A stretch of DNA of 64,000 bases from Fundicoccus culcitae (GTDB taxonomy: Bacteria; Bacillota; Bacilli; Lactobacillales; Aerococcaceae), in contig NZ_CP102453.1 in NCBI RefSeq assembly GCF_024661895.1, forward strand, positions 3,038,001 to 3,102,000, in the 5' to 3' direction. This document shows, piece by piece, positions 1-64,000 of this stretch. Below the pieces are notes generated by a model. The model made no database searches. It was not told the origin of the DNA and was given only the letters and a program-made list of their open reading frames with translations. Numbering within the stretch: position 1 is the first letter of the stretch; every line of letters begins with the position of its first letter. A program made the translations under genes and the position numbers.

Positions 1-1161
1 GATTTCCGTGTGAAGGGCAGCCACACCATTAACACTATATCCAAAGTGGATAGCAATATTAGCCATATGAACCCGTTTGTTTTCATCAATAATAGCAACA
101 TCAGGACGTTTAGGGTATTTAGCTTTCATACGTGCATCGAGGTTTTTGATAATAGGAACGAGTTGAGGGACAACTTCTTCTAAGTCAGCTAAAGGCCATT
201 TTTCTAAGGCTTCAGCTAAAATGGTATGGTTGGTGAAGGCTGTCATTGATTGTACAATTTGAATAGCTTCATCAAATTCAATACCTTCAAGGCCTAACAA
301 ACGAATCATTTCTGGAATGACAAAAGCAGGGTGAGTATCATTGATTTGAATAACCGCATAGTCTGCTAGATCATGTAAGTTACTACCTTTATCTTTGGCT
401 TCGTCAATAATAAGTTGGGCACCATTGGATACCATAAAGTATTGTTGATAAATACGTAATAATTCCCCCGCATGATCAGAGTCATCAGGATACAAGAATA
501 AAGTCAAGTTTTCCTTGATATTGGTCTTGTCAAAATTAATTCCATCTTCAATAATATCTGGGGTCACAGAATCCAAGTCGAATAGACGTAAGCGATTTTT
601 GGTTTCTTGCTTATATCCAATAACATCAATTTCATAAAGGGTTGATTCGAGTGAAAACTTATTAAATGGAACGGTATAACGACGACGACTTTTAACTAAC
701 CAGTTTTTCCCTTCTAACCATGGGTCTGGTAGAGAGGTCTGTTGATTGTCTACAAAGTGTTGTTTAAATAAACCAAAGTGATAATTTAAGCCAATCCCAT
801 CACCGTTAATACCTAGTGAAGCGATTGAGTCCACAAAACAGGCTGCTAAACGACCAAGTCCACCATTACCTAGGGAAGGTTCGAACTCAGCTTGTTCAAT
901 ATCCATTAAATTTTTTCCTTGGGCGATTAATTCATCATTCACTTGATCATAAATGCCTAAATTAAGCAAATTATTGGATAATAATTTACCAATTAAAAAC
1001 TCGGCTGAAAAATAATATAGTTTCTTTTTAGTTTGATTGTTTGGAATTTCTTGCGATTGGTCTTTAATTAATTCAATTAAAACATTGTATAATTCCTGTT
1101 CACTACAATCACGAATGGGCTTATCATAAGCCTCCGTAACATATTGTTCTAATAAACTCAT
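1..1161 (-). CDS. malP: Glycogen/maltodextrin phosphorylase, 3' part cut by window edge
   Basis: The first 387 codons of a GT35 alpha-glucan phosphorylase are present; the gene runs off the left edge. It releases glucose-1-phosphate from alpha-1,4-glucans in the cytoplasm. The translation starts [18 protein letters not shown] and contains family signatures [29 protein letters not shown] and [14 protein letters not shown]. The PLP-lysine region lies outside the window. The start at 1161 has GGAG seven bases upstream. It lies about 150 bp downstream of malQ on the same strand, the malQ-malP pair known in streptococci. A second phosphorylase (14122-16539) belongs to the glycogen operon, so this copy probably serves imported maltodextrins. 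The assignment to MalP rather than GlgP rests on its neighbours. Confidence 0.93.
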
Positions 1162-1315
1162 AAAATCTCCTTTTAAAACTTTAAATGATATGCTTGCCAT
1201 AGAGTCTAACAGTTTCGCAACTGCCGGTATTAGTGTAGCTTAAAAAATTTATTCAAGCAAATAAGTTCATTTAATCCTAAATAAATATCTGCTTATTTTA
1301 GCCAATTTTTTAAGT

Positions 1316-2932
1316 TCAAATGCTTGATGAATCAACATTTGAATGAAACGCTTCACTATTTGTAACATCTTTTGAATCTTTAGTGTTTTCTTTAGCCTCT
1401 TGAATTTTTTCTTCTTCTTTTTTTAATTTTAAGAGGGGATCATTTGCTGGATTGAAACGGAAATAGGTGCGTGTTATTTTAGTTAATTCTTTAGCCACCT
1501 TAGGGTCTAATTTTTTTCCTTTCAATCGCCACTGCCAATTTTGCCCGATCGTTGAGGGTGTATTCATCCGCGCAGAATTATCTAATCCAAGTAAATCTTG
1601 CATCGTATAAATAACAGTGTTGGATACACTCGCAGCTAAGGTGCGGTTTAAGGCTGAAGAAATAGATTCTTTTGATTTGCGATGCGTATACTGATTAGCT
1701 TGTTTAATAATTTGTGGTTCAGCTGTATCTTTAATCCAACCCTCGGCTGTTTCATTATCGTGGGTTCCCACATAAGCGATGGTGTTAGGTAAATAGTTAT
1801 GAGGCAAATCAATACTATCTTCATTTGTAAAACCGAATTGCAAAATTTTCATACCTGGGAAGCCGGTCGCATCACGCATATCGATGACTTCTTGCGTCAT
1901 AAAACCTAAATCTTCTGCAATAATATTAAGTTCGCCCAACTCTTTGTAAATCGCATTGAATAATTCAATACCAGGTCCTTTTTTCCAACGACCGTTTTGA
2001 GCCGTTTTTTCACCAAAGGGAACTTCCCAATAGGATTCAAAACCACGGAAATGATCAATACGTACGACATCGTATAGTTTGAAACTTTCTTTTAGACGTT
2101 GGATCCACCATTGATAACCATTGTTACGCATATATTCCCAGTCATAGATTGGGTTGCCCCAGTATTGTCCATCTTCAGAAAAGTAATCTGGTGGCGTTCC
2201 AGAGACGACGGTCGGATTATGATCCTCATCAACTTTAAATAATTGAGGATCTGACCACATTTCAACGCTATCACGTGACACGTATATCGGAATATCACCA
2301 ATAATTTGAATGTGCTTATTATTGGCATAATTTTTAAGCAATTGCCATTGAGAGAAAAAGAAATATTGGGTCACTTGATGATAGATAATGTCATCAGACA
2401 GTTTTGCTCGGTATTCTGATAAGGCACTTTCTTCACGCATACGAATCGGTTCATCCCAGTTGTACCAAGGTTCATTATCAAAAGATTCTTTAATGGCCAT
2501 GTATTCAGCAAAAGGTACTAACCATGTTTGATTCTCGTTCACAAAATGGTGATAATCACCTAATTGATTTCGTTTCAAAAAATTTTTTACAGCTAATTCA
2601 AGCACGGGACGTTTCGTTTTAAAGAGTTGCCCATAATTAACTTGATGTGGTTTTTTACCAAAATCCACATCTTTATAATCTGAATGTTTTAATAACCCTT
2701 CTTCGGTTAATAATTCAAAATCAATGAAATACGTATTACCAGCAAATGCAGAAAAGGATTGATAGGGAGAATCACCATAACTCGTTGTACCTAAGGGCAA
2801 AATTTGCCAGTAAGATTGACCAGTTTCAACTAAAAAATCAACAAATTGATAAGCAGATTTACCAAATGATCCAATACCAAAATCACCGGGTAACGATGAA
2901 ATATGTAATAAAACACCACTAGATCGTGTCAT
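1316..2932 (-). CDS. malQ: 4-alpha-glucanotransferase (amylomaltase)
   Basis: This GH77 enzyme of 538 residues moves maltosyl and longer glucan units between maltodextrins, making substrates for the phosphorylase encoded just downstream. The catalytic motifs are complete: RIDHFRG at 291-297 with nucleophile Asp293, AEDLG at 339-343 with acid/base Glu340, and HDNE at about 391-394. The N-terminus MTRSSGVLLHISSLPG is typical. The last 30 or so residues are a charged Glu/Lys/Ser-rich tail beyond the usual end of the family, probably disordered. The start at 2932 has AAAGGAG upstream. The promoter on this strand overlaps a MalR-type operator at 2989-3002, and malR is divergent. Confidence 0.96.
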   Translation of the reverse strand: MTRSSGVLLHISSLPGDFGIGSFGKSAYQFVDFLVETGQSYWQILPLGTTSYGDSPYQSFSAFAGNTYFIDFELLTEEGLLKHSDYKDVDFGKKPHQVNYGQLFKTKRPVLELAVKNFLKRNQLGDYHHFVNENQTWLVPFAEYMAIKESFDNEPWYNWDEPIRMREESALSEYRAKLSDDIIYHQVTQYFFFSQWQLLKNYANNKHIQIIGDIPIYVSRDSVEMWSDPQLFKVDEDHNPTVVSGTPPDYFSEDGQYWGNPIYDWEYMRNNGYQWWIQRLKESFKLYDVVRIDHFRGFESYWEVPFGEKTAQNGRWKKGPGIELFNAIYKELGELNIIAEDLGFMTQEVIDMRDATGFPGMKILQFGFTNEDSIDLPHNYLPNTIAYVGTHDNETAEGWIKDTAEPQIIKQANQYTHRKSKESISSALNRTLAASVSNTVIYTMQDLLGLDNSARMNTPSTIGQNWQWRLKGKKLDPKVAKELTKITRTYFRFNPANDPLLKLKKEEEKIQEAKENTKDSKDVTNSEAFHSNVDSSSI

Positions 2933-2965
2933 AACTTGAGCTCCTTTACGGGATAATATAACTCT

Positions 2966-3002
2966 ATTATATACTATTTATTAAATTCCGCAAACGATTT
3001 CG
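2966..3002 (-). promoter_or_regulatory. malQ-malP promoter with overlapping MalR-type operator
   Basis: On the minus strand a TATAAT box (2966-2971) lies 17 bp from a weak -35 hexamer TTTGCG (2989-2994). The -35 lies inside CGCAAACGATTTCG (2989-3002), which differs at two positions from the streptococcal MalR operator CGCAAACGTTTGCG as I recall it. Binding there would block RNA polymerase, so repression by the divergent malR product is inferred. Confidence 0.6.
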
Positions 3003-3053
3003 TTGAAAAAGCTAGAAAGATTTGATATTGTAATAAAGTTAAGATAACAACAA

Positions 3054-3068
3054 TTGCAACCGCTAGCA
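3054..3068. promoter_or_regulatory. cre box (CcpA site) between malQ and malR
   Basis: TTGCAACCGCTAGCA matches every fixed position of the catabolite-responsive element consensus WTGNAANCGNWNNCW. It lies upstream of the malQ promoter and about 145 bp before malR. It could bind CcpA or another LacI-family protein such as MalR. Confidence 0.6.
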
Positions 3069-3212
3069 AAATCGCGTATAATCTTACATACGATTGAGCC
3101 ACTTGTCAATGGTTATGCGATATTTGTTTTAAAATTTATGTAAATAAAGTATAATTAACAAATTAAATTAGGTTGAAAATGTTTAAATTTTTTATAGACT
3201 GGAATGAAGCAA

Positions 3213-4211
3213 ATGGCTGTTACAATTAAGGATGTCGCAAGAAAAGCAGGGGTAGCCCCTTCAACGGTTACGCGGGTTATTCATGATAGCCCGATTATTT
3301 CACAAAAAACGAAAGAAAAAGTTCGGGAAGTCATGAAAGAAATGAATTATTACCCGAATCTTAATGCGCGTAGTCTAGCGAGCAAAAAGACATCGGTTAT
3401 TGGATTGGTTTTCCCAGATGCAACGGATGCTTTTTATCAAAATCCATTTTTTCCAACGGTGATGCGTGGATTAAATGAAGCAGGAGCCAAATCAAAGTAT
3501 TCATTACTATTGACAACCGGAAATGATTTAGAAAGTCGTTTCAGTAGTGTTCAACGAATGGTTCATGGTCGTCAAGTGGATGGTTTGATCTTTTTGTACG
3601 CACGCCAAAATGATCCCATTTTAGAATTTGTCCATCAGCAACATTTTCCAATGGTGGTTATTGGACAACCATCGATTGAAAATATTCCATTTGTCAACAA
3701 TCGCAATCAGCAAATGGCTAAAGATGCGACCAATTATTTATTGGATAAAGGGGCGATTAAAATAGGCTTTATTGGTGGTGATCCCGAACAACAATTTATT
3801 AATGATCGTTTAAAGGGATTCAAAGAAGCCTTAGAAGACAAGCACATTACCTACGATGACAGCTGGGTATTTAATGATTTAAGTTTCTTACCAGAAGTGG
3901 GTTATGACTTAGCTCAATATATAGCGCGTGAGCAAAGCTTTGATGCTTTTGTCGTCGCTGACCAATATGTGGCTACTGGCTTTAAAGAAGGCTGGAAATC
4001 TGTTTCAGATTCAGTTGTACCCGTCATAACTTTTCATGCATTCCAATCCAATGAGAGTCCTTTCTTAAGAATGGACCCTTATGTAAATATCAATGCCCAT
4101 GAGTTAGGTAAAGGTGCATTAGACATGTTGCTTGAAGTCATTGAAGCCGAGGATAAGTCTGAAGAACATGTTTTTCAAAAGTATGTGGACCATGAGATAG
4201 TTGAATTATAA
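3213..4211 (+). CDS. malR: LacI-family maltose/maltodextrin repressor MalR
   Basis: A 332-residue LacI/GalR repressor. The N-terminal helix-turn-helix reads VTIKDVARKAGVAPSTVTRV, followed by the hinge NARSLASKKTSVIGLVFP and a periplasmic-binding-like sensor domain. The motif order and the NYYPNLNARSLAS segment closely resemble streptococcal MalR. An in-frame ATG at 3204 is possible, but the ATG at 3213 gives the usual family start and better spacing from TGGAA. It is divergent from malQ-malP, and two LacI-type operators lie between them. It probably represses those genes until maltose or maltodextrin is present. Confidence 0.9.
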   Translation: MAVTIKDVARKAGVAPSTVTRVIHDSPIISQKTKEKVREVMKEMNYYPNLNARSLASKKTSVIGLVFPDATDAFYQNPFFPTVMRGLNEAGAKSKYSLLLTTGNDLESRFSSVQRMVHGRQVDGLIFLYARQNDPILEFVHQQHFPMVVIGQPSIENIPFVNNRNQQMAKDATNYLLDKGAIKIGFIGGDPEQQFINDRLKGFKEALEDKHITYDDSWVFNDLSFLPEVGYDLAQYIAREQSFDAFVVADQYVATGFKEGWKSVSDSVVPVITFHAFQSNESPFLRMDPYVNINAHELGKGALDMLLEVIEAEDKSEEHVFQKYVDHEIVEL

Positions 4212-4239
4212 ACATAAGGCTATTGGTCCAAAATAATTA

Positions 4240-4286
4240 AAAACCGTAAGAATCTTATTAGTTCCAAAGATTCTTACGGTTTTTTG
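4240..4286. terminator. Bidirectional terminator between malR and popT
   Basis: AAACCGTAAGAATCTT (4241-4256) pairs with AGATTCTTACGGTTT around a short loop. T-runs follow the stem on both strands, so it can stop transcription from malR and from the converging DUF368 gene. Confidence 0.88.
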
Positions 4287-4288
4287 AA

Positions 4289-5131
4289 TTATTTGTATTG
4301 TTCTTCTAAACGTGCCATCCACCAACCCAGTGCAGTACCCAAAACAAGCATGACAACACACCATAAGTATTGGACCCAACCAAAACCAGTGTAATCAAGC
4401 GGAATAATCATAATCGTTGAAGCAATGACAATTCCGAAAATGAAGTGGAAAAAGGATGCATAATAGTGTTCAAATATATATTCAACTAATTTAGAAAAAA
4501 GAATAATCGTTAATAAACCACCAATGGCGATTGGAATAATGACAGAAAAGTCTAGGCGACTAAAACCATCGGCCATCGGTTGATATAAACCAAAAATAAC
4601 AATGAAATTTGATGGGCTTAAGCCAGGCACTAAAACACCTAAAGCAATTAAAAAACCACACAATATCCAAGACCAAAAGTTGATAGGCAGTTGGCCACCG
4701 ATTGATTGGTTAGAAAAGTAAATTAATGCAATTCCCAATACTAATGAAACGCCAGTGATAACATAATCTTTTTGGCTACGACCTTCTTTACCGGCTTCTT
4801 TCCAGAGGGAAGGTATCATCCCGACGATACAACCCACAAAAAACCACAATACAATTGTTTCGTAATTTTCTAATACGTAGCTTATTCCAAAGGATAAAAT
4901 GACAATACTGACGATAGCGCCTAATCCAACAGGAATAAAAAAGATAACATTTTCTTTAAAGTTTTTCGTTATATTAGCTAAAAAGCGGATGATACGTTCA
5001 TATAAACCGAAGATAGCAGCTAATGCTCCCCCACTCACTCCCGGAATGATAAAACCTGAACCGATGAACATTCCTTTAATAAAGCGGAGTAACCAACTTT
5101 GATTTGAGTTGTTGCTTGTTTCATTTGCCAT
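4289..5131 (-). CDS. popT: DUF368 membrane protein, PopT-type polyprenyl-phosphate transporter
   Basis: An integral membrane protein of 280 residues. It shows the internal duplication typical of DUF368: GFIIPGVSGGALAAIFGLYE near the N-terminus and GVLVPGLSPSNFIVIFGLYQ in the second half, with about eight hydrophobic segments. DUF368 proteins (PopT) have been reported to return undecaprenyl phosphate across the membrane for reuse in wall synthesis; the role here is inferred from the family. The longest frame starts at 5152, but GGAGG lies just upstream of the ATG at 5131, making that the likely start. UppP (51697-52536) acts on the same lipid carrier. Confidence 0.85.
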   Translation of the reverse strand: MANETSNNSNQSWLLRFIKGMFIGSGFIIPGVSGGALAAIFGLYERIIRFLANITKNFKENVIFFIPVGLGAIVSIVILSFGISYVLENYETIVLWFFVGCIVGMIPSLWKEAGKEGRSQKDYVITGVSLVLGIALIYFSNQSIGGQLPINFWSWILCGFLIALGVLVPGLSPSNFIVIFGLYQPMADGFSRLDFSVIIPIAIGGLLTIILFSKLVEYIFEHYYASFFHFIFGIVIASTIMIIPLDYTGFGWVQYLWCVVMLVLGTALGWWMARLEEQYK

Positions 5132-5248
5132 AGTAACCTCCATATATTTCATAAAATAAAATAATTATTGCTAGTTAGTAGTTTAGCGATATTTATTCGA
5201 TATATCAATTGTCTTTTACTTTGAAACAAAAAAAATCAGTCGTTAGAC

Positions 5249-5278
5249 TTAGAAAAATACCTAAGCATGGGCTATAAT
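5249..5278 (+). promoter_or_regulatory. Putative promoter of the glutaredoxin-like gene
   Basis: TTAGAA (5249-5254) and TATAAT (5273-5278) are separated by 18 bp, about 30 bp before the start codon. The -35 is weak and the -10 is perfect. Confidence 0.5.
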
Positions 5279-5307
5279 AGTTTATAAACCATATAGGAGG
5301 TAGAAAG

Positions 5308-5568
5308 ATGTCAGGAAAAATACTGTATTTTAGTAGTGTATGTCCCGATACACCGGCTTTTGTAGCCGAATTAGAACGATTAAATATAGCGTATACGGCT
5401 GTCAATATAACAGAGTCTATGCCCAATTTGAAGCAATTTTTAGCTTTAAGAGATACACGACCAGAATTTGATGTTAAAAAAGAACACAATCAGGTGGGTG
5501 TACCTGTCTTAAAATTGGAAAATGATGCTCTGATTTTTGATGTGTCTGAACTAGAAAGCCAGGCGTAG
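5308..5568 (+). CDS. Glutaredoxin-related small thioredoxin-fold protein
   Basis: A small protein of 86 residues with a thioredoxin-type start, KILYFSSVCPDTPAFVAELE. A single Cys sits in a CPDT motif where a dithiol CxxC would be in classical glutaredoxins. The C-terminal half has GVPVLKLEND, containing the cis-proline typical of the fold. It resembles the glutaredoxin-related proteins (COG4545) of streptococci. A monothiol redox or thiol-sensing role is inferred; no substrate is evident. AGGAGG is well placed before the ATG, and an unknown exported protein starts 4 bp after its stop. Confidence 0.8.
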   Translation: MSGKILYFSSVCPDTPAFVAELERLNIAYTAVNITESMPNLKQFLALRDTRPEFDVKKEHNQVGVPVLKLENDALIFDVSELESQA

Positions 5569-5572
5569 CACA

Positions 5573-6991
5573 TTGGCTAGCAAAAAGTTTCGTTATTTAG
5601 TGATAATCGTTATGTTATGTCGATTTAATTTTAGTGGATATAATGGGGTTTCTGTTCAAGCCCAGTCAGAACTTTCAAAGCTAGAGCCTGTTTTAAGTGA
5701 ATTAGCTCTTAATAATAAGGAAGCAAAAGACGAGATTAATGATTGGATTTCACTGGTTCATGAGGCTCAGTTACAAGATGATCATTCGATAGATAGTTGG
5801 GCTAAGCGTTTCGGTGATGAGACATGGACTGAAACAGAATTAAGCACGGAAATCACTTCCTACAGCCGTTTATATGAAACGGAATCACAGTTAACAAGCC
5901 TTACGAATTATCCAGCTGAAATCGAATTATTGTTTTATAACAATCAGCTTTTTTATATGGGTTTAAATTATTTAACGGCTTATATTCCGCTTGAGTATAC
6001 GAGTGATGCTGAGTTAGTTCAATCGATTAATCAATTGGATGCATTAGCAGATGCTCCCGTTCATGTAAAAGCAATAAGTTATGTTAGAGATCCGATTTTT
6101 GGTGACAGCTTGTATTGGTCAATTCCTGTCACCACTGAAAATCAATCAAATGTAACTTTTGACATTTTGCAACAACAAAATCTAGAACTTAATGTAATTT
6201 CGAATTTAGAAGGCGAGTTAGGTAATTTTACACAAAACTTGCTCGTCGAATTAACTCATCAAGGCTTATTATCAATCGATAGTCAATTTCAAATAGAGGG
6301 ATCTCAAAGTGAATCGCCTGTTGAAAGTGAAACAGATAATGAGATAACTTTGTCTGAGCCAACTAATTGGGAGACCTTTTTGTATCGTAATTTAAAAGAG
6401 CTAACTGTCCCTCAAGAACAATTTGTCGAAGGAGAACAACTAAAAGAGCCTTTTAATGAAATGCAACAACTTATATTTGATGAGAGTCAGGCTGAGATAA
6501 GCCAAGAAGAGACAAACGATGATTTATCTCTACCTAATGATATTTTAGCTGAGTTGAATGCAACAACTTTAATTTCGCGACAAGTTATTATTGATTTATT
6601 CGGTCAACCTTCAGTTACCACCAATTATGAAGCCAGTGAGTTTCTAACTTATTATGGGGTTGACGGGGAGGAACTAATTGTCCTTGAAATGCATTTATAT
6701 CAGGATCAGTTAAATGGTTTTATTTATTTAAACAAAGATGCAACGTTATATCAGCCTTTTGCTTTAACCGAGAAGGAAATAGACAATTTAGCTGAATTGG
6801 ATAGTTTGACCCTTGAAGAATTGACAAAAGCCTTAGGTGAACCACACAGCATGGCTTACCAAATGCCGAATGATTATTTATATAGTTGGATTTCAATGAC
6901 AGAAGCAGGTAACAATGTTATCAAGGCGCATCTTGTCAATGATGAAATAATTGAATTAAATTATCAAACAATAACCATAGAAAATGAATAG
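5573..6991 (+). CDS. Exported protein of unknown function
   Basis: I do not recognise this 472-residue protein. It begins at TTG 5573, four bases after the preceding stop, with only a weak ribosome site, so translation may be coupled. Residues 3-30 look like a signal peptide (Lys-Lys-Phe-Arg, a hydrophobic core, then VQAQS). A long acidic middle follows. The C-terminus holds two short units, LISRQVIIDLFGQPSVTTNY and LTLEELTKALGEPHSMAYQM, each a helix plus GxP followed by predicted strands. This resembles tandem SmpA/BLIP-like domains, by eye only. The next gene, cdd, overlaps its end. Confidence 0.7.
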   Translation: MASKKFRYLVIIVMLCRFNFSGYNGVSVQAQSELSKLEPVLSELALNNKEAKDEINDWISLVHEAQLQDDHSIDSWAKRFGDETWTETELSTEITSYSRLYETESQLTSLTNYPAEIELLFYNNQLFYMGLNYLTAYIPLEYTSDAELVQSINQLDALADAPVHVKAISYVRDPIFGDSLYWSIPVTTENQSNVTFDILQQQNLELNVISNLEGELGNFTQNLLVELTHQGLLSIDSQFQIEGSQSESPVESETDNEITLSEPTNWETFLYRNLKELTVPQEQFVEGEQLKEPFNEMQQLIFDESQAEISQEETNDDLSLPNDILAELNATTLISRQVIIDLFGQPSVTTNYEASEFLTYYGVDGEELIVLEMHLYQDQLNGFIYLNKDATLYQPFALTEKEIDNLAELDSLTLEELTKALGEPHSMAYQMPNDYLYSWISMTEAGNNVIKAHLVNDEIIELNYQTITIENE

Positions 6992-7004
6992 TAAGGGGAA
7001 AGTT

Positions 7005-7412
7005 ATGGAGAATAGTGAAATTAAAAAATTAATTGAGGAAGCGCATAAAGTTAAGGAACATTCTTATAGTCCATATTCACATTTTAGAGTGGGGGCAGCT
7101 ATAAAAATGGATGATGATCAGGTGTTTACAGGAGCGAATATTGAGAATGTCTCATTTGGAGCAACAAATTGTGCTGAACGAAGCGCCATCTTTACCGCTT
7201 TATCGGCTGGATACAAACCGAAATCCATTAATGCCATTGCAGTAGCAGGAGACACAAAGGATTTTTTACCGCCTTGTAGCATTTGTCGGCAAGTAATGGT
7301 TGAATTTTGTGATCCAGAGACCCCAGTTTACTTAACACGCGAAGATGAGAGTATTTTGACAACTTCGGTTAGGGAACTTGTCCCTTTTGCATTTGAAACC
7401 ATGGATATGTAA
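7005..7412 (+). CDS. cdd: Cytidine deaminase
   Basis: A zinc-dependent (deoxy)cytidine deaminase of 135 residues for pyrimidine salvage in the cytoplasm. The conserved SPYSHFRVGAA start, the catalytic NCAERSAI motif (Cys ligand and proton-shuttling Glu) and PPCSICRQ (two further Cys ligands) are all present, marking the small tetrameric three-Cys type. The frame is open from 6984, but AAGGGG lies just before the ATG at 7005. It slightly overlaps the preceding unknown gene. Confidence 0.95.
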   Translation: MENSEIKKLIEEAHKVKEHSYSPYSHFRVGAAIKMDDDQVFTGANIENVSFGATNCAERSAIFTALSAGYKPKSINAIAVAGDTKDFLPPCSICRQVMVEFCDPETPVYLTREDESILTTSVRELVPFAFETMDM

Positions 7413-7432
7413 TTGTCGGTGATTTAGATTAA

Positions 7433-7461
7433 TTGTTATTATTGTAGGGCTTTGATATATT
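7433..7461 (+). promoter_or_regulatory. Promoter of the glyoxalase-family gene
   Basis: TTGTTA (7433-7438) and TATATT (7456-7461) are 17 bp apart, about 29 bp before the start codon at 7490. Confidence 0.65.
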
Positions 7462-7489
7462 AGAGTTAGTCAATTTAAGGAGGATTATA

Positions 7490-7870
7490 ATGGTACAAAA
7501 AATATTACATGCTTGTTATCGTGTTCAAGATTTGGAAGCGTCAATGAAATTTTATACGGAGTTATTTGATTTTTCAGTAAGTCGTGAAAGAAAATTCCCC
7601 GAACACAATTTTGATTTAGTCTATTTGACTGTTCCTGGTAGTGATTTTGAATTAGAGTTAACTTATAACTATGGTGCCGGTCCTTATACAATCGGTGATG
7701 GCTTTAGCCATTTAGCCATTGCGGTTGATGATTTAGAAGAAATGCATGAAAAATGTGTGGCTGCGGGCTATGAAACGACTGATTTAAAAGGATTGCCTGG
7801 CAATCCACCCACTTATTTCTTTGTATCAGATCCTGATGGTTACCGTTTAGAAGTGATGTTAGAAAAGTAA
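7490..7870 (+). CDS. gloA: Lactoylglutathione lyase / VOC-family glyoxalase I
   Basis: A 126-residue vicinal-oxygen-chelate protein made of two beta-alpha-beta modules. Putative metal ligands are His8 (ILHACYRVQDLEASMKFY), a Glu in DFELELTYNYG, His in GFSHLAIAVDD and Glu in DPDGYRLEVM. The sequence fits glyoxalase I, which isomerises the methylglyoxal hemithioacetal. Some close VOC relatives have other substrates, so the exact reaction is inferred. TAAGGAGG lies seven bases before the ATG. The gene is monocistronic, ending just before the promoter of the structured RNA. Confidence 0.88.
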   Translation: MVQKILHACYRVQDLEASMKFYTELFDFSVSRERKFPEHNFDLVYLTVPGSDFELELTYNYGAGPYTIGDGFSHLAIAVDDLEEMHEKCVAAGYETTDLKGLPGNPPTYFFVSDPDGYRLEVMLEK

Positions 7871-7879
7871 AAAATCTAC

Positions 7880-7908
7880 TTGTTAAGTAGCCATTACTAT
7901 GCTAAAAT
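7880..7908 (+). promoter_or_regulatory. Strong extended -10 promoter of the 7915-8113 RNA
   Basis: TTGTTA (7880-7885) is followed after exactly 17 bp by TAAAAT (7903-7908), with TGC directly before the -10. The predicted start is near 7915. Confidence 0.75.
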
Positions 7909-7914
7909 AGCCTT

Positions 7915-8113
7915 TGCGATGAGTCGAATAAGCAATCTGATCGATTGCAAAGACAGGGTATCGTGGGAAACCAAGCTAGGATAGCTGATACAAAAATAAT
8001 CTGCTGTGAACATTTTATTTTAGTCATTCTTAAATGGCTCTGTCGTTCGAAAAGTAAGCATTTACTTTTGACCTATCAAAAACATTTCGATGTTTTTGAT
8101 AGGTTTTTTGTTT
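7915..8113 (+). ncRNA. Candidate structured small RNA, about 200 nt, family unknown
   Basis: A transcript from the 7880-7908 promoter would end at the 8071-8115 terminator and contains no credible ORF. It folds by eye into well-defined parts. CTTTGC/GCAAAG can enclose, or compete with, the hairpin GCAATCTGATCGATTGC. A compact three-way junction at 7958-7991 has closing stem GTATC/GATAC, a TGG-GAAA-CCA hairpin and an AGCTA-GGA-TAGCT hairpin. An AAAAGTAA/TTACTTTT hairpin (8050-8069) precedes the terminator. I could not match it to tmRNA, RNase P, SRP RNA or a known riboswitch. It could be 6S RNA, a trans-acting sRNA or a long leader for glgB, which starts 260 bp past the terminator. Confidence 0.6.
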
Positions 8114-8115
8114 TA
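8071..8115 (+). terminator. Strong terminator of the structured RNA
   Basis: ACCTATCAAAAACAT pairs perfectly over 15 bp with ATGTTTTTGATAGGT across a TTCG tetraloop (8086-8089), followed by a T-run. Confidence 0.93.
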
Positions 8116-8330
8116 TTTAGTTTTATTTTTCTAAAAATTTGATATGATACTATTAAGAAAATAAATAAGAATTCTATGAAAATTCAATAAAATTATCATT
8201 AGATTTCGAATGATTTCATCTTTTGGCTGAAGGATATTATTTAGTAATTCAATTAAACTATGCTAATATTTAAATTAAAGATAGTTAAATTTAGAATAAG
8301 CAATATTCTTTAATGAAAATGAGATATTCA

Positions 8331-8359
8331 TTTACAAAAAGCGTTTTCAATATTATAAT
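8331..8359 (+). promoter_or_regulatory. glg operon promoter with cre box in the spacer
   Basis: TTTACA (8331-8336) and TATAAT (8354-8359) are 17 bp apart. AAAAAGCGTTTTCAA (8336-8350) fills the spacer; on the other strand it matches the cre consensus except for one base. CcpA or MalR bound there would block transcription, so carbon-source control of glycogen synthesis is inferred. Between the RNA terminator (8115) and this promoter I see only AT-rich DNA. Confidence 0.72.
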
Positions 8360-8383
8360 GATAATGACGAAAGGATGTTGAGT

Positions 8384-10306
8384 ATGGAGAGTAGAGTACA
8401 GCATTTAGATTATTTTATCGATGATATTTATCACTTTAATCGTGGCAACCATACGAATGCTTACCAGTTTTTAGGGAGTAAAAAGATAGAATCAGAAGGT
8501 AACGTTATTGGCTATCAATTTAGTGTCTGGGCACCCAACGCACATAAAGTTTATTTACAAGGTGATTTTAACCAATGGCGTATCGAACCAATGGATTTTT
8601 ACCAAGGTGGGGTTTGGAGCTTGTTTGTTCCAGAAGCTAAAAAGGGGCAATGTTATAAATTTGGTATCGATCATGGGAATGGTCATATTGAATATAAAAT
8701 TGATCCTTATGGTTATCGTTTTGAACAAGCACCTAAAGATGCGTCGATTATATGGGATATAGAAGACTTTGATTGGCAAGATAATAAATGGTTGCAACGA
8801 CGCAAAAGATTAAATCATTTTGAAGAACCTTTGCAAATATATGAAGTTCATGCCACATCTTGGCGACAACATTTAGATGGTTCTTATTATAATTTCAAAG
8901 AATTAGCCGACTCACTTATTCCTTATGTCAAAGAAATGGGTTATACCCATATCGAATTTATGCCATTAATGGATCATCCATTAGAAGCTTCTTGGGGATA
9001 TCAAATAACCGGTTACTTTGCAGTTGGTTCACGTTTTGGCACACCTGAGGAATTGCGATATTTTGTTAATGAAGCGCATAAAGCGGGTATTGGCGTCTTT
9101 ATGGATTGGGTACCAGGGCATTTTAATCGTAACGCTAATGCCTTAGCCTATTTTGATGGGACACCTACTTATGAGTATCAAGATATTAATCGAGCGAATA
9201 ATGTAGGTTGGGGAACCTTAAACTTTGATTTAGGTAAAATGCAAGTACATAGCTTTTTGATTTCAAATGCTATCTATTGGTTAAAAGAATTTCATATTGA
9301 CGGACTAAGAGTGGATGCAGTTTCTAATATGTTGTATTTAGATTTTGATCAAGGACCATGGACACCTAATGAAGATGGCACGAATGAAAACTATCAAGGG
9401 GTTCAATTTATTCAAAAAATGAATACGACAATCAAAAAACACTTCCCTGACGCTATTATGATGGCTGAAGAAAGTACTAGCCGTGAAAAGATTACTGCCC
9501 CAGTTGAAGAGGGTGGATTAGGTTTTGATTTTAAATGGAATATGGGTTGGATGAATGATACCTTGAAATTTTTTGAAATGGATCCGTACTATCGCCCTCA
9601 AAACCTAAACCTGATTACTTTTGTATTTATGTACCAATATAATGAACGGTATATACTGCCTTATTCACATGATGAGGTTGTTCATGGCAAGCGGTCTCTA
9701 TTGGGTAAGGTTCCTGGGGATCGGTATAATCAATTTGCAACTTTACGACTCATCCATGGCTATATGCTTGCCCAACCAGGGAAAAAATTACACTTTATGG
9801 GTAATGAAATTGGTCAATATTTAGAATGGCGCTACTATTCTGAATTAGAATGGATTGATTTAGAAAGATCTTACAACAAAGAATATCATCATTACATGAA
9901 AACGATTAATCATTTGGGATTAGCAACCAAAGCTCTCTATGAACTCGATCATTCTGCGGAGGGTTTCACCATCCTTGATGCAGATAATTACCAAGAAGGT
10001 ATCCTTACATTTATCCGCCGTGGTAAAAAGCCACGAGATTTCGTAATTGTCGTATGTAACTTTGTTCCCGTACAACGTGACTCTGTAAGAGTAGGGGTCC
10101 CTTACAAAGGGGACTATAAAACTCTTCTGAATTCTGATTGGACAGAATTTGGTGGCAAATGTGAAGAGGTCGTTATGGATTTTAAAACTGTCGCCCAAGA
10201 ATATAATGGACAGCCTTTTTCAATTGAACTTTCTGTACCTGGTTTATCGGTCCAATATATTCAGCCAAAACGTATTTATGGCGCAAATAAAAAGGGAAGG
10301 GGATAG
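8384..10306 (+). CDS. glgB: 1,4-alpha-glucan branching enzyme
   Basis: A GH13 branching enzyme of 640 residues that introduces alpha-1,6 branches into glycogen. An N-terminal CBM48-like domain ([20 protein letters not shown]) is followed by the catalytic barrel: [20 protein letters not shown] with the nucleophile Asp, MMAEEST with the acid/base Glu, and [14 protein letters not shown]-terminal beta domain follows. The frame is open from an ATG at 8375, but AAAGG at 8371-8374 is spaced for the ATG at 8384. It is the first gene of the glgBCDAP operon, whose promoter carries a cre-like box. Confidence 0.96.
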
Positions 10307-10362
10307 AATACTATTATGTACTAATTTTCGTCTCGCCAACGAATCGGTATTCTAAAGCAGCA

Positions 10363-11514
10363 ATGAAAAATGAAATGATTGCAATGATTTTAGCGGGTGG
10401 ACAGGGCACTCGTCTAGGAGTCCTCACAAAACAAACAGCTAAACCAGCTGTGCCATTTGGTGGGAAGTATCGGATAATTGATTTCGCTTTGAGTAATTGT
10501 GCTAATTCAAATATACGTAATATCGGAGTGGTTACTCAATATCAACCGCTTGAATTAAATGAGCATATAGGTAAAGGGGCATCGTGGGGGTTAACAGGTC
10601 GTAATGCTGGGGCAACTATTTTACAACCTTACTCTAGTTCGGATGGTGAAAAATGGTTTAAAGGAACAGCGAATGCGATTTATCAAAATATTTCTTATAT
10701 TGACTCCATGGATCCAGAATATGTTTTAATTTTATCAGGTGACCATATTTATAAAATGGACTACAGTGAGATGCTAGATTATCATAAAGAAAAGAAAGCC
10801 AGTTTAACGGTAGGTGTTATTCCAGTTGATATGAAAGAAGCCTCTAGGTTTGGAATAATGAATACCGATCATAGTGGTCGAATTATTGAATTTGAAGAAA
10901 AACCAGCTGAACCAAAAAGCAATCTGGCTTCTATGGGAATTTATATTTTTAATTGGGCTACATTACGCCGTTATTTAGTAGAAGATCAAGCGAAGACAAG
11001 AGAAATGGAAGACTTCGGTAAAAATGTTATCCCAGCTTATTTAGAAAACGGTGAAAATGTTTTTGCATTTGCTTTTGATGGTTATTGGAAAGATGTTGGA
11101 ACGATTGAAAGTTTATGGGAAGCGAACATGGAGTTTTTAGATCCTAATCACCCACTCAATATTTCTGAAGATCGTTGGAGAATCTATACTAACAATGCAG
11201 TGACACCACCACAATATATTTCAGCAGATGCTGAAGTTAATGACTCTATGATTGTTGATGGATGTTATGTGGCGGGTGATATTGAGCATTCAATTTTATC
11301 AAATGATGTAAAAGTCGGATTAGATTCTGAAGTTGAGAACTCAATCTTAATGGCTAATGTTACAGTTGGATCTAATTGTAAAATTGAATATGCCATTATT
11401 GGTGAAAAAGCCGTGATTGCAGATGGAGCAAGCGTTATTGGGACTAGAGATAACATAGCTGTAGTAGGCTATGCAGAAACAGTAGGAGGACCGAAATACG
11501 ATGGTGAAGAATAA
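10363..11514 (+). CDS. glgC: Glucose-1-phosphate adenylyltransferase, catalytic subunit
   Basis: ADP-glucose pyrophosphorylase of 383 residues, making the glucosyl donor for glycogen synthase. The nucleotidyltransferase signature [21 protein letters not shown] and the substrate region [19 protein letters not shown] are present, with [12 protein letters not shown] in the core. The C-terminus is a left-handed beta-helix of hexapeptide repeats. In Gram-positive bacteria GlgC works with GlgD, encoded immediately downstream with a 14-bp overlap. The ribosome site before 10363 is weak; the start [13 protein letters not shown] agrees with streptococcal homologues. Confidence 0.96.
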
Positions 11515-12646
11515 ATTATGTGCAATAATTAACTTAACAGAAGATGCAACTCGATTAAAGCCACTGACGAATAATCGCCCAATTGCTGCTTTACCGTTTG
11601 CTAGTCGTTACCGTATTATCGACTTTGTGTTGTCAAATATTGCCCATGCTGGCATTGACTCGGCGGCTTTATTCATTGCTGAATCCGGTCGTTCAATCTA
11701 TGATCATATTCGTTCAGGGGATGCTTGGAATCTAGATTCGCAAGTAGGTGGAGGTATCTTTACCTTTTCACAACAAAACTGGAAATCTAGACATCACTTA
11801 GAACAAGATGCCGAAGACTATTACTTTAATCATCGTATATATATGAAGCGTTCACGGGCAGAGTATGTCTTTGTTACAGGAAGTAAGATACTAGCCAATA
11901 TTGATATTAAAGCCGTGCGTCGTCAACATGTAGGTAGCCAAGCAGATATCACGCTAATATATAAACCTATTTTGAAGGAAATGATTGACGGTAATCATCC
12001 TAAAGAACGCGTTTTAAGCTTTGATACTGATGGTTATTTGACTCAATTACACGAAGTGACGAATTACCCTGATGATGAGCGGATTAACGCTAGTTTAAGT
12101 ATGTATTTAATTTCGGTAGAAAAAATGAATGAAATTATTGACCGTGCGATTGCAGATGGTCAATATATGGAATTGGATGAATTAATACAACATTATGTAT
12201 TAGACTACAAAACAAATACATATGAATATACAGGTTATGCAGCTAATATTAGTAGTATTGAACAATATTATCGTGCCAATATGGATATGTTGGATCGGAG
12301 TAAATTCACGGCTGTCTTCCATTCCAGTTTACCTATTTTAACTAAAACGAAAAATGGTTCACCGACTTATTATGATAAAGAATCGAATGTTAAAAATGCT
12401 ATTTTAGCGACGGATTGTTTAATCGGTGGAGAAGTTGTAAATTCGATTATTAATCGTAAAGTGAGAATTGCTAAACAATCAAAGATCAGAGATAGTATTA
12501 TCTTGCAAGGAACCAAAATTGGTGAAGGGGCTGAAATCGAATATGCAATCATCGATAAAGATTGCGTAATTGAGCCAGGTGCAAAGGTAATTGGAACACC
12601 GGATAACCTAATCGTTATTCCTAAAAATACACATGTCGAAGCATAG
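11501..12646 (+). CDS. glgD: Glucose-1-phosphate adenylyltransferase regulatory subunit
   Basis: A GlgC paralogue of 381 residues. The nucleotide-binding loop is degenerate: [21 protein letters not shown] replaces the GGxGTRL signature, as is usual for GlgD. The rest of the fold ([21 protein letters not shown]-terminal hexapeptide repeats) is kept. GlgD forms a heteromer with GlgC and raises its activity. It overlaps glgC by 14 bp, which suggests coupled translation. AGGAGG is present but 11 bases from the ATG, a longer spacing than usual. Confidence 0.94.
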
Positions 12647-12655
12647 GAGGCTCTC

Positions 12656-14095
12656 ATGAAAGTTTTATTTGCTTCTGGTGAAGCAGCCCCGTTTTTTAAA
12701 ACCGGTGGACTAGGTGATGTGGCTTATGCTTTACCTAAAGAATTGTTAAAACAGGGTATTGATGTGCGAGTTGTTTTACCCAATTATTCCCAAATGCCTG
12801 CTAAATATAAAGAACAATTGTCAGAATTACGACATTTCCGTTTTCAATTAGGCTACAAAAATGTCTATTGTGGGATTAAAACCCTTGAATTAGAAGGGTT
12901 AACGTATTATTTTATCGACAATCTTTCTTATTTTGATCGTTCGTCTCTCTATGGACAATGGGATGATGGCGAGCGCTTTGCTTATTTTTCGACGGCGATT
13001 ATTGAAATGTTAGAGGTTATTGAATGGATTCCGGATATTATCCATTGTAATGATTGGCATACGGCGATGGTGCCCGTATTGCTAGTTGATCGCTATCATT
13101 GGAAAGATGCCTTAAAAGGGATTCGCAAAGTGTACACCATTCATAATATTCAATTTCAAGGAATTTATTCACCCGAAATGTTAACGAATGTTTTTGGCAC
13201 TAGTTTTAATACATTTACTGATGATGGTATTAAGTATTATGATAATATCAATTATATGAAAGGTGGGATTAACTTTTCAGATAGAGTGACCACTGTAAGT
13301 CCTACTTATGCTAATGAAATAACCACACCAGCCTTCGGAGAAGGTCTTGAAGGGACACTTCAGCATAATTATTGGAAATTAAGTGGTATTATCAATGGCA
13401 TAGATTATACCATCAATGATCCTGAAACGGATCCGATGATTCCACATCACTTTAGCCAAAAATCGATGGTTGGTAAAGTAGAAAATAAGCTTGCTTTACA
13501 AAAAGATCTAGGGTTACCGATTGATCGAAATGTCGCGATGATTGGTATGGTTAGTCGCTTAACGAATCAAAAAGGTTTTCAGTTAGTTGAAGAACGCATG
13601 GAAGAACTATTACAAGCAAATGTTCAAGTGGTTCTACTAGGAACTGGACAGGCAAATTTCGAAAATAGTTTCAGATATTTTGAGTCAAAATATCCCGATA
13701 AGATGCGCAGTATTATTAATTTTGACGTGGCTTTAGCGCAAAGAATTTATGCTTCAAGCGATATGTTCTTGATGCCAAGTGCATTTGAACCTTGTGGTTT
13801 ATCACAAATGATTTCTATGCGGTATGGAACGTTGCCAATTGTTCATGAGATTGGCGGTTTAGCTGATACAGTTGAACCTTATAATGTTGATACAGGTTCA
13901 GGCACTGGCTTTAGTTTTTATGATTTTGATAGTTGGGTAATGTTGCAAACTATTTATCGCGCCCTTGATGTATACTATAATCATCCAGAAGCTTGGCATA
14001 ATTTAGTAAAAAATGCTATGGAAAAAGATTTTAGTTGGGAAGAACCAGCTAAAAAATACATTGCTTTATACCAAGAATTGATTGATGAAAGATAA
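12656..14095 (+). CDS. glgA: Glycogen synthase (ADP-glucose dependent)
   Basis: A GT5 glycogen synthase of 479 residues that adds glucosyl units from ADP-glucose to growing alpha-1,4 chains. The N-terminal KTGGLGDVAYALPK motif binds ADP-glucose. HCNDWHTAMVP lies mid-protein, and the C-terminal Rossmann domain carries EPCGLSQMISMRYG and the GGLADTV loop. AGGAGG is optimally placed before the ATG. It sits between glgD and glgP in the operon. Confidence 0.97.
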   Translation: MKVLFASGEAAPFFKTGGLGDVAYALPKELLKQGIDVRVVLPNYSQMPAKYKEQLSELRHFRFQLGYKNVYCGIKTLELEGLTYYFIDNLSYFDRSSLYGQWDDGERFAYFSTAIIEMLEVIEWIPDIIHCNDWHTAMVPVLLVDRYHWKDALKGIRKVYTIHNIQFQGIYSPEMLTNVFGTSFNTFTDDGIKYYDNINYMKGGINFSDRVTTVSPTYANEITTPAFGEGLEGTLQHNYWKLSGIINGIDYTINDPETDPMIPHHFSQKSMVGKVENKLALQKDLGLPIDRNVAMIGMVSRLTNQKGFQLVEERMEELLQANVQVVLLGTGQANFENSFRYFESKYPDKMRSIINFDVALAQRIYASSDMFLMPSAFEPCGLSQMISMRYGTLPIVHEIGGLADTVEPYNVDTGSGTGFSFYDFDSWVMLQTIYRALDVYYNHPEAWHNLVKNAMEKDFSWEEPAKKYIALYQELIDER

Positions 14096-14121
14096 GCGTA
14101 GTGCTTTAGAGGAGGACGCGT

Positions 14122-16539
14122 ATGAAACCAATGGATGTTGAAACATTTAAAGAAGTCTACAAAAAACGTTTTGAGGATGTCTATGCTATCCAATACCATA
14201 TGGGAAGCACACTTGAGCAATTTCAAGTGTTAGGTCAAGTGTTGCGTGGCTATTATACGGATTATTGGATTGAAAATAATCAAGAAAAGATTGATAATCA
14301 AGATAAACAGGTATACTATTTTTCAATGGAATTTTTACCCGGACGTCAATTAAAAACCTATCTTTTAAATTTAGATGTGTATGATACTGTTAAAACGGGC
14401 TTAACGGATTTGGGCTTAGATTTTGACAAAATTGTAGAAGCGGAAGTAGATCCCGCATTAGGTAATGGCGGTTTGGGTCGCCTTGCCTCATGTTTTATGG
14501 ATTCCATGGCATCCACCCATGTTTATGGGAATGGGTGTGGTATTCGTTATCAGTATGGATTATTTAAACAAAAATTTATTGATGGTTATCAAATAGAATT
14601 ACCTGAAAATTGGCTTAGAAACCCTAATCCTTGGGAAGTTCGCAAGGAGTCAAAATCCGTCATTGTTAGATTTGGTGGAAATGTTTGGTTAGAAGAACAA
14701 AAGGATGGCAAATTAAAACCGAAGTATGAACATACGTTTGATGTTTTAGCCGTACCTTATGATACACCTCAAATCGGTTATCGAAATGGTGTTGTCAATA
14801 ATTTGCGTTTATTCTCAGCTGAAATTCCATATGATGAAGAAAGCAAATATATTACCAGTGAACAAAGACAAGAAGTGAATTCAATAACGGAGGTTTTATA
14901 CCCGGATGATTCTAACTACGAAGGACGTCTATTGCGTTTGAAGCAGGAGTATTTCTTAAGTAGTGCTGGAATTCAAACGATTGTTCGTTATTTTAAGAAT
15001 TTAAAACTACCTTGGACAAGGTTTCCTGAAAAAGTTGCTATCCATATTAATGATACCCACCCAACCTTATGTATCCCTGAATTAATGCGTATTTTGTTAG
15101 ATGAAGAAGATTTAACGTGGGAACAAGCTTGGAATATCAGTAAAAAGACTTTCTCATACACCAATCACACAATTTTACAAGAAGCGATGGAGCGTTGGCC
15201 CGTTTATATGATTGAGTCCTTGATACCACGTATCGCTCAAATCATTTATGAAATAAATGCCCGTCATATTCGCAATAAGACTGAATTGTATGGATCAGAA
15301 TTAGCCTATAAAACGGCACCTATTCAAGATGACCAAGTCCTAATGGCTAATTTAGCGATTATTTCATCGCATTCAGTTAATGGAGTTGCCAAACTACATA
15401 CAGAGATTTTAGAACGCTATACTTTAAGTGATTTTAAAACAATTTATCCTTTCCGATTTAACAATAAGACCAATGGTGTCACCCATCGTCGTTGGGTCCA
15501 ATTGGCTAATGAACCACTCAGTCAATTACTAGATAAGACGATTGGTGAGGAATGGCGCTTCCAACCAAAAGAAATGCGCTTATTGCGTTCTTATATCGAT
15601 GATGAGAGTGTTTTGGACCAATTACAACAAGTGAAGTTAACGAACAAAAAACGCTTTGCGAAATTTGTTTCTGAGCAAATGAACATTGAAATTGATCCAC
15701 ATGCGATGTTTGATGTTCAAATCAAACGTTTGCATGCCTATAAACGTCAACTACTACAAGTGATGCATATCATCGATCGCTATTTGCAATTAAGAGATAA
15801 TCCTGAAGCAAAACTTGCTAAACGTGTCTTTGTCTTTGGTGCAAAGGCTGCTCCAAGTTATTACTATGCTAAGCAAATTATTAAATTGATTAATGCATTA
15901 GCTGATTTAGTGAATAATGATCCTCGTATTAATGATATGATAAAGATTGTCTTTGTCGAAAATTATTCTGTTTCACTAGCGGAATTAATTATTCCAGCGG
16001 CTGACTTATCAGAACAAATTTCCTTAGCGGGTAAAGAAGCTTCGGGAACCTCTAATATGAAGTTAATGGCGAATGGTGCTTTAACGATTGCAACCCTTGA
16101 TGGTGCAAACGTCGAAATCAGTAATTTAGTTGGCCCAGATGATATATTCTTATTTGGAATGAAAGCTGATGAAGTCCAAGTCTTGCGTGATAGTCATGCT
16201 TACAATGCAAGGGATATTTATGAAAGAGATCCACAGATTCAACGGATTCTCAATAGTCTAATTGATGGTACAATTCCTGGTATAAAATCTGAAGGGATTG
16301 ATATTTTTAACTCACTAGTCACGGACAATGATGAATATTTCTTGTTGAAAGATTATCATAGTTTCTATCAAGCTCAAATGAAAGTCGATATTAATTATGC
16401 CAATAAGAAATCATGGACCCAAAAATCTTTAATAAATATCGCTCAATCGGGTAAATTCTCTGCAGACTATACGATTTTAAGGTATGCCAGTGATATTTGG
16501 AATGTAGCACCTGAAACGGAAGTTTTACAACAGTTTTAA
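14122..16539 (+). CDS. glgP: Glycogen phosphorylase
   Basis: A complete GT35 phosphorylase of 805 residues that releases glucose-1-phosphate from glycogen. Signatures are [48 protein letters not shown] and the PLP-site region EASGTSNMKLMANGALTIAT, in which the Lys binds the cofactor. It is the last gene of the glycogen operon, with GAGGAGG before the ATG and a terminator after the stop. It is a separate paralogue of the phosphorylase at the left edge of the window. Confidence 0.96.
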   Translation: MKPMDVETFKEVYKKRFEDVYAIQYHMGSTLEQFQVLGQVLRGYYTDYWIENNQEKIDNQDKQVYYFSMEFLPGRQLKTYLLNLDVYDTVKTGLTDLGLDFDKIVEAEVDPALGNGGLGRLASCFMDSMASTHVYGNGCGIRYQYGLFKQKFIDGYQIELPENWLRNPNPWEVRKESKSVIVRFGGNVWLEEQKDGKLKPKYEHTFDVLAVPYDTPQIGYRNGVVNNLRLFSAEIPYDEESKYITSEQRQEVNSITEVLYPDDSNYEGRLLRLKQEYFLSSAGIQTIVRYFKNLKLPWTRFPEKVAIHINDTHPTLCIPELMRILLDEEDLTWEQAWNISKKTFSYTNHTILQEAMERWPVYMIESLIPRIAQIIYEINARHIRNKTELYGSELAYKTAPIQDDQVLMANLAIISSHSVNGVAKLHTEILERYTLSDFKTIYPFRFNNKTNGVTHRRWVQLANEPLSQLLDKTIGEEWRFQPKEMRLLRSYIDDESVLDQLQQVKLTNKKRFAKFVSEQMNIEIDPHAMFDVQIKRLHAYKRQLLQVMHIIDRYLQLRDNPEAKLAKRVFVFGAKAAPSYYYAKQIIKLINALADLVNNDPRINDMIKIVFVENYSVSLAELIIPAADLSEQISLAGKEASGTSNMKLMANGALTIATLDGANVEISNLVGPDDIFLFGMKADEVQVLRDSHAYNARDIYERDPQIQRILNSLIDGTIPGIKSEGIDIFNSLVTDNDEYFLLKDYHSFYQAQMKVDINYANKKSWTQKSLINIAQSGKFSADYTILRYASDIWNVAPETEVLQQF

Positions 16540-16555
16540 GTCGATGGATTTATTT

Positions 16556-16604
16556 AACCAACTTCTTTCATTCACTTTTAAGGATGAGAGAAGTTGGTTT
16601 TTTA
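16556..16604 (+). terminator. Terminator of the glycogen operon
   Basis: AACCAACTTCT pairs with AGAAGTTGGTT across a loop of about 22 nt and is followed by a T-run, just after the glgP stop. Confidence 0.88.
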
Positions 16605-16814
16605 GACGGTATAGCCTTATTTCTATTAATGACTTTCAATTTAGTGTTAAATTTAATTTAAAAAATATTATCAAATTTGTTATTTTAACACGAATGACAC
16701 AATCTTTCGCTATAATAAATTGAATATTCTTAAAGTAGGTCTATAGGCCGACGAATAGGGATTATTAATTAACTAAACTAAATATTAATCATTAATGGAA
16801 GGGGGCGTTAAGCG

Positions 16815-18926
16815 ATGGATGAACAATCGAATGAGCACGATGATAAGTCATTCATTAAAGAATGGTGGACTAAATTTAAAGGCCTTTGGTATTATTACCG
16901 TGGCTGGAAATGGCTAATCTTTATTGGAATGTCGTTGGCTTTACTCATGTCGACTTATCTAGTTATTATTGCTAAAACGACGAGTGTTTCAACTTTACAA
17001 GAAGGCTTAATGTCGACAACAACGGTGTATGATATTGACGACGATCCGGCAGGGACCTTGGCTGCCCAACAAGGGACTTATGTTACTTTAGATCAAATAT
17101 CCCCGCAAATGCGTGAAACGGTTGTGACCGTAGAAGACAAGCGTTTTTATGAACATAATGGGTTTGATACGATTGGGATAGGACGGGCTTTTGTTCGTTT
17201 GCTGATTAACCGAGACACATCAGGGGGTGGAGGTAGTACTTTAACCCAACAATTAGCTAAAAATGCATTTTTAACATTAGATCAAACCTTCCAACGTAAA
17301 TTTAAGGAATTATTTTTAGCACTAGAAATTGAAAAACAATATACAAAAGATGAAATCTTAGAAATGTATTTGAATCATTCCTACTTTGGTAATGGGGTTT
17401 GGGGCGTTGAAGATGCTTCGTGGAAATATTTTGGACATGCGGCTAATTCGCTTGACTACAATGAAAGTATGGTTTTAACAGGTATGTTAAAAGGCCCCTC
17501 ATTGTTTAATCCGATTGATGACTATGACGCAGCCATTGATAGACGTAATGTAGTTGCAACCGTTATGGAAAATGAAGGGAAAATTTCAGCAGAAGATGCT
17601 GACTATATCCGACAACTATCGATACCATTATATGATGGGTATGTTTCAACTGATAGTCACGAGTATCCCTTTTACTTTGATGCCGTTATTAACGAAGCCG
17701 TTAATTTAGCTAATATTCCCGAAGCGGATTTACTTTCAAAGGGTTACCGTATTTATACAAACTTAAATGTAAACTATCAATGGTCGATTGATAGTGCTTA
17801 TGAGAATAATAGCTGGTTGTTTAATGATGATGGGACCGGTGAACCTTTAGTCCAAAGTGCATCCGTTGTCGTAGACCCTTCAACGGGTGGTGTCATGGCT
17901 GTCTATGGGGGGCGCGGGGATTATGTTTATCGTGGCTTTAACCGTGCGACAGATATGTACCGCTCACCTGGATCAACCATTAAGCCATTGGCGGTTTACA
18001 CAACAGCTCTTGAAAAAGGTTATCAAGTAAGAAGTATGGTTCCTGATGTGGTACAAGGCTATGGAAGTGATAATTATGCACCTGAAAATTATGATCGCCA
18101 AACAGATCCAGAAGGTGAGGTGCCTTTGTATTACGCTTTAGCACAGAGTAAAAATACGTCCGCAGTGTATTTGATGGATGAGTTTGGAGTAAATGAATCT
18201 GTTAAAAAACTGAATCAATTTGGGATACAAGTAGCTGAAGAAGATCAATCCCTAACATTAGCTTTAGGAGCTATGAGTCAAGGCGTTTCACCATTGCAAT
18301 TAGCCAATGCATATGCCAGCTTTGCTAATAGAGGTGTTCGAATTGAAAGTTATTTCATTCGTTACATTGAAGATGCGCAAGGCAATGTTGTTTATGATAA
18401 CCGTCGTCCCAACAAGCATATGGTCATGACGCCGAATGTTGCGGCTGATATGACGAGTATGATGTTGGATACTTATGGCGGTTATGGAACTGGCTATGGT
18501 GCTGGACCCGATTACGGTTACCTTGCGGGTAAAACGGGAAGTACGGAAGTTTCTGAAGGTAATATGGAAACACGTGATCGCTGGATGGTTGGCTATACAC
18601 CCGATTTTGTGATTGTTACATGGTCAGGGTTAGATAATGTGGATGATGGGTCTTTAGATGAATTAATGCCTACAGGCATGGGACAATTATTTAATATACA
18701 AACCACTAATTTAATGGCGAATTCACCACAAAGTAGCTTCAATGTTACTTATGCCTCTCAAATGGAAATAGCAACTAATGATGTAGAAGATACTGATTGG
18801 GGCGAAAGGATGAATAACTTTCTCGATCAAAGCGCAATTTGGCTTGAGGAAGCTTGGCAAGGGATTCAATCTGTTGGCTCAGATTTATGGAATACAGCGA
18901 CGGATTTCATTAATCAATTGAATTAG
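16815..18926 (+). CDS. pbp2A: Class A penicillin-binding protein 2A (transglycosylase/transpeptidase)
   Basis: A bifunctional murein synthase of 703 residues: a short cytoplasmic tail, one membrane anchor (about 34-53), a GT51 transglycosylase and a transpeptidase. GT51 motifs are EDKRFYEHNGFD (catalytic Glu107) and GGSTLTQQLAKN. The transpeptidase carries the SxxK serine in GSTIKP, the SKN motif in AQSKNTSAVY and KTG in AGKTGST. The segment around YFGNGVWGVEDAS closely matches streptococcal PBP2A. AAGGGGGCG precedes the ATG. It acts outside the membrane on lipid II, the pathway also served by popT, uppP and murT-gatD here. Confidence 0.95.
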   Translation: MDEQSNEHDDKSFIKEWWTKFKGLWYYYRGWKWLIFIGMSLALLMSTYLVIIAKTTSVSTLQEGLMSTTTVYDIDDDPAGTLAAQQGTYVTLDQISPQMRETVVTVEDKRFYEHNGFDTIGIGRAFVRLLINRDTSGGGGSTLTQQLAKNAFLTLDQTFQRKFKELFLALEIEKQYTKDEILEMYLNHSYFGNGVWGVEDASWKYFGHAANSLDYNESMVLTGMLKGPSLFNPIDDYDAAIDRRNVVATVMENEGKISAEDADYIRQLSIPLYDGYVSTDSHEYPFYFDAVINEAVNLANIPEADLLSKGYRIYTNLNVNYQWSIDSAYENNSWLFNDDGTGEPLVQSASVVVDPSTGGVMAVYGGRGDYVYRGFNRATDMYRSPGSTIKPLAVYTTALEKGYQVRSMVPDVVQGYGSDNYAPENYDRQTDPEGEVPLYYALAQSKNTSAVYLMDEFGVNESVKKLNQFGIQVAEEDQSLTLALGAMSQGVSPLQLANAYASFANRGVRIESYFIRYIEDAQGNVVYDNRRPNKHMVMTPNVAADMTSMMLDTYGGYGTGYGAGPDYGYLAGKTGSTEVSEGNMETRDRWMVGYTPDFVIVTWSGLDNVDDGSLDELMPTGMGQLFNIQTTNLMANSPQSSFNVTYASQMEIATNDVEDTDWGERMNNFLDQSAIWLEEAWQGIQSVGSDLWNTATDFINQLN

Positions 18927-19017
18927 ATTTTAACAAAAATAATTTTATTTTTTATAGTTTTTTCCTATCAATTTAATAGTTTCTTTGCTATCATATAGAG
19001 AAGATAGGAGGAGTTTT

Positions 19018-19377
19018 ATGACTGAAAATAATATTTATGATACAGCGAATCAACTTGAACGAGACTTACGTGCTTTGCCTGCTTTTGCAAAGCTAAAAGA
19101 AGCTTTTCAATTAATACGAGGGAATGAAGAGTCTAATCGTTTGTTTGAAGAATTTAAGGAAGCATCTCAAAATTTTCAAACGAAACAAAGAACGGGCGAA
19201 CAACCTTCTGAAGATGAAATTCAATCTATCCAAGCCTTGTCCCAGAAAGTAACTGAAGACGAAGGTATTAGACTACTAATGGAAAGCGAACAACAAATTA
19301 GTCAAGTTATGGAAGATATTAATCATATAATTACGCGGCCTTTACAAGAAGTTTACCAGAACCAAGATAATGCGTAA
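19018..19377 (+). CDS. YlbF/YmcA family protein
   Basis: A mostly helical 119-residue protein of the YlbF/YmcA (DUF964) family, with AFAKLKEAFQLIRGNEESNRLFEEF early and an acidic coiled second half. In Bacillus, relatives form part of a complex that affects RNA processing and development; YheA-type members are less characterised. AGGAGG lies six bases before the ATG at 19018. It precedes the yhaO-yhaN-yhaM nuclease cluster, an order I know from other Firmicutes, so a link to nucleic-acid metabolism is plausible but inferred. Confidence 0.85.
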   Translation: MTENNIYDTANQLERDLRALPAFAKLKEAFQLIRGNEESNRLFEEFKEASQNFQTKQRTGEQPSEDEIQSIQALSQKVTEDEGIRLLMESEQQISQVMEDINHIITRPLQEVYQNQDNA

Positions 19378-19400
19378 TTAGATTTAATTCACTTATTGAG

Positions 19401-19449
19401 GCAGCTGGAAGTCATTCGATTTTTTCGATATGCTTTCAGTTGTTTTTTA
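19401..19449 (+). terminator. Terminator after the YlbF-family gene
   Basis: CAGCTGGAAG pairs with CTTTCAGTTG (including G-U pairs), with inner TCGA pairing, followed by TTTTTT. Confidence 0.7.
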
Positions 19450-19540
19450 TTCACTCATCTGAGTAATCCTATCTATGTAATTATTTAAACTAAAAATTTA
19501 TTTATATTTAAATTTAATAAAAAAAGAAAGGAGTCTATCG

Positions 19541-20812
19541 ATGGCAAAAATTTTACATGTAGCTGACTTGCATTTAGATAGTCCATTTGTGGGATTGGAT
19601 AAGCAAATAAGTCATTTACAAAAACCTCTAATTGAGGCTCCCTACCAAGCTTTTTCACGTTGTGTCTCCATTGCCATTAATCAAAAAGTGGATGTATTGA
19701 TTATAGTTGGTGATATTTATGATTCGAGCAAACAAACAATATATGCTCAGCATTTTTTTGCTAAACAACTAGAACGTCTTGATAAAGTACATATCCCTGT
19801 AGTGTTAGTTAATGGCAATCATGATTATATTCAGAATAATCAACCAATACTGTATCCATTTGATAATGTTCATCAGATAACCACTGAAGAAGTGACACAT
19901 GTTGATATAACTTTAAAAAATCAAGAAACGATACGGTTTTATGGTTTTTCTTATAATAGACGTTGGATACCTGAGCGTAAAATTGAACAATTCCCCATCA
20001 ATCCATCTGAAACAGACTACACGGTTGGAATGTTGCATGGTGATATGGCCAGCCAATCTTCGAAAGTTGGAAATTACGCTCCGTTTACCATTCAAGAATT
20101 ATCTTCAAAAAATTACAATTATTGGGCTTTAGGACATATTCATCAGTCAATGACCTTAAGTCAAAATCCATTAATCCAATATTCAGGGACTATTCAAGGT
20201 AGAAATCGTTTAGAAACAGGCGATAAAGGCGCTTTTCTGATTGATTTAGAAAAAAATCAACCAGCAAAATCTGAATTTATTTCCTTAGCTAAAATCGTCT
20301 ATGAAAATGTGACGATTGATTGTCAGTATCAATGGCAAGCCCTTGATTTAGTGGAAAAAATTAATGAAGCTGTTTCGAATTATCGACTTGAGACGGTGCC
20401 AAATCAGCAATCATATCTATTAAATATCATTTTAGACAATGCTCAACGACTACCGATTGAATTACAAGAACAAGTGGAAAGTGGCGAGTTATTGACTACC
20501 GTTTCGGATGTAACGGATGATAATTTGTTTGTAGTGGTTATTTCAATTGTTTTAAACAAACAGATGTCCTTAGATGCCTTTCAATATGATCCTAAATTGA
20601 ATGATAGTTATAAAAAAGCCGTTCAAGAACTTGAAACCAATCAACTGTATGAAGACATTATGAAGGATGTGTTTAATCATTCGGTTATGCGTTCTCGGTT
20701 AACGGATTTAGTTGAAGATGCTGATTTAAAGGCGAATATAATTAAAGAGGCACAAGAATTACTTATTCAGTCTATCGGCTTTGATGTTGAGGGGGTTGAC
20801 CATGAAGATTAA
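19541..20812 (+). CDS. yhaO: Metallophosphoesterase, SbcD-like DNA exonuclease YhaO
   Basis: A 423-residue calcineurin-type phosphoesterase. All metal-binding motifs are in the N-terminal half: DLHLDSP, GDIYDSS, NGNHDY, LHGDM and GHIHQS. YhaO pairs with the SMC-like ATPase YhaN, whose gene overlaps by 11 bp; together they resemble the SbcCD/Mre11-Rad50 arrangement. DNA end processing is inferred from that likeness. AAAGGAG is placed before the ATG. Confidence 0.92.
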   Translation: MAKILHVADLHLDSPFVGLDKQISHLQKPLIEAPYQAFSRCVSIAINQKVDVLIIVGDIYDSSKQTIYAQHFFAKQLERLDKVHIPVVLVNGNHDYIQNNQPILYPFDNVHQITTEEVTHVDITLKNQETIRFYGFSYNRRWIPERKIEQFPINPSETDYTVGMLHGDMASQSSKVGNYAPFTIQELSSKNYNYWALGHIHQSMTLSQNPLIQYSGTIQGRNRLETGDKGAFLIDLEKNQPAKSEFISLAKIVYENVTIDCQYQWQALDLVEKINEAVSNYRLETVPNQQSYLLNIILDNAQRLPIELQEQVESGELLTTVSDVTDDNLFVVVISIVLNKQMSLDAFQYDPKLNDSYKKAVQELETNQLYEDIMKDVFNHSVMRSRLTDLVEDADLKANIIKEAQELLIQSIGFDVEGVDHED

Positions 20813-23627
20813 AACACTTGATATTTATGGGTATGGTAAATGGGTCAATCAACGTTTTGAAATAAATGAACATTTACAATTATTTTACGGAAAAAATGAA
20901 GCCGGTAAATCAACGCTTCAATCGTTTATAAGAAGTATTCTATTTGGGTTCCCTACCAGAAGACGCAAAGTCAATCAAGTCAATCGCTATGAACCTCATC
21001 ATTCTGATGTTTATGGGGGAAGAATTCGTCTGATTGATACCCAGTTTGGAACCGTCTGGGTTGAACGAACCAGTAAAATATTTCGTGTCTACCAAGAAGA
21101 TGGGACAGAATTAGATCCGTCAACTTTAGATCAAATCTTAGGTGGATTAGATGAGACATTATTCGATAATTTTTATGCGTTTAATTTACAAAATTTACAA
21201 GAGTTGAGTAATATTGATGCAGACCAACTGAGCGATTATTTTTTAAGTATAGGTACTGTGGGTAGTGATAAATTTCTCCAAATTGCTAAAACTTTTGAAA
21301 AACAAACCGACGACTTATATCGTCCACAAGCAAGTAACCGCCCATTAAACCAACTATTAAATGAATATGATTCGTTAGCTGCACGACTTGAAGCAGTTAT
21401 GAAAAACATGTCTCGTTATAATACTTTAGTTGAACAGCAAAAAGAGCAAGAAAGCATTGTTAATGAAATTAATCAAGAAATTAACCAAATTGAGCAAGAT
21501 AACCGCGCCTTAGATAAACTACTTGGACGCTACGATATTTTTATTAAAGATAAAACAGTCATGCGCGAACTGGATGAGTTAATCTATACACCGATTGAAA
21601 AAGAAGCCGTTAATGAGTTGGAAGATAGTCTTCGCATCAACCAACAAAATCAAGCCTCTATTATCCAATTGAAGGAACGGATTACGCATTACAATGAGGA
21701 AATCAATACATTGACCCGCTTGAATTGGGCAATGAATCATCAAAGTGAAAGGCGTCAATGGAAGGTTGATGCGCAAAAGATTAAGGATGTTCAATCAAAA
21801 TTAGAACAAACGCTTGAGCGAATTGAAGAACAAAATCAGATGATGCTACAACTAGCAGAGCGTGGACAATTTTATCCAGCTAAAATTACGCAATCAACTG
21901 AGTATGATGAAAAACTAGAAGAAGGTTTGGGAATCCAAGCCAATATTGAAGAACTGAAAACGCAACGTGAAAGTGTGCATGGGGAAAGAAAAGCCTTTCT
22001 TGATCACCGCAAAGATCAACAAAATTATACGGCCATTGTACGATCACAAGCAGCTAAATTAGAGAACCAAAGAATCAACGATGAAGCTAAGTTGATGGAA
22101 CAAACAAGTCTTAAAAACTATTTTTTAGGGTTTATCTTTATTTTAGTGGGGATATTTGTTGTTCTTTTGAATTTTAACAGTTCCAATAATATGTATATGA
22201 TTATTGGTGGTATACTAGCTGTTATAGGTGTGGTAATGAGTCTCATTGTCTTTTTCAAACACCGTCAATTATTTAAAGCTTTTAAAGAAAGTCCCGTTGT
22301 GACAAAAATTGCCGAACTAAGAGAACAGGAAAATCAATATAAGGATCAAAGTAATCAACTGGGCATTCAGATTAATCATCGTGATGAAATAATAAGACAA
22401 ATTGATGCGGAGATTGAGAATAATATCCGTGATCAAAAACGTTGGTTGGTCGATATTGGTTTTTATCCAACGGCAGATTCCGAAATAATTTTGAAAACCA
22501 ATCCTGTGAAGCAATATTTTGAAGCTAAAGAGAAGCGAGCATTACTTGAGGTAGAGAAAGATAAATTAACTGAGCAAACAGAAAATTGGAAAATGACAAT
22601 TGCCGAACTTTTAAAACGATTTCCGACAAAAGATGAATCCATCCGTTCTTTAATCCGTCACGTGGAAGATGTCGAAGTTTCTTTATCACGTACAGAAGAA
22701 CGTGGTAATATTATACGTGAAAAAATTAATAGTGCTGAAAACTCTATTAAAGAATTTGAGGAATCCATTAAGCAAACGAATGTCAAGATTCAAACCATTT
22801 TAGAAGCTTCTGATAGCAAAAACGAAATGGAGTTTCATCAAAAAGTTGAAGTGAATCAGCGTATCGCTGAGTTAGAGACCAAGCACAAACTCTATCAAGA
22901 GCAAATGGTAGGATATGAAGAAGCATTGGAAAATGTGACTAATAAGCAAGCTTTGACATTAATGATGCAGAAATTAGATGTCCAATTAACTGAGGCTAAA
23001 GAACGATTAACACCTCATCAAAATGAACGTGCGAATTTGACGGTTGAAATTCAACAACTTGAACAAGATGGTAGCTCGCAGGAATTAAGTCAAGAATTAG
23101 AAAACAAAAAAGCCGAAATTAAGGCCATGATAACTGATTGGGGACGGAAACGGATTGCGATGAACTTAATTCATTTAACGTTACGTCAAGGGTTAGAAAA
23201 TCCTGTTCCTGAAATGAATGAACTGGCGAATGAGATTTTCGCTAAGTTAAATTATGGTCGTTATACACAAATTAAATTGAACAAAAAAGGCATTAAAGTT
23301 AAACAATTCAGCGATATTTTATTTGAACCCCATGAATTATCACAAGGTACGTTGGAACAATTGTATGTTGCATTGAGGCTTGCTTTCGTTCGAAGTGCCA
23401 GTGGAATGGTTGAAATGCCGATTATTATTGATGATGCTTTTGTTAATTTTGATGAGTTCCGCAAAACCAGTATGTACCAAGTTTTGGAAAAAGTAAGTGA
23501 AGAGACGCAAGTTTTATTTTTTACCTTTGATCAACAAGCCAAAGATTCATTTAAAGATGAACAACGCATTGATTTAAGTGTAACAACTAACAATACTGAA
23601 AAGGAAATAGTGGAAGAAAGAGATTAA
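20802..23627 (+). CDS. yhaN: SMC/Rad50-like ATPase YhaN
   Basis: A 941-residue AAA-type ATPase. The Walker A region is FYGKNEAGKSTLQSF near residue 35. Two long coiled-coil arms follow. A pair of hydrophobic segments in the middle (LGFIFILVGIFVVLLNF and MYMIIGGILAVIGVVMSLIV, about 445-485) would anchor or bend the arms at the membrane. The ABC signature LSQGTLEQLYVALRLAF and Walker B MPIIIDDAFVNFD are C-terminal. GAGGGGG lies before the ATG at 20802, inside the end of yhaO. It probably acts with YhaO as a DNA-processing complex. The membrane segments set it apart from SbcC and are typical of YhaN. Confidence 0.92.
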   Translation: MKIKTLDIYGYGKWVNQRFEINEHLQLFYGKNEAGKSTLQSFIRSILFGFPTRRRKVNQVNRYEPHHSDVYGGRIRLIDTQFGTVWVERTSKIFRVYQEDGTELDPSTLDQILGGLDETLFDNFYAFNLQNLQELSNIDADQLSDYFLSIGTVGSDKFLQIAKTFEKQTDDLYRPQASNRPLNQLLNEYDSLAARLEAVMKNMSRYNTLVEQQKEQESIVNEINQEINQIEQDNRALDKLLGRYDIFIKDKTVMRELDELIYTPIEKEAVNELEDSLRINQQNQASIIQLKERITHYNEEINTLTRLNWAMNHQSERRQWKVDAQKIKDVQSKLEQTLERIEEQNQMMLQLAERGQFYPAKITQSTEYDEKLEEGLGIQANIEELKTQRESVHGERKAFLDHRKDQQNYTAIVRSQAAKLENQRINDEAKLMEQTSLKNYFLGFIFILVGIFVVLLNFNSSNNMYMIIGGILAVIGVVMSLIVFFKHRQLFKAFKESPVVTKIAELREQENQYKDQSNQLGIQINHRDEIIRQIDAEIENNIRDQKRWLVDIGFYPTADSEIILKTNPVKQYFEAKEKRALLEVEKDKLTEQTENWKMTIAELLKRFPTKDESIRSLIRHVEDVEVSLSRTEERGNIIREKINSAENSIKEFEESIKQTNVKIQTILEASDSKNEMEFHQKVEVNQRIAELETKHKLYQEQMVGYEEALENVTNKQALTLMMQKLDVQLTEAKERLTPHQNERANLTVEIQQLEQDGSSQELSQELENKKAEIKAMITDWGRKRIAMNLIHLTLRQGLENPVPEMNELANEIFAKLNYGRYTQIKLNKKGIKVKQFSDILFEPHELSQGTLEQLYVALRLAFVRSASGMVEMPIIIDDAFVNFDEFRKTSMYQVLEKVSEETQVLFFTFDQQAKDSFKDEQRIDLSVTTNNTEKEIVEERD

Positions 23628-23683
23628 TGGCCTGTCACTTTGATGGAATTACAGATTAAAATATAATAAGTCAGGAGGATGAC

Positions 23684-24628
23684 ATGAAGCGAATTTATGA
23701 TATTGAGAACGGTGAAGAATTCAGTTTGTTTGTCCTAATTAAAACAGCTGATGTGAAAACAGCCCGGAATGGAAATCCTTTTATAGCATTTACCTTTCAA
23801 GACCGTTCGGGTTCAATCGATGGTATGTATTGGTCAGCAACTGAAAAAGAAATTGCAACGTTTCAAACCGGAAAAGTCGTATTCCTTCGTGGTGAACGTG
23901 ATACTTATCAGGGTCAACCACAAGTGAAGATAAAAGCGATTCGACTTGCTGAAGCAGGTGAGCCGGATGATCCAACGATGTATGTTGAGCGTATTGAAGT
24001 TAAACGAGAAGTCCTTCAAGAAGAAATTAATGAAGCCTTGTTTGAGATTAGGGAGCCTAACATTGCGCGGGTTGTACGCAAAATTTTACACCAAGTGGAT
24101 AATGAATTTTATACTTATCCAGCAGCTAAACGTAATCATCATGCGTTAGCAGGCGGCTTAAGTTACCATACGGTAACGATGTTGAAAATTGCCCGTCAAT
24201 TGATGACCATTTATCCCGATTTAAATGCTAGTTTGTTAATTGGTGGTATTATTTTACATGATGTAGGTAAGACGGTTGAGTTAAGTGGTCCTCTGTCAAC
24301 GGAGTACACTTTTAAAGGTCAATTGTTAGGACATATTGTTATTGTCGATGAAATGATTGATCGCGCATGTACAGAAATTGGAATTAATACGGATCATGAA
24401 GCCATTGTCTTGTTAAAGCATGTCGTTTTATCCCATCATGGTAAACTGGAGTTTGGTAGTCCTGTGACACCACGAATTTTAGAAGCAGAAGTGATTCATA
24501 TGATTGATAACCTCGATGCGTCAATTAATATGATCTTATCAGCAACATCAAAAACAAAAGCTGGCGAATTTAGCGAAGCCATTTATCCATTGGATCGTCG
24601 TAAAATGTACAAACCAACGTTTAAGTAG
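23684..24628 (+). CDS. yhaM: 3'-5' exoribonuclease YhaM
   Basis: A 314-residue nuclease: an N-terminal OB-fold domain (about 10-90, NGNPFIAFTFQDRSGSIDG) joined to an HD phosphohydrolase domain with NHHALAGGLSYHT and the metal pair in IILHDVGKT. YhaM trims RNA, and single-stranded DNA in vitro, from the 3' end with Mn2+ or Co2+. AGGAGG precedes the ATG. It follows yhaN by 56 bp and is probably co-transcribed with it. Confidence 0.95.
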   Translation: MKRIYDIENGEEFSLFVLIKTADVKTARNGNPFIAFTFQDRSGSIDGMYWSATEKEIATFQTGKVVFLRGERDTYQGQPQVKIKAIRLAEAGEPDDPTMYVERIEVKREVLQEEINEALFEIREPNIARVVRKILHQVDNEFYTYPAAKRNHHALAGGLSYHTVTMLKIARQLMTIYPDLNASLLIGGIILHDVGKTVELSGPLSTEYTFKGQLLGHIVIVDEMIDRACTEIGINTDHEAIVLLKHVVLSHHGKLEFGSPVTPRILEAEVIHMIDNLDASINMILSATSKTKAGEFSEAIYPLDRRKMYKPTFK

Positions 24629-24674
24629 TTGTTGAAAAACTAGCCATAAGGCTTAGAATAAATATTACCGCACA

Positions 24675-24756
24675 AAAAAATCCGATTTTTTAATTATAGT
24701 GGGACCGGCTCAAACTAATTATTGAGTCGCTATAATTAAAAAATTGGATTTTTATT
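24675..24756. terminator. Bidirectional terminator between yhaM and the Gx-family gene
   Basis: AAAATCCGATTTTTTAATTA at about 24678 begins a 23-bp arm (ending TAG) that pairs with an arm starting at CTATAATTAAAAAATTGG (24731), with one G-U pair. It serves the convergent yhaM and Gx genes. The left arm and the loop start ATAGTGGG recur in the 51615-51681 terminator. Confidence 0.88.
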
Positions 24757-25339
24757 TTTCATTAGGTTCAAGTTCTTGATTAAGCCAAGATTCTTGTTTT
24801 TGACTTAATGAAAGTTCTGTATGATAAACACGTAAAATAGAAATGCGATTAAGTAAATAATTACCACCAATCCCCACAGCAAAGCCAGCAAGTATCCCAC
24901 TAATAGATAGGACAGGTAAGTAGTTTAAGACTGACCACGAACGAGCCATGAGCGCGGCAGCACTTAATTGTCCCACATTATGCATAACACCACCTAAAAT
25001 GGAAATACCAATGACACTAACCCGTTTAGGACCTAATTGTTTAGTTAATAACATCATGAAGTAACTTAACATACCGCCCGCAAAACTGTAAATAAATGTA
25101 GATAAAGTACCACCTAACAATGCCGTTAAAATAAATTTCAATAGAACAACTTGAATACTATATTTAAAAGGTAAAGTAAATATCGCAATAACAGAAATTA
25201 GATTCGATAAACCTAGTTTTGCTCCTGGGGCAAAGGAAAATGGAGAAGGAATAAATCGTTCTAAAAGCCCAATAATAACAGCTTGTGCAGCAAGCGTAGC
25301 AATATAAACCATCATCCGATTACTACTTTTAACTCCCAT
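24752..25339 (-). CDS. Gx transporter / heptaprenyl-diphosphate-synthase-component-I family membrane protein
   Basis: A membrane protein of 195 residues with five or six hydrophobic segments, of the family named Hpre_diP_synt_I or Gx transporter. Typical stretches are PSPFSFAPGAKLGLSNLISV and ISILGGVMHNVGQLSAA. The fold resembles ECF S-components. Family members are encoded in the flavin-based extracellular electron transfer loci of Firmicutes, where I recall the name EetB; I am not certain of that name. GGAGG lies before the ATG. The neighbouring PplA-like, ApbE and NusG-II genes in this window make an electron-transfer role worth testing. Transport of an isoprenoid or vitamin precursor is the alternative. 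Confidence 0.8.
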   Translation of the reverse strand: MGVKSSNRMMVYIATLAAQAVIIGLLERFIPSPFSFAPGAKLGLSNLISVIAIFTLPFKYSIQVVLLKFILTALLGGTLSTFIYSFAGGMLSYFMMLLTKQLGPKRVSVIGISILGGVMHNVGQLSAAALMARSWSVLNYLPVLSISGILAGFAVGIGGNYLLNRISILRVYHTELSLSQKQESWLNQELEPNEK

Positions 25340-25377
25340 GTCAACCTCCTTACGTTTTTAGTAGACATTTTAACTAT

Positions 25378-25404
25378 GAAAAAAGCACCAATGGAGGTGC
25401 TGTT
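25378..25404 (-). terminator. Terminator of tRNA-Arg
   Basis: Read on the minus strand, AGCACC-TCCATT-GGTGCT is followed by TTTTTTC, directly downstream of the tRNA gene. Confidence 0.82.
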
Positions 25405-25412
25405 TCTTTGAA

Positions 25413-25484
25413 CGTCAACGGAGGGAATCGAACCCCCATCACAAGAACCGGAATCTTGTGTGATATCCATTACACTACGCTGAC
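25413..25484 (-). tRNA. tRNA-Arg (anticodon CCG)
   Basis: On the minus strand the gene folds as a cloverleaf. The acceptor stem is GTCAGCG/CGTTGAC with discriminator G. The anticodon arm is CAAGA-TTCCGGT-TCTTG, giving anticodon CCG (reads CGG). The T arm GGGGG-TTCGATT-CCCTC is present. CCA is not encoded. Confidence 0.95.
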
Positions 25485-25492
25485 CTAACTTT

Positions 25493-25521
25493 ACTATAAT
25501 ACTAACAAAATCATGTTTTTG
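25493..25521 (-). promoter_or_regulatory. Promoter of tRNA-Arg
   Basis: On the minus strand TTGCAA is followed after 17 bp by TATTAT, a few bases upstream of the tRNA 5' end. The -35 lies inside the terminator hairpin of the upstream secreted-protein gene. Confidence 0.6.
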
Positions 25522-25542
25522 CAAGTGCAAAAGCATGATTTT
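25507..25542 (-). terminator. Terminator of the unknown secreted-protein gene
   Basis: AAAATCATGCTTTTGCA pairs with TGCAAAAACATGATTTT (one mismatch) around a two-base loop, 15 bp after the stop codon. Confidence 0.75.
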
Positions 25543-25556
25543 GAGGGAGTAGAGTT

Positions 25557-26261
25557 TTAATTGCCAATATATCCTTCAGTGTGAGATAGTTGCATGAGTG
25601 CTGATGAACTACCATCCCCATGAATTTCATCTACTTGTATGATACCATATTGAGGAGCAAAGTAAAAATGTTTGGTGATTCCTTGTCCATTAGGATTGGA
25701 ATTTTCTTCAATTAAATAGACATTCTCGTAACTTATATCACCGATTGTGACAATTGGGAAATTATTAATAATTGTTCGTGTTAATTCCTTATGATATCCA
25801 GATTGATAAGAATAACCAACGGATAAATTCGATGGAATTATCAGCGAATCCACTCCATCAGTTGCATCGCTGGAATAACGTAAATCTTGTACATCATTAT
25901 ATTCATCGAAATAGGCTAATTCATACAAACCACTCTCACGTTTTTGGTAAATAAATGCTTTTGCTTGATCACCTGTAAACTCAGTGACTTGGAAAATTCC
26001 ATTAGCATCTGAAGTATATTCCATGATAATGTCCCTAACGGTAAAATTTGAACCATTACCTAAGTATTGATATTTTACAAATTGAGCATATGGGATAAAA
26101 GCATCAAATGCATCACCATTTGATTGAATGTATTCTGTTTCTACATCTTCATTTTCTTCCGTTTGCGCATGAACATTTAGTTGTGAATAAGGTAAAATGA
26201 ATATGGCTATAATCAATGAGATGACAATGTTTTTATCTATTTTTGTTGTTATATTTAACAT
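25557..26261 (-). CDS. Secreted protein of unknown function
   Basis: I do not recognise this 234-residue protein. Residues 1-32 form a signal peptide (charged start, core NIVISLIIAIFILPYSQL, cleavage likely after VHA). The mature part begins acidic and continues with alternating short strands rich in Tyr and Asn, without cysteines or an anchoring motif, so it is probably released or loosely bound. AAGGAGG is correctly placed before the ATG. Its promoter region contains a large palindrome (26291-26334). It lies between hit (divergent) and tRNA-Arg with its own terminator, so it is probably monocistronic. Confidence 0.75.
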   Translation of the reverse strand: MLNITTKIDKNIVISLIIAIFILPYSQLNVHAQTEENEDVETEYIQSNGDAFDAFIPYAQFVKYQYLGNGSNFTVRDIIMEYTSDANGIFQVTEFTGDQAKAFIYQKRESGLYELAYFDEYNDVQDLRYSSDATDGVDSLIIPSNLSVGYSYQSGYHKELTRTIINNFPIVTIGDISYENVYLIEENSNPNGQGITKHFYFAPQYGIIQVDEIHGDGSSSALMQLSHTEGYIGN

Positions 26262-26290
26262 TTGAGTACCTCCTTAATTAAGCAAAATAA

Positions 26291-26334
26291 AGTTTAACTT
26301 CTTATCAAAAGTATTATATCATAAGAAGTTAACT
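26291..26334. promoter_or_regulatory. Palindrome enclosing the -10 box of the secreted-protein gene
   Basis: AGTTTAACTTCTTAT and ATAAGAAGTTAACT form 14-15 bp inverted arms around a 15-base centre containing TATAAT on the minus strand (26313-26318). An operator, or a hairpin, around the promoter is inferred. The rest of the 300-bp gap to hit shows only the hit promoter. Confidence 0.5.
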
Positions 26335-26506
26335 GATTAATGATGAATAATCGAAATAAGATTGAAAAACATCGTATTATATGAATAATTTATGAATTTA
26401 ATATGAAGAGTTATAGTTTGTTACTAAAGTCCAAAATTGATTTTTAGCTTTGATAGGTGCATTTTATGTGCAACTAGTCTTATAAAATGGAATTATAGTC
26501 AATTTA

Positions 26507-26515
26507 TGTTAAAAT
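26507..26515 (+). promoter_or_regulatory. Extended -10 promoter of hit
   Basis: TGTTAAAAT (TGn plus TAAAAT) lies about 46 bp before the hit start codon. No good -35 is visible. Confidence 0.45.
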
Positions 26516-26561
26516 ATTATTATTAGTTTAATGATTTATACGGAGATAGGAGACTATAATA

Positions 26562-26987
26562 ATGAATGATTGTGTGTTTTGTAAAATAATCGAAGGTGAC
26601 ATACCTTCTTCAAAAGTTTATGAAGATGAAAAAATATATGCATTTTTAGATATTTCGCAAGTGACAAAAGGTCATACTTTAATTGTACCAAAAGAACATG
26701 TTAAAGATATTTATGAATATGATGAAATACTTGCTGCCGATGTTTTTAGCCGCATTCCGATGGTAGCGCGTGCTTTGAAAAAAGCATTTCCTGATATGAA
26801 AGGCTTAAATATTGTTAATAATAATGAACCGCTAGCTTACCAATCTGTTTTTCATTCGCATTTTCATTTAATCCCACGCTATCAGGAAGATGAAGGTTTT
26901 GCTATGAAGTTCGAAAACAATCAAACTAACTACAACCAAGATGATTTATTGGAAATAGCTGATACAATCAATAAAAATATACAATAG
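26562..26987 (+). CDS. hit: HIT-family nucleotide hydrolase
   Basis: A 141-residue histidine-triad protein. Cys4 and Cys7 (DCVFCKI) are typical zinc-binding residues, and the catalytic triad motif is HSHFHLIPRY near residue 100. HIT proteins hydrolyse AMP linked to small molecules; the physiological substrate is unknown. The order hit, YtxH protein, prsA matches other Firmicutes such as Bacillus. GGAG lies upstream of the ATG. Confidence 0.93.
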   Translation: MNDCVFCKIIEGDIPSSKVYEDEKIYAFLDISQVTKGHTLIVPKEHVKDIYEYDEILAADVFSRIPMVARALKKAFPDMKGLNIVNNNEPLAYQSVFHSHFHLIPRYQEDEGFAMKFENNQTNYNQDDLLEIADTINKNIQ

Positions 26988-27000
26988 GAGCGTTAATATT

Positions 27001-27354
27001 ATGGCTGGATTTAAAAGTGGCTTTTTATGGGGAGCTGTATTCGGTGGAATGGCTGGTTTAATGAATGCGCCTGCCAGTGGACGTGAAACGCGACAAAACA
27101 TAAAAGATTTCATTGATCAAACAACGGATGATGTGAATGATGTACGATTCAAAGTGGATAATTTAAAAATGGCGATTGAACGCTTATCAACAGAAGGGCT
27201 ATCGAGTGCTTCAACAGCGTCAAAAGATATTCAAGTCTCAGTCCAACATTTTCAAGAGGAAACTAAACCTAGAATAAGACGAATTAAAGAGAAAGCAGAA
27301 AAATTACAAGAGTCAATTGATGAAAATGTTGAAAAATTTAATGAAAATTCCTAA
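27001..27354 (+). CDS. YtxH-domain membrane-associated protein
   Basis: A small protein of 117 residues with a glycine-rich hydrophobic start (SGFLWGAVFGGMAGLMNAPASG), the YtxH signature, followed by a helical charged part likely to form a coiled coil. Function is unknown for the family; some Bacillus members respond to general stress. It starts 13 bp after hit, with AGGAG before the ATG, and the two are probably co-transcribed. Confidence 0.85.
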   Translation: MAGFKSGFLWGAVFGGMAGLMNAPASGRETRQNIKDFIDQTTDDVNDVRFKVDNLKMAIERLSTEGLSSASTASKDIQVSVQHFQEETKPRIRRIKEKAEKLQESIDENVEKFNENS

Positions 27355-27391
27355 AGATTTTTGGATTCACTTTATCTTATATCGGATTAAA

Positions 27392-27400
27392 TGATATAGT
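27392..27400 (+). promoter_or_regulatory. Putative prsA promoter (extended -10)
   Basis: TGATATAGT (TGn plus TATAGT) lies 46 bp before the prsA start, with a weak TTATCT 17 bp upstream. Confidence 0.45.
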
Positions 27401-27445
27401 ATTCATTGTTAGAAAAATTATTTTTGAATGGAGACGAAGTACTCA

Positions 27446-28444
27446 ATGAAAAAAAGTTTAAAGAAAATGGCTGTTATTGCTGCTTCATTAGTAGCTATTG
27501 GAGGCGTTGTATACTCTTCAACAGCAACTGCACAAAATGAAGGTGTGATTGCAACTGTAGGCGAACAAGAAATTTCTCAAGAGGAATTTTATCAAGAATT
27601 AAAAGCTGTTGCGGGTGACGTTACCTTAAGAACAATGATTTTAGAAATGGTTCTTGAACATAGTGTACCAGATGCACAAGCATTAAGAACATCAGCGGAA
27701 GAGGAAGTTAGTGCTCAAATTGATGAAGCGGGTGGTCAAGAAGTCTTTGATCAATTATTAGCTTATCAACAATTAGGTACAACTGAAGATTTTACCGAAC
27801 AAATCTATTTACGCAATCTCTTCCAAGCTGTCATTGAACAAAATACAGATATGTCTGACGCAGCCATTCAAAATTTCTACGACAATGAATATGCTCCGAC
27901 CATGGAAGCTCAACACATTTTAGTTGAAACTGAAGAAGAAGCTTTAGCCGTCATTGAACGTATCAATAATGGTGAAGAGTTTGATGCTGTAGCACAAGAA
28001 GTATCGTTAGATAGCTCAGCTTCAAACGGTGGTTTATTAAGTCCATTTACCACAGGTCAAATGGTTCCTGAATTTGAGGAAGCTGTTGTTAGTCAAGAAA
28101 ATGGTGAGATGACACAAGTGCCAGTTCAATCTTCATACGGTTACCATGTCATTCGTACAATTAATAATGGTACGAAAGCACCTTTAGATGAAATCCGTGA
28201 TGATGTGGAATTACAATACATTAATAGTAAATTAGAAGATTCAGCCTATGCATTTGGCATTATTGGTCGTTTAGTACAAGATGCTAACGTTCAAATTAAT
28301 GACGAAGATTTAGCTACTGCTATTGATGATTTACTAGCTATGGCAGCTCCAACAGAAGAAGAAGCAGCTACTGAAGAATCCGCAGCTACTGAAGAAACAG
28401 TAGAAGCTGATGCAGAATCTACTACTGAAGAATCTGCTGAATAG
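27446..28444 (+). CDS. prsA: PrsA-type parvulin foldase without lipobox cysteine
   Basis: A 332-residue extracytoplasmic peptidyl-prolyl isomerase that helps exported proteins fold. The parvulin domain is about residues 145-240: AQHILVETEEEALAVIERIN, NGGLLSPFTTGQMVPEFEEA and SSYGYHVIRT. The signal peptide (MKKSLKKMAVIAASLVAIGG...STATAQNEG) ends in an AxA-type site and contains no cysteine, whereas PrsA is normally a lipoprotein. This copy may be released, or kept at the wall by its acidic Glu/Ala/Thr-rich C-terminal tail (last 30 residues). The frame is open from 27428; the ATG at 27446 gives a standard signal peptide. Confidence 0.88.
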   Translation: MKKSLKKMAVIAASLVAIGGVVYSSTATAQNEGVIATVGEQEISQEEFYQELKAVAGDVTLRTMILEMVLEHSVPDAQALRTSAEEEVSAQIDEAGGQEVFDQLLAYQQLGTTEDFTEQIYLRNLFQAVIEQNTDMSDAAIQNFYDNEYAPTMEAQHILVETEEEALAVIERINNGEEFDAVAQEVSLDSSASNGGLLSPFTTGQMVPEFEEAVVSQENGEMTQVPVQSSYGYHVIRTINNGTKAPLDEIRDDVELQYINSKLEDSAYAFGIIGRLVQDANVQINDEDLATAIDDLLAMAAPTEEEAATEESAATEETVEADAESTTEESAE

Positions 28445-28466
28445 TTAAGTTTAAGAAATTTATTTT

Positions 28467-28507
28467 GAGGGGAGTAGCTAATTTGATTAGTTGTTCTCCT
28501 CTTTTGT
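28467..28507 (+). terminator. Terminator after prsA
   Basis: GAGGGGAGTAGCTAAT pairs over 16 bp (with G-U pairs) with ATTAGTTGTTCTCCTC around a TTG loop, then TTTTG. Confidence 0.78.
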
Positions 28508-28622
28508 AAATAAATTATTCGGCATTAAGATAATAGTACCAACTAGACAAAGAAAAATAATTAGTATATTATAAGACTATAATTTTTGAACTATCACAAT
28601 GTGATTAAAGGAGTGCAATTCA

Positions 28623-29888
28623 ATGGAAATGAAAAAGCTATTGACTAGAGGATCTTTGTTATTAGGATCCATGTTAGTTCTAGCCGCATGTGGGGATACA
28701 CAAACGCAAACTGAATCAGTTGAAGAGGCAACTAGCAGTGTTGTTGAATCAGTTGAAGAAGAAGTAAGTGTTGAGGTTGAATCTGTAGAAGTAATTGAAG
28801 AATCTGAAGAAGCATCTGAAGAATCAGAAGAAACAACTGAAGAATCAGAAGAAACATCGGAAGAATCAGAGGAAGCGTCGGAAGAATCAGAGGAAGCATC
28901 TGAAGAATCAGAAGAAACAACTGAAGAATCAGAAGAAACAACTGAAGAATCAGAGGAAGCATCCGAAGAATCAGAGGAAGCGATTGAAGAATCTGAAGAA
29001 GCAACTGAAGAATCTGAAGAAGCGACTGAAGAATCTGAAGAAGCAACTGAAGAATCAGTGAGCGCAACACCGGAAGCGTTAGTTTTACAAGATGGTGAAT
29101 ATACACTTGAATCTGATGCTGATGAGCATGGTTGGTCTAGTCGTTTCACATTAGTTGTAGCAGATGGAGAAATTACCGAAGTAAATTATGACATGGAAGA
29201 TGCTGACGGTAATTTAAAAACTGAAGATGAAGAATACAATCAAATGATGGAAGATGTTTCTGGAACAGCTTTTGCTGATGCAGTAGAAGAATTAACTGCG
29301 CAATTATTAGAAACACAAAATCCTGATGAAGTAGATGTTGTATCTGGTGCGACTGACACAAGTGAAGACTTTAAAGAGTATGCGCAATTATTAGTTGATG
29401 CTGCAGTCGAAGGAAATGAAGAAACAATTATGGTATCTGCAAATGCTGAATTACAAGATGGTGAATATTCACTTGTAACGGATGCTGATGAACATGGTTG
29501 GGCACATCATTTCACAATAGTAGTAGCAGATGGAGAAATTACCGAAGTAAATTACGATATGGAAGATGCTGAAGGTAATTTAAAAACTGAAGACGAAGAA
29601 TACAATCAAATGATGGAAGATGTTTCTGGAACAGCTTTTGCTGATGCAGTAGAAGAATTAACTGCACAATTATTAGAAACTCAAAATCCTGATGAAGTAG
29701 ATGTTGTATCTGGTGCAACTGACACAAGTGAATCATTTAAAAAATATGCTCAATTACTGATTGAAGCGGCTATTGAAGGAAATGAAGAAACAATTGAAAT
29801 CTCTTTAGCGGATGAAGAAACCGAAGAAGCAAGTGATGAATCGGATGAATCAGCTGAGTCTGAAGAAGAATCAACCGAATCTGAATAA
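28623..29888 (+). CDS. pplA: PplA-like lipoprotein with two FMN-binding (flavinylation) domains
   Basis: An acidic lipoprotein of 421 residues. The signal peptide ends in lipobox VLAAC (Cys23). Residues 59-142 are twelve heptads EESEE(A/T)(S/T/I), a long flexible acidic spacer. Two FMN_bind domains follow (about 155-270 and 277-392), each starting DGEY and ending with DVVSGATDTS; the Thr of SGAT (Thr244, Thr366) would carry FMN covalently. The tail is again acidic. Listeria PplA has this layout and relays electrons outside the cell after flavinylation by an ApbE enzyme. An ApbE gene lies at 34637-35752. AAAGGAG precedes the ATG, and the gene is monocistronic with its own terminator. The function is inferred from domains. 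Confidence 0.88.
   Translation: MEMKKLLTRGSLLLGSMLVLAACGDTQTQTESVEEATSSVVESVEEEVSVEVESVEVIEESEEASEESEETTEESEETSEESEEASEESEEASEESEETTEESEETTEESEEASEESEEAIEESEEATEESEEATEESEEATEESVSATPEALVLQDGEYTLESDADEHGWSSRFTLVVADGEITEVNYDMEDADGNLKTEDEEYNQMMEDVSGTAFADAVEELTAQLLETQNPDEVDVVSGATDTSEDFKEYAQLLVDAAVEGNEETIMVSANAELQDGEYSLVTDADEHGWAHHFTIVVADGEITEVNYDMEDAEGNLKTEDEEYNQMMEDVSGTAFADAVEELTAQLLETQNPDEVDVVSGATDTSESFKKYAQLLIEAAIEGNEETIEISLADEETEEASDESDESAESEEESTESE
28797..29048 (+). repeat. Twelve tandem 21-bp units encoding EESEE-heptads
   Basis: The coding DNA repeats every 21 bp in a GAAGAATCWGARGAA pattern with synonymous and Ala/Thr/Ser/Ile changes. Such arrays change length easily by slippage. They also create long spurious frames on both strands. 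Confidence 0.9.
29091..29760 (+). repeat. 366-bp tandem duplication of the FMN-binding module
   Basis: The segment from CAGATGGAGAAATTACCG (29161) recurs at 29527, giving a period of 366 bp (122 codons). Long stretches are nearly identical even at third positions, which points to recent duplication or gene conversion. Confidence 0.88.
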
Positions 29889-29915
29889 ATCACCCTATAA
29901 TAAGAAAATATTTAT

Positions 29916-29944
29916 ACCACTCTATTTTTATAGAGTGGTTTTTT
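29916..29944 (+). terminator. Terminator of the PplA-like gene
   Basis: ACCACTCTAT-TTTT-ATAGAGTGGT is followed by TTTTTA. The group II intron begins four bases later. Confidence 0.92.
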
Positions 29945-29947
29945 ATG

Positions 29948-31820
29948 GTGCGCCCGGCATGGGTGACAACTTGGTGGTGAAAGTCCACTACAGGCTTGGC
30001 AGTAGGAACTGTTAGCTAAAGGCAAGGGTGTCCATCGTGAGGTGGAATCTGAAGGAAGCCGGAGGCAAACACTCGCACTGACGAACAGAAACTTCATATT
30101 AAGGCTGAACAGGGACGGACGAGCTTGCCTTACAAAGTAAAGTCCAATACTGCACGAATCCCATACAGTAGATGAAGCAGTGACATGAGTGGAAGGTTGT
30201 CATTCTTACCCGGGGAGGTCTCATCAACGATAGTTAATCGTAGTAACAACGAATGATGAGAAGTCAGCAGACGTCATAGTACTAGCCTATAGCTAGGAAG
30301 GACAGAACAATAACAATTTTGAAAATCAAGGAGGTGGATACGTCACCGATAACGCAGACAACATCGTGATTAAGTTCGAAGAGATGGCTGCCTACAGAAG
30401 GATATGCTGGAAGCAAAAAGATATGTAGGAGTGCGGAGGTGTCGTAGCACAGATATGAATAAACAAAATGATATCTTACTGATTGACCAAGTAGTCAGTC
30501 AAACAAACATGGAACAAGCTATCGCTAAAGTTCGCAAAAATAAGGGAGCACCCGGTGTAGACGGGATGACGGTTAATGAACTAGACGAACATATGGCGAC
30601 TTATGGGTCAGCCATTGTTCGAAAGCTCAAGGCTGGAACCTATCAACCACAACCTGTGAAACGAGTTGAAATACCCAAAGCTAACGGTGGAGTCCGCCTT
30701 TTGGGTATTCCAACGGTAAGGGATAGAGTCGTACAACAAGCGATACTTCAAGTGATTGACCCGATAATTGACCCGCATTTCTCTGAATTTAGTTACGGTT
30801 TTCGAAAAGGTCGCAACGCTCATCAAGCGGTGGCACGAGTCATCAGTTACTACGAAGAAGGTTATCGTGTAGTAGTAGACTGTGATTTGAAGAATTATTT
30901 CGATACCATCAACCATCAAATTCTTAGAAATAATCTTGAATACTATATTCAGGATAAAGTTGTTTTAAGAATTATCTGGAACTTTCTTAAATCAGGCATC
31001 CTGGACCAAGGCTTTTATGTTGAAACGGATATGGGAACACCACAAGGAGGCCCCTTATCTCCGTTACTAGCGAATGTCTATTTACACCATTTAGACAGGG
31101 AGCTTGAGCGTAGAGGTCATAAGTTCGCTCGATACGCGGATGATTTTGTCATCTATGTAAAGAGTAGACGGGCAGGCGAACGTGTGATGGAAGGTATTAC
31201 AGACTTTATTGAAGGGAAATTACGTCTAACGGTGAATAAGGAAAAAAGCCGAGTGACGACACCCACCCAATCTAAATTCCTGGGGTTTCATATTCATAAT
31301 AGCACGGGAAAGTAGGATGCCGACCTAGTCAGTCGGCTAAACAAAAGTTTCGCACCAAGCTCAAGAAGTTAACTCGTCGTAATCGACCTGGGTCATTTGA
31401 AGATATAGTAGTAGAAATCAATCGAGTGACTGTAGGGTGGATAAATTACTACAAAATTGGTTTTATGAAATCTTTCATGATAGAAACTCAGAGCTGGTTG
31501 AATCATCGATTGCGACAGCTCATCTGGAAAAGATGGAAGAAAGTATCCACTCGGTATACACAACTTAGGCGACTAGGCATAGACCATGATGATTCGCTCA
31601 AGATGGCAGGGAGTCGTAAGGCTTATTGGAGACTTTCACGGAGTGAAATTTTACACCGAGCCATCACAAACAAAAGGCTCGCTATCTGGGGATTGAAGGA
31701 TCTAACCTACTTATATGAGCGATAAAAGATATTTAAGTTATTGAACCGCCGTGTACGGAACCGTACGCACGGTGGTGTGAGAGGTCGACTAGTCAATTAA
31801 TGACTAGTCTCCTACTCGAT
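29948..31820 (+). mobile_element. Group II intron with (frameshifted) maturase
   Basis: The element opens with GTGCGCCCGGCATGGGTG, a conserved group II intron 5' end. About 450 nt of structured RNA follow, then the maturase reading frame (30404-31725), then domain V (about 31743-31782, CCGCCGTGTACGG-AA-CCGTACGCACGGTGG with its two-base bulge) and a domain VI hairpin (GACTAGTC/GACTAGTC) ending near CCTACTCGAT. The 3' end is accurate to a few bases. It sits directly after a terminator hairpin, a target habit known for class C introns, but I did not assign a class. Splicing does not require the maturase to be encoded in cis if a relative supplies it. Confidence 0.9.
30404..31725 (+). pseudogene. 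ltrA: Group II intron reverse transcriptase/maturase, frameshifted
   Basis: The first frame (30404-31315) carries the reverse transcriptase with KGAPGVDGM, GTPQGGPLSPLLAN and the catalytic ARYADDFVIY, and stops after FLGFHIHNSTGK. The continuation VGCRPSQSAKQKFRTKLKKL and the maturase domain GWINYYKIG...LTYLYER (to 31725) lie in another frame. Adding one G to the GGG at 31306-31308 restores a single protein of about 440 residues. A one-base deletion, or a sequencing error in the G-run, explains it. No HNH endonuclease domain is present. The initiator may be 30404 or the ATG at 30455. Confidence 0.85.
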
Positions 31821-31857
31821 TACGATAAATTCATCAGTTCAATAAATATTACAAAAC

Positions 31858-31909
31858 GCTTCTTTAACACAGATTTTATTTCAAATAGAATACAGTTCAT
31901 TTAAGAAGC
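31858..31909 (+). promoter_or_regulatory. Promoter of the Sip-like gene inside an inverted repeat
   Basis: TTAACA (31864-31869) and TAGAAT (31886-31891) are 16 bp apart. GCTTCTTTAA (31858-31867) and TTAAGAAGC (31901-31909) flank them as inverted arms. The arm sequence resembles that at 26291-26334. The promoter lies just downstream of the intron, so the gene keeps its own promoter. Confidence 0.6.
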
Positions 31910-31989
31910 TGTTCAAGTGGTTGGAATCTTCTAATGGCTATGTTAGACTTTGAATTGTGAAAAAATACTTTATAAAAGGTGAATTAAAT

Positions 31990-33321
31990 ATGAATTTCAA
32001 GAAAAAAATCTGGATAAGTGCTTCGTTACTGGCTTTAATGAATTCTGGCCTAGCGGTTAGTGCCAATGAAATTACAGACGTTTGGCAAGCTCGTCAAGTA
32101 GAAGAAGTATTGGCAGAGATTGAATTCGATCAAGATAATAATTTATTATATACGATTAAATATGGAGATACATTAAGTGTTATTTCAGAAGCTTTAGCGG
32201 TTGATTTAAGCATATTAGCTGAAATCAATGATATTGCAAATATAGATTTAATCTTTCCAGAAACACTTTTAACGGCTTCGTATGGGACTAGTCTAAATCA
32301 AGAAGATGAATATATTGCTAGTCTAACGATTGAAACGCCTGAAGGAGAAGGTTTTGAAGTAAGTTTACCCGAAGAATTATCCGATACATTAACGGTTGAA
32401 GAACAAATCATTGTGGAAAATATAGATACACAAGCAGTAATTGAACCTACGGATGAAGTGGTCACTGAAGAAACCGTCGGTATCATTACTGAGGTTCCCG
32501 AATGGTCAACTGACAATATCATTGTTGGTGGAGCTCCTACTGATGAAATTGAAGAAATAGTCGTTGAAGAAGATTTGATTGTTGATGATACACCAGAAAC
32601 CATTGAAATCATAGATGAGTCTGCGGTTGATATCGTTGAAGAAGTAGACGATTGGGTAGAAGAAGAAGTCATCGTTGAAACACCAACAGAAGTTGTTGAA
32701 GCTGAGGAACCTGCTGTCGATGAATTACCTGTCGAAGAAGAACAACCTGTTGTCGAAGAACAACCCGTTGTCGAAGAACAACCTGTTGTCGAAGAACAAC
32801 CCGTTGTCGAAGAACAGCCTGTTGTAGAAGAAGAGCAACCCGTTGTCGAAGAACAGCCTGTTGTAGAAGAACAACCTGTTGTCGAAGAAGAGCAACCTGT
32901 GTATGAAGAAATCGTTCCTGAAGAGGAAATTATTGTTGAAGAACCTGTAACGGAACCAGCAACACCGCCATATGATCCAACCACAAATCCTCAAAATTCA
33001 GGATTATCATATTCGGCGGCTGCCTTTAAAGATCAAGTAGCCAGTGTTTATGGTGTCAATTCATTTAGTTCTTATCGTCCTGGTGACGGTGGTGACCATG
33101 GTCAAGGTTTAGCGGTTGATTTTATGGTACCTGTTGGATCTGATTTAGGGGATGCTATTGCAAATTATGCCATTAGCAATATGGGAGCAAATAATATTTC
33201 TTACGTTATTTGGGAACAACAAATTTATGGTTCTTGGAATCAATCATGGCAATGGATGGAAGACCGTGGTAGTTTAACAGCCAACCACTATGACCACGTA
33301 CATGTATCTTTTAATTATTAA
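31990..33321 (+). CDS. LysM-containing Sip-like surface protein
   Basis: A secreted wall-associated protein of 443 residues. A signal peptide (MNFKKKIWISASLLALMNSG...SANE) is followed by one LysM domain (about 50-90, YTIKYGDTLSVISEALAVDL) that would bind peptidoglycan. A long Glu/Val/Pro-rich region includes repeated VVEEQP hexapeptides. The C-terminal domain of about 105 residues (YGVNSFSSYRPGDGGDHGQG ... NHYDHVHVSFNY) closely resembles that of group B streptococcal Sip. Its HxxxxxxxD and DHVH residues are arranged like zinc ligands of peptidoglycan peptidases, so hydrolase activity is possible but unproven. The frame opens at GTG 31957, but AAAAGGTG marks ATG 31990. Confidence 0.85.
   Translation: MNFKKKIWISASLLALMNSGLAVSANEITDVWQARQVEEVLAEIEFDQDNNLLYTIKYGDTLSVISEALAVDLSILAEINDIANIDLIFPETLLTASYGTSLNQEDEYIASLTIETPEGEGFEVSLPEELSDTLTVEEQIIVENIDTQAVIEPTDEVVTEETVGIITEVPEWSTDNIIVGGAPTDEIEEIVVEEDLIVDDTPETIEIIDESAVDIVEEVDDWVEEEVIVETPTEVVEAEEPAVDELPVEEEQPVVEEQPVVEEQPVVEEQPVVEEQPVVEEEQPVVEEQPVVEEQPVVEEEQPVYEEIVPEEEIIVEEPVTEPATPPYDPTTNPQNSGLSYSAAAFKDQVASVYGVNSFSSYRPGDGGDHGQGLAVDFMVPVGSDLGDAIANYAISNMGANNISYVIWEQQIYGSWNQSWQWMEDRGSLTANHYDHVHVSFNY
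32730..32900 (+). repeat. Tandem 18-bp repeats encoding VVEEQP
   Basis: About eight units of CAACCTGTTGTCGAAGAA with synonymous changes and occasional extra GAA codons. They form the proline-rich wall-spanning spacer of the Sip-like protein. Confidence 0.88.
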
Positions 33322-33340
33322 ATAAAATATCTTTCAGAAA

Positions 33341-33379
33341 AACTACATTAAAGCATAAGGCTTTAGTGTAGTTTTTTTG
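33341..33379 (+). terminator. Terminator of the Sip-like gene
   Basis: AACTACATTAAAGC-ATAAG-GCTTTAGTGTAGTT with a following T-run. Confidence 0.92.
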
Positions 33380-33430
33380 TTTCCTTAAATATATTGGCTC
33401 AACTATTTTGTTTAAAACAAGTCATATTAC

Positions 33431-33488
33431 TTAACAGATTAATGTCTATAAGCTATGATAAATAAAAGTCGCAAACGCTTAAACGCTC
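33431..33488 (+). promoter_or_regulatory. Promoter and LacI-type operator of the KdgT-like gene
   Basis: TTAACA (33431-33436) and TATGAT (33454-33459) are 17 bp apart. At the predicted start lie two direct AAACGCT units (33474-33480 and 33482-33488) within CGCAAACGCTTAAACGC, a cre-like or KdgR-like LacI-family site. Repression by a sugar-acid regulator or CcpA is inferred. Confidence 0.6.
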
Positions 33489-33519
33489 TGTGAACATACC
33501 CATTTTAAGGAGGAGCAGT

Positions 33520-34452
33520 ATGGTTAATTTTTTAAAGAAAATACCCGCAGGTACATTTTTAGTTCCTTTGTTGTTAAGTGCCTTGCTTTACACTCTGTGG
33601 CCCAATTTATTTCGTATAGGTGGTGTAACTGAAGCCTTATTAGGCGGAACAAGTACTAACTTTATTATAGGCATGTTAACCTTTTGCTCGGGTCTAATGA
33701 TTGATTTTTCTGAAATTGGTGCTTTATTCAAACGTCATGGTATTCTTGTTCTTGTAAAAATAGCGATTAGTTTTGCGGTTAGCTTATTATATATGAATAT
33801 TTTTGGACAAGAAGGAATCTTTGGTATTAGCGCCTTAGCATTTACCGTTGGTATGTTTAGTATGAACCCAGCCGTCTATATTGCTTTAGTATCAGAATAC
33901 GGGAAAAAACAAGATCAAGCTGCATTTGCCTTGACGGCTTTATTCAGTATTCCCGTCTTTCCCATGTTAACGTATGCCGTTGCAGGAAGTGGAGAAGTGG
34001 ATTGGATGCCAATTGTTTCGACTTTTATCCCATTAATCATAGGTATCGTACTCGGGAATTTAGATAAAGACTTTAATTCTATTTTTGGAACAGGCGTTAC
34101 CGTTTTGACACCTATCTTAGGTTGGAATTTAGGTCAATCCATGAATTTAGTTGAAGCCTTACAATCTGGCTTACCTGGCATAATTTTATGTCTCTTTTTC
34201 TACCTCTTGATGTCTCCCTTGTTCATCGTTGATTATAAAGTTTTGAAAAACGATGGAATTGTTGGATTATCCATGACAACAGCGGCAGGGTCGTCGACCG
34301 CCTTTCCTGCTGTAATTGCTGCTTCCAGTTCCGTATTAATGACCTATGTTCCATCAGCTGTTGCACAGCTTTTAACTTTAGCCATCATAACCATTGTTTT
34401 AACACCGATTATTACGCGCTACCACTATTCAAGAGTCTATCCTAATCATTAA
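33520..34452 (+). CDS. kdgT: 2-keto-3-deoxygluconate permease (KdgT family)
   Basis: A 310-residue permease with about ten membrane segments. The family signature KIPAGTFLVPLLLSALLYTL opens the protein and GLSMTTAAGSSTAFPAVIAA lies near the C-terminus. KdgT family members import 2-keto-3-deoxygluconate from pectin or uronate breakdown by cation symport. No other uronate genes are nearby, so the substrate is inferred. The frame opens at a GTG (33490), but AAGGAGG marks the ATG at 33520. Confidence 0.88.
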   Translation: MVNFLKKIPAGTFLVPLLLSALLYTLWPNLFRIGGVTEALLGGTSTNFIIGMLTFCSGLMIDFSEIGALFKRHGILVLVKIAISFAVSLLYMNIFGQEGIFGISALAFTVGMFSMNPAVYIALVSEYGKKQDQAAFALTALFSIPVFPMLTYAVAGSGEVDWMPIVSTFIPLIIGIVLGNLDKDFNSIFGTGVTVLTPILGWNLGQSMNLVEALQSGLPGIILCLFFYLLMSPLFIVDYKVLKNDGIVGLSMTTAAGSSTAFPAVIAASSSVLMTYVPSAVAQLLTLAIITIVLTPIITRYHYSRVYPNH

Positions 34453-34489
34453 TACCTATCTCTAAAAAAAATTAACATTTATTTCTAAT

Positions 34490-34538
34490 AAACGAATGCG
34501 AGGATACTTTGTGGTATTCAAGCCTTCGTTTGTTTTTT
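34490..34538 (+). terminator. Terminator after kdgT
   Basis: AAACGAA and TTCGTTT with inner GC and GGATAC/GTATTC pairs form a hairpin followed by a T-run. Confidence 0.75.
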
Positions 34539-34594
34539 CAACCAGATGTTTGGTTGAAATAGTTATTCAGGAGATGCAATCAATTCTCAATATA

Positions 34595-34603
34595 TGTTAA
34601 TAT
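34595..34603 (+). promoter_or_regulatory. Putative apbE promoter (extended -10)
   Basis: TGTTAATAT provides TGn and a TAATAT box 33 bp before the apbE start. Confidence 0.4.
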
Positions 34604-34636
34604 ATGTACAAACAATCTAATAGGAGTTTTTATACT

Positions 34637-35752
34637 ATGTCATTAACCAAAACCAAGCACATCATCTTTACGTTTTTAGTTATTTTTTTAGTCGGAAGTC
34701 AAACCATTGAAGCAAGCAATCAAGCAAGTTCTTCAGATGTAGATGTTACTTCTACAGCCTCACCAGTTGAAGAAGTTGAACCTTTGCCCGTAAGTTCTGA
34801 GCCTTTGACGCGTACGGAATCCATGCTACATACAGCGGTTCAAATACAAATTTATCATGAAGGTCAAGAAGAAGCGATGCAAGCAGCGTTTGATTATATG
34901 GCTGAGATGGAACGAAATTTTTCAACTAACTTAGAAGGCTCAGATGTTTACCGCATTAATCAGGCAGCTGGTCAAGAATTTGTCCAAGTGAATCCGGAAA
35001 CTTATGCCGTTATTGAAAGAGCTATTGAAATAGCTGAATTATCTGACGGGAAATTTGATATAACGATTGGAGCCATTACCAACTTATGGCAAATTGGTTC
35101 AGAAGATGCACGCGTTCCTTCCGATGAAGAAATTCAAGCGGCTTTAAGCAAAATTGATTATAAGAAAATAGCACTTGATCCGCAAAATCATGCGGTAATG
35201 CTTGAAGAAGAAGGTATGGTGATGGAGCTTGGCGGTATTTCCAAAGGCTATATCGGCGGCAGAATAGTAGACATTTTCAAACCGTATGGTATAACAACGG
35301 CCATTATTAATTTAGGGGGTAATGTTGTTGTGATGGGTAACTCTCCAACCAATGAAACAGGGTGGAATGTGGGGGTCCAAGACCCAGATAAATCACGCGG
35401 ATCTATTGTTGGTACGCAAAGAGTGATTGATGGTGCGGTGGTTACCTCTGGCATTTATGAAAGATACCTTGAGCAAGATGGACACCTTTATCATCATATA
35501 ATGGATCCTGAAACAGGCTATCCTTTGGATAATGAAATTAGTGGTGTGACAGTATTTGCTGAGACATCTTTTGATGGGGATTCTTATTCAACAGCTTTAT
35601 TCTTATTTGGTATCGAAGATGGAATTCAATTTGTTGAGCAAACAGACGGAATTGAAGCGGTCTTCATTGACAAGGATAAAGGGGTACATTTAACGTCGGG
35701 ATTAAAAGATACGTTTGAATTGACCAATGAAGAGTATCATATTGTCGACTAG
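34637..35752 (+). CDS. apbE: FAD:protein FMN transferase (ApbE/FmnB)
   Basis: A 371-residue extracytoplasmic flavin transferase that attaches FMN from FAD to a Thr or Ser in SGAT-type motifs of exported proteins. The N-terminus has a hydrophobic export signal (HIIFTFLVIFLVGSQTIEAS) but no lipobox cysteine. ApbE signatures are SDGKFDITIGAITNLW, ELGGISKGYIGGRIVD, INLGGNVVVMG, DGAVVTSGIYERY and the metal-binding FDGDSYSTALF near the C-terminus. The obvious target is the PplA-like protein 5 kb upstream, which carries two SGAT sites. AGGAG is ten bases before the ATG at 34637; an in-frame ATG at 34604 has no ribosome site. Confidence 0.94.
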   Translation: MSLTKTKHIIFTFLVIFLVGSQTIEASNQASSSDVDVTSTASPVEEVEPLPVSSEPLTRTESMLHTAVQIQIYHEGQEEAMQAAFDYMAEMERNFSTNLEGSDVYRINQAAGQEFVQVNPETYAVIERAIEIAELSDGKFDITIGAITNLWQIGSEDARVPSDEEIQAALSKIDYKKIALDPQNHAVMLEEEGMVMELGGISKGYIGGRIVDIFKPYGITTAIINLGGNVVVMGNSPTNETGWNVGVQDPDKSRGSIVGTQRVIDGAVVTSGIYERYLEQDGHLYHHIMDPETGYPLDNEISGVTVFAETSFDGDSYSTALFLFGIEDGIQFVEQTDGIEAVFIDKDKGVHLTSGLKDTFELTNEEYHIVD

Positions 35753-35773
35753 CAGTGATATGTATTAAAAAAG

Positions 35774-35816
35774 AAAAACCGAGCTTTCCCAATTGAGGGT
35801 TAAGCTCGGTTTTTTT
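35774..35816. terminator. Bidirectional terminator between apbE and the NusG-II gene
   Basis: AAACCGAGCTT (35776-35786) pairs with AAGCTCGGTTT (35802-35812). A- and T-runs on either side serve both convergent genes. Confidence 0.9.
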
Positions 35817-36225
35817 ATAAAGGCAGTATTAAGGGGTCTTCTTCCATTTCACCTTGGATTTCAATGACTAAGCCGTGGGGCAAACAAATAGCGGTTTGGC
35901 CAGGGTTTTGAATCCATCCTGTTCGAACACCAATTTGATCGGGACTATTATCTTCTTTAATCCGAATTTGATCACCTTGTTTTTGAATGATATTATACTG
36001 TCCCGTATTAGGGTAGTAGGTTTTTTCAAAATCTTCGGTGTCTTCCCCTAAAACAAAACGATCCACTTCTTGACCATTTATTTTGATTAAAGCGACAATG
36101 GCATGTTCGTCAGTATTTTTTGAATAAATAGCTGCCGTTACGATATTAGGTAAAAAAGAAATAAAAATACACAAAACAATGATGATGTAATCAAAAGGTT
36201 TCATTTGTTTTAATACTGATCTCAT
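35815..36225 (-). CDS. NusG-domain-II membrane-anchored protein (EetA-like)
   Basis: A 136-residue protein with one N-terminal membrane segment (YIIIVLCIFISFLPNIV, about 13-32) and an outside-facing beta domain of the NusG_II type (VALIKINGQEVDRFVLGE ... GWIQNPGQTAICLPHGLVIE). Members of this family are encoded in Firmicute flavin-based electron-transfer loci and in Rnf-like contexts; I recall EetA as the name in Listeria but cannot verify it here. It is convergent with apbE across a shared terminator, a neighbourhood that supports a redox role. AAAGGAGG precedes the ATG. Confidence 0.82.
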   Translation of the reverse strand: MRSVLKQMKPFDYIIIVLCIFISFLPNIVTAAIYSKNTDEHAIVALIKINGQEVDRFVLGEDTEDFEKTYYPNTGQYNIIQKQGDQIRIKEDNSPDQIGVRTGWIQNPGQTAICLPHGLVIEIQGEMEEDPLILPL

Positions 36226-36423
36226 ATTGCCTCCTTTGAGGTAATTACCCTGTTAGTCATAGTTTTTATTTAATAAAAAGATGGGGAATCACTCGTTATC
36301 CTCTATTGTAATAAATTTCAGCATTTTTTTCTAGCAATTTAATAGAAAATTTGATAATATAAGGAATGTGCGAAAATCACTATTGTTAGCAACGTAATTT
36401 ATATAAAGGAGAATTTAATCGCA

Positions 36424-37026
36424 ATGAGTTTAAATGCAGAATTAAGAACAGCTACTGGATCAAGTGCATCCCGTCATGCTCGTAAAGAAGGAAAAATCCC
36501 TACATCACTATATGGTAAAACAGTTGAACCTGTTTCACTATTAATTAATCGTGCTGATTTTGAAGCTTTATTAAAAGCAGAAGGAATTAACGCCGTTTTT
36601 GATTTGAATTATGATAACAAAGTTCAAAAAGTATGGATTAAAAGTTATGAACGTGCATCATTAAAAGATGAAGTTTATAGTTTAGATTTAGAAGCTATTT
36701 CAGCTGACCAAAAATTAACTGTTGAAATTCCATTACGTCTTGTAAATCCTGAAACGGTTCAAGAAGGTATTGTTGAATTAGTTGTTAATGCTGTTACAGT
36801 TGAAACAACACCAGATGATATTCCTAGCCATTTTGAATATGATGTGACAGGTATGGTGATTGGTGATACACGTGTCGTTTCTGATTTAGAAGTTCCTGCA
36901 GGTGTTGTTGTTTTAGATGACCCTGAAATGACTATTATTACCGTTTCTGCACCAACTGAAGAACCAGTTGAAACGGATGAAGAAGAAGCAGAACCAGAAG
37001 TAATTGGTGAAGCAGACGCTGAGTAA
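36424..37026 (+). CDS. rplY: 50S ribosomal protein L25 / general stress protein Ctc
   Basis: A 200-residue bL25 protein of the long Ctc type. The N-terminal 5S-rRNA-binding domain (ELRTATGSSASRHARKEGKI) is followed by the C-terminal TL5-type beta domain and an acidic tail. It binds 5S rRNA in the large subunit; in Bacillus ctc is stress-induced. AAGGAG lies 12 bases from the ATG, slightly far. It has its own terminator. Confidence 0.95.
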   Translation: MSLNAELRTATGSSASRHARKEGKIPTSLYGKTVEPVSLLINRADFEALLKAEGINAVFDLNYDNKVQKVWIKSYERASLKDEVYSLDLEAISADQKLTVEIPLRLVNPETVQEGIVELVVNAVTVETTPDDIPSHFEYDVTGMVIGDTRVVSDLEVPAGVVVLDDPEMTIITVSAPTEEPVETDEEEAEPEVIGEADAE

Positions 37027-37043
37027 TTTACTTTACGTTTAAT

Positions 37044-37086
37044 CCAGTAACAATAGCGAAAATACGCTGTTGTTACTGGCTTTTTT
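37044..37086 (+). terminator. Terminator of rplY
   Basis: CCAGTAACAATAGCG pairs with CGCTGTTGTTACTGG, followed by CTTTTTT. Confidence 0.93.
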
Positions 37087-37160
37087 GTTTCATTGTTTTA
37101 TGGTTCATGAATATTGGTTAATATGGTAAAATGATAATAAAACATTGGAGGGTGAATGAG

Positions 37161-38330
37161 TTGAAAGCAACAGCTGAATTTAAAGAGCGGGTTATCCAAG
37201 CGGCTAAAGAAATTGGCATTGATAAAATTGGTTTTGCTTCAGCTGAACCTTTTGATCATATGGAAGCATCCCTTAAAGCGCAAAAGGCTGCCGGGCATAC
37301 GACGGGATTTGAGCACCCCATTATCGAAGAACGTATTTATCCTGAACGCATTTTTAAACAACCAAAAACAATTATCGCGATTGCTTTAGCGTATCCGAGT
37401 CAACTAAAAGATCCTTTGCCACAAGCAAAAGGGGAGCGAAGAGGCTTCTTTTCAAGAGCTTCTTGGGGAATAGATTATCATGATGTCTTAAGACAACATA
37501 TGAATCAATTAGTTGAAGTCTTACAGGCTGAATTTGCCGAGGCACATTTTAAACCGATGGTTGATACAGGTGAATTAATGGATGTTGCGACTGCACAACG
37601 TGCTGGCTTAGGGTTTATTGGGCGGAATGGCTTGTTAATTACCGAAGAATTTGGGTCATATGTCTATTTAGGCGAGATTATAACCGATATTGAGTTTGAG
37701 ACTGATGAAGCAGTTCCTTTTGGATGTGGGGATTGTTATCGCTGTGTGGAGGCTTGTCCTACCGACGCCTTATTAGGTGATGGCCGATTAAACGGTCAAC
37801 GGTGTTTATCCTATCAGACCCAAACAAAAGGCTATATGCCCCAAGAATATCGGCGTAAAATAACACATGTGATTTATGGCTGTGATATTTGTCAGTTGGT
37901 ATGCCCTTATAATCAAGGTAAAGATTTCCATTTACACCCAGAAATGGAGCCTGACCCAGAAGCGGTTCAGCCTTTATTAAAACCCATGCTACAAATGTCA
38001 AATCGTGAATTTAAAAACCAATTTGGGCATATGGCTGGATCTTGGCGTGGGAAGAAACCTTTACAGCGAAATGCCATAATAGCTTTAGCCAATTTTCGTG
38101 ATCAAACAGCCTTACCTCAATTAATTGAGCTGTTAGAAAAAGATCCGCGACCAATGATTCGTGGAACAGCAGCCTGGGCAATTGGTCAAATTCAACGATA
38201 TTATAATGCTGTTTTAGTTGAATGTGTGGCCGAGCAATTGGCTAAAGAAACCGAAGCTGAGACAATTGAAGAGATGGAAAAAGCCTTAGAAACGCTTAAA
38301 AACAAACGACTTCCACGGGCTAATCGTTAA
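37161..38330 (+). CDS. queG: Epoxyqueuosine reductase QueG
   Basis: A 389-residue cobalamin- and iron-sulfur-dependent enzyme that makes the last step to queuosine in tRNA. It has the [25 protein letters not shown]-type cobalamin-binding region, two 4Fe-4S clusters ([16 protein letters not shown] and [13 protein letters not shown]) and C-terminal HEAT-like repeats ([13 protein letters not shown]). GGAGGGTG indicates a TTG start at 37161; the open frame extends to 37131. It lies 17 bp before trmL, another tRNA wobble-position modification gene. Confidence 0.93.
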
Positions 38331-38347
38331 GAAAAAGAAGGAATTTT

Positions 38348-38875
38348 ATGAGAAACCATATTGTTTTGTATGAACCTTTAATGCCGGCTAATACGGGTAA
38401 CATCGCCCGTACATGTGCAGCAACCAACACGGCATTACATTTGATTGAACCTTTAGGTTTTAGTACAGATGACAAAATGTTAAAACGAGCGGGCTTGGAT
38501 TATTGGCATCATGTGGATATAACTTACCATGCGTCATTGGATGCCTTTTTAGAAACTATTCAAGAAAGTCCTCTATATCTTATTAGTAAGTTTGCCCCAC
38601 AAATATATAGTGAGGCAAATTTAGCCGCTGACCACATTACGGATCAGTATTTTATTTTTGGAAAAGAAACGACCGGCTTACCGATTGAATTTATGGAAAC
38701 TTATAAAGACCGTTGTTTACGTATTCCGATGAATGATGAGCATGTAAGGTCACTGAACTTATCCAATACGGCTAATATTATTATTTTTGAGGCTTTAAGA
38801 CAACAAAATTTCCAAGGTTTAGAAAAAGTTCATCATTATGATGATACTGAAAAAGCCAATCAATTAAATTGGTAA
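38348..38875 (+). CDS. trmL: tRNA (cytidine/uridine-34-2'-O)-methyltransferase TrmL
   Basis: A 175-residue SPOUT methyltransferase that methylates the ribose of the wobble base in tRNA-Leu. Knot-fold motifs are PLMPANTGNIARTCAATN, FGKETTGLP and IPMNDEHVRSLNLSNTANI. It is next to queG and upstream of the serS T-box. AAGGAA lies before the ATG. Confidence 0.94.
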   Translation: MRNHIVLYEPLMPANTGNIARTCAATNTALHLIEPLGFSTDDKMLKRAGLDYWHHVDITYHASLDAFLETIQESPLYLISKFAPQIYSEANLAADHITDQYFIFGKETTGLPIEFMETYKDRCLRIPMNDEHVRSLNLSNTANIIIFEALRQQNFQGLEKVHHYDDTEKANQLNW

Positions 38876-38887
38876 ATGGCTATTTGG

Positions 38888-38915
38888 TTGACAAAGGAAT
38901 TTAATCTTTTATAAT
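38888..38915 (+). promoter_or_regulatory. Promoter of the serS T-box transcript
   Basis: Perfect TTGACA (38888-38893) and TATAAT (38910-38915) hexamers, 16 bp apart. Confidence 0.88.
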
Positions 38916-38921
38916 ACAAGT

Positions 38922-40461
<1,540 letters not shown>

Positions 40462-40575
40462 TTTTCTGGCTATTACCATGCCACATATTTGAATGAGAAA
40501 AAATTAATAATAAAAACAATTTTCACAGAATTATGATGGCATCCATCATAAAGAAAATGTTTACATTAAGGGGAA

Positions 40576-40608
40576 AACAGCATTGTTAGTAGTACAATGT
40601 TGTTTTTT
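40576..40608 (+). terminator. Terminator after serS
   Basis: AACAGCATTGT pairs with ACAATGTTGTT and is followed by TTTTCGTTTTTT. In the 315-bp gap to ntpF I otherwise see only the ntp promoter. Confidence 0.78.
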
Positions 40609-40737
40609 CGTTTTTTAATATATTGATTGTAATTTAGATAATAATATTAATATTTCAATATAAAACTACAACAAAATAAAATTGCCTCACTTTATTGAAT
40701 TTTTTTGACGTTTTAACCTGAAATATACTAAAAAATT

Positions 40738-40746
40738 TGATATAAT
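40738..40746 (+). promoter_or_regulatory. Putative ntp operon promoter (extended -10)
   Basis: TGATATAAT gives TGn plus a perfect TATAAT (40741-40746), 30 bp before the ntpF start. A TTGACG at 40705 is too far for standard spacing. Confidence 0.5.
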
Positions 40747-40776
40747 AAAACAATGAGTAATAGAGGAGGTGAGACA

Positions 40777-41100
40777 GTGGCCAAAACAACAATGCAGGTT
40801 GTTGAATCAATTGAAAATCAAGCTCTTGAAATTGAGGCAGATTATGACAGACAGATTGAAGCCGTTGAACAATCTTATAAGCAACAATTAGAGGATCAAA
40901 AGAAAGCTTTAGAATCTTCGCGAGATTAAAAATTAGCTGAATTAGAGGACTCCTTAAAGGAGCGACTTGACCATGCCGAACAAGAGTTAGAAAGAGTATT
41001 AAACCGTGATCAAGAACGCATTAATCATGCACTTGAATCATCAAAAACGGACTACGTTCCACAAATTATTAAAGAGGTGGTGAAGCGATATGGCAATTAG
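40777..41100 (+). pseudogene. ntpF: V-type ATPase peripheral stalk subunit NtpF, interrupted by an in-frame TAA
   Basis: GAGGAGGTGA marks a GTG start at 40777. The frame reads MAKTTMQVVESIENQALEIE and on through a charged coiled coil to ALESSRD, then meets TAA at 40927-40929. The same frame continues without further stops, KLAELEDSLKERLDHAEQEL and on to the stop at 41098-41100, which overlaps the ntpI start. The total is 106 residues, right for the subunit G/H stalk protein. No ATG, GTG or TTG in the second half suits reinitiation, so the stalk helix is cut at residue 50. A single base change or sequencing error would explain it. Confidence 0.85.
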
Positions 41101-41849
41101 TTCTATGAACAAAGTAACACTTCTAACCCCTGAAAATTTAGTTGATGACCTATTGACAGAACTTCAAGGAATGCAACAAATTGAAATTATAAATTTAAAT
41201 GATCAAGATCCTTGGGATAAGTTAGATGACACAACTGAAGACATGTTAGATGAGTACGAAGAAAAATCTCAATCAATGACAGAACAAAGAGTGATGGATG
41301 ACTTAGAAAATCGTCTTCATCAAATTGAGCGGGCTATTGAATTAGCCAACCGATTTGCAGAAAAACCTTCTTTGATGAAAACGTTAAAAAACGGGAAACC
41401 TGAAGTGAGTTTTAAGCAAATTCAAAACCATGGTGAACAATTTAATGAAGATGAAATAGTAAACCATACCATTCAATTAGTTGAACGCCTAGACGAATTA
41501 GAAATTTTGATTGACGAGACGCGTGATCAAGTCAATGATTTAGAAAAATGGAAAAAATTAGAAATCACACCTAATAAGCTAAATAGTTTTAGTTATGTTA
41601 ATGGTGTTGTTGGTAGGGTGCCAAGCACCAATGAAGATAGTTTTATCAACTATTTAAAAGAAAACGATAATTATTTTTATGAAGTTGTCTTTATTGACGA
41701 TAATGACTATGGTGTGGTCGTTTTTAGTTACAATAAGGAAAACAGACAAATTTTAAATGATTTGAAACCTTATCAATTCCTCCCCTTTAAATATACCTCC
41801 GATATGTTACCAAAAGACCAGCTTGATGAATGGAACCAAACGATAGAAG
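41090..41849 (+). pseudogene. ntpI: V-type ATPase subunit I (NtpI), 5' part, interrupted by IS66-family element
   Basis: This part encodes the N-terminal cytoplasmic domain of subunit a/I (MAISSMNKVTLLTPENLVDD ... DEWNQTIE), mostly coiled coil that contacts the peripheral stalks. After codon 253 the element begins; the frame runs on into it and stops at 41896 after 15 foreign residues. Joining 41849 to 44112 restores an uninterrupted frame of 666 codons (DEWNQTIE-DAKTERKEIV), the usual size of NtpI, so the gene was intact before insertion. Confidence 0.92.
41842..41849. repeat. Target-site duplication, left copy (GATAGAAG)
   Basis: The 8-bp GATAGAAG is repeated at 44104-44111, directly outside the element. 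Eight base pairs is typical for the IS66 family. Confidence 0.95.
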
Positions 41850-41934
41850 GTAAGCGCCCAATAGTGAGGTATCTTCTTAAATTTACTCCGATTTAGTATG
41901 ATTAATTCATCAAACAAAAGGAGTGACAATAATA

Positions 41935-42279
41935 ATGATTGACTTTACAATTCCTGAAACACTTTATCTCATGCCTCGTTATTCGCCAGCTAACCAAGAT
42001 CGCCAACGTCTATGCACTTTGATTCAATCTAGTTCTGCTTTTAAACCTGATCATACCGCAGCCTATCTTTTTTGTAATTCTCGAAGAAACATTCTGCGAA
42101 TCATCTATTGGGACGGTTTTAGATTTACTGACTTAGTTTATCGATTGGAACGAGGGGGATTCGTTTGGCCATACACCGAACCGAAATTTATGGAAATTTC
42201 TCTTCAACAATTAGAACGTCTTTTACGAGGTGATACCTTGAACCCGCCTTTAGAAACCTCTTATATTTTCAACAAATAA
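41935..42279 (+). CDS. tnpB: IS66 TnpB accessory protein
   Basis: A 114-residue IS66 Orf2-like protein: MPRYSPANQDRQRLCTLIQS, then RRNILRIIYWDGFRFTDLVY and LERGGFVWP, all typical of TnpB. It is needed for transposition in IS66 elements, but its biochemical role is unclear. AAAGGAG lies 11 bases before ATG 41935; an in-frame GTG at 41923 falls inside that ribosome site. Confidence 0.92.
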   Translation: MIDFTIPETLYLMPRYSPANQDRQRLCTLIQSSSAFKPDHTAAYLFCNSRRNILRIIYWDGFRFTDLVYRLERGGFVWPYTEPKFMEISLQQLERLLRGDTLNPPLETSYIFNK

Positions 42280-42369
42280 TCGCTATATTTTTAGTGAATA
42301 ATCGCTAAATTTACTAGTAAATATATTCGGTATATGGTATAATGAGCCTAACGAAAAGAGGTGATAGAC

Positions 42370-44013
42370 ATGACCGAAAACGAACTTATTGGACTAGAAA
42401 TTTCAGAAATTTTAGAAAAATTTAACCAATTAGAATCCGAACTTGAAGCTGCGAATATAAAGATTGAACTCATGCGTCAAGACCTCGCAACCTATCAAAT
42501 AATGACTTATAGCCCTCGAAGAGAAACGATGATTTCGGAAGGACAAACGAATCTCTTCACGGATCCTTCCGAAGATATCTCGGAAGTTATCTCTCATGAG
42601 GAATATTCTAAACCAGAGCCCCCAGTTGTAGAAAAATCTGAAAAAAAAACAACAAAAGGCTCCAAGCCGCGCGAAAAATCCGTCGGAAGAAAAGATGAGA
42701 TTCTCAATCAGTATGTTCAAGAAGATGTCTATCATTACTTACCTGATGAAGAACAAGTCTGTCATGATTGTCACCATCCATTAAAATTAATTGGTCCAGC
42801 TCAAGTACAACAAGAACTTGTGTTTGTTCCTGCTCATTTCAAATGTGTTAATCATCATCAAATGAGCTATAAGTGTGACCACTGCTCATCACAAGCGGAT
42901 AAAGATCAATTTGTAAAATCTGAACTCCCTTCACTTCCTTTTGTGAATAGCTTTGGGTCGGCTTCTGTCGTTGCAGAGACGATTTATCAAAAATATGAAT
43001 TAAAAGTACCAGCTTACCGCCAAGAAAACCATTGGAGAAAATTGTTATTACCTTTATCACGAACCACTATTTGTCGTTGGCATATTAAAGCCTGTGAGTA
43101 TTATTTAGGCTTTATTTATCGAGCACTCCATGATGAAATACTCATGCATGATATTGCGCATATGGATGAGACCACCTTCCGTGTCCTAGAAAGTGACAAG
43201 CAACAAACTTTTTATTGGATACTTCAAAGCTCGCAACATCATGACCATAAAGTCGTGTATTTCTCCCACCAAGATGGGCGTGGAAGTGATAAGTTTAAGG
43301 AAGTCATTGGTAGCTTCGAAGGGACGATACACTGTGATATGTATGCGGTCTATCGCAGTGCTGATGAGTCAACCGAGAACCTAGAGTTGGCAGGTTGTTG
43401 GGCACATCTAAGGCGAAAATTCTTTGAAGCGAGTAGAGTTTCCAAAGGATTACCTAAGACAACAGCCGATGAGATTCTCACTATGATAAATACTATCTTT
43501 AGAAAGGAACGTGAATGGAAAGAGTTATCCATTGAGGAACGATTTAAGAAAAGGCAATTCATTCTTAAACGATTAATGGACAATCTCTTCAACTACATTG
43601 ATCAGTGTGCTGCCAACACCATCCTGAAAGACAAACTGAGTAAAGCGTTTAGTTATGCCAAAGAGTATAAAGCGTATTTCTACAACGTTTTAAAGGATGG
43701 GCGCTTAGAGCTTAGTAATAATGCAGCAGAACGCTCCATACGCACTGTAGTGATGGGACGAAATAATTATAAATTTGCGGCTACTTTTAACGGTGCTCAA
43801 GCAGGTGCAGTTATTCTCTCACTGATTGAGACAGCTAAATTACATGGTTTAGACGCAAAACAATACATTCAGTATCTTCTGACACACCTACCGAATGAGA
43901 GTGATTTAGCGACAGCTAAATTAGATCAATATATGCCTTGGTCTAATGAAATCAAAGAAGCCTGTTCTGCACAAACGGTGATTGGTGATGTCGTTGAAGA
44001 AAAAACAGCCTAA
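42370..44013 (+). CDS. tnpC: IS66 transposase TnpC
   Basis: A 547-residue transposase. The N-terminus is a leucine-zipper-like helix (about 5-45), then a linker, a zinc-finger domain (VCHDCHHPLKLIG ... YKCDHC) and the DDE domain. Catalytic residues are in HMDETTFRVLE, IHCDMYAVYR and SNNAAERSIRTVVMGRNNYK, with the conserved GCWAHLRRKFFEA between. The frame is intact. AGAGGTGA precedes ATG 42370. Confidence 0.95.
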   Translation: MTENELIGLEISEILEKFNQLESELEAANIKIELMRQDLATYQIMTYSPRRETMISEGQTNLFTDPSEDISEVISHEEYSKPEPPVVEKSEKKTTKGSKPREKSVGRKDEILNQYVQEDVYHYLPDEEQVCHDCHHPLKLIGPAQVQQELVFVPAHFKCVNHHQMSYKCDHCSSQADKDQFVKSELPSLPFVNSFGSASVVAETIYQKYELKVPAYRQENHWRKLLLPLSRTTICRWHIKACEYYLGFIYRALHDEILMHDIAHMDETTFRVLESDKQQTFYWILQSSQHHDHKVVYFSHQDGRGSDKFKEVIGSFEGTIHCDMYAVYRSADESTENLELAGCWAHLRRKFFEASRVSKGLPKTTADEILTMINTIFRKEREWKELSIEERFKKRQFILKRLMDNLFNYIDQCAANTILKDKLSKAFSYAKEYKAYFYNVLKDGRLELSNNAAERSIRTVVMGRNNYKFAATFNGAQAGAVILSLIETAKLHGLDAKQYIQYLLTHLPNESDLATAKLDQYMPWSNEIKEACSAQTVIGDVVEEKTA

Positions 44014-44014
44014 T

Positions 44015-44071
44015 ATGTTAAACTAACCTAGAATTTCTTCTGTCTGGGTTAGTTTAGCATGTTTATTTTTT
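44015..44071 (+). terminator. Terminator inside the IS66 element
   Basis: ATGTTAAACTAACC pairs with GGTTAGTTTAGCAT (one mismatch), then GTTTATTTTTTT. It would also reduce read-through into the rest of the ntp operon. Confidence 0.78.
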
Positions 44072-44103
44072 TATGGATAGATACCTCACTATTGGGCGCT
44101 TAC

Positions 44104-45352
44104 GATAGAAGATGCGAAAACTGAACGTAAAGAAATCGTTAGCACCTTAAAAGCTTATCAATCGACCCTTGACGAATTAAAATTACAATATGAATATGTG
44201 AATAATTTATCTACCCGTGAACAAGCGAAATTTGCTTTAAAACGAGCAGATAATTTAGTTACAATTGAAGGTTGGATTGAAGAAGAAAATGGGTCACAAT
44301 TTCTACAAACAATCAAAAATAAGTTTGATGAGTTAATCGTCGCAAAAGTTCATCCATTAAATCAAAATGATTATAAAACGGTACCTACAAAATTGAAAAA
44401 CAAAGCGATTGTTAAACCGTATGAAATGATTACGACGATGTACGGGCTACCTAATTATAAAGAAGTCGATCCAACACCTTTTGTTATGCCCTTTTATTGG
44501 TTATTTTTCGGCATGATGTTAGGCGATTTAGGTTATGGTTTGGTGTTGGTAGTAGCAGCCTTGATACCTTTAAAAACCTTTAAGTTAACGGAAAGTACAA
44601 AAGATACCTTAAAACTTGTTTTTAGTTTAGGTTTATCAGGGGTTGTCTGGGGAGCTATATATGGTTCATTCTTTGGTTTTACGATTGAATGGATGCAACT
44701 CATTGATTTACAATCATCCGTTATGGAAGTCATGGTACTATCATTAGCTATTGGTATGGTACATATGGGCATCGCATTTGGAATAAATACCTACCTACAA
44801 ATAAAAGATAAAAACTATGCGAAAGCCTATGCTGATGGTTTGCATTGGATTATTGTTTTAATCGGAATTGCTGTGGCAGCGCTTGGGTTCCTATTCCCTA
44901 GTTTAAGTGCCTTAACGAATGTTGGTCTAGGTATGATTCTCCTAAGTTTTATTGGCATGATTATCGCAAATATAATCGACGCTAAAGGTATATCAGGACT
45001 TGGAACTAGCTTACTGGGCTTTTTAAATGCTGTTAGTTACTTTGGAGATATTATTAGTTATTCACGTTTGATGGCTTTAGGTTTGTCGGGTATTAGTATT
45101 GGAGCGGCTTTTAATATTATCGTAGGTCAAATTCCCTTTATTGGGCGTGTGACGCTGGGTGTTGTGCTTTTCATTGTTTTACATTTATTTAATATGTTCC
45201 TTTCTTTATTAACGGGTGGTGTTCACAGTTTGCGTTTAATCTTCGTTGAATTCTTTGGTAAGTTTTACACAGGCAATGGACGACCATTCAAACCCTTACA
45301 AATAAATGAAAAATATGTCTCTATTAAGAAAAATCAAGAAGTGAAGGAGTAA
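44104..45352 (+). pseudogene. ntpI: V-type ATPase subunit I (NtpI), 3' part
   Basis: Starting with the right target duplication, this fragment encodes the rest of the stalk domain and the whole membrane domain: PFYWLFFGMMLGDLGYGLVL, several further membrane helices, and ISYSRLMALGLSGISIGAAF, whose Arg is the conserved ion-channel residue. The only early initiator is GTG 44198 without a ribosome site. The protein is therefore probably not made, or is made only as a truncated membrane part that cannot join the stalks. Confidence 0.92.
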
Positions 45353-45357
45353 AATTA

Positions 45358-45813
45358 ATGAACTTTTTTATGGAAAATGGTGGAATGATACTGGCTGGAA
45401 TAGGTGTGTTTTTAGCTGTAGCACTTTGTGGGATAGCTTCTGCTAGAGGATTAGGTGTTGTTGGTCAATCCGCAGCCGCTTTAATCAAAGAAGAACCGGA
45501 AAAATTTGCTCAAGCATTAATCTTGCAACTAATGCCTGCTTCACAAGGCTTATATGGCTTCGTTATTGGCTTTATGATTTTATTGCAGATGGAACCAGGT
45601 ATGAGTCTAGCATCCGGATTTAATTTACTCATTGCGTCACTACCTATTGCTGTTGTTGGCTATTTCTCAGCGGGTGATCAAGCTAAAGTGGCAGTAGCTT
45701 CGATGGGAATTTTAGCTAAACGTCCTGAAGAAAACTCTAAAGGTATTATTCTAGCTTCAATGGTAGAAATGTATGCCATCTTAGCCTTTGTAACATCATT
45801 CTTATTGATTTAA
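45358..45813 (+). CDS. ntpK: V-type ATPase rotor ring subunit K
   Basis: A 151-residue, four-helix c-type subunit forming the rotor ring. Residues matching the Na+ site of Enterococcus hirae NtpK are present: Gln in ASQGLYGFV, Gln in GDQAKVAVA and the key Glu in MVEMYAILAF, with Ser replacing the usual Thr64. Sodium specificity is therefore inferred. GAAGGAG precedes the ATG. Confidence 0.95.
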   Translation: MNFFMENGGMILAGIGVFLAVALCGIASARGLGVVGQSAAALIKEEPEKFAQALILQLMPASQGLYGFVIGFMILLQMEPGMSLASGFNLLIASLPIAVVGYFSAGDQAKVAVASMGILAKRPEENSKGIILASMVEMYAILAFVTSFLLI

Positions 45814-45858
45814 TGCGGTATTTATTTGGATTGAGAAATACATGGAAGGAGCGATAAA

Positions 45859-46443
45859 ATGTCAGAACTATCTCGCTTAGAAGAGTCTGTCATTCGGCAA
45901 GCGCATAAAAAAGGCCAGTTGAAGTTAGAACAAGCAGAAGCCGAAGCTCAAAAGCAATTTAAAAAAGATCAACGTGAATTCAATGACGAATTTGCCTATG
46001 AAGAAGAACTCGCGCTTGAAGCGCTGAAACATAAATATGAGCATCAAATTCAACAAGTTGAAAATCGTCGTCGTCAATCTTCGTTAATTGGGAAACAAAA
46101 ATTAATTATCGGAATGTTTGACCAAGCCGTTGAAGAAATGAATCAGTGGCCAAAAGAAACACATCTAAAATTTATCAATCAAGTTTTAGAATTGTATCAT
46201 GATAATTATTTACGCATTCAATTTGGTGAGTACACCTTAAAACACTTAGAAGACCAAGATTTAGAAACTTTGAAGAAAGACTTCAATAAAATCAAAATCA
46301 ATAGTCATCCGATAGATAAACAAGGTGGCTTTATTATTTCGATTGGTCGTGTGGATTACAATTACATTTATGCCAAATTAGTCGAAGCAACACGTCATGA
46401 TTTAAGTGCCGAAATCGCTAAACGTGTTTTTAGTGAAACGTAG
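45859..46443 (+). CDS. ntpE: V-type ATPase subunit E (peripheral stalk)
   Basis: A 194-residue protein with a long charged N-terminal helix (LEESVIRQAHKKGQLKLEQA ...) and a C-terminal globular part ending DLSAEIAKRVF, typical of subunit E. It normally pairs with the NtpF helix, which is truncated in this strain. GGAG lies before the ATG. Confidence 0.92.
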   Translation: MSELSRLEESVIRQAHKKGQLKLEQAEAEAQKQFKKDQREFNDEFAYEEELALEALKHKYEHQIQQVENRRRQSSLIGKQKLIIGMFDQAVEEMNQWPKETHLKFINQVLELYHDNYLRIQFGEYTLKHLEDQDLETLKKDFNKIKINSHPIDKQGGFIISIGRVDYNYIYAKLVEATRHDLSAEIAKRVFSET

Positions 46444-46452
46444 GTGATTGTG

Positions 46453-47460
46453 GTGAGTAAAGTTGATTACAGTCAAATAAATACGTTGATTGATGTGCGT
46501 TCAGCTTCATTGTTAACTCAACAAGATTTTGAGCAATTATTAGTCAGTCCTTCAGCTCAAACGAGTTTACGTGTCTTAGAAAATACACGCTATTACTTTA
46601 AAGCAGATGACTTAAATGACTTAGATAAAATTGAAGAGCGTTTAACCGATAATCTCGTTGAAAATTATCGGTTTGCTATTAGTGAAGGACCCAACCGTTC
46701 TATCGTTGAAGTTTTTGGAGCCAAGTATATTTATCATAATTTAAAAGTGATTTTTAAGAATTTAGTCTTGAATCAAGATAATGAAGATTTGTTAATTACG
46801 ATTGGTCGATTCTCAATTGATGAATTGTATCATATTATTCAAACGAGTGAATCAAGTGTTATCCCCAACCAAATTATTGAGCGTGTTAAACAAATTAGGG
46901 CGGATTATGATACGTATCAAGATATTAAAGTGGTCAATTTAGGTTTAGATATGGCCTATTTTGATCATTTAGATGATATTCGAAAAAAGGAAGAAAATCC
47001 AATTGTTGATGCTGTTATAACGGCTTTGATTGATTTTTATAATGTCATTACCGTTTATCGTGGCACACAATTAGGCAAACCACGTAGTTTTATGTTTGAA
47101 ATGTTATCGGATAAAGGCACTGTAGCAATTAGCGATTTGCTTCAAATGATTTCAGATAATCAATTAGCTTCATGGTTTGAATCCATTAATCAATTACCTT
47201 ATGTAAAAACATTTGATGCCTATATTGAAAAAATGAACGAGGGTACGATTCAAGCTTATGATCTAGAGCGAATGGAAACCGAATATATTTATCAATTGCT
47301 TAAAGAAGAGCTGTTGAATCCCAATGATGTGGTACCTTTGTTGTTTTATTTGTACCGTAAAGAAATGGAAATTACAAATCTACGTTTAATATTAAACGGA
47401 AGAGTTAGTGGGCTTCCGATTGAAAAAATTAAAGAAAGGATGCGTCCCGTCTATGAGTGA
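46453..47460 (+). CDS. ntpC: V-type ATPase subunit C (central stalk socket, d-type)
   Basis: A mainly helical protein of about 335 residues (VDYSQINTLIDVRSASLLTQ, LENTRYYFKADD, RKEMEITNLRLILNGRVSGL) that links the rotor ring to the central shaft. Three GTG codons (46444, 46450, 46453) could start it; spacing from AGGTG favours 46453. It overlaps ntpG by 8 bp. Confidence 0.92.
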   Translation: MSKVDYSQINTLIDVRSASLLTQQDFEQLLVSPSAQTSLRVLENTRYYFKADDLNDLDKIEERLTDNLVENYRFAISEGPNRSIVEVFGAKYIYHNLKVIFKNLVLNQDNEDLLITIGRFSIDELYHIIQTSESSVIPNQIIERVKQIRADYDTYQDIKVVNLGLDMAYFDHLDDIRKKEENPIVDAVITALIDFYNVITVYRGTQLGKPRSFMFEMLSDKGTVAISDLLQMISDNQLASWFESINQLPYVKTFDAYIEKMNEGTIQAYDLERMETEYIYQLLKEELLNPNDVVPLLFYLYRKEMEITNLRLILNGRVSGLPIEKIKERMRPVYE

Positions 47461-47773
47461 AAATGATTATCGTATTGCTGTTGTTGGAAATCGTGATGCC
47501 ATCCTTCCCTTTAAAATGTTAGGTTTTGATGCCTTTTCTACTACGAAGGCAAAAGAGGCTGCAGCTATTTTAAATGACTTAGCTGAAAAGAAATATGGTG
47601 TAATTTATATTACAGAAGATATTGCAGAACTTATTCCAGATACTATTCGCTATTTTGATTCTGTCATTACACCTGCAGTCATCCTTATTCCAACCCACAA
47701 AGAGGGTAATGGTTTAGGTATGGCACGTATCAGAGAAAATGTTGAGAAAGCTATTGGAGCAGATATTTTATAA
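47453..47773 (+). CDS. ntpG: V-type ATPase subunit F (NtpG)
   Basis: A small Rossmann-like central-shaft subunit of 106 residues: [48 protein letters not shown]. Enterococcal nomenclature is used. The start at 47453 overlaps the end of ntpC, suggesting coupling. Confidence 0.93.
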
Positions 47774-47802
47774 TGATGAATGAAGATAAAGGGGGGAGAC
47801 AT

Positions 47803-49581
47803 TTGAGCCAAGGGAGAGTTATTAAAGTATCCGGTCCATTAGTTGAAGCAGCTAATATGGAAGCGGCCAATATACGTGATATTGTTAAAGTTGGTAACAT
47901 GCAATTAGTGGGTGAAATTATCCAAATGGAAAATGATGTTGCGGCTATTCAAGTATATGAAGAAACATCAGGACTTGGATTAAATGAACCAGTGGAAACA
48001 ACAGGGCAACCATTGTCGGTTGAACTAGGACCAGGATTAATGTCTCAAATGTTTGATGGTATTCAAAGACCATTAAAGAAAATTGAAGAAGTGACCAAAA
48101 GTGAGTATTTAGCCAGAGGGATTAATGTACCTGTCTTAGATGAGGATGCGTTATGGCAATTAGAATCTAAAGTTTCAATAGGCGATTATGTTGAACCAGG
48201 CGATGTCATAGGTGTTGTCCAAGAAACAGCTATTGTTGAACATCGCATTATGGTACCTAAGGGGGTTTCAGGTACCATCAAAAGGATTGAGAGTGGCGAA
48301 AAGACTGTCAATGATATTGTTTACACGGTTGAACAAAAAGATGGCAGTGTGTTTGAAGGAACAATGAAGCAAAAATGGCCTGTTCGTCAAGGTCGCCCTT
48401 ATAAACGTAAATTACTACCAACGAGCCCATTAGTCACTGGACAAAGAGTGATTGATACCTTTTTTCCTGTAGCTAAAGGGGGAGCAGCCGCCATCCCTGG
48501 TCCATTTGGCGCAGGGAAAACCGTGATTCAACATCAAATTGCAAAATATTCAGATGTTGATATTGTTGTTTATGTGGGTTGTGGTGAACGTGGTAATGAA
48601 ATGACCGAAGTGTTAGAGGAATTTCCTAAATTAATTGATCCAAATACAGGTGAATCCTTGATGGAAAGAACGGTTCTGATTGCAAATACATCCAATATGC
48701 CGGTTGCCGCTCGTGAAGCATCCATTTACACAGGGATCACTATTGCGGAATACTATCGCGATATGGGGTATTCAGTGGCAATTATGGCCGATTCAACCTC
48801 TCGATGGGCAGAAGCGTTACGTGAAATGTCAGGACGACTTGAAGAAATGCCAGGTGACGAAGGTTATCCAGCTTACTTAGGTTCTCGGATTGCAGAATAC
48901 TACGAAAGAGCAGGTTTAGTCGAAGTCATGGGGAATAGTGGTAAACAAGGTTCGGTAACGGCTATCAGTGCCGTATCGCCTCCAGGAGGAGATACCTCTG
49001 AACCTGTTACACAAAATACCTTACGCGTGGTAAAAGTATTTTGGGGATTGGATTCTAGCTTATCTCAGAAACGTCATTTTCCAGCGATTGACTGGTTAGA
49101 ATCGTATTCATTGTATCAGGATGAAATTGGTGAAACAATTGATCAATCGAGAAATATCAATTGGTCAGAAATGGTAAATCGTGGTATGAGTATTCTACAA
49201 CAAGAAAGTGACTTGCAAGAAATTGTTCAATTAGTAGGTGTTGAATCACTATCAGATAAAGATCGCATTACCATGATGACAGCACGCATGCTACGTGAAG
49301 ACTATTTACAACAAAATGCCTATGACGATGTTGATACATACACATCTTTTGATAAGCAAGTCAGTATGTTAGAAAATATCTTACATTTTGATGAACAAGC
49401 CCGTCAAGCACAAGAATATGGTGCGACTTACACTGATATTGAAACAGGGACGAGTCAAGTAAGACATCGTATTGCTCGTAGTAAATACATTGCTGAAGAA
49501 GACCGTGAACAAATTGATCAAATAAAAGAAAGTATTGATATCGATATGCGTGAAATATTACAAAGTGGAGGGGGTAATTAA
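47803..49581 (+). CDS. ntpA: V-type ATPase catalytic subunit A
   Basis: A 592-residue catalytic ATPase subunit. The P-loop is [13 protein letters not shown], followed by [28 protein letters not shown] and [19 protein letters not shown] indicates a TTG start at 47803, giving [16 protein letters not shown] at the N-terminus and the length of the E. hirae protein; the ATG pair at 47773 has no ribosome site. The gene is intact despite lesions upstream. Confidence 0.95.
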
Positions 49582-49582
49582 G

Positions 49583-50965
49583 ATGGCAAGAATTATTGAA
49601 TATCGCACCACCTCACAAGTAGAAGGGCCTTTAATGATTGTTAAAGGTGTTCAAGAGGCGCATTATAATGATTTGGTGGAAGTTGAGTTACAAACCGGTG
49701 AAGTGCGTCAAGGACAAGTTTTAGAACTCAGTGAAGATGCTGCTGTCGTCCAATTGTTTGAAGGTTCAAGTGGCATTAATGTCGCCAATACACGTGTCCG
49801 TTTCCAAGGGAAACCTTTGACTATCGATGTATCGGAAGATATGATTGGGCGCGTATTTGATGGCATGGGTAAAGTGATGGATGAAGGACCTGAGATTATC
49901 TCAGAAAAAGCGCTAGATATTGAAGGCGAAGCGATTAATCCTGTGTCTCGTATTTATCCAGATGAATTTATTCAAACAGGTATATCTACTATTGACCATT
50001 TAAACACACTCGTTCGTGGACAAAAATTACCTATTTTCTCTGGCTCAGGTTTACCCCATAAAGAATTAGCGGCTCAAATTGCCCGTCAAGCGACGGTTCT
50101 AAATTCGGATGAGAATTTTGCGGTTGTGTTTGCTGCGATGGGCGTAACCTTTGAGGAAGCTCAATTCTTTATGGATGATTTACGTGAATCAGGCGCATTG
50201 GAACGATCCGTGATGTTCATTAATTTAGCGGATGACCCTTCCATTGAACGCTTAGCAACACCTAAAATTGCATTAACGACCGCCGAGTATTTAGCCTTTG
50301 AAAAAGATATGCATGTATTAGTTATTATGACTGATATTACGAACTACTGTGAAGCTTTACGTGAAGTTTCAGCAGCCCGTCGTGAAGTTCCAGGCAGAAG
50401 GGGTTATCCAGGTTATTTATATACTAATTTAGCTAGTTTGTATGAACGTGCGGGACGTATTAATGGGAAAAAAGGGTCAGTCACACAATTACCTATCTTA
50501 ACAATGCCAGAAGATGACATTACACATCCAATTCCGGATTTAACGGGCTATATTACAGAAGGGCAAATCATTCTATCTCGTGAATTGTACAATAATGGTT
50601 ATCGTCCTCCCATTGATGTACTACCGTCATTATCACGTTTGAAAGATGATGGGATTGGCGAAGGTAAAACACGTGAAGACCATGCTCCAACAATGAATCA
50701 AGTATTTGCTGCCTATGCAGAAGGAAAACAAGCTAAAGAATTAGCGGCGGTGTTAGGGGAAGCAGCCCTATCGGATACCGACAAATTGTATGTTCAGTTC
50801 GCTGATCGATTCGAAAAAGAATATGTTAATCAAGGCTTCCATACGGAACGCTCTATTCAAGAGACATTGCATTTAGCGTGGGAATTATTAGATATTTTAC
50901 CGCGAACAGAATTAAAACGTATCAAGGAATCGATGATTGATCAATATTTGCCGGATAAGGAGTGA
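49583..50965 (+). CDS. ntpB: V-type ATPase subunit B
   Basis: The non-catalytic nucleotide-site subunit of 460 residues: [20 protein letters not shown], then [20 protein letters not shown] in place of a P-loop, and [28 protein letters not shown] marks ATG 49583, adjacent to the ntpA stop. Confidence 0.96.
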
Positions 50966-50971
50966 TGGCCA

Positions 50972-51595
50972 GTGGCTAAGCTAAATGTGAAACCAACCCG
51001 TGGTGAATTAAGTAAATTAAAAGAGCGTCTTACATTAGCCACGCGCGGACATAAACTGCTTAAAGATAAACGCGATGAACTAGTGCGCCAGTTTATTCTA
51101 TTGATTAGGCAAAATAATGAATTGCGGCAAAAGGTAGAAGATAAGTTACAGCCAGTGATGCAAGAGTTTGTTTTAGCCAAAACACTTGAAGATGATCGTA
51201 TGGTGAATGAGTTATTTTCAACGCCAACCAAAGAAGTCTCATTACGAATACGTGAAGATAACATCATGAGTGTCCGTGTTCCAAAACTGCATGTAAATAT
51301 CACTGATTTAAATACCAAATCAGATAGTGATTATAGTTTTGTTTCTTCTAATAGTGGGATGGATGAAGCCATTATAGCTATCGAAGATTCGTTGCAAGAT
51401 TTGTTAGATTTAGCTGAAATTGAGAAAACGTGTCAGTTAATGGCTAGTGAAATCGAGAAGACCCGTCGTAGAGTAAATGGCTTAGAATACCAAATCATAC
51501 CTGATTTGGAAGAAACCATTTATTTCATTGAGATGAAATTAGAAGAAAATGAACGTGCTGCAACGACACGGATGATGAAGATTAAAGATCGGTGA
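50972..51595 (+). CDS. ntpD: V-type ATPase subunit D (central shaft)
   Basis: A 207-residue coiled-coil shaft subunit: [20 protein letters not shown] at the N-terminus and [19 protein letters not shown] near the C-terminus are signatures. It starts at GTG 50972 behind AAGGAG. It is the last gene; ntpH and ntpJ of enterococci are absent here. Confidence 0.95.
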
Positions 51596-51614
51596 GGGTT
51601 ACAGGACTGTTCGC

Positions 51615-51681
51615 AAAAAATCCGAAGGGTTTAATCATAGTGGGCTTGCCCCCTAACATTAAACACTTCGGATTATTTTTC
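51615..51681. terminator. Bidirectional terminator between the ntp operon and uppP
   Basis: AATCCGAAGGGTTTAAT and ATTAAACACTTCGGATT pair with one mismatch around a 22-nt loop, with A- and T-runs outside. Its left half resembles that of the 24675-24756 terminator. Confidence 0.85.
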
Positions 51682-51696
51682 AGTTGCTTTAAAATT

Positions 51697-52536
51697 CTAA
51701 CGATTAAATAAGAAATACAAAATAACGATGGAACCTAAAGCAATACGATAGTAACCAAAGGCTTTAAAGTCATTACGTTGAATATAATTAAGTAAGAATC
51801 GAATCGCAATAACGGAAACGATGAATGAAACCAACATACCAACAATCAAATAAATAAATTCGGCTTGGGTGAAATTAAAACCAAAATCAAAGAGTTTTAA
51901 AAAACTTGCCCCAAACATAACCGGAATACTCAAGAAAAAAGAAAATTCTGTAGCTATATAACGTGATGTTCCTAGTAATAGCGCCCCGATAATCGTTGAA
52001 CCAGACCGTGATGTGCCAGGGATGATAGCTAAAGATTGAAAACACCCAATAAAGAAGGCTTTTCTAAAGGATAGTTCATCAAAGGTTTTAACGGTATATG
52101 AATGTTTAGCTGTTTGATTGTTTTCAACCCATATGAAGATAATACCGTAAGCAATCAGTGCTACTGCTACGACCCAAGGATTGTAGAAGTATTCATTAAT
52201 ATAATCATTTAAGGCAAAGCCAAAAACCATGACAGGGATACTAGCCACCGCTACTTTAAACCAAAGCATCCAGGTGCTTTTGCGTTCTTCTTTGGTTTTT
52301 TTGAATGAAAAAGGATTCAACTTGTTAAAATAGAGTAAAATAACTGCGAAAATGGAACCTAACTGAACTAATACGAAAAACATTTCTTTAAATTCGGCCG
52401 AGCTATTTAATGTAATAAATTCATCAACTAAAATCATATGCCCCGTACTGCTAATCGGTAACCATTCAGTAATTCCTTGCACAATTCCTAATATAACTAT
52501 TTTAATTAATTCAATAATATCAATAGCATTTTGCAT
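51697..52536 (-). CDS. uppP: Undecaprenyl-diphosphatase UppP (BacA)
   Basis: A 279-residue membrane phosphatase that converts undecaprenyl diphosphate to the monophosphate carrier of wall synthesis and gives bacitracin tolerance. Both family motifs are present: [20 protein letters not shown] near the N-terminus and [13 protein letters not shown] in the middle. GAGGTG precedes the ATG. PopT (4289-5131) would return the product to the cytoplasmic side. Confidence 0.96.
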
Positions 52537-52664
52537 TTTTTCACCTCGCTAATTAGTAACAAACTTTATTATACACTATTAAATCCTTTAAAGCGTAAAT
52601 ATTTTATTAAATGGCGTGTGTATGGTATTATTTAACTATATTGTTAGAAATGAGGAGAAGAATC

Positions 52665-53168
52665 ATGTTTAATTTTTTTAAAAAGAAAGAACAAGAACCA
52701 GTTAAATCTAAAGAAGTAACCTTATATGCACCAGCAGATGGTGAGTTAATCAAGATAGAAGAGGTTAATGATTTAGTTTTTGCTGAAAAAATGATGGGAG
52801 ATGGCTTTGCTGTAAAACCAGCTAATGGCACGATTACGTCGCCAGTGGATGGCGAAGTAACAACGGTTTTTCCAACCCAACATGCCGTAGGGCTATTAAG
52901 TTCTTCGTTAGAAGTCTTACTTCACATGGGAATTGATACAGTTTCTCTAGATGGTAAACCATTTACTACACAAGTAAAAGAAAAACAAAAGTTAAGTCAT
53001 AATGATGTCGTATCCAAAATGGACTTAGCCGCCGTGAAGGCAGAAGAAAAAGAGACGGACATCGTGGTTATCTTTACAAATGGTGATGAAGTGATAAAAT
53101 CGTTTGAACTAACCAAAACAGGTATGGTCTCCAAAGGCGAGGAAGTCGGAAAAGTCTTCCTAAAATAA
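52665..53168 (+). CDS. crr: PTS glucose-type EIIA component
   Basis: A single-domain EIIA-Glc protein of 167 residues. The active-site His lies in LEVLLHMGIDTVSLDGK, and the second conserved His in PTQHAVGLLS. It passes phosphate from HPr to glucose-family EIIBC permeases and may signal carbon status. The open frame starts at 52611, but GAGGAG marks ATG 52665. It is encoded alone, so its partner permease is elsewhere. Confidence 0.94.
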   Translation: MFNFFKKKEQEPVKSKEVTLYAPADGELIKIEEVNDLVFAEKMMGDGFAVKPANGTITSPVDGEVTTVFPTQHAVGLLSSSLEVLLHMGIDTVSLDGKPFTTQVKEKQKLSHNDVVSKMDLAAVKAEEKETDIVVIFTNGDEVIKSFELTKTGMVSKGEEVGKVFLK

Positions 53169-53226
53169 ATACCACTGCAACAATTATGCTTGATTTTTCA
53201 CCTTTTTGACGAATAAATAATAGAAG

Positions 53227-53268
53227 CAAAAGCCCACCAATCTCTAGATGAGTTTTGGTGGGCTTTTG
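53227..53268. terminator. Bidirectional terminator between crr and the lactonase gene
   Basis: AAAAGCCCACCAA pairs with TTGGTGGGCTTTT across a 14-nt loop between convergent genes. Confidence 0.9.
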
Positions 53269-53278
53269 AGTGTTAGAG

Positions 53279-54313
53279 TTATGCCAAAGCAATACAAACA
53301 CATTCTGGGGCGTAGGTGGCGTTATCAATAAAGGATAGTTTACCTGTCTCTTGGTTACGATAAAAAACACTTAGGTGGTCACTGTCTTGGTGAGGAACTA
53401 ATACATAATGCTCCGTTTGATCTAAAATAAAATCACGGGGGATTTGTCCGACCGTTCCAATTTTTTGAATTTCAGTTAATAAACCATTATCTTCATTAAC
53501 TTCAAAGACCGTTAAAATATCATGGAAACGGGATGAGGCATATAGAAATTTTCCATCTTCAGTGATACGAATAGCAGCACCCGCTGCATCTGTACGATAG
53601 TCATTAGGGACGTTATCAAGTGTTTGGACTAAGGTGAATGATAAGTCATCATTTATTTGAAGGACATTGGTGGTATTATTTAATTCACCAATGATATAAA
53701 CAATTGGTTTGGCTGGATGTAAGACCGCATGACGTGGGCCAGTTCCATCAGGCATTTTATATTCATAACTCAAGCTAAGTTTACCTTCATCATCGATGGC
53801 ATATAAGGAAACAAAATCTGTGCCTAAATCACAGACGATAAGCGTATTTTGATTAGGAGTGAGTAAGCCCATGTGAATGTGTGCTTTTTCTTGATTCGGG
53901 TGAACGCTTGATCCAGTATGGACAATCTTTTGGATATGATGGAGTTGATCGTTTTCATCTAAATGATAAACATCTAATTCACCATCACCATAGTTTGAAA
54001 CATACACTGTTTGACTGCTTTCTCGGTATGAAACATGGCAACCTGAACTTTTAGTAGCTAATAAGCGGCTAATTTCTTGCCAATTGTTATGCTCATCGCG
54101 ACGAAAGGCAACAATACCAGAATTTTCTTCTCCAGCTCCTCTATGAATCGCAAACATGAGTGATTTATCACGCGATAAACCAACATATGTTGGAGAACCT
54201 ATGTTGGCAATTAATGTTGGTTGGCTAAATTTGCCTTCAACCTCATCAAATTGAATCGTTTTTAATCCCTCATTTTCACGTCTTGTATATCCACCCAGAA
54301 TATATTCTTGCAT
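53279..54313 (-). CDS. pgl: Lactonase-family beta-propeller, probable 6-phosphogluconolactonase
   Basis: A 344-residue seven-bladed propeller of the YbhE/lactonase family: repeated blades such as HIHMGLLTPNQNTLIVCDLG, MPDGTGPRHAVLHPAKPIVY and YASSRFHDILTVFEV. Bacterial members hydrolyse 6-phosphogluconolactone in the pentose phosphate pathway; assignment is by family. AAGGG is nine bases from the ATG. Confidence 0.87.
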   Translation of the reverse strand: MQEYILGGYTRRENEGLKTIQFDEVEGKFSQPTLIANIGSPTYVGLSRDKSLMFAIHRGAGEENSGIVAFRRDEHNNWQEISRLLATKSSGCHVSYRESSQTVYVSNYGDGELDVYHLDENDQLHHIQKIVHTGSSVHPNQEKAHIHMGLLTPNQNTLIVCDLGTDFVSLYAIDDEGKLSLSYEYKMPDGTGPRHAVLHPAKPIVYIIGELNNTTNVLQINDDLSFTLVQTLDNVPNDYRTDAAGAAIRITEDGKFLYASSRFHDILTVFEVNEDNGLLTEIQKIGTVGQIPRDFILDQTEHYVLVPHQDSDHLSVFYRNQETGKLSFIDNATYAPECVCIALA

Positions 54314-54457
54314 ATGAACAATCCCTTCTTAGTTAAATGTAATAATATTATAACACATTTTACCATGGTCTTTCAGTATTTCACAGAAGTAAGTTTAGGC
54401 ATGTTATCGTAAAATATGCTAAAATAAGCAGAATAGGAGAAAGAACGGGGTGGAAAA

Positions 54458-55726
54458 GTGAGTCAAAAATCTTCCGATGGAAAAAGACGTAAAAATAGTT
54501 GGTTTTGGGAACTGTTTTTAAACAACAAAATAGTAACCACACTCTTGATTATTTTACTAATCCTTATTATTATTTGGCTTTTTGGGCAAATTAGCCATTA
54601 TTTTCAACCTTTAGGTGTAATCGTAAACTTATTGGCCTTTCCAGTTATTACCAGTGGTATATTATATTATTTATTTTCGCCTTTAGTAAATAAATTAAGT
54701 CTTAATGGTGTTAATAAAAAAGTTTCAGTGTTTGCGATATTTATTGGGATTGTTTTATTGGTAACCTGGGGTATTATTACCTTGATTCCAATTATTCGGG
54801 ATCAAACCCAGAGTTTTATTAATAATCTGCCTAGCTATTATGATTCCATTAGCAACATGATTGCTAATTTTCCATTTAATTTTGGTTTATCGGATTCATT
54901 TGATGGTATTATTGAATATATTAACCAAATTGATATAACGAGTTTGACGGAGCGGCTTAATCCTCTTTTAACGTCGACGGTGGGGGGATTAGGGAATGTC
55001 ATCGGTATTGTTGCCCAAATATTTACAGGTCTATTAACAATCCCGATTATATTGTATTATTTACTCGTTAGTGGTCATAAAATACCGACATTTATCTTGT
55101 ATTACGTCCCCAACAAATACCGTCCAGCCGTCAGTCGGATGATGTATCAAGGTAATTATCAGATTTCGCAATATATTCGGGGGCAAATTTTGGTTGCCAT
55201 TGCTGTAGGTGTTATGTTTGGGATTGGTTATTCGATTATTGGTTTAGATTATGGTGTTACCTTGGCCGTTTTAGCAGCCATTTTAAATGTGATACCTTAT
55301 TTAGGCTCAATTATTGCTGTGATACCTGCATTAATTATTGGATTGCTTACATCCCCAACCATGTTAATTAAAGTAATTATTGTCATGATTATTGAACAAA
55401 CGATTGAAGGTCGCTTTATTCAACCACAAATTTTAGGGAATAGTTTAAAAATACATCCGATTACAATTTTATTTATCTTACTTATTTCAGGTCGACTATT
55501 TGGTTTAAGTGGTGTAATATTAGGTGTTCCTGGGTATGCAGTGATTAAAGTAATCATCAGTGAGATTTATGAATGGTATCGTGAAAACTCGGATTTATAT
55601 GATGATCCATATGTTCCACCTTTAGTTTCGGAAGTGGATAATGAATTAGCTGTGGATATGTCATCACCTGATGAGAAAGATACAGATGATTCGCAAAATC
55701 ACTATTCACCTAATAATATTAGCTAG
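54458..55726 (+). CDS. AI-2E family (PerM-like) transporter
   Basis: A 422-residue membrane protein with about seven or eight segments. The signature region PRSPG-type is replaced here by the family core LNVIPYLGSIIAVIPALIIG and EQTIEGRFIQPQILGNSLKI near the C-terminus. Members export small molecules or act as cation antiporters; no substrate can be named. It starts at GTG 54458 with GGTGG upstream, and TGCTAAAAT at 54417-54425 is a likely extended -10. A lipoprotein gene follows. Confidence 0.88.
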   Translation: MSQKSSDGKRRKNSWFWELFLNNKIVTTLLIILLILIIIWLFGQISHYFQPLGVIVNLLAFPVITSGILYYLFSPLVNKLSLNGVNKKVSVFAIFIGIVLLVTWGIITLIPIIRDQTQSFINNLPSYYDSISNMIANFPFNFGLSDSFDGIIEYINQIDITSLTERLNPLLTSTVGGLGNVIGIVAQIFTGLLTIPIILYYLLVSGHKIPTFILYYVPNKYRPAVSRMMYQGNYQISQYIRGQILVAIAVGVMFGIGYSIIGLDYGVTLAVLAAILNVIPYLGSIIAVIPALIIGLLTSPTMLIKVIIVMIIEQTIEGRFIQPQILGNSLKIHPITILFILLISGRLFGLSGVILGVPGYAVIKVIISEIYEWYRENSDLYDDPYVPPLVSEVDNELAVDMSSPDEKDTDDSQNHYSPNNIS

Positions 55727-55752
55727 TTTAAGGATTAGAAAGTTGGTAGGTC

Positions 55753-57312
55753 ATGTCTATATTTAATAAAAGCAAGCGTCGGTTAACTTTGATGGTCGTC
55801 TCAGTGTTTTTTTTAGCTGCCTGTGATGATTTAAGTGGTCAATATGAACAATTTATTCAAGAACAAGCAGCCGACAGTCATGAAACGATTGAATCAGTAG
55901 TTTCCGATAATTCAGAACATCTAATGAATGACGTAATTGATACACGTCTCGTCCCTGAATTTAATCAAGTAGAATCTGAATTACATACTTTAGAAGGTAT
56001 AGAAATTGGCGAGACGTTATTTGCTTCAACGCAATCGCATAGTCAAAGTCAAGATGCTTTTGAAATAAATATCCGCACCTTTAAATTATTTGAAGTTGAT
56101 TCCATCGATGAATCACTCCTCAAGGATTTTGGTTATAGTGAAGATGCTGCTGCTGTAGTTTTAATCCATGCAGCGATTACGAATACAACTAATGAGACAT
56201 TTTATTTTCCCATTGAAGAATTACGGTTATCGTATCGAGATGCCCCTATGAGCTTTTTACCTAGCCAAACATTATACCCATCGGCTAGTGGGAATCTTAG
56301 TCAAATTCTGTTGCAAAATAATGGCGAAATTACAGCAGGTACCATGGTAGAAGGTTATGTGGTATATGGTTTAAACGCCTCTGCATTAGAAAGCATACAA
56401 GCAGCCGAAAGCTTCTATTTGAATGTCGTGCCACCAAGACAAAATGTGGACGAAATCGTTGGCTTAGGGGCTAATCTACTAGGTAACGAACTTCCTTTAT
56501 TTTTACCAATAACAGACGAGGCAGAAGAAGAAATAAGTTTAAATAATACCTATATTCAAGATCGTCTAACCACAGAATGGTGGGGAACTAAAACCCTATT
56601 AGCCGCAGAAGATGTCAGTTTGACGGATTCTGATCAAGACGTTCATTATCAAGTTGAGAAAATTGAAGTAGCTGATTTTGAGCCTTTTGAAAATTATGTG
56701 GATGCCTTTCAAAATTTTAATTATGGTCAAGTCATTGTATCCGTTCAATACACCGTTGATAATCAATCGCAACATGCCATTTTACCGGTTGACGGGGATG
56801 CGAGTTTAGTGATTGGTGAGGATGAAATTAAAAGTGACTATGCCTTAATTAACCAATTATATGGTGAAGTATTACAACCCGGCGAATCGATGACAGTGAT
56901 TAAAACTTTCGCTTTAGATAAAATGCGTTATTATGATGTGTGGCAAGGGATGAATTTTTACATCGCTATTAACACACCGATTGACGATAGCTACTTAGAA
57001 AATCAATCAGATGATGAAGTAGGTAATGAAAGCACTTCAACCGATGAATCCACTGATAGGTTAAATGAAAGTGTCGATGAGTTTTTACAGGAAGATACAA
57101 GCATCGTGGTTAATGATGGTTGGAATGATGAAGAAATGGACGGCTTTGAAGAGACATTAGACCTACTATTTGTTCAGTTCAGTTGGGAGCCGGTTTATCA
57201 ACGTTATATTAATGATGACTTAGATATTGTTAGCCAACGCGATGAAGTGCCTAATTTAATGCTCGATGAAACACCAGATGACATAGAAGTGATAGAAGAT
57301 ACAGAAGAATAA
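55753..57312 (+). CDS. Lipoprotein of unknown function with two beta-rich domains
   Basis: A 519-residue exported lipoprotein: signal peptide with lipobox FLAAC (Cys24). Two domains of similar layout follow (about 90-240 and 280-420), each with an NTTNETFYF- or VDNQSQHAI-type strand pattern and a hydrophobic YVVYGL or TVIKTFAL strand, reminiscent of DUF4352/DUF5068-like immunoglobulin folds by eye. The C-terminus is acidic. I do not recognise a specific function. It is 26 bp after the AI-2E-type gene and 12 bp before the DUF554 gene, so one operon is likely. Confidence 0.75.
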   Translation: MSIFNKSKRRLTLMVVSVFFLAACDDLSGQYEQFIQEQAADSHETIESVVSDNSEHLMNDVIDTRLVPEFNQVESELHTLEGIEIGETLFASTQSHSQSQDAFEINIRTFKLFEVDSIDESLLKDFGYSEDAAAVVLIHAAITNTTNETFYFPIEELRLSYRDAPMSFLPSQTLYPSASGNLSQILLQNNGEITAGTMVEGYVVYGLNASALESIQAAESFYLNVVPPRQNVDEIVGLGANLLGNELPLFLPITDEAEEEISLNNTYIQDRLTTEWWGTKTLLAAEDVSLTDSDQDVHYQVEKIEVADFEPFENYVDAFQNFNYGQVIVSVQYTVDNQSQHAILPVDGDASLVIGEDEIKSDYALINQLYGEVLQPGESMTVIKTFALDKMRYYDVWQGMNFYIAINTPIDDSYLENQSDDEVGNESTSTDESTDRLNESVDEFLQEDTSIVVNDGWNDEEMDGFEETLDLLFVQFSWEPVYQRYINDDLDIVSQRDEVPNLMLDETPDDIEVIEDTEE

Positions 57313-57324
57313 GGGGGTATTCGT

Positions 57325-58005
57325 TTGGGAGCTATTGTTAATGCTTTAGCCATCATTGTTGGAGGTGGCATAGGGTTATTGGTTAATCGTGGGATTGCCC
57401 CGCGTTTTCATGAACGTATTATGCAAGGAATTGGCTTGTGTGTGTTGGTCATTGGAATTAGTGGCGCTATACAAGGTAATGACACCATTATAACCATTCT
57501 TTCCATGGTTATTGGGATTATTATTGGAGAAGCCTGCAATTTTGATCAAATGGTAATCAATTTAGCCAATAAGTTCGAAGCGAAAATTAATCCTAATGCG
57601 GATGGTCCTAGCTTATCCCAAGGCTTTGTGAGTGCTTTTTTACTCTTTTGTATTGGCTCAATGGTGATTGTTGGGTCGTTAGAAAGTGGGCTACAAGGTG
57701 ATAATACAACCCTTTACACTAAAAGTTTAATGGATGGTATTTCATCTATTTTATTGGCTTCATCGCTTGGAGCGGGTGTTTTAGCTTCAAGTATTCCCGT
57801 ATTGATTATTGAAGGGGGCTTAACCATTTTTGCCTCATTTCTTGAACCCGTTTTATCAGCTTATACAATCAACGAAATGATTGTTGTGGGTTCCATTCTA
57901 TTAATCGGCTTAGGTCTAAATCTATTAAATATCACCAAGCTAAAGATTTTAAATTTCACACCCGCCATCTTTATCCCCATTATTTTTGGTCTGTTTTTAG
58001 GGTGA
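57325..58005 (+). CDS. DUF554 (YdfK/YqgA-type) membrane protein
   Basis: A 226-residue integral membrane protein with about seven segments; IVGGGIGLLVNRGIAPRFHE and SAFLLFCIGSMVIVGSLESG are typical of DUF554. Function is unknown, possibly transport. It starts at TTG 57325 with AAGGGGG seven or eight bases upstream. Confidence 0.9.
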   Translation: MGAIVNALAIIVGGGIGLLVNRGIAPRFHERIMQGIGLCVLVIGISGAIQGNDTIITILSMVIGIIIGEACNFDQMVINLANKFEAKINPNADGPSLSQGFVSAFLLFCIGSMVIVGSLESGLQGDNTTLYTKSLMDGISSILLASSLGAGVLASSIPVLIIEGGLTIFASFLEPVLSAYTINEMIVVGSILLIGLGLNLLNITKLKILNFTPAIFIPIIFGLFLG

Positions 58006-58051
58006 AAATAAGAGGGGTTAGCAAATTGATTAGAACAAGTTTTCCCAACGC

Positions 58052-58102
58052 CAAAATCCGGACGTTAAATAATATCACTATTATTTAACGTCCGGATTTT
58101 TC
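58052..58102. terminator. Bidirectional terminator between the DUF554 gene and gatD
   Basis: AAAATCCGGACGTTAAATAA and its complement form a perfect stem of about 21 bp with an ATCACT loop, flanked by A- and T-runs, between convergent genes. Confidence 0.95.
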
Positions 58103-58140
58103 CGTTTTATTTTCCTAATCATTCATATGCCTGTCAAAAT

Positions 58141-58803
58141 TTACGAAGCACTATTTTCTTTTTGTTGGATGGCTAAGTCTACCAGATGACGAGCTAGCCA
58201 TTCGTTACGCACAAGTAAGGGACCATGGAAGTATGAGCCAAAGACATTGCGATAATGGACACCTTCGGTTTTATCTTGGCCATTGTTGCCATTGCCTTTT
58301 ATGACCTTACCTAGCGGTTGCAAGGCATCGGTTAAGTAGGTAACACCATTGTGATTTTCAAAACCATAGTAGGTTTGTTGATTCACTTCGTCGAAAATCT
58401 CAATGTCACCGATGAAACGACTATCGATTTGTCGTTCAGTATAATGGGGCATAACCCCTAAACCAATAATTTTTTCTCCGATTGAGCTGACATAATATTG
58501 CCCTAATAACTGGAAACCCCCACAAATGGCTAACATAACCCCATCATTTTCAATGTAGCTTGTCATTTCTTTTTTGAACCGGCCGATATTTTCCGAAATA
58601 ATTTTTTGCTCGAAATCTTGCCCACCACCAAAGAAAATGATGTCATAATCGTCAGCAATAAAATCATCCTCTAAACTTACAAGGCTTGTCTCGACTTGAT
58701 AGCCTTTCTCACGGGCATAGTATTGAATCATGAGAAGATTCCCGTTGTCACCATAGGTATTCATTAAATTGCCATATAAATGGCATATACGAAGTGTTTG
58801 CAT
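58141..58803 (-). CDS. gatD: Lipid II isoglutaminyl synthase, glutaminase subunit GatD
   Basis: A 220-residue CobB/CobQ-type glutamine amidotransferase. The nucleophile Cys lies in MLAICGGFQLLGQYY and the catalytic His in SYFHGPLLVRN. It supplies ammonia to MurT for amidating the alpha-carboxyl of D-Glu in lipid II. It starts 12 bp after murT, in the same operon. Confidence 0.95.
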   Translation of the reverse strand: MQTLRICHLYGNLMNTYGDNGNLLMIQYYAREKGYQVETSLVSLEDDFIADDYDIIFFGGGQDFEQKIISENIGRFKKEMTSYIENDGVMLAICGGFQLLGQYYVSSIGEKIIGLGVMPHYTERQIDSRFIGDIEIFDEVNQQTYYGFENHNGVTYLTDALQPLGKVIKGNGNNGQDKTEGVHYRNVFGSYFHGPLLVRNEWLARHLVDLAIQQKENSAS

Positions 58804-58815
58804 CTTGAATCTCCT

Positions 58816-60150
58816 TTACTTTAAGTAACCTTTGTCAATCAGCTTTGAACGTAGGTCTAACATGGCTGTATAGGTGGCTAAAATATGTACATATTCTGTA
58901 TCACAATTTTCGATAGCCGAAATAATTTGATCCTCATCTATTTCCTCGATGGCTTCAGGCGCAATCCCAGCTACTTTCAAACGTAAGGTCATTTCACTGG
59001 CACGCATACCTGAGGTGTAGGCATGTTGAATCGGGTAAGTGGCTAGTTGTTCATAATTACCATCCCATATCCAACTAACATCTGTTCCATCAGCATATTG
59101 ATTATTTAAAATAGCGGCTAAGGTAAAAGGATTTTCATCCAGGCCGATTAAATCGATTACTTGATTTAATCCAACGGGGTTTTTCACCAAATTCAATAAT
59201 ACTTTTTTACCTTTGACTTCAAAAAATTCTTGACGCCCAAAAACACGTTCTGCTTGTTTAAAGCCTGTTACAATATCATTGGCTGCTACGTCAAACAGGC
59301 GAGCAACACTAAAAGCAGCTAAAGCATTATAGATATTATACAGACCGGCTACAGGAATCGTTAATTGAGTGTTTTCGATGGTAAAGGTTGAATCGGTTAA
59401 GTTTAAGTCGTCGATTTGCGTGACGCTGTAATCCAGTTCTGGACGCTCTAGTCCGCAATGCTTACAATAATAGTGGCCTAAATTGGCATAGGTTAGTGAG
59501 TGATAATTTAGTATATGGTGACAATTCGGGCATAAAATACCATCTGTATTATAATGGGGTGTGACATCATGGGGTTCTTCATGGTCGAAGCCGAAGTATT
59601 TTTTCGGATTAGGTAATTCGACCGATTGGAAAATGGGTGAATCACCATTAGCTAAAACAGTCGCTGTCGGTGTCATTTTAGCTGCATCAGCCATTAATTT
59701 ATAAATGGAATAAATCTCACCATATCGATCCATTTGATCGCGGAAAACATTCGTATGAACATAAAATTTTGGTTGTAGATATTTCACGACATGTTTTAAT
59801 GAACCTTCATCCACTTCAAGTACGGCTACTCCGCGTTCATTTTTTGGTAGTTTGGGTGCTGCAAGAAAGGTACTGATGATTCCTTGTTGCATATTTGAAC
59901 CGGTTGGATTGGTTAAAACATGAGGGTATTTTTGTTTGAGGGCATGGACCGTAAGAGCCGTTGTCATTGTTTTACCATTTGTCCCCGTGATAATAATGAC
60001 ATCATAGGCATCCGCTAAGGACGCTAAAATATCTGGGTCAATCGTTACGGCAATTTTCCCTGGCAGGCTACTACCACCACGCGTAAAAGTGGTTAACCCC
60101 CAACCAGCAAACCGGCCAATCGTTTTGGCAAAAGAACTTCGTATGGTCAT
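58816..60150 (-). CDS. murT: Lipid II isoglutaminyl synthase, Mur-ligase-like subunit MurT
   Basis: A 444-residue Mur-ligase homologue. The ATP loop is ITGTNGKTMTTALTVHALKQ, and VLEVDEGSLKHV follows. A zinc ribbon of four Cys (CPNCHHIL ... CKHCGLE) interrupts the middle domain, the MurT hallmark. The C-terminal MurT-specific domain is complete. With GatD it converts lipid II D-Glu to D-isoGln, needed for efficient cross-linking by PBPs. AAGGAG precedes the ATG. Confidence 0.96.
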   Translation of the reverse strand: MTIRSSFAKTIGRFAGWGLTTFTRGGSSLPGKIAVTIDPDILASLADAYDVIIITGTNGKTMTTALTVHALKQKYPHVLTNPTGSNMQQGIISTFLAAPKLPKNERGVAVLEVDEGSLKHVVKYLQPKFYVHTNVFRDQMDRYGEIYSIYKLMADAAKMTPTATVLANGDSPIFQSVELPNPKKYFGFDHEEPHDVTPHYNTDGILCPNCHHILNYHSLTYANLGHYYCKHCGLERPELDYSVTQIDDLNLTDSTFTIENTQLTIPVAGLYNIYNALAAFSVARLFDVAANDIVTGFKQAERVFGRQEFFEVKGKKVLLNLVKNPVGLNQVIDLIGLDENPFTLAAILNNQYADGTDVSWIWDGNYEQLATYPIQHAYTSGMRASEMTLRLKVAGIAPEAIEEIDEDQIISAIENCDTEYVHILATYTAMLDLRSKLIDKGYLK

Positions 60151-60340
60151 GTATTTGTCTCCTTCTCAAGCAGATATAAAATTTATCATTGCATTTGACT
60201 TTTCTATTTTAACAATTGAAGTGAAATTTGCAAAGTTAGCAAAGATATTTATTAAAAAACAAAGAAGTTAAGTTAATAATATATACTATATCAAAAAATA
60301 AGTTATATTAGGTATAATATGATGATTAAGGAGGGATATT

Positions 60341-61264
60341 ATGAAAATTGCCATTGCTGGTTCAGGTGCATTGGGTTCAAGTTTTGGTTTTATGTTGCAA
60401 AAGGGTGGGCATGATGTCACGCTCATGGATTACTGGGATGAGCAGATTCAAACGATTCGTGAACACGGCTTAACAGCAAATGTCAATGGTGTGATTGAGA
60501 CGATTAGGATTCCCATTGATAAACCTGAAAATATTCAAGATAGCTTTGATGTTGTCTTTATGTTTACTAAATCAATGGGCCTTAGACACATGCTTAAAGC
60601 TATAGCCCATACGCTAACCGTAGATACCAAGATTGTTTGCTTGTTAAATGGTTTAGGCCATGCGAAAACGATAGCTGAATATATTCCAACTAAAAATATT
60701 ATTATGGGAACAACGGTATGGACAGCCGGTTTGGATGCGCCAGGCAAGGTGCATTTAATGGGTCATGGTCCGGTTGAGATTCAGGAATCAGATCCTAGTG
60801 GTAAAAGTGAAACCCTGGCGATTGTTAAAGTGTTGCAGGATTGTGGCCTAAATGGGGTCTATAGTGAAGATGTTCATTTTACGACTTGGCGGAAAGCTTG
60901 TGTGAATGGAACCATGAATTCATTATCCGCTATTTTAGATGCTAATATTGAAGAGCTTTTTTCAAGTACACAAACCCATGCCATGGTAAAAGAAATTGTC
61001 AAAGAATTTGCTGCAGCGGCAGAAATTGATGGGGTTGATTTAAATGTGGATGAAATTGTCGATTATATCAATCAAGCGTCAGTCAATTTAGGCTCACATT
61101 ATCCTTCAATGCATCAAGACATTTCCAATCGTCGCTTTACTGAAATTGATTTTCTTAATGGGACAGTGGCAAAAATGTGTGAAGACAACAACATCCCAGC
61201 TCCATACTGCCGTCTAATCACTCAACTCATTCATGCTAAAGAAGAAATATTAGGTGTGAAATAG
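60341..61264 (+). CDS. panE: 2-dehydropantoate 2-reductase family protein
   Basis: A 307-residue ketopantoate-reductase-like enzyme. The NADP loop is IAGSGALGSSFGFMLQKGGH, the catalytic Lys is in TTWRKACVNGTMNSLSAIL, and the C-terminal helical domain is complete. It would reduce ketopantoate for pantothenate and CoA synthesis, though some PanE-like proteins in lactic acid bacteria reduce other 2-keto acids; no other pan genes are nearby. AAGGAGG precedes the ATG, and TATAAT lies at 60313-60318. Confidence 0.88.
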   Translation: MKIAIAGSGALGSSFGFMLQKGGHDVTLMDYWDEQIQTIREHGLTANVNGVIETIRIPIDKPENIQDSFDVVFMFTKSMGLRHMLKAIAHTLTVDTKIVCLLNGLGHAKTIAEYIPTKNIIMGTTVWTAGLDAPGKVHLMGHGPVEIQESDPSGKSETLAIVKVLQDCGLNGVYSEDVHFTTWRKACVNGTMNSLSAILDANIEELFSSTQTHAMVKEIVKEFAAAAEIDGVDLNVDEIVDYINQASVNLGSHYPSMHQDISNRRFTEIDFLNGTVAKMCEDNNIPAPYCRLITQLIHAKEEILGVK

Positions 61265-61346
61265 TTTTAAAGTTTTACTATTAAAAATATGTAGTTTGAA
61301 TTCAGTTTGATTTCTCACATTCCTCTCTCATTGTAAGAATCATTCA

Positions 61347-61375
61347 TTGACTCTGACTCAAAATTATTCTAATAT
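61347..61375 (+). promoter_or_regulatory. Promoter of tdk-prfA-prmC
   Basis: TTGACT (61347-61352) and TAATAT (61370-61375) are 17 bp apart, 42 bp before tdk. Confidence 0.7.
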
Positions 61376-61416
61376 GAGTAGTTGAAAGAATATTAGAAGG
61401 TGAAAGGTGAGAATGA

Positions 61417-61995
61417 ATGGCACAGTTTTATTTTAAATATGGGGCAATGAACAGTGGGAAATCCATTGAAATTATTAAAGTGGCTCATAACTATGAAGAG
61501 CAAAATAAACCCGTAGCAATTTTTACCAGTGCCCTTGATGATCGGACGACGGTTGGATTGGTTGCTAGCCGGATTGGTTTTCAAAGAGAGGCGCAGGCTG
61601 TCAAAGAAGAAACGGATTTATTTGAAGCGGTCAAAGCCATTCAACCGAAACCCTTTTGTATATTAGTTGACGAAGCCCAATTTTTAACGAAACAGCACAT
61701 TATACAATTATCACATGTCGTCGATGATTTAGATATTCCCGTGATGGCTTTTGGTCTAAAAAATGATTTTATGAACGAATTATTTGAAGGGTCTAAATAT
61801 CTATTGCTTTATGCGGATAAAATCGAGGAAATTAAAACAATATGCTGGTTTTGTCATAAAAAAGCAACCATGAATCTACGGTTTCACGAAGGGCAACCTG
61901 TTTATCATGGGGAGCAAATCCAAATTGGTGGGAATGAGTCTTATTTGCCCGTATGCCGTAAATGCTATCATCATCCGGGAAAAATTGTAGAGTAG
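61417..61995 (+). CDS. tdk: Thymidine kinase
   Basis: A 192-residue type II thymidine kinase. The P-loop is [13 protein letters not shown], the DEAQF motif follows at about 87, and a zinc-binding lasso uses CWFCHKKA and CRKCYHH. It phosphorylates thymidine for DNA synthesis and complements cdd in pyrimidine salvage. A second ATG lies at 61413 in another frame; AAAGGTGAGA serves 61417. The tdk-prfA-prmC order is common in Firmicutes. Confidence 0.95.
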
Positions 61996-62025
61996 CAGTG
62001 AGATTTATTAAGTGAGGAGTATTAG

Positions 62026-63105
62026 ATGTTTGATCAATTAGATAGTTTGATTTTTCGTTTTGATGAAATTCATGAACTTTTAAGTGATCCGAGTGTGATT
62101 TCAGACACTAATCGTTTACGTGATTTGACGATTGAAGAAGCGGATTTAAGACCAAAAGTTGAAAAAATTAAACGTTATAAACAAGTAGAAACAGAAATAG
62201 ATGAAACGGAAGAGATGCTAGATGAAGGTCTCGATCCGGAAATGACTGACTTAGCTAAGACGGAGCTCAGTGATTTAAAAACAGAACGTCAACAATTAGA
62301 AGATGATATCCGTATTATGATGTTACCAGAAGACCCTAATGATGGGAAAAATATTATTATGGAAATTCGGGGAGCCGCCGGTGGGGATGAGGCTCAATTA
62401 TTCGCCGGTGATTTGTTAAATATGTATACCCATTATGCCGAAAGCCAAGGTTGGCGCGTCGAAATATTGGATGCTAATATTACCGGTATTGGTGGCTATA
62501 AAGAAGTTTCTTTAATGATTACAGGCGATAAAGTGTATAGTAAGCTTAAATTTGAAAATGGCTCGCACCGTGTGCAACGCGTTCCAGAAACCGAATCACA
62601 AGGGCGCGTACATACGTCAACGGCTACGGTCGTTGTTTTACCTGAAGCTGAAGAAATTGATTTTGAAATTGATGAAAATGATATTCGGGTCGATATTTAT
62701 CACGCCAGTGGCGCGGGTGGACAACATGTTAATAAAACGGCTTCCGCTGTTCGTTTAACCCATATTCCAACGAATACCGTGGTAGCGATGCAAGATGAGC
62801 GTTCACAGTTGAAAAACCGTGAGAAAGCGATGAAAATCTTACGTGCCCGTGTATTTGATCAAGTTCAAGCTGAAGCGCAAGCCGAATATGATTCAACCCG
62901 TAAATTAGCTGTGGGTACGGGCGATCGGTCTGAGCGCATTCGAACGTATAATTTTCCTCAAAATAGGGTAACAGATCACCGAATTGGTTTAACCATTCAA
63001 CAATTAGATTCTATTTTAAGTGGTAAATTAGATGATATCATCGATGCTTTGGTTTTATTCGATCAAACCCAAAAGTTGGAGGAATTGAATGGACCAAAAG
63101 TCTAG
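62026..63105 (+). CDS. prfA: Peptide chain release factor 1
   Basis: A 359-residue RF1. The codon-recognition region is the usual [18 protein letters not shown] neighbourhood, and the hydrolysis motif is GGQ in [18 protein letters not shown]. It terminates translation at UAA and UAG. GGAG lies before the ATG, and it overlaps prmC, whose product methylates the GGQ glutamine, by 17 bp. Confidence 0.97.
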
Positions 63106-63946
63106 TCAAACATTACATGAAGCTCTTCGTCGAGCTTCAATTTTTTTAGAGAAAAATCAAATGGATCCGGAATTAGCAAAAACCTATTGGCTCATGGCTT
63201 TTGATTGGAATCTAACCCAATTAGTCCAAGCTTTACATCAACCTGTACCACCAGCCGATATTCAATACTTTGAAAGTATTTTGAAACGTTTGGCCAACGC
63301 TGAACCGATTCAGTATATATTGGGTTATGCGGATTTTATGGGGGAACGCTTTAAGGTGACTCCAGATACACTGATTCCTCGAGAAGAAACCGCTGGGATT
63401 ATTGAGTTAGTCCGTGCTTTTTTGGAAGAAAAACCAACGGCACAAGTGTTAGACATTGGTACTGGCACGGGCATTCTAGCCATTATGCTAAAAAAACTAT
63501 TTCCAAGGACACAACTAACAGCGGTTGATATTTCACAAACGGCTTTAGCTATAGCTAAGGAAAATGCTCAACAAATAGACGTTGAAGTTAATTTTATTCA
63601 AAGTGATTTGTTAAAAGCCATCGATTTAGAACAGAAATTTGATTTAGTTGTGTCGAACCCACCTTATATTAGTGTCCATGAAAGCGACCTGATGGATGAA
63701 AGTGTTAAGAAATTTGAACCGCCATTGGCTTTGTTTGCTGAAAATAATGGCCTTGCTATCTATCAACAATTAGCTCAAACATTACCCGCTTTTATGAATC
63801 AACAAGGGCGTATCATTTTTGAAATAGGTTATCGACAGGGGAATCTAGTGAAAAAGCTTTTTGAAGCAGCATTTCCTCAAGCAAGGGTTGATGTTTTTCA
63901 AGACTATAATCAACTGGAGCGTTATGTAGTCATCCAATTAGACTAG
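63089..63946 (+). CDS. prmC: Release factor glutamine methyltransferase PrmC
   Basis: A 285-residue N5-glutamine methyltransferase: N-terminal helical domain, [13 protein letters not shown], the SAM loop [15 protein letters not shown] and the catalytic [11 protein letters not shown]. It methylates the Gln of the GGQ motif in release factors. GGAGG lies within the end of prfA. Confidence 0.96.
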
Positions 63947-63974
63947 TGGCATTCCATAGAAAGAGGCTATATTT

Positions 63975-64000
63975 ATGGAAGAATATCAGCAAACACAGAT
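63975..64000 (+). CDS. Start of the next gene, cut by window edge
   Basis: AAAGAGG lies nine bases before ATG 63975; only MEEYQQTQ is visible. By the usual prfA-prmC neighbourhood it could be the threonylcarbamoyl-AMP synthase gene, but eight residues cannot show that. Confidence 0.4.

Follow-up and report, generated by a model that had tools for sequence, protein, structure and literature searches.

In Listeria monocytogenes, the locus for flavin-based extracellular electron transfer (EET; also FLEET) comprises Ndh2, DmkA, DmkB, EetA, EetB, FmnA, FmnB and PplA. The stretch of 64,000 nucleotides from Fundicoccus culcitae analysed here (hereafter the window) carries four genes of this kind within 11.5 kb, and they raise the question of what such a partial set represents: a complete pathway scattered over the genome, a dying remnant, or a retained part that serves another electron input. 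The genome to which the window belongs is a single contig of 3,224,940 bases (3.22 Mb) and is 99% complete.

Identity and Arrangement of the Four Genes

The four genes had been assigned to families in an initial annotation made without database searches, and profile searches agree with it, all four Pfam matches exceeding the curated cut-offs. They encode an EetB-like ECF-S-type FAD exporter subunit (24752..25339, minus strand; PF07456, 155 bits), a PplA-like lipoprotein (28623..29888, plus strand) with a lipobox (LAAC), an S/T/E-rich linker and two FMN_bind domains (PF04205), an ApbE/FmnB-type FAD:protein FMN transferase with an N-terminal signal segment (34637..35752, plus strand; PF02424, 288 bits), and an EetA-like protein with NusG domain II (35815..36225, minus strand; PF07009, 95 bits). 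The open reading frames of all four are intact. The two SGAT flavinylation sites already recognized in PplA both read DVVSGATD (29334..29357 and 29700..29723, plus strand). For ApbE, a longer start at 34604 is possible, but AGGAG precedes 34637, and the latter, as annotated, is therefore preferable.

EetB is 66–69% identical to the EetB proteins found at the same site in the related genomes G015, G005 and G020, and is the only PF07456 protein in a profile search of the whole genome; EetA is 65% identical to its same-site counterpart in G015. The closest solved structure to the window ApbE is 7esa (E 8e-92), which we take to be Listeria FmnB, with conservation along the full length. The structure of Listeria FmnB has been described (PMC8906456), FAD export by Listeria EetB has been reported, and deletion of Listeria EetA gave no EET phenotype (PMC9973259). 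Since the second ApbE of the genome apparently lacks a signal segment and adjoins the 3' side of an FMN-reductase gene, the window ApbE is the evident extracytosolic one. A scan of genome contigs with ApbE returned only distant loci, mostly clostridial. Elsewhere in the genome there is a second EetA-like gene, which contains in-frame stops.

The Ancestral Site in Relatives

The initial annotation had proposed a comparison of gene order with related genomes, and this comparison proved informative. PplA was searched in 60 related genomes, with neighbourhoods read up to 20 kb, and the same site was found to hold a complete set in G015, G005, G020 and G032. The order in G020 and G032 is eetB, sec234, hit, ytxH, prsA, ndh2, dmkB, pplA, apbE, dmkA, a small gene, eetA, ctc, trmL and serS, while the core in G015 and G005 is eetB, ndh2, dmkB, pplA, apbE, dmkA and eetA, followed by ctc, queG, trmL and serS. 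A Pfam check identified the relatives' ndh2 product as Pyr_redox_2, that of dmkB as a polyprenyl synthetase and that of dmkA as UbiA (79 bits).

The window order equals that of G020 without ndh2-dmkB and without dmkA, and with eetB on the opposite strand. The spot of ndh2 and dmkB corresponds to the prsA-pplA intergenic region (28445..28622), its left border being prsA (27428..28444, plus strand), the ancestral left neighbour of ndh2/pplA that is also found in G020, G032, G014 and G006; the spot of dmkA corresponds to the 62-bp apbE-eetA intergenic region (35753..35814). Directly adjacent in relatives, pplA and apbE are separated here by a window-specific extra block at about 29.9–34.5 kb, which includes a group II intron (30031..31820, plus strand; Rfam matches), a KdgT permease gene and a LysM/Sip-like gene. 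These interspersed features, together with a tRNA-Arg and prsA, are as initially described. Compared with plasmids, the intron gave partial matches only, in Staphylococcus and others.

The co-occurrence of the four is not due to chance, since relatives carry these genes at the corresponding site and in an identical order. Nor is the dispersed layout peculiar to this genome, G020 and G032 sharing it: despite their complete set, eetB is kept apart from pplA by sec234-hit-ytxH-prsA, and EetA stands divergent in front of ctc. The hit-ytxH-prsA spacing is therefore ancestral, and recent dispersal by rearrangement is ruled out. Read from gene order, the four genes descend from a complete canonical EET (FLEET) locus and are its relict, still lying at the ancestral place. 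Of the "dispersed FLEET set" originally put forward, the descent from the Firmicute flavin-based EET set holds on the basis of synteny, the ApbE tree and the PplA model, whereas mere scattering does not, as no EET-type Ndh2 and no UbiA/MenA above cut-off was found in the genome.

Loss of the Quinone-Dependent Input

No remnant of ndh2, dmkB or dmkA was found in the window by tblastn, in line with what had been noted at the outset; the three genes are cleanly gone from the site, where no FmnA was seen either. For EET-type Ndh2, the best match in the whole genome scores 24 bits, vs. about 470–1440 bits in 41 genomes of the family. No protein of the whole genome exceeds the Pfam cut-off for UbiA/MenA; the one sub-threshold match was considered as a DmkA and rejected, having no similarity to DmkA. 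The search for DmkB by tblastn was confined to the window, from which it is absent. An Ndh2 hidden among the 28 Pyr_redox_2 matches was also considered, and the roughly 8–9 that were scanned resemble HcaD, CoA-disulfide reductase, NADH oxidase/peroxidase, MerA and YpdA types, none of them the membrane Ndh2 of about 630 amino acids. Rnf or Nqr was discarded as a donor since, judged by size and architecture only, no FMN_bind protein is RnfG- or NqrC-like.

The absence of a type II NADH dehydrogenase and of quinone genes, against which the initial annotation had set its reading, is thus largely what the genome shows. Without an EET-type Ndh2 or a UbiA/MenA above cut-off, the pathway cannot operate in its Listeria form, and a complete but scattered FLEET set is ruled out.

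It is conceivable, although we consider it quite improbable, that canonical EET still works here because a non-homologous NADH dehydrogenase reduces a scavenged external quinone, which then feeds PplA. Exogenous quinones serve EET in some lactic acid bacteria (LAB; PMC10746273), and among the flavoenzymes of the genome are HcaD-like, NADH oxidase-like and CoA-disulfide-reductase-like ones, of which one adjoins an 82-amino acid FMN_bind ORF. However, no scanned candidate resembles the membrane Ndh2, and among tested LAB iron reduction was seen only in species with ndh2 and pplA (PMC8837199).

Is PplA Still Flavin-Bearing?

PplA matches the NCBIfam PplA model NF041941 over about 270 residues at 250 bits (E 2e-74), below the curated cut-off of 325, and would act as PplA does despite falling short of this strict limit. 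Its two FMN_bind domains share 87% identity over 118 residues with a dN/dS of 0.22, which points to a domain pair that was homogenised or duplicated rather recently and is held under constraint (purifying selection). By contrast, in G003, G019 and G030, all three without Ndh2, the orphan homologues of PplA have lost both the flavinylation motif and the FMN_bind match, and these degenerate homologues still lie beside ctc. Since the window PplA keeps its sites, unlike these homologues, it can be argued from sequence that it still carries flavin.

The same comparison bears on the idea that the locus is decaying and no longer has a function. Three genes have been lost, a mobile intron sits inside the cluster, and the other EetA-like gene of the genome is interrupted by in-frame stops, as might be expected of decay. 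Nevertheless, all four frames are intact, ApbE is conserved lengthwise relative to 7esa, EetB retains its 66–69% identity to orthologues, and PplA keeps both sites under a dN/dS of 0.22 while the orphans of three relatives lost theirs. Simple decay is therefore very unlikely in our estimation.

Other Likely Flavinylation Substrates

The genome has 15 FMN_bind matches, distributed over PplA (two), a protein of 680 amino acids (six), five proteins of 640–770 amino acids (one each), a protein of 130 amino acids (one) and the 82-amino acid ORF (one); this last adjoins one of the HcaD-like/NADH oxidase-like/CoA-disulfide-reductase-like flavoenzymes. The 680-amino acid protein (G000:C1:1013425-1015467; hereafter the six-FMN protein) has six FMN_bind domains, six SGA[ST] sites and an N-terminal membrane segment. 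The five proteins of 640–770 amino acids carry signal segments and are encoded at 813814, 831137, 1257880, 1598676 and 2349896. The first combines FAD_binding_2 with FMN_bind and is the only one of the five that was domain-scanned; the other four may be called fumarate-reductase-like on account of their size, their FMN_bind site and a weak overlap with Pyr_redox_2. The anchored 130-amino acid protein adjoins a TauE permease. Besides PplA, the genome thus likely encodes at least seven flavinylation substrates.

These substrates suggest another explanation: the only reason for retaining EetB and ApbE would be flavinylation of the six-FMN protein and the fumarate-reductase-like enzymes, while PplA is being lost and the locus performs no EET of its own. 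The five secreted reductase-like proteins and the six-FMN protein do require an extracytosolic ApbE, orphan PplA homologues are degenerate in three relatives, and G077 keeps ApbE-EetB-EetA with no PplA at that place. On the other hand, the window PplA retains both sites and is under purifying selection, and secreted reductases likewise require a membrane electron donor. Taking both sides into account, we regard this explanation as unlikely, though it deserves more weight than decay or scavenged quinones.

A Flavocytochrome as Candidate Electron Input

Directly upstream of the six-FMN gene lies the gene for a NOX/MsrQ-like flavocytochrome of 454 amino acids (1012027-1013391). Its C-terminal NAD-binding domain (PF00175, 60 bits) is of the FNR-type FAD/NAD(P)H kind, and its ferric-reductase domain (PF01794) matches at 26 bits, below the Pfam cut-off of 28. 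Two His pairs (81/95 and 162/175), which appear suited to two hemes, are kept in the orthologues of G003, G022, G033, G020 and G032, and not fully in that of G017. The protein aligns nearly full-length with 8qt6/8qta through both the transmembrane and FAD/NAD parts (E about 2e-14). The flavocytochrome and six-FMN genes are about 2 Mb from the window genes and have no apbE beside them in this genome.

We propose that the window holds the surviving half of an EET system in which the quinone-dependent input was swapped for a quinone-independent flavocytochrome input while the flavinylation half was kept, and we consider this reading probable, with appreciable room for doubt. The electron-loading job is now probably done by the flavocytochrome with the six-FMN protein. 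In the first step of the proposed sequence, which the data show, ndh2, dmkB and dmkA disappeared from the site, and Ndh2 and MenA-type proteins from the genome, so that the input from NADH via Ndh2 to demethylmenaquinone was lost. Secondly, by homology, EetB would export FAD, and ApbE would move FMN from FAD onto extracytosolic proteins: the two PplA sites, the six sites of the six-FMN protein, the five fumarate-reductase-like enzymes and the 130-amino acid FMN_bind protein. Finally, electrons might pass from NAD(P)H through the flavocytochrome heme to the FMN string, and from there to PplA and the secreted reductases. As a flavocytochrome input needs no quinone, this would explain the loss of dmkA and dmkB along with ndh2. 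Co-function of the retained half, i.e., FAD export, flavinylation and PplA, is our best inference, whereas PplA working with the flavocytochrome is a putative partnership. For this genome, the functional link of the flavocytochrome to the window genes is drawn from relatives, and is likewise conditional.

Several observations run against parts of this proposal. In G003, the PplA homologue is degenerate though a flavocytochrome is present, which speaks against the pairing of the two. G077 keeps ApbE-EetB-EetA with neither Ndh2 nor flavocytochrome, and the 2-Mb gap and the sub-threshold PF01794 match also count against the proposal.

Distribution across the Family

In G003, G022 and G033, all without Ndh2, eetB, the flavocytochrome, a four-FMN protein, eetA and apbE form, in this order, a single cluster. 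G017, likewise without Ndh2, yielded no match to PplA; it carries a lone apbE and two pairs in which a flavocytochrome is joined by a multi-FMN protein. G020 and G032 combine the complete EET locus with a flavocytochrome that is accompanied by a two-FMN protein. Of the 77 family genomes, 48 contain EET-type ApbE (at least 270 bits). Among these 48, a flavocytochrome (at least 500 bits) occurs in 5/7 without Ndh2 (one of the seven, G061, being only 77% complete) vs. 2/41 with Ndh2 (Fisher p 0.0002). Because genomes are not independent and the thresholds were picked after the scores were seen, the count per genus is fairer: 3/4 without Ndh2 vs. 1/13 with Ndh2 (p 0.02).

In the ApbE tree, the window ApbE falls within the EET-locus clade, with those of G015, g21, G005 and others, whereas the ApbE proteins of G003, G022 and G033 are in a different, well-supported clade; these three therefore carry accessory genes of another lineage beside the flavocytochrome. 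Unlike them, the window genome appears to reuse its old accessory genes. On the best SerS tree, the five genomes with a flavocytochrome and without Ndh2 are not one clade, but the AU test does not reject a single clade (p 0.06), and independent replacement is therefore not proven. We put forward only tentatively, and at somewhat less than even chances, that within this one Lactobacillales family a NOX/MsrQ-type flavocytochrome with a multi-FMN string took the place of the quinone-dependent EET input on more than one occasion, relying on a FAD exporter and a flavin transferase of the same kind. The window genome would then be an intermediate whose flavinylation genes at the old site work for the new input, to which PplA has been rewired.

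Implications

If the proposal is true, flavin-based EET would divide into two modules, one for electron input that can be exchanged and one for flavin export and flavinylation that is retained, and the family would offer natural stages: the complete locus, both inputs together, old accessory genes with a new input, a compact new cluster, and a flavin-less PplA relic. Genomes with pplA and apbE but without ndh2 should then be scored neither EET-positive nor dead. The family would also provide strains for asking whether PplA and secreted reductases receive their electrons from an NAD(P)H flavocytochrome that works without quinone, and hence what multi-flavinylated proteins do, a role that has been called generally unclear (PMC8238504). 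MsrQ-like systems, multi-FMN proteins and fumarate-reductase-like FMN_bind enzymes have already been described (PMC8238504); in the open-licence literature, we found no description of an EET input replaced by such a flavocytochrome in Lactobacillales. Among LAB, complete FLEET sets occur in 11/38 genera and partial sets are known, with Lactococcus lacking only pplA (PMC8837199).

Comparison with Known Systems

Like Listeria FLEET, from whose kind of complete locus it derives, the window has EetA, EetB, ApbE/FmnB and two-site PplA homologues; unlike it, ndh2, dmkA and dmkB are missing, the genes do not form one compact operon, and the PplA linker is long and S/T/E-rich. Most of the flavocytochrome sequence can be aligned with 8qt6, 8qta and 8qq7, presumably structures of SpNOX, a bacterial NADPH oxidase; the flavocytochrome differs from this enzyme in that the six-FMN protein comes next, so that electrons are proposed to go to flavins and not straight to oxygen. 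The pair resembles MsrQ-like flavinylated systems (PMC8238504), in which a ferric-reductase/MsrQ-type membrane protein with a C-terminal NAD-binding domain stands beside an FMN_bind protein and apbE is typically part of the cluster; in G003, G022 and G033 the likeness extends to this apbE. In the window genome, however, about 2 Mb separate the pair from apbE and eetB, which remain at the old EET site, and PF01794 is sub-threshold. MsrQ-like systems are described as widely conserved among Actinobacteria and uncommon in other groups (Meheust et al., 2021, PMC8238504), and eetB adjoins some of them (PMC9973259). Anchored in the membrane and bearing six FMN_bind domains with six SGA[ST] sites, the six-FMN protein is like known multi-flavinylated proteins (PMC8238504, PMC10339131, PMC11334425), and is unusual here only in its pairing with a relict EET accessory set.

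Paralogues and candidate flavinylation pairs

A second NusG_II (EetA-like) gene of the window genome adjoins lgt (G000:C1:2263519-2263941, locus L031); it carries two in-frame stops and is a broken EetA paralogue. The flavocytochrome, a NOX/MsrQ-like protein, has a second paralogue, 45% identical (L152, G000:C1:2290616-2291953), beside which an FMN_bind neighbour is absent, and lone flavocytochrome paralogues similar to it are carried by the related genomes G020 and G022. Elsewhere, an HcaD-like reductase adjoins an 82-aa FMN_bind ORF (L027, G000:C1:846724-848330) and a TauE-type permease adjoins a 130-aa anchored FMN_bind protein (L024, G000:C1:697094-698248), and these couples may represent two additional flavinylation pairs.

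Mobile elements

In the group II intron at window 30031-31820, the reverse transcriptase is encoded by two separate ORFs, of 303 and 99 aa, in place of one; since both pieces recur at G000:C1:459828-461149 (L033), the split form exists in more than one copy in the genome. At window 41090-45352, a further element (ORFs 41923-42279 and 42361-44013), which looks IS66-like from its sequence, seems to interrupt a V-type ATPase subunit I gene, the first in an apparent ntp operon. Near-identical ORFs lie at G000:C1:822263-824352.

Comparison with related genomes

The related genome G077, in which Ndh2 and the flavocytochrome are both absent, carries a minimal ApbE-EetB-EetA cluster (L161:9913-12014). 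Three PplA homologues adjacent to ctc (L087:8680-10404, L162:416-1360 and L169:6834-8261) retain the lipobox and acidic linker, but neither the flavin site nor the match to FMN_bind survives in them; they are possibly repurposed surface lipoproteins. The two FMN_bind domains of the window PplA (28623-29888), which appear homogenised or recently duplicated, are 87% identical, versus 45–60% in family relatives.

Follow-up and report, generated by a model that had tools for sequence, protein, structure and literature searches.

The V-type ATPase operon of the window and its two lesions

The window, by which we mean the whole stretch of 64,000 nucleotides of Fundicoccus culcitae DNA that was analyzed, carries a V-type ATPase gene cluster, ntpF-I-K-E-C-G-A-B-D, that extends from position 40777 to position 51595 (Table 1). 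We refer to this operon and to its group of paralogues as type 1, and to the group represented by a second operon of the same genome as type 2. The nine-subunit set is incomplete in the type-1 operon: ntpF contains a nonsense codon and ntpI is split by an insertion sequence. The other seven genes (ntpK, ntpE, ntpC, ntpG, ntpA, ntpB, and ntpD) contain no stop codon, as an earlier note on this DNA had stated.

Table 1. Features of the type-1 V-ATPase operon and of the insertion sequence in ntpI (positions are those of the window)
Feature	Position	Strand	Basis or remark
Sigma-70-like promoter candidate upstream of ntpF, CTGAAA-17-TATAAT, extended -10	40718..40746	+	consensus scan, 10/12; 31 such matches found against 22.9 expected, close to chance
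ntpF (peripheral-stalk subunit), pseudogene	40777..41100	+	read-through aligned with NtpF of relatives
In-frame TAA, ntpF codon 51	40927..40929	+	
ntpI 5' part, 251 codons plus duplication; enters the element, stop at 41896	41090..41849	+	43-48% identity to NtpI of six relatives
Target duplication GATAGAAG, left copy	41842..41849	+	
Complete IS66-family element, 2254 bp	41850..44103	+	one of three genomic copies (~99% identical)
Left inverted end, 25 bp, beginning GTAAGCGCC	41850..41874	+	100% match between ends
tnpB, 118 aa, IS66 Orf2	41923..42279	+	PF05717, E 2.2e-16
tnpC transposase, 550 aa	42361..44013	+	PF03050 (E 4.6e-71), PF13817, PF13005
21-bp hairpin, intrinsic terminator-like, oriented towards ntpKECGABD	44012..44063	+	U-rich tail 44064-44074
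Right inverted end, 25 bp	44079..44103	-	
Target duplication GATAGAAG, right copy	44104..44111	+	
ntpI 3' part (stator/channel subunit)	44104..45352	+	PF01496; in frame with 5' part across empty site
ntpK (rotor ring)	45358..45813	+	E 2.1e-43 to E. hirae NtpK (2bl2); alignment
ntpE, intact	45859..46443	+	
ntpC, intact	46444..47460	+	PF01992
ntpG, intact	47453..47773	+	PF01990
ntpA (catalytic), intact	47773..49581	+	69-73% identity to type-1 relatives
ntpB, intact	49583..50965	+	78-83% identity to type-1 relatives
ntpD, intact	50972..51595	+	66-75% identity to type-1 relatives; PF01813

The ntpF reading frame starts with a GTG codon at position 40777, which is preceded by AGGAGGTG, and it is interrupted in frame at codon 51; beyond this stop codon it remains open until a TAG codon at positions 41098-41100, just as the earlier note had described. 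Since the frame is open on either side of the TAA, the lesion is of the substitution type. All 107 residues of the read-through product align with the NtpF proteins of six relatives (29-34% identity; E-values from 2e-9 to 6e-14), and the sequence after the stop is thus a continuation of ntpF; it contains the C terminus, where conservation among the relatives' NtpF proteins is highest. There is no in-frame ATG, GTG or TTG codon between the TAA and the last few codons of ntpF, which rules out re-initiation of translation.

The second lesion was likewise recognized by the earlier note: ntpI is split by a complete IS66-family element, with the 8-bp target duplication GATAGAAG present on both of its sides. 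When the flanks are joined across one copy of this duplication, an uninterrupted NtpI protein of 666 amino acids results (666-669 amino acids in the intact type-1 relatives), so that the expectation of a reading frame restored by precise excision of the element held as well. When a collection of genome contigs was searched with the N-terminal portion of NtpI, no relative turned up.

The inverted ends of the element are perfect, as had been claimed, but they comprise 25 bp instead of 23 bp. A count of the element in the genome, which the earlier note had called for, gave three copies. The other two possess their own 8-bp duplications, CTTTATGT and CGAGTGAA, and open tnpB and tnpC genes; since each of the three copies is bordered by a different duplication and carries open tnpB and tnpC frames, the element has transposed within this lineage. 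The divergence of the copies does not date the ntpI insertion: they differ at 12 or more positions, and these differences may be older than the insertion. A plasmid collection held no near relative of the element and yielded one match of 149 bp at 71.5%. Separately, the genome contains another IS66-type element that shares ~70% identity with the ntpI insertion; its four copies, which have identical match scores, lie in G000:C1 near 1052773, 1418244, 2456217, and 2751286. Elsewhere in the window (30404-31725), two adjoining frames of 303 and 99 amino acids resemble, by eye, a group II intron reverse transcriptase/maturase that has been split in two.

The hairpin at the right end of the element folds as RNA with -26.1 kcal/mol (z -7.1), and no shuffled sequence folded equally well; a simple terminator scan had missed it because its loop comprises 10 bases. 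Because this terminator-like structure points at ntpKECGABD, the insertion is probably polar on these seven downstream genes.

The age of the damage can be bounded from the reading frames. About 4.6% of random substitutions in the 8,481 bases of the operon would create a stop codon, and none is present beyond the one at codon 51; neutral change since inactivation therefore amounts to at most ~0.8% per site (95%), provided that the operon has been unconstrained since then. The lack of any further stop codon marks the decay as recent, in agreement with what the earlier note had proposed.

A second V-type ATPase operon and the paralogue groups of the Aerococcaceae

The chromosome, a single contig of 3,224,940 bp, contains a second complete V-ATPase operon (L057; G000:C1:2674005-2682555) with the gene order F-I-K-E-C-G-A-B-D. 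Its nine genes are open and encode NtpF (120 amino acids), NtpI (653), NtpK (160), NtpE (193), NtpC (334), NtpG (103), NtpA (595), NtpB (460), and NtpD (211). An intact F-type ATPase operon is located ~7 kb downstream of the window (C1:3108969-3115320).

The Na+ ligands of Enterococcus hirae NtpK are L61, T64, Q65, Q110, and E139 (PMC2359735). The type-2 NtpK protein, which matches the E. hirae ring subunit 2bl2 with an E-value of 5.9e-44, keeps all five of them as well as Y68, and Na+ transport by the enzyme with this ring is predicted. The type-1 NtpK protein reads M/S/Q/Q/E at the same five positions, with M for L61 and S for T64; the hydroxyl, both glutamines, and the glutamate are retained. 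Because Leu61 provides just its backbone carbonyl to the ion, and because a serine hydroxyl fills the role of the threonine in Ilyobacter tartaricus (PMC2359735), both V-ATPases are predicted from their ring subunits to be Na+ pumps.

Both operon types also occur together in five other genomes (G003, G022, G033, G017, and G015). In a tree of NtpI proteins, type 1 and type 2 each form a clade with full support. A tree of NtpB separates them likewise, apart from the type-1 protein of G015, whose placement is not resolved; the C-terminal parts of type-1 and type-2 NtpI are 40% identical. A literature search on insertion sequences in ntpI, on V-ATPases of the Aerococcaceae, and on paired V-ATPase operons found nothing useful, and the relatives searched included no second genome of the genus Fundicoccus.

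We surveyed 77 genomes of the family, 51 of which have one ntpI gene that is broken in none of them (0/51). Twenty-four genomes have two V-type ntpI genes; in 16 of these, which belong to a single genus, the second gene is only distantly related (31-35% identity). A broken copy is present in three of the 24, namely in this genome, in Hutsoniella sourekii (G019), and in a draft assembly (G066). The difference between the two groups gives a one-sided p of 0.03 in a Fisher test that takes no account of phylogeny and depends on three cases, of which two are draft assemblies. In this survey, broken ntpI genes are confined to two-copy genomes, which points weakly in the direction that redundancy predicts. 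The two operon types may not be fully interchangeable, and presumably both were kept for some time.

The two other genomes with a broken ntpI have features of their own. The type-1 ntpI gene of H. sourekii ATCC 700629 (L066) carries a frameshift close to a stretch of seven A, the type-2 locus (L072; G019:C4:72000-86000, positions 3016-6478) is reduced to I-K-C, and the genome encodes a single NtpA and a single NtpD; such an arrangement would point to a V-ATPase of hybrid composition or else to an error in the assembly. The ntpI gene of the draft genome G066 (L077; G066:C63, 4724-6690) lies in two frames, and this genome also has a distant V-type ntpI.

The probable inactivation of the type-1 operon and alternative explanations

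We consider it very probable that, of the two paralogous operons for Na+-type V-ATPases, the type-1 operon was inactivated recently and by ordinary means, with the type-2 operon making the damage tolerable. The nonsense codon cuts NtpF short ahead of its conserved C-terminal half, and a complete multi-copy IS66-family element has, by its insertion into ntpI, split the stator/channel subunit; the terminator at its right end probably also halts transcription ahead of ntpKECGABD. The type-1 operon would then yield no working enzyme, a loss that the cell should tolerate because a complete type-2 operon supplies genes for all nine subunits, and its Na+ site is intact. Most likely, a spare operon is undergoing routine decay in a genome whose insertion sequences are active.

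The earlier note had interpreted the damage otherwise, namely as a sign that this strain had tolerated the loss of Na+ pumping as such, or that the loss had been selected. Its observations of two separate lesions, of their recency, and of flanks that remain in frame stand, and the presence of two separate lesions in one operon does favor its reading. Nevertheless, the same chromosome holds a complete second Na+-type V-ATPase operon together with an intact F-ATPase, and a loss of Na+ pumping therefore does not follow from the damage, which redundancy of the operons would explain without selection against the pump. We regard this part of the interpretation as extremely improbable; a broken ntp operon is not equivalent to a lost sodium pump where a second one is present.

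Two other explanations concern the ntpF codon. It might be a sequencing error, with only the IS insertion being real, since it is a single base in one assembly, the only genome of its genus among those searched. We think this unlikely: the chromosome is assembled as one contig of 3.22 Mb, a substitution with an open frame on either side is unlike the indels typical of long-read errors, and ntpI is disrupted regardless. Alternatively, translation could pass through the TAA by suppression or reassignment so that NtpF is made, for which the open and homologous downstream frame could be taken to speak. But TAA is the commonest stop codon of the window, where it terminates 25 of the 46 long frames and so acts as an ordinary stop, the remainder of ntpF offers no in-frame start before its last codons, and ntpI is broken anyway; we have rejected this possibility, to which we give practically no credence.

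The seven open type-1 genes could also still be in use if type-2 NtpF and NtpI completed the type-1 rotor and head in a hybrid enzyme, and the loci of H. sourekii, with a frameshifted type-1 ntpI, an I-K-C type-2 locus, one NtpA, and one NtpD, would fit such mixing. We judge subunit sharing to be quite improbable. Type-1 and type-2 NtpF and NtpI proteins differ widely, as the C-terminal part of NtpI illustrates, the terminator of the element should cut off ntpKECGABD, and recency by itself accounts for the open frames. A broader version, in which paralogous V-ATPases exchange subunits, the interrupted operon feeds a hybrid Na+ pump with type-2 NtpF and NtpI, and H. sourekii stands at a further stage of merging, appears very improbable to us; if it were true, the I-K-C remnant and the lone type-1 head genes of H. 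sourekii would represent a later stage of the same process. Inactivation of a redundant operon, the reading that we prefer, makes the locus a clean case of a paralogous rotary-ATPase operon in early decay, in a family several genera of which carry two V-ATPases.

Comparison with known systems

The element in ntpI shares with the IS66 family a TnpC DDE transposase (PF03050) with a zinc finger (PF13005) and a C-terminal element (PF13817), the accessory protein TnpB (PF05717), and, in all three genomic copies, ends that start with GTAA and an 8-bp target duplication. It differs in that the accessory protein TnpA is absent; the stretch from the left end to tnpB is 73 bp long and has no room for such a frame. 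TnpA marks only the three-gene group of IS66 elements and is not required of every member of the family.

The V-ATPase loci of H. sourekii (L085, L100) resemble those studied here in that both types are present and the type-1 ntpI is broken; there, in contrast, the lesion is a frameshift and it is the second locus that is reduced. The V-type Na+-ATPase of E. hirae is encoded in the order ntpFIKECGABD, and the type-1 operon has the same subunits and the same gene order, with Q65, Q110, E139, and Y68 of the E. hirae ring subunit kept in its NtpK protein. Unlike the operon of E. hirae, it has broken ntpF and ntpI genes and an NtpK protein with M/S in place of L61/T64, and it is accompanied by a second complete operon in the same genome.
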